DNA from: Apostichopus japonicus
Taxonomy: Eukaryota; Echinodermata; Holothuroidea; Aspidochirotida; Stichopodidae
DNA: 64,000 nt
Assembly (NCBI RefSeq): GCF_037975245.1
Contig: NC_092565.1
Coordinates: forward strand, 18,145,999-18,209,998
Direction of reading: 5' to 3'
Positions 1 to 64,000 of the stretch are shown here, piece by piece. The translations under genes and the position numbers were made by a program. The stretch's first letter is position 1; each line of letters starts with the position of its first letter. The notes under the pieces were generated by a model. That model made no database searches, was not told the DNA's origin, and saw only the letters and a program-made list of their open reading frames with translations.

Positions 1-1440
1 ATCTGACATTAATAGATATTAATGCATGTCAAAATCTTATCAAGCGTTGCTCAATTACAGCATTAAGATAACGTTAGCCGATTTCTACAGGCCACAGTTC
101 GTTAATTCATTAGTGGGGGTGGTGCCTATTTTAGTGTATATTTTACAATGTAATACAAGCAAGTTTGTTTCAATTGAGATGGAGTGCAGTGCAATCTCCT
201 TAAACGATGTCGAAAGATGATGTTGCTCTTTAGATTACCCTGGAAATAATTCACTACTATAAATCGTTTTTGAGACCCGGTATATCATTCAGGACAAATT
301 ACCTCTTGGAATACACACGACACCGGCATCTTCAAAATGTACGCAGTTACCATGTCCTTGATGGTTGCAATCCACAAGGTACGTTTCGTTTCCATTGCAG
401 TTCACGTCATTTAGATGAATATTACCAATACCTGGTCCAAAGAAAGCGCCACCAGGTGCTTCCAAAGCGCCATCAAAACCAAGCTCACAGCAAACCACCA
501 GTGCATCGAGAATATCCCAGTCATCGTCACACACTGTACCCCACATTTCGTCGAGGAAAACTTCAACACGTCCTGAAGAATTACTTGGCCCATCCACAAG
601 TCTCGTGGAACCTTCGTCTAATTGATAGATAATTTTGCAAGCTTTAAAGCTTTAAGCACAATAAAACCTCATCAATTCAAATTCATCCGTTGCTACAAAA
701 AAAAAAAACTCTTTCCATATAATTAACACGTTGCGGTCTGCAATTTTAAGTAGGTTTTGTACCGTAGTTGAATCGAATGGTAGGTAGAAATACTATATGG
801 AGCAGGTTATGTGAACTAGACTTTCATTGGACTCCAATTGGCCAATGGAGCAGCTACAATGCCATACAAAATAAGTCGTTATGGTATAAAAATTGAATTT
901 GAATTTGAATCAAACCTGTTTACCATAACCTTTGCATGTCTATGTAATATCTGGGATTAATAAGGGGTGTGTGATAAAGGTTTTATATGATTTTAAACCC
1001 GGTTTCTTACATAACATTTTACTTAGCAATTACTTCATATTCGTTAAAGATCACAATAAGATGTGTTATTGTCGTATGTTGTTTCTTAATTCCTGAATTA
1101 TTTTGGCCTCTGTTTGTATTACTATACTTTAATTGTAGTATAGTGTTATTGTCCTTATTCAGTAGTGCTTACTGTACTATTCCTTTGTTAAACATTATCC
1201 AATTCAGTTGTATAGTAAACTAAGTATAAGCTGGATGTATCTGCATAACATATTGAAACCTTTAAAGGTTATTTCTAAATAAAACAAGGGGTATAGCTGT
1301 TCGGCATCTTTGCATTCTGACACTATACATCACCCAAGTTTATGAACCTGTTTATATTGAGAACAAAGCCGAAATAAACGCTGCAAGAACCTGTGGAACT
1401 GTAGGAATTGTGAATTAAAGTTCATTTTACTTACTATAAG
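1..1440. repeat. Segmental duplicate, copy 1 (SRCR-bearing)
   Basis: This segment is recognisably the same sequence as 24490-26174. Both begin with the same run of TTAATAGATATTAATGCAT and continue through an SRCR exon, its upstream intron and up to the 3' end of the next SRCR exon. Copy 2 carries about 350 bp more in the intron (25230-25590). The window starts inside copy 1, so its left limit is unknown. Apart from the SRCR exon at 303-617 the segment is intronic; the short ORFs at 26-220 and 987-1223 have no coding character. Confidence 0.85.
303..617 (-). CDS. SRCR domain exon, type A
   Basis: This single exon encodes one complete scavenger-receptor cysteine-rich domain of 105 codons, a secreted or extracellular ligand-binding fold. 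It is read on the minus strand after an ATTAG acceptor and ends before a GTAATT donor; both junctions are phase 1. Family landmarks are the start DEGSTRLVDG, then GRVEVF, WGTVCDDDWD, VVCCELGF, the NDVNCNGNE core and the end HFEDAGVVC. It has seven cysteines: the usual six plus one next to the second. It is the 3'-most SRCR exon visible in array 1. A damaged paralogue lies at 24782-25068. Whether later exons add a membrane anchor lies outside the window. Confidence 0.88.
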
Positions 1441-1755
1441 AGCTACATATTACACCAGCGTCCATAAAGTGGGAACAGACGTGGTCAGTCATGTAAGCAC
1501 AATCAAGAAGAAAGCTCTCAAAGCCCGAGCATTCAACATTATTTAAGTGTATTACACCATTTCTTTTGGCGAAGGAACCCGAATTAAGCAATACAAGAGC
1601 CCCTGGAAATCCGAGTTGACGACAAACAACATCAGCTTCAGTAATGTCCCACAAATCGTCACAAACTGTGCCCCATTCACCATTCAAGAAAATCTCCACT
1701 CTTCCCGCTGTAGCATTCCCGTTTTCAAGACGAAGTTGTCCTTCATAGTACGAAT
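1435..1755 (-). CDS. SRCR domain exon, type B
   Basis: A complete 321-bp SRCR exon bounded by a CCTTCAG acceptor and a perfect GTAAGT donor, phase 1 at both ends. The first half (to [11 protein letters not shown]) is nearly identical to the type C exons upstream. The second half is clearly different: GALVLLNSGSF, an NNVECSG core and a DHVCSHFMDAGVICSS end. Such a mosaic could reflect gene conversion of the 5' half or relaxed divergence of the 3' half. Six cysteines are present. It contains one N-A-T glycosylation sequon. The paralogue in array 2 is split by a transposon (26174-28892). Confidence 0.88.
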
Positions 1756-2017
1756 CTGAAGGAATAGTCACAAATAGCATTTAGTTGACGACACATGAAT
1801 CTTAACAGAAAGTGTCCTCCATAATAAAATAACTTTTCTCTGTATATTGTGAGGGAAAGAATTTTACATAAAAGTTATAGTAGTGGTAGTACTACTACAA
1901 TAACAAATTAATTTACACTAAACATTTTACGAGAACTACTTTTAATGAATAAAAAGGGGTTTCTCATCATGAAATCAACAGCTGATAGAATTCTTTCTTT
2001 ACATTTATTTCACTAAC

Positions 2018-2338
2018 CGCTAAGAGCACAGCTGACGCCAGCGTCCTCGTTGTGCCCACAGTTGTGGTCAGTCGTGTGAGGACAATCAAGTAGAGACCTT
2101 TCAGAACCTGAACATTCAACGTCGTCTAAGTGTATCAATCCTGTTCCTTCTGAGAAGAAGGCGACACTAAGCGCACCAAGAGCTCTCCCATATCCCAATT
2201 GACGACAAACGACATCAGCATCAATAATGTCCCACAAATCGTCACATACTGTGCCCCATTCACCATTCAAGAACATCTCCACTCTTCCCGCTGTAGCATT
2301 CCCGTTTTCAAGACGAAGTTGTCCTTCATAGTACGAAT
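2018..2338 (-). CDS. SRCR domain exon, type C, unit 1
   Basis: This is the 3'-most unit of the array. The minus-strand exon starts after CCTTCAG and ends before GTTAGT, phase 1 at both ends, giving 107 codons. Motifs in order are [10 protein letters not shown], an N-A-T sequon, [26 protein letters not shown], the [10 protein letters not shown] core, [12 protein letters not shown] and HNEDAGVSC. There are six cysteines at the positions shared by all SRCR domains (group A-like set), yet the domain sits in a single exon, an arrangement usual for group B. The likely role is extracellular recognition of microbial or self ligands; the actual ligand cannot be read from the sequence. Confidence 0.92.
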
Positions 2339-2600
2339 CTGAAGGAATAGTCACAAATAACATTTAGTTGACGACACAAGAATCTTAACAGAAAGTGTCC
2401 TCCATAATAAAATAACTTTTCTCTGTATATTGTGAGGGAAAGAATTTTACATAAAAGTTACAGTAGTTGTAGTACTACTACAATAACAAATTAATTTACA
2501 CTAAACATTTTACGAGAACTACTTTTAATGAATAAAAAGGGGTTTCTCATCATGAAATCAACAGCTGATAGAATTCATTCTTTACATTTATTTCACTAAC

Positions 2601-2921
2601 CGTTAAGAGCACAGCTGACGCCAGCGTCCTCGTTGTGCCCACAGTTGTGGTCAGTCGTGTGAGGACAATCAAGTAGAGACCTTTCAGAGCCTGAACATTC
2701 AACGTCGTCTAAGTGTATCAATCCTGTTCCTTCTGAGAAGAAGGCGACACTAAGCGCACCAAGAGCTCTCCCATATCCCAATTGACGACAAACGACATCA
2801 GCATCAATAATGTCCCACAAATCGTCACAAACTGTGCCCCATTCACCATTCAAGAAAATCTCCACTCTTCCCGCTGTAGCATTCCCGTTTTCAAGACGAA
2901 GTTGTCCTTCATAGTACGAAT
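2601..2921 (-). CDS. SRCR domain exon, type C, unit 2
   Basis: Same architecture and splice signals as the neighbouring unit. Its protein differs from unit 1 only by isoleucine for methionine in GRVEIF and by asparagine for serine in the last residues. Its protein sequence is identical to that of unit 3, with only a few silent nucleotide differences, so these two are among the youngest duplicates. Confidence 0.92.
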
Positions 2922-3183
2922 CTGAAGGAATAGTCACAAATAACATTTAGTTGACGACACAAGAATCTTAACAGAAAGTGTCCTCCATAATAAAATAACT
3001 TTTCTCTGTATATTGTGAGGGAAAGAATTTTACATAAAAGTTACAGTAGTTGTAGTACTACTACAATAACAAATTAATTTACACTAAACATTTTACGAGA
3101 ACTACTTTTAATGAATAAAAAGGAGTTTCTCATCATGAAATCAACAGCTGATAGAATTCATTCTTTACATTTATTTCACTAAC

Positions 3184-3504
3184 CGTTAAGAGCACAGCTG
3201 ACACCAGCGTCCTCGTTGTGCCCACAGTTGTGGTCAGTCGTGTGAGGACAATCAAGTAGAGACCTTTCAGAGCCTGAACATTCAACGTCGTCTAAGTGTA
3301 TCAATCCTGTTCCTTCTGAGAAGAAGGCGACACTAAGCGCACCAAGAGCTCTCCCATATCCCAATTGACGACAAACGACATCAGCATCAATAATGTCCCA
3401 CAAATCGTCACAAACTGTGCCCCATTCACCATTCAAGAAAATCTCCACTCTTCCCGCTGTAGCATTCCCGTTTTCAAGGCGAAGTTGTCCTTCATAGTAC
3501 GAAT
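3184..3504 (-). CDS. SRCR domain exon, type C, unit 3
   Basis: The encoded domain is residue-for-residue the same as unit 2 (2601-2921). Acceptor CCTTCAG and donor GTTAGT are intact. The near-identity extends into the flanking introns, which supports recent duplication or ongoing conversion rather than protein-level selection alone. Confidence 0.92.
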
Positions 3505-3767
3505 CTGAAGGAATAGTCACAAATAACATTTAGTTGACGACACAAGAACCTTAACAGAAAGTGTCCTCCATAATAAAATAACTTTTCTCTGTATATTGTG
3601 AGGGAAAGAATTTTACATAAAAGTTACAGTAGTTGTAGTACTACTACAATAACAATATTAATTTACACTAAACATTTTACGAGAACTACTTTTAATGAAT
3701 AAAAAAGGGTTTCTCATCATGAAATCAACAGCTGGTAGAATTCATTCTTTACATTTATTTCACTAAC

Positions 3768-4088
3768 CGTTAAGAGCACAGCTGACACCAGCGTCCTCGT
3801 TGTGCCCACAGTTGTGGTCAGTCGTGTGAGGACAATCAAGTAGAGACCTTTCAGAACCTGAACATTCAACGTCGTCTAAGTGTATCAATCCTGTTCCTTC
3901 TGAGAAGAAGGCGACACTAAGCGCACCAAGAGCTCTCCCATATCCCAATTGACGACAAACGACATCAGCATCAATAATGTCCCACAAATCGTCACAAACT
4001 GTGCCCCATTCACCATTCAAGAACATCTCCACTCTTCCCGCTGTAGCATTCCCGTCTTCAAGACGAAGTTGTCCTTCATAGTTCGAAA
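3768..4088 (-). CDS. SRCR domain exon, type C, unit 4
   Basis: An intact phase 1-1 SRCR exon. The start differs from units 1-3: the acceptor is CTTTCAG and the first residues read as VSNYEG rather than DSYYEG. It has EDGN instead of ENGN, and GRVEMF. The upstream intron belongs to the second intron version of the array, with a run of A residues near 4147-4154. Units 4 and 5 form a closely matching pair. Confidence 0.92.
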
Positions 4089-4358
4089 CTGAAAGAATAG
4101 TCACAAATAACATTTAGTTGACCAAACATGAAAAGTTAATCTATAAAAAAAAGAGTCCTCCGTTACAAAAAATACTTTGCTCTATATATTGTGAGTGAAA
4201 ATGTATTTACGTAAAAGTTACAGTAGTAGCACTACTACTATAACAATTGTAATTTGCACCAAACATTTTACGAGAACTACTTTTAATGAATAAAAAAGGG
4301 TTTCTCATCATGAAATCAACAGCTGGTAGAATTCATTCTTTACATTTATTTCACTAAC

Positions 4359-4679
4359 CGTTAAGAGCACAGCTGACACCAGCGTCCTCGTTGTGCCCAC
4401 AGTTGTGGTCAGTCGTGTGAGGACAATCAAGTAAAGAACTTTCAGAACCTGAACATTCAACGTCGTCTAAGTGTATCAATCCTGTTCCTTCTGAGAAGAA
4501 GGCGACACTAAGCGCACCAAGAGCTCTCCCATATCCCAATTGACGACAAACGACATCAGCATCAATAATGTCCCACAAATCGTCACAAACTGTGCCCCAT
4601 TCACCATTCAAGAACATCTCCACTCTTCCCGCTGTAGCATTCCCGTCTTCAAGACGAAGTTGTCCTTCATAGTTCGAAA
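4359..4679 (-). CDS. SRCR domain exon, type C, unit 5
   Basis: Nearly identical to unit 4, including the VSNYEG start and CTTTCAG acceptor. The clear change is serine for arginine just after the core (GSESS rather than GSERS). Splice sites and the six-cysteine pattern are intact. Confidence 0.92.
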
Positions 4680-4949
4680 CTGAAAGAATAGTCACAAATA
4701 ACATTTAGTTGACCAAACATGAAAAGTTAATCTATAAAAAAAAGAGTCCTCCGTTACAAAAAATACTTTGCTCTATATATTGTGAGTAAAAATGTATTTA
4801 CGTAAAAGTTACAGTAGTAGCACTACTACTATAACAATTGTAATTTGCACCAAACATATTACGAGAACTACTGTTAATGAATAAAAAGGATAATCTCATC
4901 ATGAAATCAGCAGCTGATAGAATTCATTCTTTTCATTTATTTCACTAAC

Positions 4950-5270
4950 CGTCAAAAGCACAGCTGACACCAGCGTCCTCGTTGTGCCCACAGTTGTGTT
5001 CAGTCGTGTGAGGACAATCAAGTAGAGAACTTTCAGAACCTGAACATTCAACGTCGTCTAAGTGTATCAATCCTGTTCCTTCTGAGAAGAAGGCGACACT
5101 AAGCGCACCAAGAGCTTTTCCATATCCCAATTGACGACAAACGACATCAGCATCAATAATGTCCCACAAATCGTCACAAACTGTGCCCCATTCACCATTC
5201 AAGAAAATCTCCACTCTTCCCGCTGTAGCATTCCCGTCTTCAAGACGAAGTTGTCCTTCATAGTACGAAT
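4950..5270 (-). CDS. SRCR domain exon, type C, unit 6
   Basis: Intact SRCR exon with the DSYYEG start and CCTTCAG acceptor. Distinguishing residues are GYGKAL, GSESS, TTEHNC and an AFD end. It shares features with unit 5 on one side (GSESS) and unit 7 on the other (GKAL), the gradient expected when units arise by unequal exchange between neighbours. Confidence 0.92.
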
Positions 5271-5538
5271 CTGAAGGAATAGTCACAAATAATATTTAGT
5301 TGACCAAACATGAAAAGTTAATCTAAACAGAAAGAGTCCTCGGTTATAAACATACTTTTCTCTGTATATTGTGAGTGAAAGTGTTTTTACATAAAAGTTA
5401 CAGTAGTAGCACTACTACAATAACAATAGTCATTTACACTAAACATTTTGCGACAGCTACTCTTCATGTATAAAAAGGGTATTCTCATCATAAAATCAAC
5501 AGCTGATAGAATGCATTCTTTACATTTATTTCACTAAC

Positions 5539-5859
5539 CGTCAAGAACACAGCTGACGCCAGCGTCCTCGTTGTGCCCACAGTTGTGGTCAGTCGTGTGA
5601 GCACAATCAAGTAGAGACCTTTCAGAGCCTGAACACTCAACGTCGTCTAAGTGTATCAATCCTGCTCCTTCTGAGAAGAAGGCGACACTAAGCGCACCAA
5701 GAGCTTTTCCAAATCCGAGTTGACGACAAACGACTTCAGCATCAGATATGTCCCACAGATCGTCACAAACTGTGCCCCATTCACCATTCAAGAAAATCTC
5801 CACTCTTCCCGCTGTAGCATTTCCGTCACCAAGACGAAGTTGTCCTTCATAGTACGAAT
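5539..5859 (-). CDS. SRCR domain exon, type C, unit 7 (5'-most intact)
   Basis: This unit is the first in transcription order and the most divergent of the seven. It has [24 protein letters not shown] and [17 protein letters not shown] is shared with the exons at 37-38 kb, so this unit resembles the array 2 lineage more than its neighbours do. Splice sites are intact and phase 1-1. No signal-peptide exon was recognised upstream, so the start of the gene is not identified. Confidence 0.9.
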
Positions 5860-5979
5860 CTGAAGGAATAGTCAAATAATATTTAGTTGACCAAACATGA
5901 AAAATAAACCCACGTAGATAGTCTTCCAACATAAAATAACTTGTGTCTATTTTTACAATTTTACATTTAATTAACTAAC

Positions 5980-6006
5980 CGTCAAAAGTACAGTTGACGC
6001 CGGTGT
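5980..6006 (-). pseudogene. Remnant of an eighth SRCR unit (3' end only)
   Basis: Just upstream of unit 7 the sequence repeats the last bases of an SRCR exon and its GTTAGT donor (about 27 exon bases), then breaks off into unrelated sequence at about 6007. This marks the edge of the tandem array and suggests that a further unit was lost by deletion or was never completed. Confidence 0.75.
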
Positions 6007-7477
6007 AGTAGTACAAACTGTCTTATGTCTCCCCTGATTCAGTACATACTGTCCTAGTCTCCGCTAGGACAATTTATACTGGATTTACTAGTACATTTAG
6101 TCTCCCGGTCTATTTTACAAGGCAGTTTGGTACATGTCTCCCCGGACAACGAATGCTATGATTAACGGAACGGGGACATTATTTGACGGCCGTTTATTTC
6201 GTTACAAATTATGTCAACTCCCCCCCCCCCCACCTCCCCCCGAACACAATGTCCGCTAGCAGATACGATAAAGTAGTAAAACATTAATCAGTATTGGACT
6301 CTGGAATTATCCGTATTATTAGCAATATTTGTCGAAATTCGGCTTCCGTATATGAGCAGTAAGTCGATCGATCGTGCCGTGTGACAACTAAAAGTGGTAA
6401 AGTTGGCAGAAAACGTAAGACAAATTGCTTATTTTCTAAGCGATAAGAGCTATCCAAGTGGTTTTACAATGAAACCCAGAAAAGGATCTTACGGAGACAA
6501 AGTCAGTCTTTCAGACTGGCTGAAAATGGAACTCTAACCTAACATGATGGAAGAAAAGTTTTGCAATGTTGGGCTTTTCAACGAGGCAGCTCATAGTGGC
6601 GTCGGAGGTAATGTCTGTAACTTACAGTATGTGATACACACTATGCCTGTGGTTAGCCCAGGCCGTTTTGTAGGAAAGATGATTTTTGTCATAATCTTAC
6701 TAAGGCCTATGTAAGTTAACACGTAGAAAGGCTTATCCTCTATTTGCACAGTAATGTTTACATTTACGGAAAGTTATTTATACATTGCATTGCATATTGC
6801 TTTTTTATGCTTTCGTCAACCTTCACACCTGCTTAGTCTTAATGGCCTAGTTAAATTTCTGGACACGAAACAGCTCTAGCCTATAGTATAGGGTTAACAA
6901 GCCTAGAAATAAAATGGGTTTTTTTTCGTTTCGTTTCATTCTGCGTCGCTTATATAACTCTGTTCTGGCCTATAATTAAATTTATATCATATTTTGGTAA
7001 TTCACCCAGAGCACTCTGAATTGTGTAATAAAACATGATGTCAAATGGTGAACAGCCCTTAATGGCTATTCGCCATTGGACATCATGTACATTATAATCA
7101 GTTGTGTGCTTAAGCCTAGTTTGGTTTCGTTTTGTATACTCAATTGTCATAACACATATCATAAATGTCCACCTTTTATGACTCCACCCATCATAGAAGT
7201 TATAACAAGCATAACAAAATCATATCACTAAAGCTTACAGAGATAGTTTTGGCTGCATACATTTGACAATATAAAAATACAATTAATGGACTATAGCCTA
7301 CTGCTATAGGAAAGTGGTACTTAACACTGAATGTAACACATTCAGATTCATTGTGGTTGGTAAGATATCGAGGGCCTGATAGTACTTCTTTTAGGTGTGT
7401 CATTTTCTCTACATGCCAACCTCACTGCGGAAAAAAGCTTTATAAACAAATATAGACCAAAATAGTGGCCATGCAGT
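6007..7477. other. Non-coding stretch
   Basis: No gene is supported here. The stretch holds a C-rich run near 6222-6240 and AT-rich sequence. The 60-70 codon ORFs around 6950-7400 lack splice context or family motifs. Confidence 0.6.
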
Positions 7478-7870
7478 ATGAACAATAATGGGAATATATC
7501 ATTTTCAAACACTGATATAGATTTAATTACAGTGGCACTACAGCTAAAGCTAGGAATTCTGCAGCCCATTTGGGGGGGGGGGGGGAGGGAGAAGCATGAT
7601 ATATCCTTGATCATGAATTTTCTTATCTCTTTGAAGAAGCTTATCTTGGCAGAGATAAAACTAGACAAAAAATTAATGTCTATATTCTATTGGAAAACTA
7701 TCAACGTGGATGTAACAAGGTATGTTCAACGTTGCAAGATGTGCCAGGAGGTCAAAGCGTCATTGTCCTGTCCAAGAACAAGTCTCCATAGCATTCCTGT
7801 AACTGGATCATGGAAACAGGTAAAATATCCAGCTGTTCAAGTTGTACAGGTTATCCACAAAATGCAGTAA
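7478..7870 (+). pseudogene. Retroelement integrase zinc-binding fragment
   Basis: A 130-residue reading frame contains, at about residues 65-110, the sequence IFYWKTINVDVTRYVQRCKMCQ followed about 15 residues later by LHSIPVTGSWKQV. The F-Y-W, DV..YV..C..CQ and LH-I-V-W pattern is the C-terminal half of the H2C2 zinc finger and the linker to the catalytic core in Gypsy-type and GIN1/Ginger-like integrases. The histidine half is degraded, a run of G breaks the upstream region, and nothing of the catalytic core follows. It is an isolated remnant, not an active gene. Confidence 0.6.
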
Positions 7871-8380
7871 AGTTCAAGTTTAGTTAAGTCACTCTGTCTG
7901 GAAAAATTAAATATTTACAAGTTTATAGGTAGTCTGTATAGCCGTAAATTCTGGCCACTATAATTGATAGACGTTTTCATAAAGTACTTTCCTGGAGGTC
8001 TTAACCCTTCAAATTGTGCTCAGACATTCTCAATGAGCAACCACGATGATTGAGTGTTCCAATGAGGTCCCTTTCCTCCAGGGTGGTAATACAAATAGTT
8101 TAAGAATTTTGAATATCTGGCATATTAAGAGCCAATACAGCATACCTTTAAGCCACACTTTGACTTACAACTGCAGAGCAACCACTAATATGGACGTATA
8201 GTTGTAATTTGAAAAAAAATTGGTACTACCTTTCTGGTAAGTGGTTTAAGCGATTGTCAATATGGTACAGTATAGTTCATGTTACATTTTCATGTATGGA
8301 AGGTAAAAACCAGAATGCAAAAATGCATTGTGGATTTCGATGATGTAACATGAGCAGTTTTCTTCATGAATCTGACGTAA
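7871..8380. other. Non-coding stretch
   Basis: AT-rich sequence with no supported gene, running into the tandem repeat that starts near 8390. Confidence 0.5.
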
Positions 8381-8389
8381 TGTATAGTA

Positions 8390-8870
8390 AGGGTGTACAT
8401 GTTTACAAGGGTTTAAAGATTTGACCTCTGATGACCCTAAATGACCTTTGACCTCTACCAAACACAATATGCTTCTTTAACTCAATATGGTACTTCTACA
8501 AACTAAATTAAAGGTCGGCCCAAGCTTCCAGTATTGACATATCGTGATTACAAGGTTTTTCAAAATTTGACCCCTGGTGACCCCAAATGACCTTTGCACT
8601 CCACCAAAAACAATAGGCTTCATTTACAGAATGTGGTACTCCTATACATCAAATATGAGGTTTGCAAATGATTCCCTCCTGAGATATCTTGTTTACAAGG
8701 TTTCACAATTTGACCCCTGGTGACCCCAAATGACCTTTGACCTCCACAAAAATAATAAGCTTATTGTACTAACGGTGGTACTTCTACACATCGCGATCCC
8801 TTCTTGAGATATTGTGTTTACAAGGTGTTTCAAAATTTGACACAGCATGGTCAACACTACTGTGTTTGAG
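8390..8870. repeat. About 150-bp tandem repeat rich in TGACCTTTGACC
   Basis: Three to four degenerate copies share the order: GTTTACAAGG, TTTGACCCCTGGTGACCCC, AAATGACCTTTGACCTC, CACCAAAAACAATA, and a block about TACTTCTACACATC. A further copy lies at about 10430-10565 and related sentences at 9960-10370. It appears to be a dispersed minisatellite-type repeat. Perfect direct repeats of AGGTCA with 1-bp spacing (minus strand) occur at 8442-8454 and 8731-8743. Confidence 0.8.
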
Positions 8871-10429
8871 TTTAACTATTTCCATATAGGTATAAAGCAT
8901 ACAGAAAGGTGAAGGTCATGAAGGTATAGGTGAGAACTGAGAAGTGTACTGTAAATCTTTGCAGGTGTAGTCCCCATTAACAAGTATATCTGCAAGTAGT
9001 TTCGGTTACTATATATACTTGCAAAGGTTCCACCTCTGGTTCTTACCCGCATTTGATACACAGCTTTTAACAATTAAGTGGAACATAGCTAGACAATGCC
9101 TGTACCTGTTTTTACTGAAGCAGACGCAGTTTATTTTGTTCAAACAAATGATGAGTAAATAATTAAGGCCACATTCCACAGTTAGATATCACCTATTGTA
9201 TATTGAAGTTCAAAAAAAGTGTTAAACAGTTTTATATTGTAACCACAGGGAACATTCAGTTCGCCTTTTCTTTGGCAAACTGAGGCATTTTATAAGTTTC
9301 TATATGCAATGATCTATAATAGTACAATTTACTATAATTGTGAGCTAGCATTATTTTGTTTTTGCATTTGGGTCATACAGAGGGTGTTTTCAACCCCAAT
9401 GGACCCTGATTTAAGTTTGATTGGCATTAAACAGTCAGACATTGCATACATAAAACTTCTTGTGAATCCTAACTTACTCAAATTTGATAAATGCCTGATA
9501 TTTAATTAATTTAATATATCGCAAATGTTATATTGGCTCGTATGGTTAAAACTTTTCAGTTTTGTAGTAAACTGTGTGATATACGCAAAATATGACATGC
9601 AAGCTCCAATAAAAAAAAAAGTTGAGCCAGTACGCCCACACACATGTAGGTGTCATAATAAAAGATCATCCAATTAACTAAATGCCTGAGCATAGTTCAG
9701 TTTTACACTAATAGTCTACCCTCAATCAACATGGTGAATGTTTATTATTTTTGTAGTGGAGCTTAAACATAAACCTAACTTAAACATAAACATAAACCAT
9801 AAACCTAGAAGGTATCAAAACCAACCTTTGGCCCCTCATAACTTGAGAACTGGGTGTCCGATTGAAGCCGGAGTTGGTTTCCTCTACATAGCACAAAGAG
9901 CTATATCATATATCAAAATATTGACAAACTTTGTTTGTTTTGCCCCGTTTCTCCTAAAATGAGCATATTTTTGAAGATTTGACCTTTGACCTAGAGATTC
10001 CAAAAAGCAACATGACAAGTCTGTACGACTATCCTAAGGGTACTTATTAAAAAACCAAAAAAAAAATAACCTCTGATAACTTCGAATCCCATGGACAATT
10101 TTGATCGGAAAGTACCCTTTGAGATCCGATATGGTCACGAAAATTCAAATAACTAAAAAACTAGTAAAGGTCACCGGAGGTCAACCTGAGATCAAAGGTC
10201 ACCTAGATTGGGGTCCACTTACAATAGTGTAACTCCCAACCTTGACAGACATTTTGTTCTCAAGTTATTGCAAAAATACTAGTTTTTGACCCCTGATTGA
10301 CCTTTGTTGACCTTGGATCACATGGCCGTTATGTTTGGAAACGATCCCTTACCCCATTCACAACTACTCCCAAAATATCAACCATGTCGGACCCCGTCAA
10401 TGTGAGTTATTGCTTGTTGTAATATTTTG
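8871..10429. other. Non-coding, partly repeat-derived
   Basis: There is no supported gene. The 9738-9830 stretch is a degenerate run of AAACATAAACC. From about 9825 to 10370 the sequence is again rich in TGACC/GGTCA motifs, including a perfect TGACCTTTGACCT at 9980-9992, and seems to be related to the repeat at 8390-8870. Confidence 0.55.
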
Positions 10430-10565
10430 GTTTTTGGCCTCTGACCTTTGGTGACCTACACAGGCACCAGAAACAATAGGGTTCATCTATTCAATGTGGT
10501 TCTCATATACACCAAGTATTGGATTGGTCCAAGCTTCCCATCTTGAGATATCGTGTTTACAAGCG
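10430..10565. repeat. Further copy of the TGACC-rich repeat
   Basis: This copy shares GGTGACC, CACCAGAAACAATAGGGTTCAT, TGGTTCTCATATACACCAAGTATT and GAGATATCGTGTTTACAAG with the tandem copies at 8390-8870. It ends at a short CA microsatellite (10571-10586). Confidence 0.7.
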
Positions 10566-10759
10566 AGGCGTCACACACACACACATGTTTGTATTACATT
10601 CCAACCGAGGACCCCATTGTATTTTCCATTGTTAAAATCCATGTACCCTAACCTTAACAATACCCCATACAATTGAATTCTTCCGAGGACGTGGTGATTC
10701 TTTAGAAATCACAACTGAGGACCTGGAATTCTTTTGTTCAAGTCCTTGGTCAGATAGAA

Positions 10760-10825
10760 AACAAACGCACACACATGCACCCACACACACACACATACGC
10801 ACGCACCCCCCCCCCCCCATACACA
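10760..10825. repeat. CA/CG-rich microsatellite and poly-C
   Basis: Interrupted (CA)n with ACGC variants is followed by a C run (about 10806-10818). The antisense cysteine/valine-rich ORFs here are translations of the repeat. Confidence 0.85.
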
Positions 10826-10829
10826 AACA

Positions 10830-11815
10830 CACTCTCCGCCTGCATGAATGCATAGATTACGATCATCATCGAAACCAAAAACGAATGAGAAGGCGTGTCT
10901 CCTGGTTCTCAAAATTGAGTTCAAAATAAGTTCTCATAGTAAAACATATAACCTAACGTGGTCTGCTTCCTATTGTAATTTTTAATTCACGTAATTGAGT
11001 GGAAAGCAGTTTAAGGGGGAATTATAGAGACAATGCGGCATTGTTATATTCAGGTCTTTACCAAAGACCCAAGACGATGTACTTAATGTGGATTATGAGA
11101 GTTTCAAGAATATATTGTTCGATGAAGAGTTACCGTAATATCTCATTCTAGTTAAGTAACACCTCCCAGCTTGAAAGATGTTCTAGAAAGCATCGATTAT
11201 CTTAATTTACCTCAGAGCTACAAAGGGAGAGTCATCATTCCCGTTAAATTTCCTCATAAATTATCCCATGTATAATCACGTCTTCACTCTTTGCCCAGGC
11301 TGATATAGATTCAGAATATTATGTTTGTGACTTTCATCCAAATTCATGTTTGATTATTACTTCATTTAATTGAACAAAGTTATCTCTACAAGAATGACGT
11401 GTTAAAAGTGCGAGAAACATGAGACAACAAAATCTAGCATATTGCAACCTGCTCTGTCTTATTTGTTTTGTTCTTCTTTGTTTGCTTTGTTTTTGTTTAT
11501 TTGATGTTTGCAGCTTTTTTGAAAAGGATGTCGTGTGTCTTCAAACAAACTGAACGTATTGGCTGTAAATTGATAATAAATGAATCAGACAAGGTGTTTG
11601 CGGGGGAGGGAGGTAGTGGCTGACATTGTTGATGGAATACAAGTATTGCTGCCCTTTTCGACAAGTTTTGCTATTGTTAGGAAAAGACACGGTACCGTGC
11701 TATTTTTATAGGGCTGTTTAGCCTGAAACCTTATGACATATCTGTTCTATTTAGAACCACTTTTTGTTCATTAAGAAAATGCCATACTTAGAAACAACGA
11801 ACCTTTATCACTGGA
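10830..11815. other. Non-coding stretch
   Basis: AT-rich sequence without a supported gene. A T/G-rich tract lies at about 11455-11515. Confidence 0.5.
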
Positions 11816-11882
11816 ATTGCCTGAGTTCCGATGCCATTTGTCAATACAAATGAATATTTGCTTCACGCATGGCCATCGCAAC

Positions 11883-11924
11883 GGGCTTAGTGGGCTTAGT
11901 GGGCTTAGTGAGCTTAGTGGGCTT

Positions 11925-11958
<34 letters not shown>
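11883..11958. repeat. 9-bp minisatellite GGGCTTAGT
   Basis: About eight copies of GGGCTTAGT, shifting to GGGCTCAGT in the last four, with one GAGCTTAGT variant. The short ORF reading LSGLSG is only a translation of this repeat. Confidence 0.92.
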
Positions 11959-12429
11959 CGGGAGGGGGCAGTCATGCCCCCTCCATCTTTTTACCAAGAG
12001 AGAAAACCTTGGCTCGACGGTAGAGTAAGAAAAATAAGTAGGCTAAGTGTAAGAAAATAAACAATAAAGTGGTAATGAAAGTAAAGTAATAGGGGTCAGG
12101 CCCGTACGGAGAGGGTGTGGGCAGTGATGACATTTTCAAGGTCAGTAAATTGTCTTCCAGCTACCTCATTATTGCTTTTAGCAAGCAAAACTATTTCTCG
12201 CTACCTGGAGCTACTTGAATACAACATGCAACATATACGGAGGATAAAATAGCAGCAATTACAAAACAAAAACATGATAACATCTTTTACAGTTGGAAAA
12301 CTTGTGGATTATTCTTCTTTTTTTCTATTTTTTTTTTTGTAGCAACGCGCAACGTGTCATTCATTTCCTGAAATCAAACTATGTAAAATCTTCACAATCA
12401 TCACAGAAGTCGGGATTTGGAATATGTTA

Positions 12430-12985
12430 ATGAGCTAAATCGATGATATGTCGATTTAAATAGGTATATGTCAATTTGAGTTGCTAGAAACTGGTATAAG
12501 TCCAAGGAAATTGACTTCTACCGATTTCATTCGACATATCATCGATTTAAACTGGTAGATTCCAATTTAAATTGACATATACCGATTTATTTTACATATC
12601 ATCGATTTAAATTGGTATATGTCGATTTAAATCGGTATATGTCGATTTAAACTGGTATAAGTCGAATTAAATTGGTATATGTCGATTTGAATTGACATAT
12701 ACCGATTTAATTTGACATATCATCGATTTAAACTGGTATACTTCGATTTAAATTGACACATACCGATTTGTTTTACTTATCATCGATTTAAATTGGTATA
12801 TGTCGATTTAAATCGATGATATGTAGAATTAAACTGGTATATGTCGATTTAACTCGATTATATGTAGAATTAAACTGGTATATGTCGATTTAAATCGGTA
12901 GAAGTCAATTTAAGCTGTTGGAAACTGGTATAATTCGAAGGAAATTGGTATATGTCGATTTACATCGGTATAAGTCGATTCCCCA
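12430..12985. repeat. Palindromic tandem array, about 20-bp unit
   Basis: The core unit reads about GTCGATTTAAATCGGTATAT and holds the palindrome CGATTTAAATCG. Direct and inverted versions (GTATATGTCGATTTAAA and TGACATATACCGATTTA) are interspersed, and a larger module of about 60 bp, with TGACATATACCGATTT then TCATCGATTTAAA, recurs at about 12570, 12690 and 12750. The single strand could fold into many hairpins. There is no coding content. Confidence 0.85.
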
Positions 12986-14184
12986 CGATTTTAGACTGAT
13001 GGCCCGCCATAGTGTTTGTGTGTCACAAACACTTGCTACACCCTAAGAACGATTGACTTCAAATTTGGTATGTGTGTGCTTGGGCATTATCATTACCATC
13101 ATGTCAACATGACAAAGGGACCGAAGTCACCCCAGTGTAGGATATTAGGCTTTGATTGTTTAGATCGTTTTCAGTAACATAAAATGCGACCGATGGAGGT
13201 CAAACTTTTGGAGAGTGTACGTAGGCGCGTAACTTAAATTGCCAGTAGTAGGCATATATATGTTACTAATATATACTTCACGGAGCTGGTTATTGCGTAT
13301 TGGTGTACAAACCTGTAGAGTACACTGTGTTTGTGCAAAGATGTAACTGTACCTTAATTTGGTTTGTGTACTTTCATTTCGATTATGTTCAGTGACTTTC
13401 TGGTTATTCGTTTGACTTGGCTGTTCGTTTTGTGAAACAGCTTTGCCGTATTTCTTAGCTGGCGACCGAAACTATTATTTTCCGTTATACAGATAGGAAA
13501 CCGTACCAGGAGGTTTAGTAAGAACTCAGGCACGATTTAGATATCAATCCTCATGATACAAAACACATTTGATAAAGATTCGATATAAATCTGTGATACT
13601 AGCTAAGTGAACATGTCAATTTGAAGATCTACATGTAAAGCAAACGTTGTTGACTAGTCTAGCTTTTCATATCATCATGTGTCATCTAGGGGCCAAATTC
13701 CATCTACGAGTGGAAGCCAAATCGATACAAAACGGACGTTAGTCAGCTGTAATATCCCTCATCAAAATAATCTGTTCAGTTTTGCTCCACGGTTCAGTTT
13801 CTAACACAGCTTCTGTTTCCGCCTTTGGTTTTGATAACATGTCCCACAATTTCGTTTTACCAATTGCAACACGTAGATGTGTTATTTTTAGACGAAAAGT
13901 ATCTCGATAAGTCATGTGGTTGTTGAAATAAAACAGCATATATTGCATATATAGAATGCTTGTCGATGTTCACTTTCAAATTGTAACACAACCACTCACT
14001 CGATAGTTCGAATTATAGGGTGAATCGTACACAAGTTGGATTTTTGGATTAATTCTGACGTTTAGGGCTCTGTTCGTTTGGCGAAATTTCATGAAAGCTG
14101 CGTAAAAATGTTACAATATACCAAATGGTAAAATATAGATATTTGGCAATTCATGAAATATCACCTCTCACTCAAACATTATTG
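12986..14184. other. Non-coding stretch
   Basis: No supported gene. The short minus-strand ORF at 13739-13948 has no recognised similarity or splice context. Confidence 0.5.
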
Positions 14185-15887
14185 AACTTTGACCGCTGAG
14201 GCTAGGATTTCATCACTCACATATAACCTACAGCTTATACCCAGACATGCACCCCACCAAGATTGACGTCTATGATACTTTCCGTTTAGGAGGACTTCGT
14301 GTCACATTTATTGAACCATTTAGTTCATGACATTCAATATTTCACAAACTACGATTTCAACATTAAGTGAGATTTTTCCTACACGGGCCCCATGTATGAT
14401 TAGAGATATGTTGGTGGGCAAAATGTCTACTGAAAGAGATTTTCTTTAAGTTTAGTGAAGTTTACACCACAAATTCCAGTATTTTAATGTTATTTCAAAT
14501 TAAGGGCAGTTGAGTAATTAGAATTTTAACAAAGGGCTCTTTCATAAATTACTTAATGGAAGAGAATATTTCTTCCCAAAAGGGGTTCTTGTTATGTATC
14601 AAAGGAGGCACCTTGAGGTACTTAAAAATTATAAGTCCGGTAACATCTAGTACAAGCTTACATATAATTTATGTGTACACACCAAACGTGGACTAGTAGA
14701 GCTGGCTGAGCGATTTTAAAAGTAAAAAGAAAATATCATACTAATTTAATAATTGAGGAAAGTGAATGCATCGTTTTTTGTTTACGAATTTACAATTTGC
14801 AATAATGATCACAATTTCAATATGATGATGCACTTTTCCGAACAAAATATAACAATAAAATGTTGTTTTCTAATTGGCCAGGTAACAAACACAACTTTGG
14901 AGGTTTTACCACTCCAATAGCATCTTTTTAAGTCCTTCAACAGTTGTCCCATTACCCTTTTCTCAAAGATTTCCATTTTCTGTCGAACTTCCCCATTTCA
15001 ACAAAGAGTTCGTATTCACTTAAGAAAACTTGACAAATTACACATCGACCTTAATAGAAAGCGTTCACAGAGCGTGTCGTCTCTTCAGTATTACCCATCC
15101 GAATATTTACATTATAGGACTGTAAAACCCTCAAAAATACCACACTAGGACAACCAGGACTTCTCAAAAGCACAACGGGGTTAAAATATCAGCGGGGGGG
15201 GGGGGGAACATTCTACAGAAGCCGAAGAGATGACTTAGATCGATGCATGGGCAAGCAACCTAGGCCACCACGTCTATTTTTTTCCGGAAGAGGGGGGGGG
15301 GGGCAAATATAGGCAACCCAGGCCTCCACTTCTATTTTCAGTCTTCTTTCGGGGCAAAATAGTTTTGCTCAATACAAGCTACAACTGGAAATATTCCTGT
15401 ATTTCCTTATTTTTTGTCCAATTAATTTTGCATGCACCGCTCTTTCGGTATATACTAAGGTAAGTGTGTGCTTAAACTTGTCATTCTGTGTCCTCTCTAC
15501 CGAGAATCCTAGATCCACCACTACGATAGAATACTAGATATATGTTATCAATGCTATGTAACTGACCGAATCTACAACGAGGATTAATGCCTTATTGCAA
15601 GATTATTTAAGTACAAAACTATACACAATTTGTTATTGCGGAATGTTCCGTAACATATAGATACCATAAAGATATTCCAGTTATGGAAAAAAAACACCTA
15701 CCTTGTGCGGAAGATTTGTAAAAAATGGAAGAAAACAGGAACATTAACACCTGAACACATAAAAAGGCAGGTGGATTCATTATTAACATTCCGAACACTT
15801 CTGGTATAGCTCAGCTGTATTGGTCACTAACTCGATTCTGATACATGTACCTCCAGTGAACACGCGCTCCTAGTTGTACTGTTTTTT
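14185..15887. repeat. Segmental duplicate, copy 1 (empty LINE site)
   Basis: The segment matches 39155-43367 in order: the block CTACACGGGCCCCA, the block CCAGTATTTTAATGTTATTTCAA, the block CACTCCAATAGCA, and the block TACCTTGTGCGGAAGATTTGTAA. Copy 2 differs by about 1.67 kb of extra sequence at 39423-41090 and by a LINE insertion at 41537-42558, both absent here. No gene is supported in this copy. Confidence 0.85.
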
Positions 15888-15954
15888 ATGGCAAATACCT
15901 TTTGATATCCTCTAGACCTGGTACTGCATGCAGTATCATCGTGTTTACCTTTGT

Positions 15955-16340
15955 AGTGTATTGCAGATTCGAAATTACAGGCGGTGACCGTTCACGTGTG
16001 CATTTGTGTGGAACGAAGTCAAATAAAGTTGCTTTAGTACTGAAACCGTTGCTTTTGTAGGCTACTTCTGTAATTACTGTTGAACTAGCTGACCAATATC
16101 CTATCAATATTATCAACTTATTAACAGCGGTAGTGAATAGTTTAAATGCTTTTTTACCCCTCTATATATTCAGAGAGTTTCCATCTTTCTGTCCACAAAT
16201 TTAACTTCCAAGAACGATAGTGTTGGTGGTATTACTTAGATGTTACCTACATTCCTTGTAATCAATGAAACGAAAATCGAATTATAATGGAATTCATTTC
16301 ATTATCTTCATCCTTTTACTGTATCTTTGCCAGTAGGACG
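15955..16340. repeat. Source of a further partial duplicate
   Basis: GTTCACGTGTGCATTTGTGTGGAACGAAGTCAAA and ATCAATGAAACGAAAATCGAAT recur at 47155-47300, with about 230 bp missing between them in that copy. The minus ORF at 15886-16116 is conserved in part of the second copy but lacks family motifs, so it is not called as a gene. Confidence 0.75.
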
Positions 16341-17267
16341 AGGGGTCAAATAAGCTACATTTCCAAAATGGCGAGGTAAAAGGGTCCAATTGTTTTTGTC
16401 TATAATCAGAAATCCTCATTTTTGACAGTTTCCCTTAAGTCTCTCATAGGAGACGCGAAGTTATTACAAAACAACAATTCACGCTGTTATTACATGCTAT
16501 ATTGCCAGATTTGTAACTTATTAAAATGGCTATCGAGTAGGCCATGAATCAATATCTTCACTACGTAATCAAACGGATAGGTCACCTCATAATGAATGCG
16601 CTCCTGTGATGTGCGATGAGTTCCAGAGCCGGAGTTGCAAGGTAAACAAGCCTGCTTCCCGTACCATACCTTCACCCAACCCCCATGCCCCCCCCCCATT
16701 CCGGACCCCACCACGACGTAACTTATCAGAACTGTAATAGCTGTATAGAAAGTTACGAGGTTTTACACAGTGAAAAAATGATGCAGACTAATATTTTTAA
16801 TAAAATAATATGACAAAAATAGCATTCAAAAATCTCCAACTTCTTCTCTAGATTTATATTTTTAATTAGTTTTTCCATGCGTACGATATTAATGTCCATA
16901 TTTCGCATTTATATTGTCAACTAGAACGCTCCAATGTTGACATAAGCGAGATGTGTTGATCACTATAACTGCTAGGCTATACATATGCTCGTCATGTTAC
17001 AGAAGAACCTCAAAAGTTACACAAAACAAGGTTCTGAAACAATTGGTCGTAAATACAACTGAGATGTTTCTGACCTATAATTGTAAGACACTCACCAATG
17101 ACCATCGACGCCGTGTTTACCAAATCTATATCTCGATTTCCTACCAAATCTACATCTCTGACCCTATCCTATCTAACCCCGCAAGAAGCAATCCTGAGCC
17201 GCTTCTTTACTCCATCCATTTTCAAAATCATCAATATCCCCCTACACTTGGCTGCAATCAACTGAAG
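16341..17267. other. Non-coding stretch
   Basis: No supported gene. The plus-strand 135-codon ORF at 16953-17360 has no recognisable domain. Confidence 0.5.
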
Positions 17268-17760
17268 GATTCCATCCCGGGATCAAACAGGACGTACCTA
17301 TGTATGCCAGAACTGCGTTCTCACATTCCACTTCCTGTGCTCGACAGCTGTACAAACTAATTTACTAGCTGTTTCATTTCCATATCTCTAGCCAAATTGG
17401 CTTACGACTTTAATTATGACCCTGTGGCTCTGGCATAAAGGTAGCTTTGTTCTCTTTTCTCTCTATTCTTTAATGGTATGGCTCTTATATTAGCGTTTCA
17501 ACAAAATACAGACAAAACTCAACAGCAATTCTCCATTTCGGATATCTGTTCTCCACCACCGAATAAAAACGTTTTTGTTTTCCTTAACTGTATAACACAT
17601 TGTTCCCCTTTGCCAGTATTGGCAATTTCCCCTCAAGGATCCCATCCCAGGATCGAATAGGACGTACATATATATGCAAGAAATGCTTTCTCGCATTCCA
17701 CTTCTTGTGCTCGAAAGCTATGCAAACTAATTTATTTGCTTTTTAAATTTCAAAACTGTA
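17268..17760. repeat. Local direct repeat pair
   Basis: 17268-17395 and 17632-17760 are diverged copies. Shared blocks are GGATYCCATCCCRGGATC, GGACGTAC, and CATTCCACTTCYTGTGCTCG, then CAAACTAATTTA. The space between them has no supported gene. Confidence 0.75.
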
Positions 17761-18105
17761 ACTATAAGTCTAATCTCTCAAAACGTCTGTACTAATTGAT
17801 CATCTTTAAATGACATTTCTCAAGAGTACAATTTTGCCCCTACAGTTTTGTCATTATTAGGGATAGACAAACAAGACCTGAAGACCGATTTAGATGTGTG
17901 GGTCCTTATCTCCATCCTTCTGGGTTTGCTACCTCGTTTTATTCTTCTTTGTCTCTGGTTATTAAATATGTATCATTAGTTCTCTGCCTGTCTGTTTGTC
18001 TTCGTCAATCGATGGAGTTGAACACATGGACGACTTTCTACTATCAGATTTTGTCTCCCCGTCCTGCTTTACCTCAACTCCCATTGGCGATATGTAGAAA
18101 CGTTT

Positions 18106-18335
18106 TCAGTCTATGTATCGGGTATCAGAATCACTGACGTTATCACTTGTGATGGTCGGAACATAGGACAGGTTTGTGTGCGTTGAGGCAAGTCCAACCG
18201 GTGTTGATGGAAGAGGGTGTCTCGCGAATCGCTCGGCAAGGGTTACTCTGAAGTACCATATAAGGCCAATAAGAGTAAGAAGTATTACAAAGGCGACAGG
18301 CGGTACCACCGCGTAAACTATTGGAACAGCGGCAC
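18106..18335 (-). CDS. Transmembrane and cytoplasmic-tail exon (SRCR receptor 3' end)
   Basis: This minus-strand terminal exon starts after a CTTTCTGTAG acceptor in phase 1 and ends at a TGA. It encodes 75 residues: a short linker (AAVPIVYAV), a hydrophobic helix (VVPPVAFVILLTLIGLIWYF) and a tail of about 46 residues beginning RVTLAERF with tyrosines in NLSYVPTI and DTRYID. The upstream intact SRCR exon at 24056-24376 ends in phase 1, so joining the two preserves the frame and gives SRCR, linker, helix, tail: a type I single-pass receptor. The tail has no ITAM or canonical ITIM. No other candidate upstream gene is visible, but the join is inferred, not observed. Confidence 0.65.
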
Positions 18336-18951
18336 CTACAGAAAGGTAATGCAGAATTTTAATTTTGCTGAAGCATTGCTAAATGATAATGGTCTATGGA
18401 TACTTATGAAAACAAATTATGGTTAGGCCTATATTTTATAATGTAAACAAATTGTTTACTGTAGTTATCAGATATTAAATGCAACCCCAAATGTACGCAG
18501 TGTTACTTCACCGTGTCCTGATGTTTGTTTTTATTTATAAAGAGTACGAGATGCGTAAAAAGTTACTTTTTGCAATGATTACCGTATTGACAGAAAAACC
18601 GCACACAATCTTCATACAGCGGATAGCGCTCCTATTGGATATTTTTTAAAGGATCTGCAGGATTAATTTTAAAGATTCTATGTCTCAAGGTCTTGATTCT
18701 TTTTCTGCCGAAATAGCTGACTAAGGTCCGTGTTGCCCAAGTAAATGTGCAAGACGTATAACGAGTGTTTAGTAATGACAACTGAACACAAAATGTGACC
18801 TAACCTTCGCATGTTGCCTTTTAATGGTATGTGAAGCCTGGTATCATCTCGGCCTACTAGTCCAACTCTTTTACAATTCATGGTTCTCACATATAACTGC
18901 CCAAAGGGGCTTAACGAAACAATCGTTACAGCTTTAAGTCTACATAAATAT

Positions 18952-20151
18952 TAGTGTTTGCACGGGTTATCCGGGTACCCGGGTACCTGCTCGACGTGAT
19001 ACTACCCGGTTCCTTATTTATTACCCGAATCCTAAGCAAAGTGTGATTTAAAAAAAAAAAATGGCAAACCGACGGTTAAGCAGATTTCCCATTGACTTAG
19101 TGTGGTGTTAGGCTACAATGTGGTCAAAGATAACAGCAATAACGAAGGAGCCCGTTCGACGCGATATTACCCGGTTCCTAATTTATTACCCGAATCATAC
19201 GCAAAGTGTGATTATTTAAAAAAAAAAATTGCAAACCGATGGTTAGGCTGATTTCCGATTGACTTAGTGTGTTGTTAGGCTACCATGTGTTCGAAGATAA
19301 CAGCAATAACGAAAGCTTTCCATAGATATCTTATAACTGCGTCACAATTTCAGCTAATAAACAGATGACTAGGCTAGGCTACCCCCATTGACTTAGTGTG
19401 GTGTTAGGCAACCATGTGGTCGAACGTAACAGCAATAACGAAAGTATTCCATGGATGTCTTATAACTGCGTCACAACTCCAGCAAATAAACAGATGGGTA
19501 GGCTTAGCTAGATTTCTCATTGACTTAGTGTGGTGTTAGGCTACCATGTGGAAGAAATTATTATTTATTCATTCGTTTATTTCAAAGAAGGAAAGGCTGA
19601 CAAGGAATTTTACGCGATGTTTATGGATTATAGACGGGATAACTAAAAAATAGCAATCGCAAGTGGCTTTTCACTAATCGTTTATTCCAAATGCGATCAA
19701 ATTGCGCGAATCGCGCAATCTCGCGGCTAATGCGAACCCTGGGCCTGCATAATAGATAGTAGTAGTAGTATCAAAAACTGTTTAAGAGCTAAATTGGATA
19801 TTTATATGGTTTGATCCAATAGACGTGCACGAGCTAGCATAAGCAGCGGCGGCAGTGCGATGTTAGTAGTAATGCTAATTATAATTAAATAATTAATTTA
19901 TTAACAGGTTAATGAAAGAAACAGAAGCAAATTATTGAGGGAGGTTTAATACCTTATCTTACACCTACGTATTTGAACATGAAAACATTGTCAGTAGAGA
20001 ATATAATGCATTTATTACAGCATCCAATATGTAATTTCTTGAAAATCGTGATACACGAGGGTAAACAAAAAAAAATCCGGGTACCCGGATACCCGACGGG
20101 TAACGGCCCTCGGGTACCCGGTTCCCGATTTTTGGACCCGTGTAAACACTA
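18952..20151. mobile_element. Non-autonomous hAT element, 1.2 kb, 8-bp TSD
   Basis: The inverted ends read TAGTGTTTGCACGGGT on the left and, reverse-complemented, TAGTGTTTACACGGGT on the right. They are flanked by a perfect 8-bp target duplication ATAAATAT (18944-18951 and 20152-20159), the duplication length typical of hAT transposons. Subterminal regions are packed with CGGGTACCCG motifs. There is no transposase; the interior is mostly a tandem repeat. It lies in the inferred intron between the SRCR exon at 24 kb and the transmembrane exon. Confidence 0.9.
19055..19560. repeat. Internal tandem repeat of the hAT element
   Basis: Four units of about 115-190 bp carry the shared block ATTGACTTAGTGTGGTGTTAGGC followed by ACAGCAATAACGAA. 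Some also carry the flanking block TTATTACCCGAATC..GCAAAGTGTGATT. They lie wholly inside the element at 18952-20151. Confidence 0.8.
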
Positions 20152-21205
20152 ATAAATATAATTGTATGATTTCTCAGTAAAACTTTCTGCATGCAATGCA
20201 GTGGCGGATCCAGGATTTCGCCGAAGGGGGGCCAGATGGGAAATGCCTAATCGTCGTCCTGGGGGAGGGGTCTAAGGGGAGTGGGTGCCCCCCTTCCCCT
20301 TTGGAAAATTTCACAAAATATGGAGGTCCTCGGTGCAATCTGGTGCTACTTTTCGTGAAAGTTTGGAGTAAAATTTATTTCCAATAAATCATGTATTCAT
20401 GGTTTGCCGGGCATATATTTGCAATTTCGAGCAATGAGCTGGGATTTACGTCTTTGGGGAGTAGGTGGTGATGCAAACTACTTTTTACCAGGCTACTCCA
20501 GGCCATTTCATCTTGGATGCCCCCTTCCAGATGGAGACTATTGATGCAGTCAGAGTGCCCCTCTCACCTTCACTTTATCAGAATGATGGTGTACTCTTTT
20601 TGCAAATTTATTTGACAAAAAATTACACGCACAGTGGCGTAGCTAGGATTTTTTGAGTGGGGGGGCCATGGGGGCTGTTCTTTCTTGTGGGGGGGCCGGA
20701 GGTTACTATCTAAGCGGAGCGCCACCTTGGTTGGCGCGGAGCGTACAGAGAAAATTTGAGATTTCAGCACCCCCCAGATCGCAGGAGATGGCACCTGTGA
20801 GGCAAAATAGCAACCAAAAAGATGTGCAACTTTGGTGACAGAAATGCAAAAAAAGTTTTTTTCTTTCATGCTGACTGGCCTTGCCAACTCAGCCAGACTT
20901 TTAACTTGAGGGAAGTTGGCATCATTTGTCGTTTCAAGCTGTCAAGGCCTTTCTCCCAACTCAAACCCCTGTGGGCTACCGGTAGGTTTGCAGGATATGC
21001 CCACATGTGGACTTAAATAGCATTAGAGGAAGGGGATGGAAGACTAACACGCATCGATGTTTCGGTAATGGTCCACATTGGTGGCTCGGTGCTAATTAGG
21101 CCATTTATTTGGGTTTCTTGAGGCAGCTGTCATCAGAATCTGGGTTTTTGTGCCAATCGATGACCGATAACATGTATTGGTATGTAAATTTCTTCTTCAT
21201 ATATC

Positions 21206-21430
21206 TAGCAACACTCTAAAAACAAATGAGTGGATTTCATTCCATTGGAGTGATCACTCGGCGCACTTCAAATTAAGAGTGAAATTTAACTCTATTGGAG
21301 TTAACCCTCACTCCTAATATGAGTGAATATAACTCTATTAGGAGTTAAGATTTACTCCAATGGAGTGGAAATTCACTCTTATACCGGAATGTGCTCAGTG
21401 ATCACTCCCATGGAGTGAAATTCACCTATG
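21206..21430. repeat. Fold-back repeat built of ACTCC/GGAGT
   Basis: An imperfect palindrome of about 220 bp. The left arm GAGTGGATTTCATTCCATTGG is mirrored by CCATGGAGTGAAATTCAC on the right, with GTGATCACT near both arms and a centre at about 21320. It resembles a MITE inserted in the nested transposons. Confidence 0.7.
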
Positions 21431-21714
21431 TTTTTATCAGTACAGTACAGTGCATATCATCATAGACGTACGTACGTACGTACTACGTACGTTCGTATAT
21501 CAGACGCACTCGATACCCACGATACGATACGGTCCTTGGAGAAACTATTTCCACTCATCATTTTTTAAGGCGGTACAGTAGTGAGTATTGAACAGGCACA
21601 GCCGCATGTTTGCAGGAATTTCAGAATTCCCAATATTTTATATCTCTACCAGTAGTGTTTCGACAGTTTCGTGGGCATAAAAAAGTTGTTTTGTGGAATA
21701 TTCAATGACATATC

Positions 21715-21840
21715 AGGGGCGGATGCAGGATTTGTGACAGGGGGGGGGGGGTCTGACTGGTCCAGCCGCGCCTGAACGTAAGACTATCTAAGCGGAGCGC
21801 CATCATCGGTTGGCGCGGAGCGTACAAGAAAATTTTTGCT
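21715..21840. mobile_element. Partial hAT-like end with shared hairpin
   Basis: CAGGGGCGGATGCAGG is followed by a G run and by the conserved block GGAGCGCCATC..TTGGCGCGGAGCGTACAAG. No matching right end was identified, so this may be a truncated copy. Confidence 0.5.
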
Positions 21841-21979
21841 AATGTCTGCAATTTCTCAATTGATGAGAAAAAAACAATCTATGAAATATGGTATTACATA
21901 TCAGATGAGTTGAGATGATACAAAAATCATAATGCCTTTAGCCCCCAATCCCCTCCCGTTCCGTCACCACTGTTTGATG

Positions 21980-22373
21980 CAGGGCCGGATCCAGGATTCT
22001 GGAAGGGTGAGGGGTTTGCTCATGAAAAATTCGTTAGCGCATCCTAGCAGCCTACCGCTCTGTAACCTCACCGTCGAAAAAAATTCGAACACCACCTCAA
22101 TTTTGAAACTTTTCGGTCTGAAAATTGAGATCGTTCGGCATTTTTGGCACGTGTAGCACGCGTGCACACTATAGTTCATTTGACGGAAAAGACACACCTG
22201 GATGACTTGTGAGGATAACCGCTTTTCTGACGTCCTACATGTTTAAAATTGGCGTTTAATTTAATTATTTTTTCTCTCTCTTTTTTTCTGTCTCTTTTTT
22301 TTCTCTCTTTTTTTTGGCCAAGAGCAGGGGGGTCCGGACCCCCTGGACCCCCCCCCCGCTGGATCCGCGCCTG
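21980..22373. mobile_element. Possible further nested hAT-like element
   Basis: The left end CAGGGCCGGATCCAGG pairs with the right end, reverse-complemented, CAGGCGCGGATCCAGC. No matching target duplication was found, so the pairing is tentative. A TTTTCTCTC tract lies near the right end. Confidence 0.45.
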
Positions 22374-22910
22374 CATATATTCATTTGACTCGAGGCAATA
22401 TATGAAAACCTGATACCTCGGCTCAGTACAAACGGAGCCAATCTTTTGATAGATTGTTGCGCTAGGTGGAAGCACTGAACATATTTTCAGCAGATATCGA
22501 TATCGCGCAGCACAACAAGGTTCGTGGTATATGGTCGCAATCGTCGCATCGACCATTGCCATGCCATGCTGTGTGACCATTCTCATGATTACTACAGATA
22601 TTGTATTTTCTTATTCTGCCAGATGCAGACGAGATAATTGCGTAACTCTATTTCCCAAACTATTGAACAAAAAATATAAGCGAATCGCACTTATTTTTAT
22701 TTTTTTATTTGTTTACAACATTTGTTTTTACCCCATTCCCAGTGGGGGCCAGTGGGGGGCCAGCCTATTTCATGGGGGCCTCGGCCCCCAGGCCCCCCGT
22801 AGCTACGCCACTGATCACGCATGGGGCCCTTTCCCTCGAACGCGGTAAAAAAAATCAGGATATTCAAAAGGAGGGGCCCGGGCCCCCCCCCTGGATCCGC
22901 CCCTGCAATG

Positions 22911-24055
22911 TACAGTAGTACATAAACGTTTCAAAATATTTTTGAGCACAAACATTAATATCTAAATATGGCCATAATTTATACTTTACAAGTGCCTTAG
23001 AATGTACCATTAAACGTCTAAAGTTCGTATTTTCTTATCTAAACTACATAAGATTAAGCTTCAACAACCCCAGAGCCCTAACCCTCTAACCATATAACCC
23101 TTAAGTTGGTTCCGAGTCTGGCCCTTTCTTAAATGTAGCTGCCCTACCTTAATCAGTCAGTGGAATTTATCATTTCTTCTCGACATCCATTCCTACTTCC
23201 AACCCCCCCCCCTTCCCCTCACCCCACCCCCTAGAATATTAAACCCCCACCCGACCCCAGGAATATTGGAACCCCCACCACTCCCACTTCACCCGAACAA
23301 CTTTGAAACCAATCATGTAATGAAAATTAATTGTCACGGAAGATTAAATGTCAATTCAAAGTCAATGATGTATATTTGGAAATAGCTTGACCAATACTGA
23401 TGTTCTTGATGTTCTGATGTTGTTAGCTCTAATATCCATTAGCCGGTTAATCCATGAATAAGGTTCAGAAATAGTACATAAGGTATATCATTTAATAATT
23501 ACAGATAATTACAGGATTATTCTACATCTAAAAGCCGATCACATAAACATATTTTCAGTAGTAATAGGTACAAAATATAAAAGAGATGTAAAACAATTTA
23601 CCACCATTGTCTTAGGGATACTTCTGATTAATCACAATCAGCTAATATAATCTTATTCGATTCGGACTATACCATACTTTTAGTACTCCGGTGACATATA
23701 CGACTAAAACGTTGCATGGACAAGTCTACGCATGGCAATATTATATGTTTGTTTATATATTTATTTTGCATTATATATCAGTTTTGCCAATGCCAAAGGT
23801 ATTGAAGATGCTGATGTGTTTATTAATGGGCTTCGCTGCTTAAAGACAATTGATGTATATTTGTTGATATTTTGTACATTTTATATTTGTTTATATCTTT
23901 GTGACACAGATTTCTTTCCGTCAAGTGGCACTGCGACATCACGCATTTAAAACATTGGCAGCCTCCTGACACTGATATTCACAAAAGGACCATAAGATTT
24001 TCTCTATTCAAAGGTAGCAGTGACGGTAACGCCATTAGTCAATACTTTAACTTAC
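22911..24055. other. Non-coding, inferred SRCR gene intron
   Basis: AT-rich sequence with a C-rich block (23205-23300). No supported exon; the plus-strand ORF at 23732-23950 has no splice or family support. Confidence 0.55.
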
Positions 24056-24376
24056 GTTTACTCGTTTCACATATTACTCCAGCGAATTTCCCCTGATCAC
24101 AGCTTACTTCTGAGAAGGGACAACAACCTATTGATCTTTCTCTTCCATTGCACTGCAAGCCTCCTCGATGGAACGGTTCGTTCTTGATTTCACCAAATGG
24201 AAATGAAGTGTGAGTAAAAGAAACTGCGGTGCCATATCCCAGTTCACCACACACTACGTTTGCATCATCTAGGTCCCATAAATTACCGCAGATATTACCC
24301 CAAACTCCGGTAAGGAATATTTGTACACGTCCTGAAAACATGTCCGATCCGTCTATTAGCCGTAGTTGACCTTCAT
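24056..24376 (-). CDS. SRCR domain exon, type D (membrane-proximal)
   Basis: An intact 321-bp SRCR exon, phase 1 at both ends, with a TTTAG acceptor and a perfect GTAAGT donor. It starts DEGQLRLIDG, then GRVQIF, VWGNICGNLWD, NVVCGELGYG, the GGLQCNGRE core, a doubled cysteine (GCCPF) and FAGVICE. It has seven cysteines and is far more divergent than type C; the usual WGTVCDD is WGNICGN. It is the last SRCR before the transmembrane exon at 18.1-18.3 kb and is likely the membrane-proximal domain. Its counterpart for array 1 would lie left of the window. Confidence 0.85.
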
Positions 24377-24489
24377 CTAAATACGAAATTAATTGATGAT
24401 CACATGACAGACTTTTCATACATGCTCGAAAATGCTTAAGAAAACTATTAGAGCAATACTCGGAAAGAGCGATATTACTACATTCATGG

Positions 24490-26174
24490 CATCTGACATT
24501 AATAGATATTAATGCATATCAAAATCTGATCAAGCGTTGCCTAATTTCATCATTAAGATAACTTAAGCCGATTTCTACAGGCCACAGTTCGTTAATTCAA
24601 TAGTGGGAGTGGTGCCTATTTTAGTGTATATTGTACAATGTAATACAAGCAAGTTTGTTTTAATTGAGATCGACTGCAGTGCAATTGACGTAAACGATGT
24701 CGAAGATGATGTTGCTTTAGATTACCCTCGAAATAATTCACAACTATAAAACGTTTTGAGATTCGGTATATGATTCAGGACATCTTTCAAAATGTACGGC
24801 ATCTTCAAAATGTACGCAGTTGCCACGTCCTTGATGGTTGCAATCCACAAGATACGTTTCGTTTCCATTGCAGTTCACGTCTTCGAGATGAATATTACCA
24901 ATACCCTTTCCGAAGACAGCATCACCAGTAGCATTCAAAGCGCCATCGAAACCAAGCTCACAGCAAACCACCAGTGCATCGAGAATATCCCAGCCCTCGT
25001 CACACACTGTACCCCAACACGTCCTGAAGAATTATTTGTCCTATTCAGAAGTCTCGTAGAACCTTCGTCTAATTGAAGATAATTTTGCAAGCTTTAAACG
25101 TCAAATTCATCCATGGTTACATACAGAAATTAACAAAACACTATTTCCATATAATTAACACGTTGCAGTCTGCAAATGTAGGTAGAGTTAGTACCGTAGT
25201 TGAATCGAATGGAGCAGGGTATATTAAAGGGTGTGAAAACTCACGCAAAAAGAAAGTCTAATACCGGTAATCTGACCTAGTTTAGAATGAGGTGTAACAG
25301 AAGTGTTAGACACCACCATCGATCCCAGAAAATACACACACAGCTTGCTACCGTCGGTAATTAAACACTAGTGTACAGTCAGTACATACAGCTGCGGTCA
25401 ATACCCATAGCACAGTGTATAAACGATACAGCCATGGACATCTCAGGTCTAGCTAAAGATAACAAGGTATCACGTTTCATTACTGTCTTCATTTTGTAGC
25501 GACACGAACAAAACATCACTTGCAAGCAATTAACGGCAAGTTAACTTTTTCAGATGGCCGCACGCGGTTTGGGCGAGTCTTCAATGCCTTTAACTAGACT
25601 CCCGTTGGACTCCAATTGGCCAATGAAGCAGCTACAATGGCAGACAAAATAATTTTTTGTGATATCAAAATTGAATGTGGATCCAACCTGTTTACCATAA
25701 ACTTTATGATATCTGAGATCTATACGGGTGATATTAAACGGTTTCATACATCGTTTGCTTAACAACAAATGAAGAAAGGATATTCAATTCGACAAGTCGC
25801 TAACAAATTACTAAGCAATTACTTCGTATTTGTTTAAATTCACAATAAGATGTGTTATTGTCGTATGTTGTTTCTTAATTCCTAAAGTTTGTTAGCCTTT
25901 GTTGGTATTACTAGCATTTTATTGAAGTACGGCCGTTATTGTCATTATTTAGTGGTGTTTACTGTAGCATTCCATTCTTGTACATTATCCAATTTAGTTG
26001 TATAGTAAACTAACTATATGTTTGATGTATCTGCATGTTATTTTTAAATAAAACAAGGTGTGTAGCTGTTCGTTATCTTTTCATTCTGAAACTCTACATC
26101 ATCCAAGTATATGAAAAATTGTTTATATTAAAAAAGGCCAAAATAAACGCTGCTGAGAGCCCGTTGAACTTACC
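24490..26174. repeat. Segmental duplicate, copy 2
   Basis: Paralogue of 1-1440. The same blocks appear in order: ATCTGACATTAATAGATATT, an SRCR type A exon (damaged), TGGACTCCAATTGGCCAATG, AATAAGATGTGTTATTGTCG, and the approach to a type B exon. It carries about 350 bp of extra intron at 25230-25590. Confidence 0.85.
24782..25068 (-). pseudogene. Damaged SRCR type A exon
   Basis: This is the paralogue of 303-617. The acceptor (ATTAG) and the core (DILDALVVCCELGF, NGNETYLVDC) survive. A 22-bp deletion after GTACCCCA removes the segment around WGTV and shifts the frame. At the 3' end the last cysteine and the donor have been replaced by a short duplication of TCTTCAAAATGTACG. The exon cannot encode a complete SRCR domain. 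Confidence 0.85.
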
Positions 26175-26296
26175 GTAGGAGCTACATCTTACACCAGCGA
26201 CCATAGAGTGGGAACAGATGTAATCAGTCATGTAAGCACAATCAAGTAGAGAGCTCTCAAAGCCACAGCATTCGACATTATCTAAGTGTACAACAC

Positions 26297-28697
26297 CAGG
26301 GGCGGATCCAGGGGGGGCCGACCCGGCCCAGCCCCCCCCCCCCTTTTTGGAAATCAGTTGCGTTTTTTTATGTGGGAGTACTTTAAATTCCTAATAGGCA
26401 TAACTTGGTGAAAGAAAAGCCTAATATATATCCAGCTGTTCTTCCCTGAAACGCGATCGTTTTTATTCCAAATTTGAAACTAAGGCAATTACCAGGCCTA
26501 CGCGACATCACGTATTAATTAGATACGGCTCAGTACTATAGTGCTGACTATTACTGTCAGGGAAAATCAATGCACAGTTAGCAAGTATATCATAATTATC
26601 TGAATGAAACGGGGTGTAGGCGGTTTTACACTATCTAACGCAACGTAGTCGCCAAGAACCTGAAGTATTTTTAAGGGAGGGCCCAAGGAACATGAACTTA
26701 TAGCATGCTCCTCGTGGTGAAGCATAATTGCACCTATTAGGTGAACTGAGTGTACTGTTAATAGTAGGAGAGACTAGTGTAGGTTCTTATGACCAACTAG
26801 ACCGGTTTCTGCTCTCAAACTTTATAGGAGCTTCATCAGTAGTAGCCTTTGAATATTTTATATTCGGCCTGGGCGTCTCGTTCTCAAAATGCATCTACTT
26901 TCTGTGCACGAGTTTTTATGGGCTCATAATGCAGCTATAAGAGCATCTAAAAGAGCTTCGTGTGAACCTTGAGAGTCAGCTGATTCTTCGTTAGTATGAA
27001 ACCTTGAGTTAACAAGTAAACCTTTGAGATTTTGGTTTTATTTTTTGATTTATTATATTATATATAATAATTTGGTCGCTGTCGGCAAATTTTGGGTCTG
27101 TCGGCAAAAGGAGAAAAGGTGAAGAGAGCGGAAGGGGAAGAAAGAAGGAAAGCTGAATAGAGAAAAGGAGAACGGGAGCTTCTTTATCGGTTATTTCGAT
27201 TTTCCAGTTCTTCATCTGATAAACTCATTCACCAATCCAATCACCCGACGCCTGCAAGTTAAAAACCTCTCGGCAAATAACTGATCATGTCACGGCCGTC
27301 AGTATAGCTACTGTAGCCAGGCTCAGCTAGACGAGTGCCAGAATCGCCGGCAACTCAGTGAAAGAAATGGAATTAAAGGCTTCCGTATAGGCCGTAGCCC
27401 ATGAGTCGTGCTATCGTGTGACAACGTGTTGTTATTATCCTCTGTTTAGAATGACGTCATCGCAGATGTCATTCGTTCTCCGTGGAAAACTTAAGGACAC
27501 GGCTCACGAATTGTACACAATTTTTAACGTTTCTCGCTTGTATATCAATGAATGTTGTTATTTCTCATTACCGGAAAGTTTTCTGAACATTTTCATCACG
27601 AAGTTTCACTATTTCAACGATCGGTGAAAGAGAAAACACAGTTCGATAATTGGTCCCAATTAATTCTTCTTCTGCCGACTGCCATAAAAATAATATCGAG
27701 ATGGAAATTCTACGGTGCCAAATTTGACTTAAAATATGCACCAGATTGCATCTAAGGACGTTTCAAAACTAAAAATTTTCCAAAACTTAGACCCCTCCCC
27801 CATTTCAGTCACCACTTCCAGATCCGTCGGCAAATCTAATTTGACTTAAAATATACACCAGATTGCATCTAAGGACGTTTCAAAACTAAAAATTTTCCAA
27901 AGGGGAGGGGAAAGCCCCTCCCCTTAGACCCCTCCCCCATTTCAGTCACCACTTCCAGATCCGTCGGCAAATCAAATTTGACTTACAATATGCACCAGAT
28001 TGCATCTAAGGACGTTTCAAAACTAAAAATTTTCCAAAGGGGAGGGGACACCCCTCCCCTTAGACCCCTCCCCCATTTCAGTCACCACTTCCAGATCCGT
28101 CGGCAAATCAAATTCTCCACACCCCCCCCCAACAAAAAAACCTTCGCTACGCCCCTGAATAGGAAGCAAGAAATAATCCACAAATTCCGATATATTTTCG
28201 GTCGGTGATCCGTTTCCGCTTATTATCAGGCCCTCCCTTGAAAATACTTCAGGTTCTTGGCGACTACGTTGCGTTAGATAGTGTAAAACCGCCTACACCC
28301 CCATTTCATTAATAAGTATATCATAATTATCTCATTGAACATATCTTGTTTTATGTTTTTTCTTGGGGTGAATCTGGCGTCATAATTTTCGCGCAAAAGA
28401 AAAAACGAATCGACGCAATAATAGTGTATCCATTGTACATGCACTGTTGAGCGTTCTTAAATATGTGTCTATCGAGCACAAATATGTGCACAAAAAAGCG
28501 TGTCTGCAACGTTTCTGGTTTTTCTAGTTTTTGGCGAAATGTTTCACCATTTTGCATCTAAGCACTCACAATTAACCAAAAATTTCCAAGGGGGAGGGGG
28601 CCCCTCCCCCTAGACCCCTCCCCCAGGACGCAGATCACTAAAGTGCTACCATCGGGATGTCGGCCCCCCCTTTCTCAAAATCCTGGATCCGCCCCTG
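26297..28697. mobile_element. hAT-like element inserted in SRCR exon, 5-bp TSD
   Basis: The ends are perfect 16-bp inverted repeats, CAGGGGCGGATCCAGG and its complement, flanked by AACAC on both sides (26292-26296, 28698-28702). The intact paralogue at 1435-1755 shows the unoccupied site. Inside, 26611-26683 and 28229-28301 form a near-perfect 73-bp inverted pair enclosing about 1.5 kb, so at least one further element is nested. No transposase ORF is visible. Confidence 0.9.
27736..28130. repeat. Three tandem copies inside the element
   Basis: Units of about 110-145 bp share CACCAGATTGCATCTAAGGA, CAAAACTAAAAATTTTCC, TAGACCCCTCCCCCATTTC and CACTTCCAGATCCGTCGGC. A partial fourth copy lies at 28553-28625. 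Copy 1 lacks the GGGGAGGGG stretch present in copies 2 and 3. Confidence 0.8.
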
Positions 28698-29109
28698 AAC
28701 ACCATTTCCTTTGGCGAAGAAACCCAAATTAAGTAAATCAAGAGCCCCTTCAAATCCGACAAACTACTTCAGCATCACTAATGTCCCACAGATCGTCACA
28801 AACTGTGCCTCATTCACCATTAAAGAAAATCTTAACTCTTCCAGCTGTAGCATTGCCGTCTTCAAGACGAAGTTGTCCTTCAAAATACAAATCTAAAGGA
28901 ATAGTCACAAATCACATTTAGTTGACCAAACATGAAGAGTTAAGCCCAAACTGTAAGAGTCTTTCTAGTTATAGTATTAGTAATAATAAAATAGCAATAC
29001 GTACTTGCACTCAACATTTTATGACAACTACTGTTAATGTATTACAAGGATATTTTTATCATGAAATCAACAACTGATAGCATCAATTCTTTACATCTAT
29101 TTCACTAAC

Positions 29110-29417
<308 letters not shown>

Positions 29418-29512
29418 CGAAAGGAATAGTCACAAAAAACATTTAGTTGACCAAACATGAAAGGTACACCCAAACTGTAAGAGCCTTTTTAACATTAAAG
29501 TTATAGTATTAA

Positions 29513-31026
29513 TGTAACGCCGGGGGAAAGGATGTTAGGTGGTGACATTTCTGGGGGGTGGGGTGATGGGAGCTCTGGGTCTCTGCCGATGACGACAAGA
29601 ATGGAATAGACGAATGGATGGTTTTTGTACTAGTCCATGTGTATTGAATCTACTAGCGTGCTATCTGACACCGACTAGCGAGCTCTACGTAAAAAGGATA
29701 GGAAAACGATGTCTCATAAGTAAAAGCCATTTACAAATAGATAAAGGGAAAATCTTAACATTACAAGAATAAGGAAACAACAATTTTTGGCAAACAATTA
29801 AGTAAGACACTTTAATAAATGAAAACTAAAGGACAGTTACACTGCAATGAGAATGCTCCTATTAAAGTTAATTAGGTATCTAGAGTACTCCTTTAATACT
29901 TAAATACAGGGACGGCTCCTTTAATTACGTGTGGTCATGTGACCATGTACAGAGTGAACATTACCTAAGTTTACAATTCCGATTAGGAATTGACTAGTAA
30001 CGAAATTATGGCAAAGCAAATACAAATGCCTGTTATTCCCCTTACAACGATTTGTTGTCGGTTATTCACCTTATAACCATTTATCCTCAACTTGTAACCT
30101 ATCAAAATGGCTCCAAAACAACGTTTGCATATTAGCTAACTTTCCAAAGTTATAATTAAAAAGGTGTGCATATTTCCCAGTACAAGAAATTAATCTCTAT
30201 TGAAAACCTAAAAAAAGTATCCAACATTTAGTTAAAACAACCTCTCAGTACACATTAATAACATGTCAATAAAAACAACTCGGCCTCAAGTTAAGACTAT
30301 TACATCTAACGACTCATGGGCGCGGCTATCTTAAATACAAGTACTTCACTAAATCAGGGCGCTATGCGAAAATATAAGTTTACTATGACGTAAGGTCCCC
30401 TGTTAAGGCTACAATACAATATGTTCATGTGACGTACGTAAATAACGATCTTAGGAACCACTGATATCATTAAGTATGGAGATATAAAATTATGATGAAG
30501 GTTGATTAAAGGTTCTGGAAAAGCACTTATACTATTATTGACGAAATTTTAACTCAGCATTTTACAGAAATATTGGATTGAAAAGTTACGAAGTATGCTG
30601 AAAAGTTAAGCCTAGTCTAAACTACTCAGGCAGTAGCCTACCATTGTAATAGTGTTTACAGTACAAATAGGGCCAACCGTGACTCTGAACTTGATCGAGA
30701 GTAACAAAATCTAACTGATATATTATGAATTACAGAACCCTTGTTTGCTTAAGAGATATAAAAAGAAGAGAAATTATATAATTACCTCATAGAGCTATTA
30801 AAAAAACAACTTCAAATGCTGCAAAAGCAGACAAAAACGTAGCTAAAAGTTGAAGGTATTGAAGGTGTTGTTATAACTAGTAAAAGTAACGTAGTGTCTT
30901 AGAACAATGGATTTCAAGGCTACCCTACGCCCTGAAAGGTCTCCCAATCTGAACGGAAGGGTTTGACCAGTTCCGGTGTTCAAATTCTAAGGCAGGCCAG
31001 CTATGCCAAAAGGGCATGGCTCTACA
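29513..31026 (-). repeat. LTR copy A (3' LTR in element orientation)
   Basis: 1514 bp with ends TGTAACGCCGGGG and GGCTCTACA. From 29667 on it matches 35504-36900 almost base for base. The first 154 bp (29513-29666) have no counterpart in copy B. It is directly followed by the polypurine tract complement at 31027-31040. The weak ORFs inside are not genes. Confidence 0.8.
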
Positions 31027-31603
31027 TCCTCCCCTGCTCAAATTAGGTTTGTCCTCAAAGCAGAGACTATTACAAGTAAAGAAAAGTGAACATAGCTACC
31101 TGAAAGGAAAATTATTTAACCTACATACACAGTATGAAATAATATGAAGTAGAGAAAATAAAGAAAGAAAATATAAACAAACTTCGACATTAATAGGCCA
31201 TGGGCCATGGCCCATTTAGATGCATTTTGGTTCATAGGGTCAGTGGTGAAAGTAAATTCCTCTGAAATAGTTAGTATAAATATGTACTGAATCAAGATTG
31301 ACTTGTTCTTTTTAGTTCTAGTGGCACAAACAGTCAGAGTTTAAGAAAAACTATAAAAAATAAAAAAAAATTACCCACTGCTCTTGAAATAGCTTATCTA
31401 ATTGGTCCGTATTTCCAGGTCAAACCTTAATTGACCAATCACAGCTGCTGATCTGTGGTCTAGTTACACCATGGTTACACACACTGCACAAACATATGGC
31501 TGCTCCCACACTCACATGCTGTATGCATGTGTGTGCACGGACAAACACGAATATTTCATCCTTTTCTGACAGCTCTTTTGCCAAATTCAAGGATTGTGTT
31601 TAA

Positions 31604-31817
31604 AGGTGGAGTGTGTTACCAGGTATTTATGGTGCATTAGCTAGAGATGTCACTTCAAAATACTGTATAGAGAGCTCAAAATCTTTAGCTGATTTACAGG
31701 ATCATGAGCATGGTGAGTCGTGCATTGGCTATCATCGTGAGTGCTACCAGAGATTCACAGATGTGAATAAACTCAACAAGACTGAAGAAAGGCTTGCTAA
31801 AAATCCGCCCAAAGATG
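31604..31817 (+). CDS. Exon 1 of YHxxC-type zinc-binding-like gene
   Basis: The plus-strand frame runs from RWSVLPGIYGAL to an AAAGATG/GTAAGC donor in phase 1. It contains HEHGESCIGYHRECYQRFTD, a Cys-Tyr-His-Cys arrangement followed by a lysine-rich segment. Many uncharacterised, multicopy proteins of cnidarians and echinoderms share such YHxxCYxxFT motifs; no function is established. The frame continues upstream through SFAKFKDCV but a TAA at 31601-31603 interrupts it, and no convincing start codon follows, so the copy may be dead or use an unseen upstream exon. Confidence 0.55.
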
Positions 31818-32194
31818 GTAAGCAAACATTTAAATAATGTTATGAGTATAAACCCAATTTCCAACTGAAATTAGAAATGTCAATCTAACATTTTGTGGAA
31901 TGTGGTTGTGCTTTTATTTAAGTTTTTACATTCGTTCTTGACGGTTTGTTATTGTTTTGTAGCCTCGTCCTGCTGTCATTTTGCTGTGCAAAATGCATCA
32001 ACCTGATGTAATCGTGAATTTATTTGGGTTAGGACTAGAAACCGTTAGATGTACAAACAACGGGGATACATTTACAATCAAAATCTCTATTTAGTGTGTG
32101 TTAAGTTAGATTTTGCATGTGTTTAACAAATAGAAGTACCTGTCATGGGGGGAGGGGGGAGTTTGATATTTTACTTTTAGACTTTCTACAGTAG

Positions 32195-32590
32195 TTGCTC
32201 CATGATTTTATAAAATAAGACGAGGGCCCCAAACCAACGCCCAAATTTTTATTTGTACAAATACTTGTTAATTTTTTATATGGGCGGAGGGTGAAATTTG
32301 ATTATCGATCAATGATTTGATAAAATGAGACGAGGGCCCCAAACCCACGCCCAATTTTTTATTTACTTGGTTGATTTTTTTATATGGGTGGAGGTCGATA
32401 TTTCATAATTGCTCAATGATTTGATAAAATGGGACAAGGGCCCCAAACCCACGCCCAATTTTTCATTTGTACAAATACTTGGTTGATTTTTTTTATATGG
32501 GTGGAGGTCGATATTTCATTATTGCTCAATGATTTGATAAAATGAGACAAGGGCCCCAAACTCATGCCCAATATTTCATTTGTAAAAAAG
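32195..32590. repeat. About 118-bp tandem repeat in the intron
   Basis: Four copies share TGATTTGATAAAATGAGACGAGG, GCCCCAAACCCACGCCCAA, TTTTATTTGTACAAATACTTG and TATATGGGTGGAGGTC. The first and last are the most divergent. They lie between the two exons of the zinc-binding-like gene. Confidence 0.85.
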
Positions 32591-32747
32591 AAGTTATTGA
32601 TTATAACAAGTTTAGATAAACTGGACTAGGTTTGTCAATTCAAGTTGTAAAACGGTGTGGGTTAATGAATTCAGAGCAAATTTTTTAAACCTTTTTTATT
32701 TTAAAGTTGTATTTAATTTTTATCTTTCCCTTGTTTGAATGTTACAG

Positions 32748-33340
32748 ATAATTCCACTGATGATGACAACGACGATGTTGAACCTGTCTGTAAGAAGCGA
32801 ACACTAAGATCAAACGTAGCTGGACCATCTTCCTCAGGCAGACCACACATACTTCGAGTGTCGTGCATCATTTGTCACGCTGATCACTGGATAAGGGACA
32901 AGGTGACCTGTAAGAGACGAAGAGAGCCCCTGACTCGTTACGGGACAATAGATGCTGGGAAACTCAGAAAGGCTGCTGAGCTGACATGTAACGAATCCCT
33001 TCTTCTGCAAATGCGTGCCAGAGACCTTGTTGCTTCCGAGGCAAGATACCATCCGAGTTGTTTTCGCAACGCAACCAGATTTCTCACTCGGAAGTTGCCC
33101 AAAGAAACAACAGATATTCTATATGCAGAGTCTTATGAAAAGTTTTGCCACAATGTCATTGATGAACAGATTCTTAAACAACAGGGTGCGATCAGGATGA
33201 CAAAACCCATAGCCCAGTTCATCAAAACGGTTAAAGAAGTTCAAGGGATTGATGCCTCAAGTTACAGATCCTACAACTTAAAAAAGCGTCTCCAAGGCTC
33301 CTATCCACAACTTCAGTTTTTGCGACCAACGTACATGTAG
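32748..33340 (+). CDS. Exon 2 of YHxxC-type zinc-binding-like gene
   Basis: It starts after a GTTACAG acceptor and joins exon 1 in phase 1 (G plus AT gives Asp). It encodes about 197 residues: an acidic stretch (DDDNDDVE), a basic patch (KKRTLRS), CIICHADHW with a further cysteine (VTC), then LVASEARYHPSCFRNATRF and a C-terminal segment ending PTYM. The paired CxxC and YHxxC elements look like zinc ligands and repeat the exon 1 motif. An AATAAA at about 34404 may serve the 3' end. The gene lies antisense to the LTRs that flank it, which suggests it was trapped in, or carried by, the element. Confidence 0.65.
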
Positions 33341-35350
33341 GAATGTGCGAACTAAATATAGTGCATCATTAGTTACATGTTAAAATAATGTGTAAGAAAA
33401 TAGAGGGATCTGTAGGACTTGTATACATGAAGAAAACAAATTCAGTAGTGTCAAGAGTTGGGGCTATGCATTTAGTTTGAAGAAAAAAAATCAAATTGTA
33501 CTTTGTTGTAACTTTCAGTATCAGTTGGAAAAGGTGTAGGACTATAATGTGATTCGAAATGGTCCGATGAAGTAATATCTCACATTATTGTTTATTCAAT
33601 TTGATGCAAATTTCCACACAAATTGTTGTTTTATTTCATGTTAGTTTAATCGTGGCTGACACCAGTCTCCAGAACACCATTTCAGTATGGAATCTAATAT
33701 GCAATAATCAAGGACATAGTCAGTGCACCACACCCTATTGAATATTGACTATGCGATCACTCAACACCCCCCCCCCCCCCCGCAAAAGAAAAACGAGGCT
33801 CGATTTTTGTGGGTGGGTCCTGTGTGTACAGTCGTTTAACTTGTTGTTGACGAGTAATTGCCACCCATTCACCATGGATATTCATAAGAGTACAACTTAC
33901 TGATACTATCTATAGTGTATGTTCTTGATTATAATGCGATCAAGTTCTGAAAATCTAAACCTTTCAGACTTGATGTGAATGTGTGAATGACAAACGTTGC
34001 ATTTATCTTAGTGTCCACAATACAATGGTAGACAAAATGCCACTTTCATATGTGAGTATCTGATTCTGCTCATCTTAATATGATGTTTGGAGCTGTTTGT
34101 TTGATCAAAACAATGCACATGTACATGTTTGTACAGGGAATGTATCTGCGAAATAGATCATTTTTTAGTTGCCAGTGCGAGTCAGGACCATCAATTTAAA
34201 GCCAAGTTTCTTTTCAGAACCACATGAATAGAAAGTTTCATGTGCAATGTTATGACCAACTTTGTGTGTTAATGCATATTACAAATGAGATTTAAAGTTT
34301 TTTTGTGAAGGTAGTTAGGTGAAGCGCTGCTTGTAACAAAACATTGTACATGTAGTCTGTTGTGAACTTTGGTGTTCTGAACATGTTGAAAAGATTTGCA
34401 GTTAATAAATATAAAGAAGAACATATCTGAGTTTGTCACTTTTTTAGGGCTGTTTAGACATACTTTGTTTGTTAAGAAATTTTATCGGAATCTCCAGTTT
34501 GATTATCATTAATATTAAATAGTGTGCTAGAAATAGTGTATTTCAACAATTTAACAATGATCAAACTGGCCTATCCCCACCACAAATAAACACCAAGTAC
34601 AGTTGAAAAATATAATTCCAATAGCCATATGCCTATACAAACTTTTAGAAATGTTGTGCCATACATATTCTTTACAATTATAAAGGTTTCCACATCAAAA
34701 TGTGAATTTGGGGGGGGGGGGGGGGGGTGGGGGTAAACTGTTTCTATCTGGAGACAGACTAATTATTTTTGGTCAAGTGAGGGCGCTGTTTTTCTTATGT
34801 TTTTCTTTATGTTGGAAAATGTGACATTTTATCCGTGATTTACATATTATAGTGCCACTTGTGAGCAAAAGAACAATTTGATTCTTTATTAAGCACATAT
34901 TATCTATAACTCAGACTATATTTCATGTAATACCACTCCGGACGTAACAAGAATCATTTTCTGGAAGGATTTCAGAGCCACGGTCCATGGCCTATAAGAA
35001 CACATACAGTACAACCCTGTAGACTACCATACATAGTTTACCAACACAAACTAAACTGTTTTCTGCTACACCACCTGCATAAGTCATTAGAAAGTGTAAC
35101 TATCTACTGAATTTAGAGCACATGCATTCAAGATGAATTCGTTTAAGTAAAAAAGGAAAATGCATATTATTATTCCACCTATTAAAATATAGCGTGACAA
35201 AATCTGTAAAGCCACTCTGCATGACAATGAAAATTAAGACATCTGAAAAACCAATATTTGACACCTATAAATACAAAGTCTAGTTCAGAAGCTGAAGTTT
35301 ACTCGAAAAGAAATTTAGTTGGTCTAGCAAAACCCTATTTTGCTCCTTCA
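33341..35350. other. Downstream region of the plus-strand gene
   Basis: Probably 3' UTR to about 34430, then unique AT-rich sequence with a long G run at 34711-34727. No further gene is supported. Confidence 0.5.
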
Positions 35351-35353
35351 ACT

Positions 35354-35499
35354 GTTGGGGTCCAGTTGGTCCTTGACGTCCACTACGGAGCACCAATGGG
35401 TCATGCGTGGCCACGAGAACCCTGGGGTCCAGCTGGGCCTTGGTATCCCTTGTTTCCAATTGATCCTGAAGGTCCAGCATCACCATCAATACCAGCTAC
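35354..35499 (-). pseudogene. Fragment of a fibrillar-type collagen helix
   Basis: The minus strand encodes about ten consecutive Gly-X-Y triplets (GIDGDAGPSGSIGNKGYQ, then GPAGPQGSRGHA). A GGA glycine codon has become TGA, followed by PIGAP, and after a frameshift by GRQGPTGPQ. The collagen repeat is unmistakable but the reading frame is broken by one stop and one shift. It sits immediately inside LTR copy B and in the same orientation, with no neighbouring collagen exons, so it looks like a captured host exon or cDNA piece. Confidence 0.75.
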
Positions 35500-35503
35500 G
35501 CCA

Positions 35504-36900
35504 GACACCGACTAGTGAGCTCTACGTGAAAAGGAAAGGAAAACAATGTCTCATCAGTAAAAGCCTTTAACAAATTAGATAATAGTGAAAATCTTAACAT
35601 TACAAGAATAAGGAAACAACAATTTTTGGCAAATAATTAAGTAAGACACTTAAATAAATGAAAGTAAAACTAAAGGAAAGTTACACCGAAATGAGAATGC
35701 TCCTATAAAAGTTAATTAGGTATCTAGAGTACTCCTTTAATAATTAAATACAGGGACGGCTCCTTTAATTACGTGTGGTCATGGGACCATGCACAGAGTG
35801 AACATTACCTAAGTTTACAATTCCGATTAGGAATTGACTAGTAACTAAATTATGGCAAAGCAAATACAAATGCCTGTTATTCCCCTAATAACGATTTGTT
35901 GTCGGTTATTCACCTTATAACCATTTATCCTCAACTTGTAACCTATCAAAATGGCTCTATAACAATCGTTGCATATTAGCTAACTTTCCAAAGTTATAAT
36001 TAAAAGGTGTACATATTTCCCAGTACAAGAAATTAATCTCTATTGAAAACCTAAAAGAAGTATCCAACATTTAGTTAAAACAACCTTTCAGTACACATTA
36101 ATAACATGTCAATAAAAAAAACTCGGCCTCAAGTTCACATTGACATTACGAACATGATTTAAGACTATTACATCTAACGACTCATGGGCGCGGCTATCTT
36201 AAATACAAGTACTTCACTAAATCAGGGCGCTATGCGAAAATATAAGTTTACTATGACGTAAGGTCCCCTGTTAAGGCTACAATACAATATGTTCATGTGA
36301 CTTACATAAAATACGATCTTAGGAACCACTGATATCATTAAGTATGGAGATAGAAAATTATGATGAAGGTTGATTAAAGGTTCTGGAAAAGCACTTATAC
36401 TATTATTTACGAAATCTTAACTCAGCATTTTACAGAAATATTGGATTGAAAAGTTACGAAGTATGCTGAAAAGTTAAGCCTATAGTCTAAACTACTCAGG
36501 CAGTAGCCTACCATTGTAAGAGTGTTAACAGTACAAATAGGGCCAACCGTGACTCTGAACTTGATCGAGAGTAACAAAATCTAACTGATATATTATGAAT
36601 TACAGAACCCTTGTTTGCTTAAGAGATATAAAAAGAAGAGAAATTATATAATTACCTCATAGAGCTATTAAAGAAACAACTTCAAATGCTTCAAAAGCAG
36701 ACAAAAACGTAGCGAAAAGGTCAATAGATATCTTGAAGGTGTTGTTATAACTAGTAAAAGTAACGTAGTGTCTTAGAACAATGGATTTCAAGGCTACCCT
36801 ACGCCCTGAAGGGTCTCCCAATCTGAACGGAAGGGTTTGACCAGTTCCGGTGTTCAAATTCTAAGGCAGGCCAGCTATAACAAAAGGGCATGGCTCTACA
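35504..36900 (-). repeat. LTR copy B (5' LTR in element orientation), truncated
   Basis: 1397 bp matching 29667-31026, with a 24-bp insertion near 36136-36159 and scattered substitutions. It lacks the 154 bp that carry the TGTAACGCC end of copy A; in place of these lies the collagen fragment. Its other end, CTCTACA at 36900, abuts SRCR intron sequence. Confidence 0.85.
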
Positions 36901-37033
36901 TAAGTAATAATAAAATAGCAATATTAACTTGAACTTATCATTTTATGACAACTACTTTTAATGTATTAAAAAGATATTTTCATCATGAAATCAACAACTG
37001 ATAGCATATATTCTTTACATTTATTTCACTAAC

Positions 37034-37345
37034 CATCAATAAAAGTACAGCTGACGCCAGCGTCCTCGTTGTGCCCACAGTTGTGGACAGTTGTGTGAGC
37101 ACAATCAAGTAGAGAGCTTTCAGAGCCTGAACACTCAACGTCGTCTAAGTGTATCAATCCTGTTCCTTCTGAGAAGAAGGCGACACAATGCGCTCCAAGA
37201 GCTCTGTCAAATCCTAGTTGACGACACACTACTTCAGCATCACTAATGTCCCACAGATCGTCACAAACTGTGCCCCATTCACCATTCAAGAAAATCTCAA
37301 CTCTTCCAGCTGTAGCATTGCCGTCTACAAGACGAAGTTGTCCTT
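37034..37345 (-). CDS. SRCR domain exon, array 2, unit 1
   Basis: A 312-bp intact SRCR exon in phase 1-1. It begins at a TATTTAG acceptor 12 bases further in than type C exons use, because the original acceptor position reads TTTCG. The domain opens [10 protein letters not shown] with an N-A-T sequon, then [32 protein letters not shown] and HNEDAGVSC. An extra cysteine occurs in GAHCVAFF, making seven. It is the last intact domain before the LTR insertion. Confidence 0.88.
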
Positions 37346-37551
37346 CTAAATACAAATCGAAAACATGAAAGCTAAACCCAAACTGTACGAGTCTTTATTT
37401 AATCTTAAAGTTATAATATAAGTAATAATAAAGTAGCAATATTAACTTGCACTTAACCTTTTACGACAACTACTGTTAATACATTAATAGTATATTTTCA
37501 TCATGAAATCAACAACTGACAGCATTAATTCTTTACATTTATTTCACTAAC

Positions 37552-37863
37552 CATCAAAAGAAGCACAGCTGACGCCAGCGTCCTCGTTGTGCCCACAGTT
37601 GTGGAAAGTCTCGTAAGCACAATCAAGTAGAGAGCTTTCAGAGCCTGAACACTGAACTTCGTCTAAGTGTATCAATCCTGTTCCTGCTGAGAAGAAGGCG
37701 TCACTATGCGCTCCAAGAGCTCTGTCAAATCCTAGTTGAAGACAAACTACTTCAGCATCACTAATGTCCCACAGATCGTCACAAACTGTGCCCCATTCAC
37801 CATTCAAGAAAATCTCAACTCTTCCAGCTGTAGCATTCCCGTCTACAAGACGAAGTTGTCCTT
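37552..37863 (-). CDS. SRCR domain exon, array 2, unit 2
   Basis: A 312-bp intact exon with the shifted TATTTAG acceptor and GTTAGT donor. Distinctive residues are VVCLQLG (Arg to Leu in the conserved CRQLG), SDAFFSAGTG, LDEVQC and YETFHNC. Six cysteines are present. This unit is more diverged from its neighbours than the units of array 1 are from one another. Confidence 0.88.
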
Positions 37864-38068
37864 CTAAATACAATGGAAAACATGAAAGGTAAACCCAAAC
37901 TGTACGAGTCTTTATTTAATCTTAAAGTTATAATATAAGTAATAATAAAGTAGCAATGTTAACTTGCACTTAACATTTTACGACATTTACTGTTAACGTA
38001 TTAAAAGGATCTTTTCACCATGAAATCAACAACTGATAGCAATAATTCTTTACATTTCTTTCACTAAC

Positions 38069-38380
38069 CATCAAAAAAAGTACAGCTGACGCCAGCGTCC
38101 TCGCCGTGCCCACAGTTGTGGTCAGACGTGTGAACGCAATCAAGTAGAGAACTTTCAGAGCCTGAACACTCAACGTCGTCTAAGTGTATCAATCCTGTTC
38201 CTTCTGAGAAGAAGCCGACACTAAGCGCTCCAAGATCTCTGTCAAATCCTAGTTGACGACAAACTACTTCAGCATCACTAATGTCCCACTGATCGTCACA
38301 AACTGTGCCCCATTCACCATTCAAGAAAATCTCAACTCTTCCAGCTGTAGCATTCCCGTCTACAAGACGAAGTTGTCCTT
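38069..38380 (-). CDS. SRCR domain exon, array 2, unit 3
   Basis: A 312-bp intact exon with the same shifted acceptor. It differs by DDQWD for DDLWD, FDRDLGALSVGF and VHTSDHNCGHGEDAG. Cysteines and splice sites are intact. Unit spacing in this cluster is 517-518 bp, shorter than in array 1 because both exon and intron are shorter. Confidence 0.88.
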
Positions 38381-38491
38381 CTAAATACAAATCGAAAACA
38401 TGAAAGGTAAACCCAAACTGTACGAGTCTTTATTTAATCTTAAAGTTATAATACAAGTAATAATAAAGTAGCAATATTAACTTGTTGTGCC

Positions 38492-38712
38492 AACAGTTGC
38501 TAAGTGTATCAATCCTGTTCCTGCTGAGACGAAGGCGACACTATGCGCTCCAAGAGCTCTGTCAAATCCTAGTTGACGACAAACTACTTCAGCATCACTA
38601 ATGTCCCACAGATCGTCACAAACTGTGCCCCATTCACCATTAAAGAAAATCTCAACTCTTCCAGCTGTAGCATTGCCGTCTTCAAGACGAAGTTGTCCTT
38701 CATAGTACGAAT
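38492..38712 (-). pseudogene. Truncated SRCR exon
   Basis: The acceptor (CCATCAG) and first two thirds of the domain up to GTGLIHL are intact, using the array 1 acceptor position. A deletion then fuses this point to TTGTGCC near the former 3' end; the core cysteines, the final cysteines and the donor are missing. The exon cannot give a complete domain. Confidence 0.85.
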
Positions 38713-38865
38713 CTGATGGAATGGTCACATATAACATTTAGTTGAGCAAACATGAAAAGTTAAGCTTAACAGAAGAGTCCTTCATGATAAAATCAGTTTT
38801 CTCTAATTATTGTGAATTAAGATTTTTTTTCATAAAAGTTACCGTAGTAGCACTACTACGGTAAC

Positions 38866-39040
38866 TTGTCCTTCATAGTACGAATCTGATGGAATGGTCA
38901 CATATAACATTTAGTTGAGCAAACATGAAAAGTTAATCTAAACAGAAGAGTCCTTCATGATAACATTTTTCACAATTTGTTCATAAAAGTTACCGTAGTA
39001 GCAATAACAATAGTACGAATCTGATGGAATGGTCACAAAT
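38866..39040 (-). pseudogene. Two broken copies of an SRCR acceptor region
   Basis: 38866-38925 and 39008-39062 repeat the exon start and the preceding intron (TAGTACGAATCTGATGGAATGGTCAC on the plus strand), ending abruptly in each case. These are remnants of local tandem duplication at the 5' edge of array 2; no signal-peptide exon is seen beyond them. Confidence 0.75.
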
Positions 39041-41536
39041 AACATTTTGTTGACCAAACATGAAAAACCAAGCAGAATATCTTCTAAGATTAAATAACTT
39101 CTCTTTGTTTTACATTTTACATAGCACTTCTAGCTCAAAGATTGGTTATATGACCTTTCATGATATAGGATGTCATCACTCACATGAACCCCACTGCTAA
39201 TACCCAGGCGTACACCCCAAAAAGATTGACACTTTCGGTTTAGGAGGACTTTGTGTCACACTCAATTAACCATTTTTCTCATGACATTCAATATTTCACA
39301 AACAGCGATGTTAACATTACATGAGATTTCTCCTACACGGGCCCCAGGTAAGATTATAGATCTGATGGTGGGAAAGATATCTTACGGGAAGCAAATCTTG
39401 AAGTTTAGAGAAGTTTACGCTGACAGCAATACCGCTTTTACTTCACACTTGCTATGACTGACAAAGTACCAGGTCCTACGCAATACCCTACTTTATCTAC
39501 GAGGATACACTGTAAACAGTCTTCAATGTCTTAATCTGATATTCACCATTATTGACGAGAGGCGACACTATACACTTTGTCATTCTGTCTGTGTGTATGA
39601 CAAAGCTTTGAAGACGAAGTTACTTCCGTCTAGGTCACATGTTTATCTCACAAGAAAGTAGAAAAACCTGCTGTTCCATGCATCTATGAGCAAACGCAAC
39701 ACTTTGCTAGCTACGACACTGTACAGGTACCTTCCGGGTTTATTGTTAATTCCGGGAAAAAGTAAACTACTTGAATGTATGGGTCCCAACCCCGGTACTT
39801 AGAGTTCTACATTCCATACACATGAAATTGGATTTGACTGGAATAAGAGTATTATTTACTAATACTATAAAATATGAAGCTGACTTCAAACGGTTTTGAA
39901 CCTTGGAATATTTGTTCTCTTCTCAATGGGGCGGCGAGGTAAGGATGCGACGGATGTGACTTACTGAATCACTTTAATGCTTGGAAAGAAAGATAGGAAT
40001 ACACTCTAGCTAATGGTTAATGGAATACTTGCATAAAGATAGTAAAATCCAAAGTATTATACGGGGACGCACGATGGGCGTTTTACGGTTGGGAACTGTC
40101 TACCAGCATTAATAGCAAATTCTATATCAAATCCCTTCTTTAGGTTGGAAGGGAAAATCATATATCAACCGCAGTTATTCACATGTTAACTAAATGTAAT
40201 ATGAATTGAAATTACTAGAGGACGGTTATGAGGCTAACAATCAATGTATATTCTTATTCAGTTTACGTTTGTCATAACTTTACGATAACAATATCTTTAT
40301 AATAACGAGGTTGGAATACGATATAAGGAAAATGGCAGTTTTGTGATGTATTACTGCGTTCCATGGCAGATACTTTCCTACTACATAATTTCCTAATACT
40401 GATAACACTCTGCGCCAGAATAGCTTACTTCCACCGAGCCTTACCAAAAGACGTGGATGGTAGAACTATATTGTTCATAGTGATAGTAAAAATGATTTGT
40501 AGTGAACTAATCAGCCCCTATGAAGAAAATAGGCGCCTATTATATCCTAGGATATCAATACGAGTTGGTGCGATGTAAATTTCCCGGACTGACATAAGTA
40601 TGGGTAGAAACCTTTTTGGAACTTCACGAGGGAATGATGTCATAAGGCCGTTGAATTCCGATTCCCGTGTCGGGTGCTGAAGTCCTCATCCTGGAAAAAT
40701 AGTAGACAGTTAGATGACAAAGGTACAACCCGAGTCATATTTAGCACAAATTGGGCCTATAATTAATTTTCAAGGACAGTTGTCCCCCTGCCCCATCCCA
40801 CTTGTGCATGCCACTAGTCTATAAACGTAGATTCCCCCCCCCCCCCCCCTTCGGTGGTTAAAACTAGCTCAGCTGTTTGAAAGTGAAGGATTCTTTAATG
40901 AGTATATTATTTGAGGGAAGGGACGGGGGGAGGGTGTCGTAATATCATACAATCTGTAAAGTCTACAGCCTAAGTTTCTCTCAAGTGCACGGGGTTCTCC
41001 ACTATTGTAGAATCTCCGCATTTACAAGGGCGCAAACCACAAAGTTACATTGAAACCTGCAGACAAAATGGATCATCTGCACATATCGCAACACAATTTC
41101 CAGTATTTGAATGTTATTTCAATATAAGGGCACTTGTGTTAGTACATTTTAAATAGGCTCAATATAAGGGCTCTTTCATAGATAACTAAATGGAAAAGAA
41201 TATTTCTTCCCAAAAGGGGCACTTGTTATGTATCAAAGGTGGCACGGTGAGGTGTTTAAAAAATGTAATTCTGGTAATATTCGGTACAATCTTATATATA
41301 ATTCATCTTGTAAATATCAAGTGTGAGCTGTCTAAAACGAAAGTGTCATACTAATAATAGAGGAAAGTGAATGCAACATAATTACTCATAATACACAAAA
41401 TAAAATTTACAATCAGGATCACAATTTCAGTATGATGATGCACTTTTCCAAACAAAATATCACATTGAAATGTTGTCGTCTAATTGGCTACTTAAACATA
41501 AACCAAAGCCTCTGAATGTTTCAACACTCCAATAGC

Positions 41537-42482
41537 ACCACAGGGTAGTATAAATGGACCAGTATATTTCACCTGCTATACTAGCACAATGAACACATGT
41601 ATCAGTGATGACCAATTCCTCATTGGCTACGCCGATGACCACAGTATCTACTCTAGTTTTAAACCCGGAGACGTTTCTTCAGAATTTGAGTCAATCAGGG
41701 GTCTTTCATCAACTCTAGAAAATGTGAAACTCTGGATGCAATTTAACCGTCTTAAGATGAATGATGAAAAATCGGAGTTTATCGTTTTCGGAAGCAATCG
41801 CCAACTACCAAAGTGTAATACAGACGTTTTATCCATTGGGGACACTCCCGTCCGTCGTACCCATAGTGTGAAGCTACTAGGTGTTTACTTGGATGAAACC
41901 CTCAATCTCAAACATCATATTTCCATGAAAGCTCGTGCATCAGCCCTCGCCATGTTTAATCTGAAGAAGATCCGGAAATATTTGGACAAGTCGACATGTC
42001 TCAAAATTGCAAATGCCATGATTTTCTCTCATATGGACTATTGCAATGGTCTTTTTATCAACCTCCCGGCCTCCACACTTCATCCCCTACAAAGGATCCA
42101 AAATTACACGGCTAAAATTATTCTCGGCAGATCAAAATATGATAGTGCCTCCGCAGCATTGAAGGAGCTGCATGTCCTCCCCGTCAATGTCCGTGCCGAG
42201 TACAAGATCCTCCTCCTCGTTTATAAGTGTATACGTAATTCAGCACCAGCTTATCTGTCCGAGTTCCTGGAAATTAAGACACCTGGTCGTTCAACACGCT
42301 CGTCAAAGGGCATCCTTCTTAAGGTTCCTTTCACATGCCGCAATTGTTTCGCAGGCCGCTCTTTCAGCGTCGCTGGCCCTAGACTTTGGAACGCTCTCCC
42401 CGTCGACACAAGAAATTCGAAGACCATCAGAACTTTTAAAGCTGCTTTAAAGACTCATTTATTTAAGAAATCGTTTTTATAA
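41537..42482 (+). CDS. 5'-truncated CR1/L2-like LINE reverse transcriptase end
   Basis: The frame opens at PQGSINGPVYF, the RT motif before the catalytic site, and continues through IGYADDHSIY (the YADD catalytic box), LKMNDEKSEFIVFGS, a KLLGVYLD motif, the HMDYCNGLF thumb region and a C terminus with LWNALPVDTR and FKAALKTHLFKK. This is the last third of a CR1/L2-clade non-LTR ORF2. Everything upstream, including the endonuclease and most of RT, is missing, as is usual for 5'-truncated insertions. The frame is open to the stop, so the copy is fairly young, but it is not autonomous. Confidence 0.9.
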
Positions 42483-42558
42483 TTGTTTTGTTTGTTCAGC
42501 GCCATTGAGTGTTTTTTACAGTAATGTGCGCTATACCAAGTTTTACTACCTTAACCTT
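42483..42558 (+). mobile_element. LINE 3' UTR and tail
   Basis: The segment reads GCGCCATTGAGTG..TGCGCTATACCAAGTTTT and ends with ACTACCTTAACCTTAA, a short TTAACC-like tail. The TGCGCTATA motif is typical of L2/CR1-like 3' ends. Duplicated flanking sequence resumes at about 42559. Confidence 0.75.
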
Positions 42559-43367
42559 AAAGTTCTTCAACGTCGTAGCAGTTGTCCTATTACCCTTTTA
42601 TTTTGAGTTTTGTATTCATTTAAAAAACTTGACAAACCCACAGCGACCTAACTAGAAAGCGTCTGCCATTTTCTTTTTCAGTTTTACCCATCCAAATACT
42701 CACATTATCGGGCTGTAAACCGTCGAAACTGCAATAGGACACCCAGGACTTCTCAAAAGCACAACGAAGGGGGGGGGGGGAGATGGCGTTCTACAGTAGC
42801 CGATGCCTTGTGCCGATGCAGAGGCAAGCGACCTGGACCTCCACTTCTATTTTCTTTCTTCTTTCGGGGCAACATAGTTACATAGTTTTGCTCAATACAA
42901 GCTACAACTGAAAATATTCCTGTATATTCTTATTTTTTCACCAATTAATTTAGTATGCACTGCTCTTTCGGTATATACTAAGGTAAGTATGTGCCAAACC
43001 TTGTCTTCCTTTGTCCTCTGTACCGAGAATCCTGGATCCACCACTGCGATAGGATACTAGATATATGTTACCAGTGCTATATAACTGAATGATTCTACAA
43101 CGGGGATTCATGCATTATTTGCGAATGCATATCTGTAACATATAGATACTATAATGATATTTCAGTTATGGATAAAACATTACCACCTACCTTGTGCGGA
43201 AGATTTGTAAAGAATGGAAGAAAACAGGAAAATTAAATATAAAAAAGCAGGTGGATTCATTATTAACATTCTGGTAATGGTTCAGCTGTAGTATTTGAAC
43301 AAAATTGGTCACTAACTCGATTCTGATATAAGTACCTCCAGTGAACGCGCGCTCCTAACTGTACTGT

Positions 43368-44960
43368 GTTATTAGTCAGTCCCCAACGAGCGAGTTAATG
43401 AGCTCATAGAGCAGTTTTCTTGTAGCCCCGCCCCCAAAATTTGACTAGACGATAAAATGTCACGAAACGTCTTGAGACCTACCCCTCTGGTTTAAATGTT
43501 TGAATAATGCATAAAAGGCGTCGCTAGCCACCATGACGCGGTAAGTTGAATCTCATAACATATATTTTTCGTAATTAAACAGTACATATTTGTTTTCGTA
43601 CTTTCTGATAAATCTCCATTGAATTTGGCGCCACTTTTAAGGCTCCAAGAATTGCCGTTCATTTTGACGTAAACTTTAGAAAAATGCATATGTTTGGTAA
43701 AATTGGCTAGATAAGACTGCTCTTTTCATTGATTCCAAATTTGCGATTGGAAATGCACTAGTCTTGTCAATAATCATCGTATTAACTTACGGCAAAACAC
43801 AGCGTTATGTAATACAGATGTTAGGACTTTGTATCGGCTCTGCGTGTACATTTAATGATGTACATTGCTTTAGTTCGTGGCAAACGCCCATGTCAAACTA
43901 TAGTGTACACCTCATACTTCATAGTCATTATATTACTATAGCCCAGAAATAAAGGAGCAGAAAATGCCCATCTTCTTTCAACACAGTATGCAAGCTCCGA
44001 AGGTGAAGTGTGGCCTAGGAAAAAATTACCTCACACTAACCACGGCAAAATACCACCACTTTTTCCATGGTAAACTGTGGTACAATACCACAATTTTACT
44101 TTGAATGGTCCTTTGGAAGCGGTTTACCACAGTTTTTCCATAGTACCATACAACAATTTTACCATGATTTTTATCACTTTCTATTTCATCTTCACCATGG
44201 TTTTATCTCAAATTTACCCTATGGGGACTATGGCATTACCATAATTTTACCCTAATTGTACCACAGTTTCACCTTAAATTTATCAGAGTTACATCTCAAT
44301 TGCACAACAGTTTTCCCTTCTTGTCTTAATTATAATCAGTACACCACAAATTACCTTAAATTTCACCCATTGGTGGATTTTATCATAATTTGGCTAGTTG
44401 AAACATACAGCAAAGCAACTCACACTGTGTGTGATGTCGTATGTATATTATGACATATTATTTTATATGCACCAGATTTGGTCAATATGCTGCAGTCAAA
44501 ACATGCATGACAACAATATAAAGGTTTTACAGTATATGGTATGTACATTTTTTGTAAAGCAAAATAAGTATGTACCATTATATTTATTTTATAGGGCTAC
44601 TGTGGCAAATGTACCATGTTTTACCCCAATTTAACCATAGTTTACTGCTGTGAGACTAGGGTACATCTTCTTGCTGGGAGCAAGAAGATATATCTTATAT
44701 AGGGTGATATATTATAATTGTATTCATGTACATTTTAAGTGTTCGACCAAACTTTCTAAACGACAACAGTTCTTGCCATTCCTGGACTTGCCTTTCATTT
44801 AAACATTCCGTCCTACTACTTTACCTCAAATCTTTTTCATAGTGTTTAAAATCTATGTTTTGTTGTCTTGTTACTAATTTCTTACAGTTTTACGTCTCAA
44901 AGTTTAATGTAATATGAACGAGTTTAAGCCAAAAAATGTGTTGTCATAATTCTTAAAGTG
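43368..44960. repeat. Non-coding; repeats of TTTACCACAGTT type
   Basis: From about 44040 to 44650 the sequence is built of variants of TTTACCACAGTTTTACC and its complement, interspersed with unique sequence. A tight hairpin TCTTCTTGCT/AGCAAGAAGA lies at 44668-44692. No gene is supported. Confidence 0.5.
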
Positions 44961-45056
44961 GCCATGACACGAAAATTTCAGAGTCCTATCTTTGGGGATC
45001 CATCTAGGCATGTCCTCTAGAACATATATCAACCATTCTGCTAGTTAAAAACTTGA

Positions 45057-45240
45057 TTTTTCCAGTTGAAAATTGAGAATTAATTCACCCTCTTCGGGGC
45101 TTGAAAAGTTCGTTCGCCCGAAAAAAATTCCCTAATCCAAAAATTCCCTAATTCCCTTTTTCCAGTTGAAAATTGAGAATCAATTCACCCTCTTCGGGGC
45201 TTGAAAAGTTCGTTCGCCCGAAAAAATTCCCTAATCCAAT
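45057..45240. repeat. Two tandem copies, about 98-bp spacing
   Basis: Each copy reads TTTTTCCAGTTGAAAATTGAG, AATTCACCCTCTTCGGGGC, TTGAAAAGTTCGTTCGCCCG and AAATTCCCTAATCC. They lie immediately before the CRE pair. Confidence 0.85.
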
Positions 45241-45257
45241 GACGTCATGTGACGTCA
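45240..45257. promoter_or_regulatory. Two perfect CRE palindromes
   Basis: TGACGTCA occurs twice, at 45240-45247 and 45250-45257, separated by 2 bp. This is the consensus for CREB/ATF dimers. The first ATG of the broken ORF at 45397 lies about 140 bp downstream, so the pair may mark an old promoter. Confidence 0.5.
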
Positions 45258-45396
45258 TGTTAGGAGCACGATTTGCTCTCGCTTTTCCTCCGAACATATA
45301 TACACATACTTAAACTACGACAAGTGTACATAAATACACACACAAAAAAAAGCGATATCAAGTCAGCGCGAAATCAAAATCTAAATTCCCCGTGGA

Positions 45397-45640
45397 ATGG
45401 CAGATTTAGAACCAAATACGACAACTGAAGTTCAAAGTGATAGTGGTTCTTCACCAGGCAGTGAAATTGTGCTAGAATTAGGAAGCCCTTTCTCATAATC
45501 GAAGCAGAGAGTGAAGGCGATGATTATGCCCATATTGAACCGAACGTTGAGGGTGGACCTGGGGTGTTACTGTTAAGCATAGAACCGTATCAGTTCGAGC
45601 CTGATAAACGAGCCGAAATTGAAAGAAAAATATTTTAAAA
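45397..45640 (+). pseudogene. Frameshifted ORF with SIEPYQFEP motif
   Basis: An ATG opens MADLEPNTTTEVQSDSG, acidic and serine-rich, and reaches ELGSPF before a stop. Continuing in the next frame gives EAESEGDDYAHIEPN and SIEPYQFEPDKRAE before a second stop. An acidic N terminus and a PYxFEP motif occur in metazoan proteins with a P2X7-receptor C-terminal-type domain, often multicopy; that domain itself is not clear here. It is probably a degraded copy. The assignment is tentative. Confidence 0.35.
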
Positions 45641-47154
45641 ATCCAGTCCATTCTGTGCATGTGTCGTGGAATTCGCGGAACTGCCTATGACCGTGTGCGT
45701 TGTGTTACGGTGACTTCAACCATGGAATCATTACAATTCATATGTAGTGTGTTAGCTATATAATATACTACCCCGGTGCTGCTAATGAGAGTACATCATA
45801 CATGTACAGTATGCTGCGTAGTACTAATACTAGTAGGGTTGGTTGAATACTGAAAGATTGGCCCGGGATGTAAACTGCATTATGCAGCCACGTTAGGTAG
45901 GCATATGTGCTATTTTATACTCATTATTAGGCTAGTACTTATGCCTGAAGTTTTGCAGATCAATTGTCTGAAACTAAAGAACGTTTCATGAAAGGTGCAA
46001 ATTCACAACAAATGTAACCATAACTGTACATTGTATCACTGCTTGTTATTGTGGACATCTTGGGCCAACATTAATACATTTTGAACTTTCATAAAAAATA
46101 AAAAAAATCAGGCAGTACAGATACATAGCAGGTTCAATGGTGCTGGGGGTTCCTACCAAGACACGTCAGGGTTGTGCTACCATCATGTGTAGTCCAAAGG
46201 ATCAGAAGTGAGTTTCCAGCCAATGGTCAGTTCACTGGATTCAAGTTGCCAGGAGAAAACTCAATTGTATAGGAAGCCTTGGTTGAGAACTCCCTCCAGA
46301 AACACCTTTTCTATTCTACGGTTGTGTTGGATTGTCAGGATTCCCTCAGTGTTGAGCTTCTTAGGAGCATTTACCTCCCAGACATGTTTGCTTCGTACCT
46401 TTAATCTGGAAGCCAAAATATCCATATTTCCAATAATATTTGACAGAAAGTCATAATAAAGACAAATGGAGACAGCAGAACTCTTGAACGTTTAGACTTT
46501 GTTTCTTCAACAGCAGGTGCACTTTGTTTTACAATCTTTCTTCAGAAATTCAGCAGTACACCATGTTAATGGTCTCCGATTGTTTTAATGCGTGTGATGC
46601 TGTTTTTTTTTTTCACGTTGCGTGTCAGTGCTGTACGTGTCGCCGTGCGTGGGTAACATTGTTGCATGTAATTGGGGCGCGAAATTCGTCGATAAGTTCG
46701 CAGACAGTAATCAGAATAGGCGAATTAACCTTCGCTAGACTGTTTGAGTGAGCCCTAGAAAGTGCAAAAGAAGGGCCCGAAGGGGTAATGATAACATATT
46801 TTGTTGATTTGGGGGGGGGGGTGGTTACACTCCCAGGCAAGTCAGATATCATGCTGATCATCTTTGAATACTGACAGAAAGAGCATAGTCTATTCAGATT
46901 TTTAAAGAGAATTATCGATGACTTTTTCAGTGATCTGTTTTATCGTTAATAATACCTATGTGGAAATAACAAAACGTCAGCTAACTAGAGTGACCATCTG
47001 TACCCTACATTGCTGACACAATACCCGATTTGCCACAGTTCGTCATGCAAACTGTTTGGTATGTCTTTTGAACTAGCTTAGTCTGCCCCACCAATCAGAC
47101 CCTTCGTCCCCCCCCCCCCTTTGCCCCCCCCCCCATGGAAAAGTCTGGCTACGC
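45641..47154. other. Non-coding stretch
   Basis: No supported gene. An 82-codon plus-strand ORF at 46208-46456 has no recognised similarity. A transposon right end (GGCTACGCCACTG) lies at 47146-47158, after C runs. Confidence 0.5.
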
Positions 47155-47340
47155 CACTGCATGTACTGCAGATTCGACATTACAGACGGTAACAGTTCAC
47201 GTGTGCATTTGTGTGGAACGAAGTCAAAGAAAGTAATCAATGAAACGAAAATCGAATGATAATGGAATTTCATAATCTTGATCTTCTACACTGTATCTAT
47301 GCCTCTGACGCCTCTGGGATAGATACTTTTGGATAATGTT
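47155..47340. repeat. Partial third copy of the 15.9-16.3 kb segment
   Basis: GTTCACGTGTGCATTTGTGTGGAACGAAGTCAAA is joined directly to ATCAATGAAACGAAAATCGAAT, which are about 230 bp apart at 16 kb. Confidence 0.75.
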
Positions 47341-47442
47341 CAGTTTCTGGATTTATTGTGCCTACACGACTGACAACGACTGTAGTCTCAGGACGCTGGA
47401 GTCAGCTGTTCATCTCAGGGTGTTTTGTTTGCTAAAACAAAT

Positions 47443-47515
47443 GTTAGATTCCAGGGGCTCTTGGAGCGTGTAGTTCGACTTTCTTCTCAGAAGGAACAGG
47501 ATTGATAAACTTGAA
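47443..47515 (+). pseudogene. Isolated SRCR exon fragment, plus strand
   Basis: TTCTTCTCAGAAGGAACAGGATTGATA and the preceding GGGGCTCTTGGAGCG match the middle of type B/C SRCR exons (the GALGA to GTGLI part of the domain). About 73 bp remain, with no splice sites and in the orientation opposite to the arrays. Confidence 0.75.
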
Positions 47516-48951
47516 TAATGAACAGTTTTTTCTCATTTGAAATACTCTACCGCCCCCCCCCCATCCCCCTTGAGCATATTTTTTGGTATGTGTTTATATC
47601 GCTAGTAGGGTGAGGCGCACGCCCCTTTCGAAATCCTCGATCCATCACTGGCTACCCTGTGTATATAATAGGGATCAGCGTTGTATTTATGACTGTTCCT
47701 CTTTCTCTTACCGGTGTCTTTGCGTTTATCTTCTACTCCCTCCTTTTCTCCTTTTTTCTCTCTTCTTTCTTTTTCTTTCCCCTTCCTTCCTCTCCTTCCT
47801 CCTCTTTTATTCCCCTCTCTTTTTCCTTTTTTCTTCTCTTTTTTTTCTCCTCATTTTCTTACCCGGGGGCGCACGCCCCAACGCCCCCCCCCCTGGATAA
47901 GCGCCTGTTAATAACAACACAACTGCCTTCACCCTACTGTTTTGGTCTTGAATCAAGTAGGGCTCCAACTTTTAGCCTATCCAACAAGGACATGCACGCA
48001 TATATTATGATGAAGTCCACACATTTGATACACAAATATCAGAGAATCATTCAAAAAATATCATTAATGTAAATACGACAACACAGCTTTGTAGCTGATG
48101 GGTTCAAAAGTTATCATTGAATAACCTTAAATAACCAATCGATAACATTGTTAAATTAATCCTTTTACGTTGCGTATCATCTCTTCAAGATAACTATCAA
48201 GAAAATACTCTGGTCGGTGACATTATATTACACACTTATAAAAGGTAGGAACATTATTCTTCACTTTGTTATATAGTTGTAAACCCCATCTTAATATACT
48301 TTTCACTAACTCAAGTTTGATTGTTGATTGAATGGAACTTATGTAGACTGGCTAAACCCCTCGATCCTTTCCTGGAATGGATCATAGTATATCTGTGTCT
48401 GTCAAAAGTCATCTAAAAACTGTACTGCTCTTTCTTAATCGTCTTGTTGATTTATCCTTGAAAGCTGATATATTTGACACGTTTGTGTATCTGTTCAAGA
48501 CAGCTTTGAAGTCTTCTCCCGATACCAGCCAAATTGGAATTCAAACGATGCTCTTTTCCCAACAGAGAACACCTAAGAATGCCATATCTGGCCGTCTGGA
48601 GACTCACACCATGGTTGGACTTGGGTGATTGTGGACTCCTTTGGGGACCCTTTGTATTGCTGTATCGGGCCAGGTTGCTCCTTGCTACGCCACTGACTTT
48701 ACCCTCCCTATCAGCTCTTACACTGTAGAGTATTCGATCTTTGTACACTAAAATGTAAGATCGGAAACTTACTTGTAGTTCTATATTTTTTCACGGGATG
48801 AAACACTATTAAGCCTTTGTATATTGCTGTAACGTGCATATAGGTATCTTTACTTTGTAAACTGGAAGGGAAGAACTAAGAATAGGGTCGTTTATATCGA
48901 GTGTACTCATTTGTTGCATGTAAAACTTTTCGATTATATCACTAATATTGC
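47516..48951. other. Non-coding stretch
   Basis: A pyrimidine-rich tract (TTTTTCTC type) spans 47730-47860 and produces spurious serine/phenylalanine ORFs. A transposon right end CTTGCTACGCCACTG occurs at about 48685-48699. No gene is supported. Confidence 0.55.
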
Positions 48952-48959
48952 AACGACCG

Positions 48960-49610
48960 CAAGGGCGGCGGAAGCACTTTTAATCTGGGGGGGCACCGAC
49001 ATCAAAGGGCACTTTGCAGAAATTCGATTGGACTGATGCAGCCTTATATTTAGTACCCTTTATAACTCCTATTGTATTATCTTATTTGCGTATACACATC
49101 TCTCCAAACGCCCCCTCCCCCCCCCCCCCCTTTCAAGGAAAATATGCATACTAGCACTGCAATGTCCAATGTGCAAATTGGGAAACAAGGAACAAGTTTT
49201 CTTTTGGGACAAAATGAGGTGAAATCATGCTAGTTGCTAATGTAGGAATCTTCCGAATTATAGTTTATTTCTTGTTAATATCTTAACAAATTTTTTCCAG
49301 TCGAAATAGCTTTGAGTTTGACCCACAGAAATTCATTAAAAGTCGGGGCGTAGCCAGGATTTGCAAAGTTGTATGCACGACTATCTGAGCGGAGCGCCAC
49401 CATGAGTTGGCGCGGAGCGTACAAGAAAATTTTTGGTTTTACAAACCCCTCAGATGGCCGGAAATGCCCTTCCCGAGTGTTCATTCTGGTTCCCTGGCCT
49501 CTTGCTAACTTGAGACACCTCAATTTTTATGTAGAAAAAGGGCACATTTTTAACCTGAGGAAAAGTGGGGGGCACGTGCCCCCTGTGCCCCCCCGGTTCC
49601 GCCGCCCTTG
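48960..49610. mobile_element. Non-autonomous hAT element, 651 bp, 8-bp TSD
   Basis: The ends are CAAGGGCGGCGGAAGC and, reverse-complemented, CAAGGGCGGCGGAACC. A perfect octamer AACGACCG flanks both sides (48952-48959, 49611-49618). The interior carries the conserved GGAGCGCCACC..TTGGCGCGGAGCGTACAAG block at about 49391-49425. There is no transposase, so mobility would depend on enzyme supplied from elsewhere. Confidence 0.92.
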
Positions 49611-49618
49611 AACGACCG

Positions 49619-50957
49619 CCTCATGAAATGAACTTACAATGCATCGATTGATATTTGTTTCCTTCTCATCACAACTGGAACTGAATGTTTCCAATTTTTT
49701 TTATCTATTTTTTCGGGGCAAAATGTATTATTAATCCCCAATGTCCTTACAACATAAATATATTGCTAGATTCTCCTTCTACCTCGGTGGTTGATTCCGC
49801 CAGTTGCTGATCAATATTAAATTCCTGCCGTGATGTAAGCGTGAATTCCAGCCACTATTCTGGGGACGCGATTCGCAGGAAGGAACAGGGTTGTTTAGTT
49901 CTTCGGAGTAGATCCAGGAATCCGAGAGGGGGGGGGGGGGGGTAGTATGCATATCATTAATAAGCATTGGTGGGTCTAGGCACTTACTACACCGCCGCAA
50001 CCGGAGAGGCAAAACTCAGGGCACTTACGGAGTAGACGTTTTGAAAAATAAATAAACGGTACTAATGTCTTACACCCTCCCCTATTCAACTAAACACAAA
50101 ACTAAAATAGAATTGATTAGCACAAGCTTGCGTTTAGTCGTACTTAGCCTAACCGAATTTAAAGATAAGAATCGGGAGGTGGATTCATAGTTGAGTAACT
50201 TGTCGGAGACTTCCGTGGAGTATCCAGGATTTATCGAAACTGGGAGGTGAAGGAGAGAGGTGGGGGGGGGGGGGGGGGAGGGTGACACATTGAAAGTGCT
50301 ACCAGTGTGCAGTGCAAACAAAAATGTGACAAGTGGACGCGTGGAGCCCACTATTCAGTTTAAGCTTGGTCTTGACTAAACATTTTGTGTCTGGAGGTGC
50401 CCAAATTTTTCAAGAGTTGAAGGGGTTGTGGGAATCCTCCCTGGTTTCGGCCCCTGGAGTTCTCCATCAAAGGAAATGAAGTACATGGACACTCCAGTCT
50501 ATGGGAGAAAATTCATCCTTTTGGCAAGGTAACTTTCTTTTCAAAAGTATCAAGTCTGCATAAGTAGAATATAGTATTGCAAGTTTTAGTCTTACTCAAG
50601 CATTAGTATTACAACTCTCTCATAGTATTTAAAGGTTTTGTATACAAAGCAGCCACAGACACAAGTTCCTGTTGTGACCTAACCAGGTGGTGACCTGAAG
50701 TATTTCACCTGTTAGCAAATTCTTGGAAATGACAAGAACATGGATCACCAACATAATGACTACCCCCCCCCCATTTCACTGCTTGCTCATCCTCCATTCT
50801 CAGCACCACCCCCCCCCCTCTCCACAACCACCTCCCCCACCTCATGCATCTTCTCTAATCATCTGTTCTAGTGAGATTACCTTCAGGAAGCCAAATGAAG
50901 AGACAAGGCAAAATAACTGAGTTAATGTGCTGGATCAAGGTACATTCAATTTCGAAC
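49619..50957. other. Non-coding stretch
   Basis: G/C homopolymer runs at 49928-49942 and 50260-50280 and C-rich blocks at 50763-50840. No gene is supported. Confidence 0.5.
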
Positions 50958-50959
50958 GA

Positions 50960-51234
50960 ATCAATAATATTAATAATTCCCAGTTCTTATATAGCGCAAC
51001 TTACAATAAAGTCCCGCCGCGCTGTACTTAACCCTGGTCATTGGTAACTAAACCGGCGCACGCAACTATATTTACAAGTCACCTCGCAAGTCCCCATTTA
51101 TTCACCTGGGTGAAGATAGGCAATGGAGATAAAGTGCCCTGCACAAGGACAAAACGCAATGATCTGGCCAGGGCTCAAAACCTTTAATCCTTAGATCACA
51201 AGTCCACTGCCTAACCACTTGACCACAACGCCCT
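50960..51234 (-). mobile_element. tRNA-derived SINE with LINE-like tail
   Basis: Read on the minus strand, the head GGCGTTGTGGTCAAGTGG includes an A-box-like TGGTCAAGTGG, and GGTTTTGAGCCC about 40 bp further is a degenerate B box, as in the polymerase III promoter of tRNA-derived SINEs. The body has GCAGGGCACTTTATCTCC. The 3' end, TTGCGCTATATAAGAACTGGG followed by ATTATTAATATTATT, resembles CR1/L2 LINE tails, implying mobilisation by a partner LINE such as that at 41537-42558. Confidence 0.8.
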
Positions 51235-51744
51235 CCTCGGTGAAGAGGCAGAAATAATAACCAATGACCTTCTGTAAGTCTTGGCCAAAGTCTTTACAGG
51301 AACGACCCTTCTGAGAGCTTCAAGTTGCATCTGATGAATCAGACAGATCTCTTCAGAAGACATGTTTCACAATAAACAGCCTTGATAGAGCATCACTACT
51401 GCACAGCAAAATATGAGAAGCCTAAACAGCTTTCACCAAGTGGAGATTCCTTGGTTTGCTACTCATCACATCTTCTTTTTTTTACAGGGGGGAGGGGTGA
51501 GGGGGAGGTTCAGATCATATGCAGCACCATACGTCAGCGGGCGCAGTCCTTCCCAGGGTAGTCCAAGATGTCATACAAATTGAAAGATTTTGCTAACAAC
51601 AGTCATTATCCAGCTCATATAGTGTACAGGGATGTTATCCATCTGCATGCAGAGTTGCACCTGGTATGGGGTTGAACCAACATCCTCACAATACAATCAG
51701 CCCATCTTTAATGTCTCCATCCAAATGGAATAGTTTTTTCTCCC
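51235..51744. other. Non-coding stretch
   Basis: No supported gene; purine-rich (51487-51510) and C runs are present. Confidence 0.5.
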
Positions 51745-51904
51745 CCCCCCCCCCATCTTGAGGATTCTCATAACTTGCGATGCCAGTCCTGACCAAGCGA
51801 AAGAGTCCAGTCGTCCTTCCATGTCTTTTAACTTCTTTATCAAACTTGTCTTCCAGAGATGGTCTGAGTATTGCAGGCACTTCATCATCTAGTTCAGTGA
51901 TGCC
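51745..51904 (-). other. Possible orphan exon
   Basis: The minus-strand frame reads ITELDDEVPAILRPSLED, then KFDKEVKRHGRTTGLFRL and VRTGIASYENPQD before running into a G homopolymer. Composition is protein-like and charged helices are plausible, but I do not recognise a family, a convincing acceptor is lacking, and no donor is visible before the G run. It could be a decayed exon. Confidence 0.25.
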
Positions 51905-52468
51905 TCATGCAGTTCCAAGAAGAAACCTGTCACATAAACAAACCAAACAAACTAACAAGGATTAGCAAACAATTGGAAGAGAGACAATAACCTTTGTCAG
52001 AAACAGAATATTGCTTAAAATTTGTGACTCCAAAACAACATGGAAGGCAAAAGAAAACTGGAGATAAACATACAGGATCATTTGTATTATGAATTCAATG
52101 ACCGCATGGGTCTAAAACGCTAGACTAGGTAGTCCAGCCATTTTGATTGATAAATCAATGTTTACAGGACTAATTCTCAAAACCAAAAGTGTTCTAGTGA
52201 TGTTACCCAAGTCTTTGGAAATAGCTTCCAACGGTCTGCAACATATAAATATTAATTTTGAGCCTTTTTTTGTCCTTCAAGACTGCAAGTAAACGTATAA
52301 AAAATACTAACACAGCGGTGTCATAGGGTGGCAATTTTTTTTTTGGAATTTCACCGCTAGTCTGCAGAAACAAACATTCCAGGTATGACCCACACATGAT
52401 TGAAATCTGCCAAGTAGAGAAGAAACTTTTACCATTTTCCACTCTTTTCTATTCCAACTCAGAGATTT
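51905..52468. other. Non-coding stretch
   Basis: AT-rich sequence downstream of MMS19, with no supported gene. Confidence 0.45.
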
Positions 52469-52654
52469 CTAATTTTTCTGGAAAGATTGCTCGCCATAAT
52501 ATTTAGAGGACACAGGGTGCATAGAAAGCAATAATTGGGTGCTAGAGCGCAGACGGCGAGTTGGGGTATAACTTTGAACAAGTTCACCCAAGTAGTGTGG
52601 CACAATGCCATGTAGTATTCCATTTGATTCTGATGAATTTAATATGAACCACAA
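52469..52654 (-). pseudogene. LINE ORF2 C-terminal fragment
   Basis: The frame GILHGIVPHYLGELVQSYT, PTRRLRSSTQLLL, KYYGEQSF matches the region between the RT and the C-terminal end in CR1/L2/Jockey-like elements (compare APAYLSEFLEIKTPGRSTRSS in the LINE at 41537-42482). Only about 60 codons survive, and the expected LWNxLP segment does not follow in frame. Confidence 0.6.
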
Positions 52655-52971
52655 TGTTAAGATATAAAAAAAAATATTTTGTTTGAATATTTGAAAACTA
52701 AAATGGAACAGAAAAAACTAAAGGCAATAACTATGTTGAGGTGGCATGGACAAGGTTTTCCAATTCAGTGCTTGAATTAGTTACATCAGCAGGGATGACC
52801 ACTATCCACAAATGCACCAGAGCTCGGCTTTCCTTCTGTTGCAGTTGCCATATAAGTGAAATAAATGCAACAAGCTTTGAACACCACCAAATGTTTCAAG
52901 AGCAAAAGTCTAAAATATATTTTCTCAACGGTCTCAGGCAACAAGTGAAGAAAGCAAGTAGAAGCGGCTGA

Positions 52972-52990
52972 TTTATTGATATTCTTTATT
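52972..52990 (-). terminator. Polyadenylation signals for MMS19
   Basis: Two AATAAA hexamers on the minus strand, at 52972-52977 and 52985-52990, lie about 270-290 bp beyond the MMS19 stop codon, a plausible 3' UTR length. Confidence 0.5.
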
Positions 52991-53262
52991 CTTTTCTTTT
53001 TCTAAATCACAGAGCATATAATAGTCGGCATAAATTTTAAGGTTAAGCCCCTTGGTTTGTTCTATTCTGTAGATACACCTTTTGTTTGTTCTTCTCCCAA
53101 ATTTTTGATGAGAGCTCCAATTTTTTTTTTTTAAAAGGTTTTCAAGTTCCATTGTGTACACTGGGTAGTTGCAACAAAGATTATTACATTGCTGCTGTAC
53201 TGTGTAGCGGATTGATATGGAAATGTCATTTGTCCTTGTCAGTGTTTATCTATTTCTAGAGC

Positions 53263-53367
53263 TCACCATCTGCATCTTGCATCCACCGCCTCTCTCCTCA
53301 CCAATCTCTTCTTATCATCCAAGGCTATGGTTAGTTGTCTAGTGACATCAGACTTATAAGGCAACAC
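53263..53367 (-). CDS. MMS19: MMS19, last coding exon
   Basis: The exon starts in phase 0 after TTATTTCAG and ends at TGA (53263-53265). It encodes VLPYKSDVTRQLTIALDDKK, then RLVRREAVDARCRW. The LDDKKRLVR(K/R)EAV.AR.(R/E)W sequence is the conserved C terminus of MMS19, which packs against client proteins and CIA partners. The protein ends here several residues earlier than the vertebrate protein as I recall it. Confidence 0.92.
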   Translation of the reverse strand: MLPYKSDVTRQLTIALDDKKRLVRREAVDARCRW

Positions 53368-53727
53368 CTGAAATAATCCATAACAGTAAATGCATATTTG
53401 CTTCTTTATGTTTCACAGATGTCTGATCATTACTGTTTGGGTGGTCCAAAGATGACATGTGTATTTGATGGTCTAATCAGTTACTGTAAGGTCGTATCCC
53501 TTTGTAGATATACACGTCAATGCCCCACTCCCCCACCGCAAACCCGTAACACGATTATTGTAAAATTCTCCAGTTTTTTAAGACATATCTAACAGCAAAA
53601 ATACTTTCAACACATGACACATTATATGTTTACTAGTTCTACGTATATGCCTGATGGACTGGTTTTTGATTCACTTTCCAATCTTCTAAGAATGAATGGT
53701 GGTGAAACACCCACCACCTGTACTTAC

Positions 53728-53787
53728 ATAGTGGCTGGATAGCTGTGTGAGAGACTTCAGACATTTCAGAGCAGCAATGCGCACTTT
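53728..53787 (-). CDS. MMS19: MMS19 exon
   Basis: A 60-bp exon, phase 0-0, after TGCTCTGTAG and before GTAAGT. It encodes KVRIAALKCLKSLTQLSSHY, a HEAT-repeat helix with the VRIAAL(Q/K)C motif of the MMS19 C-terminal domain. It joins in frame to the exon ending at 54186 and the one starting at 53367. Confidence 0.9.
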
Positions 53788-53874
53788 CTACAGAGCAAAA
53801 CAGGATTAAGAAAATCATTGTAAATGCTCAATAAATAGCTCCATGAACCGGTGACAATACATCCTATACTATTA

Positions 53875-54185
53875 TTGCAACGGCATACACTGACCATGAT
53901 GTTTGGTGTGTACTGGCTAGGTGACCTATGACCTTTATATGTGACATGATATTTTGTAGTTGAACACTTACTGTAGCTACATACAACTACCAAGTTTGCT
54001 TGGCTCTGTAACCTATCAACTTTATGAGGGTGAAATTTATTCCAGGGTTCCAAAGATACCTATTGTAGCTGTATGCACCATACTTATGTTTCGTGTGTAC
54101 TGGCTAAGTGACCTATGACCTTTCTTAAGTGCCATGCTATATCATGGTTCCAAGGAGACCTACTGTAGCTGCTGCATACACTTAC
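53875..54185. repeat. Intronic copies of the exon/donor junction
   Basis: The block around the donor of the exon at 54186-54436 (CTTAGCCAGTAC..GCATGGTAAGTGTATGC) recurs in the intron near 54070-54115 and 53883-53920. Copies also include TGACCTATGACCTTT and GGTTCCAA(A/G)GA..ACCTA(C/T)TGTAGCTG. These are diverged tandem copies of about 110-190 bp. Confidence 0.75.
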
Positions 54186-54436
54186 CATGCTTGGTTCGTA
54201 CTGGCTAAGTCTCAAAAACGCAGGGATCATTGAAGTGACCTGCTGTGCTACAACCTCAGAGGCATCAGAGATGAGTTCATGAAACGTTTCTAGGGTAGAG
54301 AGGTACATTAGGGGGTTCTCCTGGTCCAGCGATCGTATGAAAAGAGGCAAGAGCGACTCTAAAGAAGCCATTAATACTGGGCGAGGGATGTGACTCAAGA
54401 GATGTGACAAAGTCTGAAGGTAGTACGGCCTCACAG
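54186..54436 (-). CDS. MMS19: MMS19 exon (HEAT repeats)
   Basis: A 251-bp exon, phase 1 start after TTCAACAG and phase 0 end before GTAAGT. It encodes VRPYYLQTLSHLLSHIPRPV, LESLLPLFIRSLDQENP, YLSTLETFHELI and IPAFLRLSQYEPSM. Vertebrate MMS19 has the same layout (YLxxLSHxLxxxPxPVLxxxL..LLPLLLEAL, LSTLxxLxxLL). MMS19 works with CIAO1 and CIAO2B in the cytosolic iron-sulfur targeting complex, delivering clusters to XPD, polymerases and other DNA enzymes. The helical HEAT repeats are the client-binding scaffold. Confidence 0.95.
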
Positions 54437-55233
54437 CTGTTGAAGGATGAAGAAAGACAATAGAATAAATGCTGAGTCATACCACAAGCAAGGAACTTTC
54501 TTTGATTTTTACGAGCTTGCAGAACCTGTGGTTTAATAATAATCCAAAAACTACATAGATCTCAGTGGTTACCAATCACTTTGTCTGGTCTGAAAATCGC
54601 TCAGACAGGCCTGATTTTGTCTTATTACATGGAAAGAAAGAGCAGAGATCAAAGACTTGGAGAACATTCAATAAGATATCTCAGGCTTATGGAGCCATCC
54701 CTGCTTTCCATCACACCGTGGTTTCATATATACAAGTCCCAACCTTGCATGATGTCAACTGTTTATAGATCTCTGAATCAAAGAGCCTTGATCAATGGGA
54801 AAGCACTCGCAAATCATACAAGCCGGTTGAACTGGTGTGCAGATGTAACAGCTGAGTCAAGATTCCACTTGTATGGGTTGGCCTAACAAAACATGTATTT
54901 TCGAAAGCACAAGTTAAGGTACTTAAGACAGTTAGTTTGAATTGAAACTGCAAACATAGGTTTCAAAAAGGACTCTTCCTCAATATTTAATCACCAATGA
55001 ACTTGATCGTCACTGCTGATGGTATTAACACACATAGCCGCAGTGACCAGATAGGACGGATATATGCATGGCTGCACCCTCTGTCGTCTTGGTCCCAGAT
55101 GGGGAGCCCCCCTTGTAACAGTCAAGTCTTGAGACTCAAGTGTATACCAAGTGTAGAGTTCCGAAAGGGGTACAGACCTACAACCGATTAAACTACAATC
55201 AACGTACACCGTCGTCGACATCACAAGGCTTAC

Positions 55234-55477
55234 CATCATCAGCCTCCAAGATGCCTCGTTTAATCCTTGGCAGACATTGCTGGAAAACTCTCTGTCTGTA
55301 CATGAGCTTCACTTCCGCATGAAACTTCACGTTGAGTATATCGGAGCTCTCCGAGAGAATGAGGTTGATACCGTCGGCAGCTGATGAGGAAAGGGCTCTA
55401 GTATCCAGGAAGTCCATCAGAGTATTCAAATATTCTGTGCTCAGGGGATGACCTCGTAGTATAAACGACTTTGTCAG
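55234..55477 (-). CDS. MMS19: MMS19 exon
   Basis: A 244-bp exon, phase 0 start after TTTCAATAG and phase 1 end before GTAAGC. It encodes LTKSFILRGHPLSTEYLNTL, AADGINLILSESSDILN, then HAEVKLMYRQRVFQQCLPRI. The signatures TKxxxLRxHPL, AADGxxLxxS and the HAEVxxMxRQRxF motif are strongly conserved in MMS19 and identify the gene. Confidence 0.95.
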
Positions 55478-55499
55478 CTATTGAAATGAAAGAGAAACA

Positions 55500-57319
55500 A
55501 TGAATCAGCATAATGACTGCTGTTGTGAAATGGTCACTGTGTACCTTTATCTTTATGGTCGATTTGTGAACATACCCTTATTGTTTCATAACTGATTCTT
55601 CTGATCTGACTAAACTAACAGTCTTACAAAAAGCTAGCTATTCGACATATTGGGAATGCACCTCGGGCGTGCAAACACGAGTATGTTATTTTCTTCACTA
55701 AATCTTATTAAGTTATCAGATCTAATCCACTAGAATCTTGCTACTTTTGCTTTTAAAGTGACACAAGGGCATGTACCCATCTTCATTCAACAGTTTTTTG
55801 AACATAATTATCAGGTGCACAACCACAGAACCAGACAAAACACAAAAAACATACATTGTTATCCATGCCTTTAAAATGTACGAAACCGTTCAATAACTGT
55901 TTGGAATTCCCTATCAGATGATTTGAAGTCTACAAGCTCACTTCCACCCTTTAAAACAAAACAGACTAAGACCCTTCTAAACAACAATTGAGTTTTGTAT
56001 TATAATGTCATGTCCCTTTTCAGGCAAAAGTTTCAACAGGTGTTGGATGGGGGTAAGAATGGGAGGTTTTGAGTAGGTGAGTAGGTTATAGCTGGGAGTG
56101 GGAGTGAGAGGCATTGGGAAAGGTGGGAGAGTTGTGGCAGGGGTCAGGAGGTTTGAGTGTGGACAGGGTCAGGTTTTTTACATGTACTTTTCTCTTCTTT
56201 TCTGTGTTTCTTGTTGAGAGGTAAAACATTTTGAAAGTTACGTATATAGGGAGTGCTCTACTCGTTTAGCCATATTTGTTTTTTCAGAGCACTTCCTTTC
56301 ACAACTCTTTGTATTTTTGTTACTTTATATGTGCTTATTATTATCACCTGAATGTTGTGATAAAACAAACAAATAAATGAAATGAAATAATCGTTTGATA
56401 AGGGCGTCATTTTTTCGTCTGGCTCAGATTTTCTCATGACAAAGAGCAATTTTGACCAACATTGAATGATCACTACAGCTAACTTTGACAGTTGTGAATT
56501 TTTTTAGTGTTGGCAACTGGACAACTTTTTGCGCTGAAATCATAATAAAAGACTTATACGTGATAAGTGCAAATATGATCTCGACAGAAAGTGAGAAACA
56601 GATACTAAACAATACAGGAAGTGTAACAGAATCATAACCAAATTTGGAAACCATTTATAATATTCATTTTCATATTTGGACCATTGCTTTTTTAGGTCAA
56701 TCACCACAATTATAATAGATATAAGATATACTGGACAAGTATTTTATTTTTTGGAATTTTGTATACACACTGAAGAAATGATAAACATATGAAGGAATGA
56801 ACGGACAGACATATGAAGGAATGAAATTGCATTTACACCTGAAATAATCAGGAAAATTGTTCATGAGAGTCAGATGTAAAGTTGATTGGGTCACCACATG
56901 TCCCTGGTACCACTAACATGTCCTCTTTTGTCCACCTTTAAGTGAGAGTAATATTGGGATTTATAAAGTTTTATCAAAGTGTCCCTATGTTTTGGGTAGC
57001 TCCTACACTACTTGTAATACATTGAGTGGAAAGAAAAACACTTCCTCCATTGGAATTTGGCCATCTAGCTGTCAAATTTAAGAACAGGAAGTCAAATTGT
57101 TGATACAAGCAGTCCTTCAACAGTTAGATAATCTAACAAGGTATCTTGCAATTCTGTTGAGTTGAAGTTTAGCCACGCCCATTGACATCATTGTAAGTGC
57201 CCTTCCACACAAAGGAAAAGGGGACCCAACAACTTAAGCCCCCTCCCCTAGGCCATATAAAGTTGTCCTCCTGTACTGAGATAAATTACTGTAACCCTAA
57301 TCTCAGAAGATGAGCTCAC
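55500..57319. other. MMS19 intron
   Basis: An intron of about 1.8 kb (55478-57319) without supported genes. A G-rich block lies at 56045-56170. Confidence 0.8.
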
Positions 57320-57429
57320 CCAGATCCAGAGACGTAACCCTCTCACTCTAGCATCTCCATCGTCGGTCTGCCGGACTTGATCAAGTATCTTTTGCTTGGA
57401 TGTTTCGGCAAAGGTTCTGTAGACTAGAC
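57320..57429 (-). CDS. MMS19: MMS19 exon
   Basis: A 110-bp exon, phase 1 start after TTTGTAAACAG and phase 0 end before GTGAGC. It encodes LVYRTFAETSKQKILDQVRQ, then TDDGDARVRGLRLWIW. The following exon continues LTKSF, matching the (L)LWVTKAL junction of vertebrate MMS19. The phase-1 join with the exon at 60266-60464 spans the 2.8-kb intron that holds the satellite. Confidence 0.88.
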
Positions 57430-57907
57430 CTGTTTACAAAATATTACCAGCAATTGGTAGATTAATAAATTACACCAAACTGGAGCTGCAAGCCCTCAAA
57501 AGTCTCCTTCTGTTGCTGTTTTGTTGGTAGCTTTGCTTAACCCATTTTTCGACCAAGCAGCATGGCCACTGGTACAACACATGTGCAAAACTAACACTAA
57601 ATCTAGTAACATCAAGACACTTGCTGCGGTATCTTTGTCAAGCAAGAACAGTATAGTGATTGGTGTACGTTGATGTAATCAATGCTTTTGGTGCAGCTGA
57701 TATGGAATGATCCATATTATTTTTAAACCATCGATGTTTCACTAAAGATTGATTCAGGCTTGAAATGACGTCATTATGACTGTTTCTTTGCAAATTTGGA
57801 GCACATGAAATCCAAGAATAAACTTCTGGGCCGGTTTATTTTAACAAACTACATCACACACTACTTTTTCTCATCACTGTATCTAAGCAGTCTAGCACTT
57901 TCTTTGA

Positions 57908-59889
57908 GATCACATCATGTGGCCAGGATATACATTAGATGGATCACATCATGTGGCCAGGATATACATTAAATAGATCACATCATGTGGCCAGGATATA
58001 CATTAGATAGATCACATCATGTGGCTAGGATATACATTAGATAGATTACATCATGTGGCCAGGATATACATTAGATAGATCACATCATGTGGCCAGGATA
58101 TACATTAGATAGATCACATCATGTGGCCAGGATATACAGTAGATATATCACATCATGTGGCCAGGATATACATTAGATAGATCACATCATGTGGCCAGGA
58201 TATACAGTAGATAGATCACATCATGTGGCCAGGATATACATTAGATAGATCACATCATGTGGCCAGGATATACAGTAGATAGATCACATCATGTGGCCAG
58301 GATATACATTAGATAGATCACATCATGTGGCCAGGATATACATTAGATAGATCACATCATGTGGCCAGGATATACATTAAATAGATCACATCATGTGGCC
58401 AGGATATACATTAGATAGATCACATCATGTGGCTAGGATATACATTAGATAGATTACATCATGTGGGCAGGATATACATTAGATAGATCACATCATGTGG
58501 CCAGGATATACATTAGATAGATCACATCATGTGGCCAGGATATACAGTAGATAGATCACATCATGTGGCCAGGATATACATTAGATAGATCACATCATGT
58601 GGCCAGGATATACATTAGATAGATCACATCATGTGGCCAGGATATACAGTAGATAGATCACATCATGTGGCCAGGATATACATTAGATACTGTAGATCAC
58701 ATCATGTGGCCAGGATATACATTATATAGATCACATCATGTGGCCAGGATATACATTATATAGATCACATCATGTGGCCAGGAGGTACATTAGATAGATC
58801 ACATCATGTGGCCAGGATATACAGTAGATAGATCACATCATGCGGCCAGGATATACATTAGATAGATCACATCATGTGGCCAGGATATACATTATATAGA
58901 TCACATCATGTGGCCAGGATATACATTATATAGATCACATCATGTGGCCAGGAGGTACATTAGATAGATCACATCATGTGGCCAGGATATACAGTAGATA
59001 GATCACATCATGTGGCCAGGATATACATTAGATAGATAACATCATGTGGCCAGGATATACAGTAGATAGATCACATCATGTGGCCAGGATATACATTAGA
59101 TAGATCACATCATGTGGCCAGGATATACATTAGATAGATCACATCATGTGGCCAGGATATACATTAGATAGATCACATCATGTGGCCAGGATATACATTA
59201 GATACTGTAGATCACATCATGTGGCCAGGATATACATTATATAGATCACATCATGTGGCCAGGAGGTACATTAGATAGATCACATCATGTGGCCAGGATA
59301 TACAGTAGATAGATCACATCATGTGGCCAGGATATACAGTAGATAGATCACATCATGTGGCCAGGATATACATTAAATAGATCACATCATGTGGCCAGGA
59401 TATACATTAGATAGATCACATCATGTGGCCAGGATATACATTAGATAGATCACATCATGTGGCCAGGATATACAGTAGATAGATCACATCATGTGGCCAG
59501 GATATACAGTAGATAGATCACATCATGTGGCCAGGATATACATTAAATAGATCACATCATGTGGCCAGGATATACATTAGATAGATCACATCATGTGGCC
59601 AGGATATACATTATATAGATCACATCATGTGGCCAGGATATACATTAGATAGATCACATCATGTGGCCAGGATATACAGTAGATAGATCACATCATGTGG
59701 CCAGGATATACATTAAATAGATCACATCATGTGGCCAGGAGGTACATTAGATAGATCACATCATGTGGCCAGGAGGTACATTAGATAGATCACATCATGT
59801 GGCCAGGATATACATTAGATAGATCACATCATGTGGCCAGAATATACATTAGATAGATAACATCATGTGGACAGGATATACATTAGATA
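57908..59889. repeat. 34-bp satellite, about 58 copies, in MMS19 intron
   Basis: The unit is AGATCACATCATGTGGCCAG followed by GATATACATTAGAT, 34 bp, repeated for about 1.98 kb with high identity. Frequent variants at the end of the unit are CATTAGAT, CAGTAGAT, CATTAAAT, CATTATAT and a GAGGTACATTAG form; two units carry an extra ACTGTAGAT. The order of variants itself repeats (for example near 58685-58980 and 59205-59310), so there is higher-order structure. The unit contains the inverted repeat CACAT-C-ATGTG and an AGATAG motif. Confidence 0.97.
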
Positions 59890-60265
59890 AATTGACACAT
59901 ACTATGGCAACATGAACTGGCCACAATTTGTCGCTCGGATCAACAAGGGTTACCAATGACTGGGACAGAAAACACCCAAGTATCACACTTACCAACAATG
60001 TGCACAAATGCAGCAACAACAAAAGCAATGAACCTACATGCATGGACAGTGAGATTACTAAGATTATTGCAAGTACAAGTTGCAGTTTTCTTGTGTATTT
60101 GTTACATAATTTTAACATAATTACATTGCCATGAAAACTTACCAACTGTGGTTTAAGGAGCAGAGGGCCTATTTTTAGATTTCAAATATGTATTATACAC
60201 ACAGCATCTGTCGCTGGAAAGATTTTCATAGCAAGACTTGCTTTAAGGAAGAAACGTTCGCTTAC

Positions 60266-60464
60266 CATCAAATTTGTTCAAGATTCCAGCAAGTGACTTG
60301 CAGGCGATGAGATTGGTGAGACCATCAGGAGAAAAGAGAGCTAAATCTAAGAGTAAAGGTAATAGAGCATCTTGAGATGGGAGTACCACCTGACTCCCTA
60401 CGGCACAAACAACAGCTTGGAGGAAAATAACCAGTCTGGTTACTCTCGGCGACAGGGACGAAGC
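60266..60464 (-). CDS. MMS19: MMS19 exon
   Basis: A 199-bp exon, phase 0 start after ACTACTGCAG and phase 1 end before GTAAGC. It encodes ASSLSPRVTRLVIFLQAVVC, LPSQDALLPLLLDLALFS and LIACKSLAGILNKF. The (A)xKxxAGxLNK motif and the preceding helix pair match the vertebrate MMS19 segment ending in CFAGLLNK. Confidence 0.92.
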
Positions 60465-60758
60465 CTGCAGTAGTTAAAGATAGAAATTTATGGGTTCATT
60501 GATCTCATGACGTGTTCAAAGTTCATAAGTTTTGCATTCAAATGGTAAAAAACACTGAAATTTTGGTAAAGATTTTTAATGGGACCTTCCAAGAGATCGA
60601 GACCCCTAACTTATTCTGAAAGACAGAGAACGGTTGAAAAAAAGTAAACAATTTATTTTTCTCAGGGAGAGGTATTTTGAGGGTCGCACTAAAAACATAT
60701 AAATATTTTATCCTATTCGAATAAAACGTAGTCTCTCTCAATCAAACAGCAGCTTTAC

Positions 60759-60873
60759 CTGAAGCATTTTCAAGGAGATCCTACTCTTGTTGAACAGCGA
60801 TGAAGACTGAAACATACCGATGTCTTCACCGAGGAGGAAATGGACCAGGCAGGACGCAAGATCCGAGGCACTG
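60759..60873 (-). CDS. MMS19: MMS19 exon
   Basis: A 115-bp exon, phase 2 start after ATCCTTGCAG and phase 0 end before GTAAAG. It encodes SASDLASCLVHFLLGED, IGMFQSSSLFNKSRISLKML and Q. The phase-2 acceptor matches the preceding exon, which ends with two bases of a codon (AG plus C gives Ser). Similarity here is lower; assignment rests mainly on phase continuity and position. Confidence 0.82.
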
Positions 60874-61679
60874 CTGCAAGGATAGTTTATATACCAAAAA
60901 AAAGGAATATTTATACAAAAATATATAGAGCAGTATTTACTGATTATACACATAACTGATAGTTTAAATAAATATACAAATTATCAATAACTAAAGGGGA
61001 GATTTACATGTTCTCTGTTTTTTTCTGTGTTTATGTTGTGGTGGGGGAGTTAGGGGTGGGGGAAAAGGTGCAGATTGTTTGTTGCAATTTTACAGTTGCT
61101 TAAAAGTTTGACCAACGACTCCAATGTGGCATTACTACAAAGCAGGAATGAGTATGGGCATTTGGCAGTCGAATCAAGAGTAAAACTATAAAACGACTTC
61201 ATGAATATACGACAACGATTCTCCAAGTCCCTTTTGTCATAGTTGATAGATATGGAAAGGAAGAGTACAATGTCAATAACAAATATTTCTCTTGTAAATA
61301 CTTAGAACAAATTGGGTGAGTTGTAACTTTTGTAACGTTTTTTATGTTTTCACTATTAACTTAGTCTCATAAACTTTTATATGTCTTAACCTGTATTTTG
61401 ATGTTTTGTATATTGTTATATTTTTATCCTATTTATAAATTTCTCTGTAAATTTATACTGGAATAAAGAAATGAAAATGAAAATGTAGTGAGATATGTCA
61501 CAAAAGCATAACTTCATATTTGCTTTTAAATAAATTACTGAAGTACGGAATGATGAAACATTATCTTCCCGACAATTCTTTTAATAAAACATGGCTTGCT
61601 TTCAAAGTGTACTTTTTGATAAGCTACTAGTTGGTATCCCTTTAAAGACAGTCATACCATTGCACACAACAATACTTAC

Positions 61680-61914
61680 CTTTGATCAAGTTCTGCTACG
61701 ACATGCTGACATATTTCACTGGATTTATTCAGGATTTCCTCGTGACAGAAGAACGGCAGTCCGGTATCTTCTTGTACGGCGGCACCGATATTCCACTGGA
61801 GAAGAGCACTTAAGACGGTGTGTTTTATATAATCCAGTCCACCTGGATAGCCCAACATCCTCCTTGAAGTCTCTGATAATGCCATGGCTACCTGCAGACT
61901 ATACTCAATGCAAA
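61680..61914 (-). CDS. MMS19: MMS19 exon
   Basis: A 235-bp exon, phase 1 start after CATTTTACAG and phase 2 end before a GTAAGT donor. It encodes CIEYSLQVAMALSETSRRML, GLDYIKHTVLSALLQW, LPFFCHEEILNKSSEICQHV and VAELDQR. Helical HEAT-type pattern. It continues the open frame of the exon at 62565-62726. Confidence 0.88.
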
Positions 61915-62564
61915 CTGTAAAATGAGAAACAAACAATTAATGCCTGTTGTGAAAATCCAAAGATTCGTGGTACAACAGCATTGTTCCTGTTTGAATTTGT
62001 GATTGATGACATTACTTCTGTATTTTGGGAAACAAAACGAGACATTATTTCATAAAGATTCACAAGGGAATCCACTTAAACCTTGCAGGCAAATTGATCT
62101 TTTGGGGTTAATATATCATTTTTTATTTTTTTTTTTCTCAATGCACAAAGTCATATACTGTGAACGATTATTGCAATGAGCTTTTGAATAATTAGCAACA
62201 TGGAAACATTACAAGAGTTATATGACAAAATTGCACGTGTAACGGCCGATATCAACAAAAGAGATTCACCACCATATAGCAACTGGTTGTGACAATTGTT
62301 GTATGGTAGTACCACTCTATACTGTTTCCTAATACCATGCTTGAAAGCACTCGTACTGACAGTATAAACAGTTCCATACTTTCATCACATAGAAACGGAA
62401 CATTCACACTTCTCTAACTGTCAGGGCATTGCAGTGTGACATACAAGTGCAGTTTATAAACAATGCTCTCAACTGGGTGAGAATGGTTAGAGATTTGTTA
62501 GCCAAAAAAAAAGAGAAAGATCGGTACAGAGATGATGCACAGAGAACAGAATTGCGGAACTCAC

Positions 62565-62726
62565 CATTGTCACCATGATTCGATATCTCTTTGAGTTGAT
62601 CCAGCAGAAACTGACAGATTGTCTGCCCTAGTTCTTTATCCGTTGCCAGGTGTGAAAGCTTCTTCCAAGAGGGATGCCCTGCACCGATGTTAGCATCCCC
62701 ACCATGGACATCTCTAACAAGCGTAT
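62565..62726 (-). CDS. MMS19: MMS19 exon
   Basis: A 162-bp exon, phase 1-1, after a TTTTGGAATAG acceptor and before GTGAGT. It encodes TLVRDVHGGDANIGAGHPSW, KKLSHLATDKELGQTICQFL and LDQLKEISNHGDN. Assignment comes from phase continuity with the downstream MMS19 exons and the alternating helical pattern. Confidence 0.8.
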
Positions 62727-62777
62727 CTATTCCAAAAGATGACGAGATAACAAAAATTCATAGGATTGGAAATAGTG

Positions 62778-63313
62778 CAGTGGCGTAGCTATAGGTTTTT
62801 TGTGCACGGGTGCAAGAGTAGAAAATTGCGCCCCCCCCATTACTGAAAGATAAATAAATTGCGCACGAAGCGCACGAAAATATTTGGTTATATTTATCGG
62901 GCAAGTAGTTACAGCGCCCCCCCCCCCCTTAATTAAATTGTGCTCCTACAGCGATGATATTTCCACCTTTCGAAATCTACTGCCTTGGAACTGTATACTG
63001 AAATACCCGGAATTTCCGTTACTGTACATGTAGTCATTACAGAATACAGAACAGAATAAAAAAGAAGAGAAAACGGTCAAAATGGACTGAAAAGAAATCA
63101 CAATCTATAAATTTGCTAATAAAAACAACTACATTCAGTTCAGATTCTTATTAGTAACTGGAAAATATTCAGGCCTGACGACATACATCCATTTCGTCAT
63201 GTTTTTCTAAAAAGTGCTTATTTTTTTTACTCTCATTCTCCAATTTCAGCACCCCCCTAAACCCAGCGCCCGGGGTAAGTGCCCTCCCTTGATATCCCCT
63301 AGCTATGCCACTG
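62778..63313. mobile_element. Short hAT-like element in MMS19 intron
   Basis: The left end CAGTGGCGTAGCTATAGG pairs with the right end, reverse-complemented, CAGTGGCATAGCTAGGGG. Flanking octamers are AAATAGTG and AAATAGAG, identical at seven of eight positions. The element is 536 bp, non-coding, with C runs and an AATTGCGCACGAAGCGCACG motif. Confidence 0.85.
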
Positions 63314-63389
63314 AAATAGAGTGGCAACATGTCAGCATAATTCAAGTACAGACACGACTCAGAGGAATTCATCAAAGTACAGAACTCAC

Positions 63390-63487
63390 TTGGAACTATG
63401 GTTGACCATACCACTGGCAAAGCTCTGGTCTTGATTAAGTTTGGAGATAACTCTGCCAGTCTCTCCAAGCAAGTAGTACTCTCAGAT
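63390..63487 (-). CDS. MMS19: MMS19 exon, first in window
   Basis: A 98-bp exon, phase 2 start after ACTTTACAG-like sequence (TTTACAG) and phase 1 end before GTGAGT. It encodes SESTTCLERLAELSPNLIKT, then RALPVVWSTIVP. Earlier exons, covering the N-terminal half of MMS19, would lie beyond the right edge of the window. Confidence 0.78.
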
Positions 63488-63495
63488 CTGTAAAG

Positions 63496-64000
63496 TTTAA
63501 AAGTATAGATTTATTCTGTCTGCAGTGAACACCAAATAGAGTCCCTGTATAGAATATCTGGGCGATTAGCAATCGCCCAGACATTACCTTGTGAAATACA
63601 AGCATCTGTTTCCCCTTTATTTGACATTTATATTACGGTATTTTCGATACATTCACGACTAGGAAATGTACTCCAGAATTACGCTGCACTTTCGATGGCA
63701 AAGTTTGTTTTTTTTCTTCTTTGAACAGATTTCACACAAAGCAGCAGTACAAATTTGTAGTAAGACTAAACTTCAAAACATTAATGTGTATATTTACTAC
63801 ATTTGTCATCTCAACATAAGCACACTTTCTTTGCCTATAAAAACAGTCAAGTCTAAATACTATGGAGAAACAATTCCCATACAATGTCAGGTTTAGCCAC
63901 ACAGAATATAAAATCAAATCTGTAGTTTTACTTCATAGTGGAGTGGGAGAAGGAGGGGGAGGGGTAGGTAAGTGAAATTTGAGAGATCATTTTTTTGGGT
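63496..64000. other. MMS19 intron, right edge
   Basis: No further exon recognised. ORFs here are short and lack splice support. Confidence 0.5.

Follow-up and report, generated by a model that had tools for sequence, protein, structure and literature searches.

The question raised by this locus is how a row of exons encoding scavenger receptor cysteine-rich (SRCR) domains comes to be separated by introns that seem as uniform as the exons themselves. In the window, by which we mean the whole 64,000-nucleotide stretch of Apostichopus japonicus contig NC_092565.1 that was analysed (one assembled sequence), we identified a minus-strand array of eight intact 321-bp phase 1-1 SRCR exons at positions 1435-5859. 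These lie at 1435-1755 (E1), 2018-2338 (E2), 2601-2921 (E3), 3184-3504 (E4), 3768-4088 (E5), 4359-4679 (E6), 4950-5270 (E7) and 5539-5859 (E8). The seven introns between them (I1-I7) each measure 262-270 bp, giving a repeat period of 583-591 bp; a preliminary description of seven exon-intron units with this period was thus borne out, with an eighth intact exon to be added, and the two adjoining exons said to encode identical domains proved to be E3 and E4. AG/GT splice sites and phase 1-1 are kept in all eight exons, none of which contains a stop codon. Additionally, a divergent SRCR exon (E0, minus strand, 303-617, limits set by eye; profile match 2.6e-36) lies 3' of the array, in a region with a Pfam SRCR match of 2.4e-27 over 301-651. 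Next to E8, the donor end of an SRCR exon from a broken ninth unit, interrupted by unrelated DNA, is found at 5980-6006 on the minus strand (limits again by eye). The gene containing the array extends past the edge of the window.

The domain analysis covered an SRCR profile and five chosen proteins. E3 scored 106.7 bits against Pfam PF00530 (cut-off 26.1), and 27 distinct solved sequences matched, including CD163, CD5L, CD6, DMBT1 and Mac-2 binding protein. Each of E1-E8 encodes six cysteines and no more, at matching positions, which is the pattern of SRCR group A, defined by six conserved cysteines and by the absence of the additional pair that marks group B (PMC13228809); the eight cysteines and four disulphides of group B, as in DMBT1, are found in none of the eight. 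An orthologue of DMBT1 would also be expected to have SID, CUB and ZP domains encoded by one gene together with its SRCR domains. For SRCR8 of DMBT1, the cation side-chain ligands are D1019, D1020, D1023, D1026, D1058, D1059, N1081 and E1086 (PMC7043408). Judged by spacing, and as residue presence only, all eight of these positions are occupied in each of E2-E8 and three of the eight in E1. At the residue level, E2-E8 are therefore predicted to be capable of DMBT1-type cation-dependent ligand binding, and the product would be a putative DMBT1-like binding protein, multivalent and dependent on cations.

The uniformity of the introns turned out to depend on where in the array it is assessed. Within a left block comprising I1-I4 and E2-E4 (block A, 1756-3767, minus strand), introns differ by 0.4-3.1 % and exons by 0.6-1.9 %, with variable columns numbering 4/262 in I2-I4 and 6/321 in E2-E4; here the earlier claim of equal uniformity in introns and exons stands. 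Across E2-E7 and I2-I7, however, it does not, as 55 of 259 intron columns vary compared with 16 of 321 exon columns (Fisher p = 3e-9), making introns ∼4 times more variable. I1-I4 are separated from I5-I7 by 11.5-16.2 % divergence and 12-13 gap positions, and I7 (5271-5538, minus strand) constitutes a third type, 11.2-11.9 % from I5/I6 and 13.9-14.7 % from I1-I4, so that the array introns fall into two or three families. Exons E2-E7 differ by 0.6-3.5 % (E2-E4 from E5-E7 by 1.9-3.4 %), with amino-acid variation at 9 of 107 codons. The end units are more divergent: E8, on the right, lies 5.9-7.8 % from E2-E7, whilst E1, the leftmost exon, lies 20.9-22.4 % from E2-E8 and 19-25 % from every other exon compared in the exon alignment. 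Given the distance between the two sets of introns and that of E1 from the other exons, the units cannot be called nearly identical throughout. Introns diverging much more than exons had been named in advance as grounds for abandoning exchange among units; such divergence does occur between blocks, and points to exchange taking place in blocks, leaving exchange itself unrefuted. The proposed stepwise sharing of variants by neighbours held in part: an exact Mantel-type permutation gave p = 0.003 for E2-E7, 0.009 for E2-E8 and 0.0008 for I1-I7, but at exon columns 65 and 233 E2 agrees with its non-neighbours E5/E6 (at 233 also with E7) and not with E3, an observation that runs against exchange between neighbours only.

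Some of the units are themselves hybrid. Intron I5 (4089-4358, minus strand) resembles I4 over columns 17-92 and I6, with one exception, over columns 99-268; a single switch, at plus-strand positions 4260-4267, fits 40 of the 41 informative columns. An order probability of 6e-10 calculated for I5 was set aside, as it presupposes a perfect single switch and one of the 41 columns breaks the pattern. On either side of the switch lie two 591-bp segments on the minus strand, S1 (3672-4262) and S2 (4263-4853), that align without gaps and differ at only 3 of 591 positions, and the exons at their cores, E5 and E6, differ at 2 of 321. The combination of the I5 switch with near-identical flanking segments, a tandem duplicate with a hybrid junction at the homologous position, is the mark of out-of-register exchange, and so few differences are what a single crossover joining an intron of the I4 type to one of the I6 type is expected to leave. 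Furthermore, E1 is identical to E3 over its 5' 114 bp and differs at 67 of 207 positions in its 3' part, which places a breakpoint within an exon. Elsewhere, block A segments differ by 4-9 per 583 bases, and among the six segments compared divergence spans 0.5 % to 7.6 %.

A second copy of the gene region allowed these patterns to be set against another array. This decayed paralogue (gene 2, minus strand, 24491-39122) lies outside the 1760-5940 interval of the preliminary description, and its ends match window positions 1-780 (left) and 5849-5966 (right). Its units F3-F5 (37034-38381, minus strand) are spaced at 517-518 bp and have in common a derived deletion in the intron, close to the acceptor, together with a changed acceptor; in the alignment the deletion is absent from F1, F2, F6 and E1-E8. 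F2 (29110-29418, minus strand) is a pseudo-exon with a broken frame. F1 (26170-28892, minus strand), interrupted by a transposon-like insert, is again hybrid, being array-like in its 5' part and E1-like in its 3' part, where it shows 21/133 differences to E1 and 44/133 to E3. Exons differ by 5.1-7.0 % among F3-F5, by 8.7-11.6 % between F3-F5 and E2-E7, and thus cluster by array, units resembling those of their own array more closely than those of its paralogue, as concerted evolution entails; E8 is intermediate, at 6.1-7.4 % to E2-E7 in this comparison and 8.7-10.6 % to F3-F5. In the exon tree, support was 77 for E2-E7 as a whole, 56 for E8 with the F units and weak (38-54) for groups within E2-E7; like the reliance on one assembled sequence, these values count against the reading of exchange given below. 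Introns of the two arrays are 20-25 % apart over the first 134 alignment columns. The gene 2 array therefore has its own homogenised units, and unit content differs between two paralogous arrays in the same sequence.

Taken together, the intron hybrid I5 and the exon hybrid E1, the near-fresh 591-bp duplicate, the blocks, the divergent end units and the clustering by array make it very probable that, in a multi-SRCR-domain gene, unequal homologous exchange between adjoining units has both multiplied a single module, a phase 1-1 SRCR exon with its short intron, and held the copies alike, a case of local concerted evolution. Mispaired units would exchange anywhere along the repeat, whole modules would be gained or lost with the reading frame preserved, and hybrid units would be retained at the junctions. 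The hybrids, the duplicate and the clustering likewise uphold the original proposal of homogenisation by unequal crossing-over or conversion through local exchange. Of these two processes, crossing-over would appear to be behind most of the array pattern, and the number of units is predicted to vary between individuals.

The strongest alternative is that, besides crossover, exon-centred gene conversion has operated, with short tracts of about exon length spreading one SRCR version over older and separate intron families. We consider this possible, though on balance doubtful. It derives from the comparison of synonymous with intronic divergence that had been suggested as a check: silent divergence between E2-E4 and E5-E7 is 0.039 and intron divergence between I1-I4 and I5-I7 is 0.138, a ratio of 0.28 (bootstrap 0.07-0.56), whilst between the two arrays the same ratio is 0.84 (0.45-1.41). 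Such closeness of silent exon sites where the introns of the two blocks differ does not readily follow from plain crossover that ignores exon limits. Moreover, the introns flanking E7 lie 7-28 % from block A per 44-column bin, compared with 0-4.5 % in the bins of the exon itself, and the agreement of E2 with E5/E6 noted above would also fit. Set against this, silent changes are scarce (2-3 per pair over ∼71 sites), the two bootstrap intervals overlap, and variable 4-fold sites (5/46) are not significantly fewer than variable intron columns (55/259; p = 0.11). E5 and E6 largely resemble A-type exons on B-type introns, a junction that accounts for part of the effect. In a simulation of exon-blind exchange (150 seeds, one parameter set; 64 dropped for having fewer than six units; 37 usable runs), a ratio of ≤ 0.28 arose in 2 of the 37 usable runs; such values do occur, but exon-blind crossover does not readily yield them. 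Silent-site uniformity across intron families thus hints, inconclusively, at exon-biased conversion. A more specific and rather improbable version is that conversion repeatedly copies an intact, predicted cation-binding SRCR exon over units with separate intron histories, E1, with three of eight ligands, having mostly escaped; were this so, homogenisation would amount to repair that preserves multivalent binding sites.

Still less likely is that the array arose in one recent burst of serial duplication, exchange not continuing, and that its units are alike only through youth. The latest duplications are indeed recent, as the small differences within block A and between S1 and S2 attest. Segments of very different depth nonetheless stand side by side, hybrid units require exchange among units that had already diverged, and interior units cluster by array whilst the end pair E1/F1 retains a 1:1 likeness. 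The closest segments are 0.5-1.5 % apart, within the range that allelic differences in a marine invertebrate could span, and an assembler might have chained alleles or repeat copies in tandem. We regard such an artefact as very improbable: no exact copies occur among the six segments compared, and the hybrid junction, the 12-13 gap positions that set the intron families apart and the presence of a second array at 517-518 bp with changes of its own are unlike chained alleles. Selection on the introns themselves, through RNA or regulatory sites, is the least credible reading, as it fits nothing beyond the uniform introns as such, an Rfam scan at gathering scores gave no match anywhere in the window, and the divergence of introns, from block to block as well as from array to array, speaks against an intron function.

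Neighbour-unit unequal exchange accordingly remains our preferred reading, and growth or shrinkage of a gene by module duplication and neighbour swapping is an already known route for such genes. The observation is sound, informative and ordinary in kind. The value of the array is as a small, readable case of an immune-type gene gaining and losing binding domains: its modules are short (∼585 bp), its breakpoints are well placed, its introns fall into two or three families, and the paralogous array serves as internal control. As one long read spans the array, allele lengths, exchange rates and any exon preference of conversion are directly measurable in individuals. Such measurement is harder in DMBT1, where the repeat units are larger.

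Among more distant sequences, a genome contig search returned 25 bacterial metagenome-assembled loci with SRCR domains, which at 42-59 % identity are too distant to bear on the array, and of four pattern matches in viral contigs none was confirmed as an SRCR relative. A search of titles and abstract openings, with most subscription journals outside its range, found no report on an invertebrate SRCR exon array that dealt with homogenised introns or unequal crossing-over, a result that shows little.

The closest known systems, as far as the available text of the cited accounts extends, are as follows. In echinoderms, sea urchin SRCR families show one domain per exon (with one exception), domain-level duplication and tandem clusters (PMC10855680), and the sea cucumber family shares group A and its six cysteines (PMC13228809); the available text deals with numbers of genes and domains, exon organisation and phylogeny, and neither homogenised introns nor hybrid units feature in it. 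The sea urchin SpTransformer (Sp185/333) immune family resembles the array in intron types common to several genes, a mosaic intron and both duplication and exchange (PMC8634487), but there whole genes of another protein family are involved and not exons within one gene. In vertebrate CD163/WC1, SRCR domains cluster by species group, which is ascribed to gene conversion (PMC2906472), although this concerns genes of a multigene family, not adjoining exon-intron units, and comes without an intron comparison. Human LPA kringle IV type 2 likewise repeats modules of exon plus intron, in 1 to >40 copies, and variants found on several copies are ascribed to duplication or gene conversion (PMC4378929); its 5.5-kb units, however, hold two exons and two introns, encode another domain and have a measured copy number. 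Human DMBT1 (SALSA, gp340) evolves in the same way. Its SRCR domains, too, are arranged in tandem within a genomic tandem repeat and are very closely alike in sequence, SRCR1-13 being 88-100 % identical with 9 of 109 residues variable (PMC7043408), much as in the 107 codons of E2-E7, and its cation ligands are kept in E2-E8. It differs in being type B, with four disulphides (PMC7043408), where the array exons have six cysteines, and in having SID domains between its SRCR domains (PMC4851238). Finally, human alleles carry 7-20 or 7-21 domains, with CNV1 mutations at 0.7-2.7 % per generation (PMC4851238, PMC9038570); the copy-number variation predicted for the sea cucumber array is thus, in human DMBT1, a measured fact.

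Eight SRCR exons (E1–E8, numbered left to right) were located on the minus strand at window positions 1435–5859, with the gene read right to left. All are 321 bp long, free of stop codons and bordered by AG before the exon and by GTAAGT or GTTAGT after it; as every exon begins and ends in phase 1, any number of them would splice in frame. The seven introns among them (I1–I7) measure 262, 262, 262, 263, 270, 270 and 268 bp, and the domain encoded by E3 scores 106.7 bits against the Pfam SRCR model. E0 (about 303–617), an SRCR exon of greater divergence, lies to the left, and to the right of E8 the donor end of an exon from a broken ninth unit (5980–6006, limits set by eye) adjoins unrelated DNA.

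The preliminary description held that introns in this array are as uniform as exons. This is true of the left block, where 6/321 columns vary among E2–E4 and 4/262 among I2–I4 (Fisher p = 1.0), with 9/262 variable across I1–I4, but not of the array as a whole, in which 16/321 exon columns (E2–E7) and 55/259 ungapped intron columns (I2–I7) are variable (p = 3e-9; counts omitting the divergent end exons E1 and E8, as well as I1). Introns I1–I4 diverge from I5–I7 by 11.5–16.2 %, plus 12–13 gap positions, and I5 and I6 from I7 by 11.2–11.9 %; thus, two or three intron families lie under one exon family. E1 stands 20.9–22.4 % apart from the remaining exons, and E8 differs from E2–E7 by 5.9–7.8 %. 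The identity of neighbouring domains, also described earlier, is borne out by E3 and E4, which agree over all 107 encoded residues.

Several units carry signs of exchange. At the columns separating I4 from I6, I5 matches I4 over columns 17–92 and I6 over columns 99–268, such that a single switch at 4260–4267 (+ strand coordinates) fits 40/41 columns, the lone exception being column 165. Flanking this switch, two 591 bp segments (3672–4262 and 4263–4853) differ at three bases, with no gaps. A hybrid intron with such a segment pair is the expected outcome of a single crossover in which units paired out of register and an I4-type intron recombined with one of I6 type at the corresponding position. 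E1 is likewise hybrid, its first 114 bp being identical to E3 and the following 207 bp showing 67 differences. Calculated over all possible unit orders, neighbours resemble each other more than chance order predicts (p = 0.003 for E2–E7, 0.009 for E2–E8 and 0.0008 for I1–I7), as had been proposed; much of this effect is probably due to block structure, and the rule is broken at columns 65 and 233 of E2, which are shared with E5 and E6.

A decayed paralogous copy of the window's left 6 kb, gene 2, occupies about 24491–39122; its left end (24491–25212) matches 1–780 and its right end (39010–39122) matches 5849–5966. Its SRCR exons comprise F1, interrupted by a transposon-like insert; F2, with a broken frame; F3, F4 and F5, spaced at 517–518 bp; and F6, which is truncated and followed by intron remnants without exons. 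The right end (38480–39122), with a truncated exon and two exon-less intron remnants, looks as though units had lost their exons by deletion. Exon divergence is 5.1–7.0 % among F3–F5, 0.6–3.5 % among E2–E7 and 8.7–11.6 % between these sets, and an exon tree groups the F units with 95 % support and E2–E7 with 77 %, placing E8 with the F units at only 56 %. The introns before F3–F5 share a derived deletion adjoining the acceptor, absent from F1, F2, F6 and array 1, that looks to come with a new acceptor site. The 3' part of F1 differs from E1 at 21/133 positions, versus 44/133 from both E3 and E8, so that E1 and F1 retain a one-to-one likeness there, while the 5' part of F1 is mostly F-like. Concerted evolution through local exchange classically shows interior units that follow their own array and an outer edge that stays orthologous; the clustering of interior units by array, with an orthologous edge in E1/F1, fits this pattern.

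The F1 insert (26297–28697) has inverted ends CAGGGGCGGATCCAGG, is flanked by a short repeat, AACAC, noted by eye, and contains a 137 bp tandem repeat (27786–28114). Within an intron of gene 2, between F2 and F3, lies an LTR-like element of ∼7.4 kb (about 29512–36901), with end repeats of ∼1.4 kb that are 94 % identical; no clear target-site duplication was seen by eye, and its open frame at 32717–33337 gave no Pfam match. Elsewhere, a + strand open frame (41502–42482) matching reverse transcriptase (Pfam RVT_1, 6e-10) is probably a LINE fragment, nested tandem repeats with units of 20, 41, 60 and 181 bp are dense at 12446–12972 alongside inverted-repeat stretches, and about 58 copies of a 34 bp unit (94 % matches) fill 57907–59889. 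An SRCR exon fragment at 47352–47537 lies on the + strand, whereas the other SRCR exons found run the opposite way. SRCR domains 42–59 % identical to E3 are also encoded at 25 bacterial MAG loci, labelled Gammaproteobacteria in 15 cases and Myxococcota or Myxococcales in four.

Conversion biased towards exons is a possible addition to local exchange in array 1, as protein selection does not account for uniform silent sites. Between blocks, silent divergence is 0.039 (E2–E4 versus E5–E7) and intron divergence 0.138 (I1–I4 versus I5–I7), a ratio of 0.28 (bootstrap 0.07–0.56). The ratio is 0.84 (0.45–1.41) between arrays (E2–E7 versus F3–F5; first 134 intron columns), 0.73 (0.16–1.81) within gene 2 (F3 versus F4 and F5; one intron pair) and 2.5 (0.4–7.9) within the left block (E2 versus E3 and E4; I1 and I2 versus I3 and I4). 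These intervals overlap, however, and counts are small (5/46 fourfold sites variable versus 55/259 intron columns, p = 0.11). Moreover, E5 and E6 partly resemble A-type exons (those of the left block) joined to B-type introns. Exon-blind exchange gave a ratio ≤ 0.28 in 2/37 usable runs of a simple simulation (one parameter set, 150 seeds, 64 dropped for < 6 units; of the 86 kept, 37 had ≥ 6 pairs in the intron range). We take exon bias as a lead.

In the predicted product of array 1, all eight domains (E1–E8) have six cysteines in the same places. Using the residue list for DMBT1 SRCR8 in PMC7043408, matched by spacing, E2–E8 possess all eight side-chain cation ligands, whilst E1 has three of eight, with E, N and N at three more places and V and M at the last two; D, E, Q and N are described there as interchanging at such places in other SRCR domains. 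The nine codons with amino-acid variation among E2–E7 (1, 3, 12, 22, 52, 81, 91, 106 and 107) include no ligand or cysteine. Seven near-identical, putatively cation-dependent domains in a row may confer avidity for repeated ligands, with unit number setting reach, by analogy with DMBT1, where a Streptococcus mutans strain bound by the long allele is reportedly not bound by a short one (PMC9038570).

Judged by cysteine pattern, array 1 is not a DMBT1 orthologue. It joins an already known class of SRCR and other module arrays. Human DMBT1 has the same design, with copy-number variation measured and a high mutation rate reported (PMC4851238, PMC9038570), and LPA KIV-2 is comparable but built from another domain (PMC4378929). 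Gene conversion has been proposed for CD163-family SRCR domains (PMC2906472), and in a sea urchin cluster each exon encodes one SRCR domain, with a single exception; expansion of sea urchin SRCR genes is reported to proceed domain by domain (PMC10855680). Within this class, the worth of array 1 lies in its clear junctions and its paralogous control.
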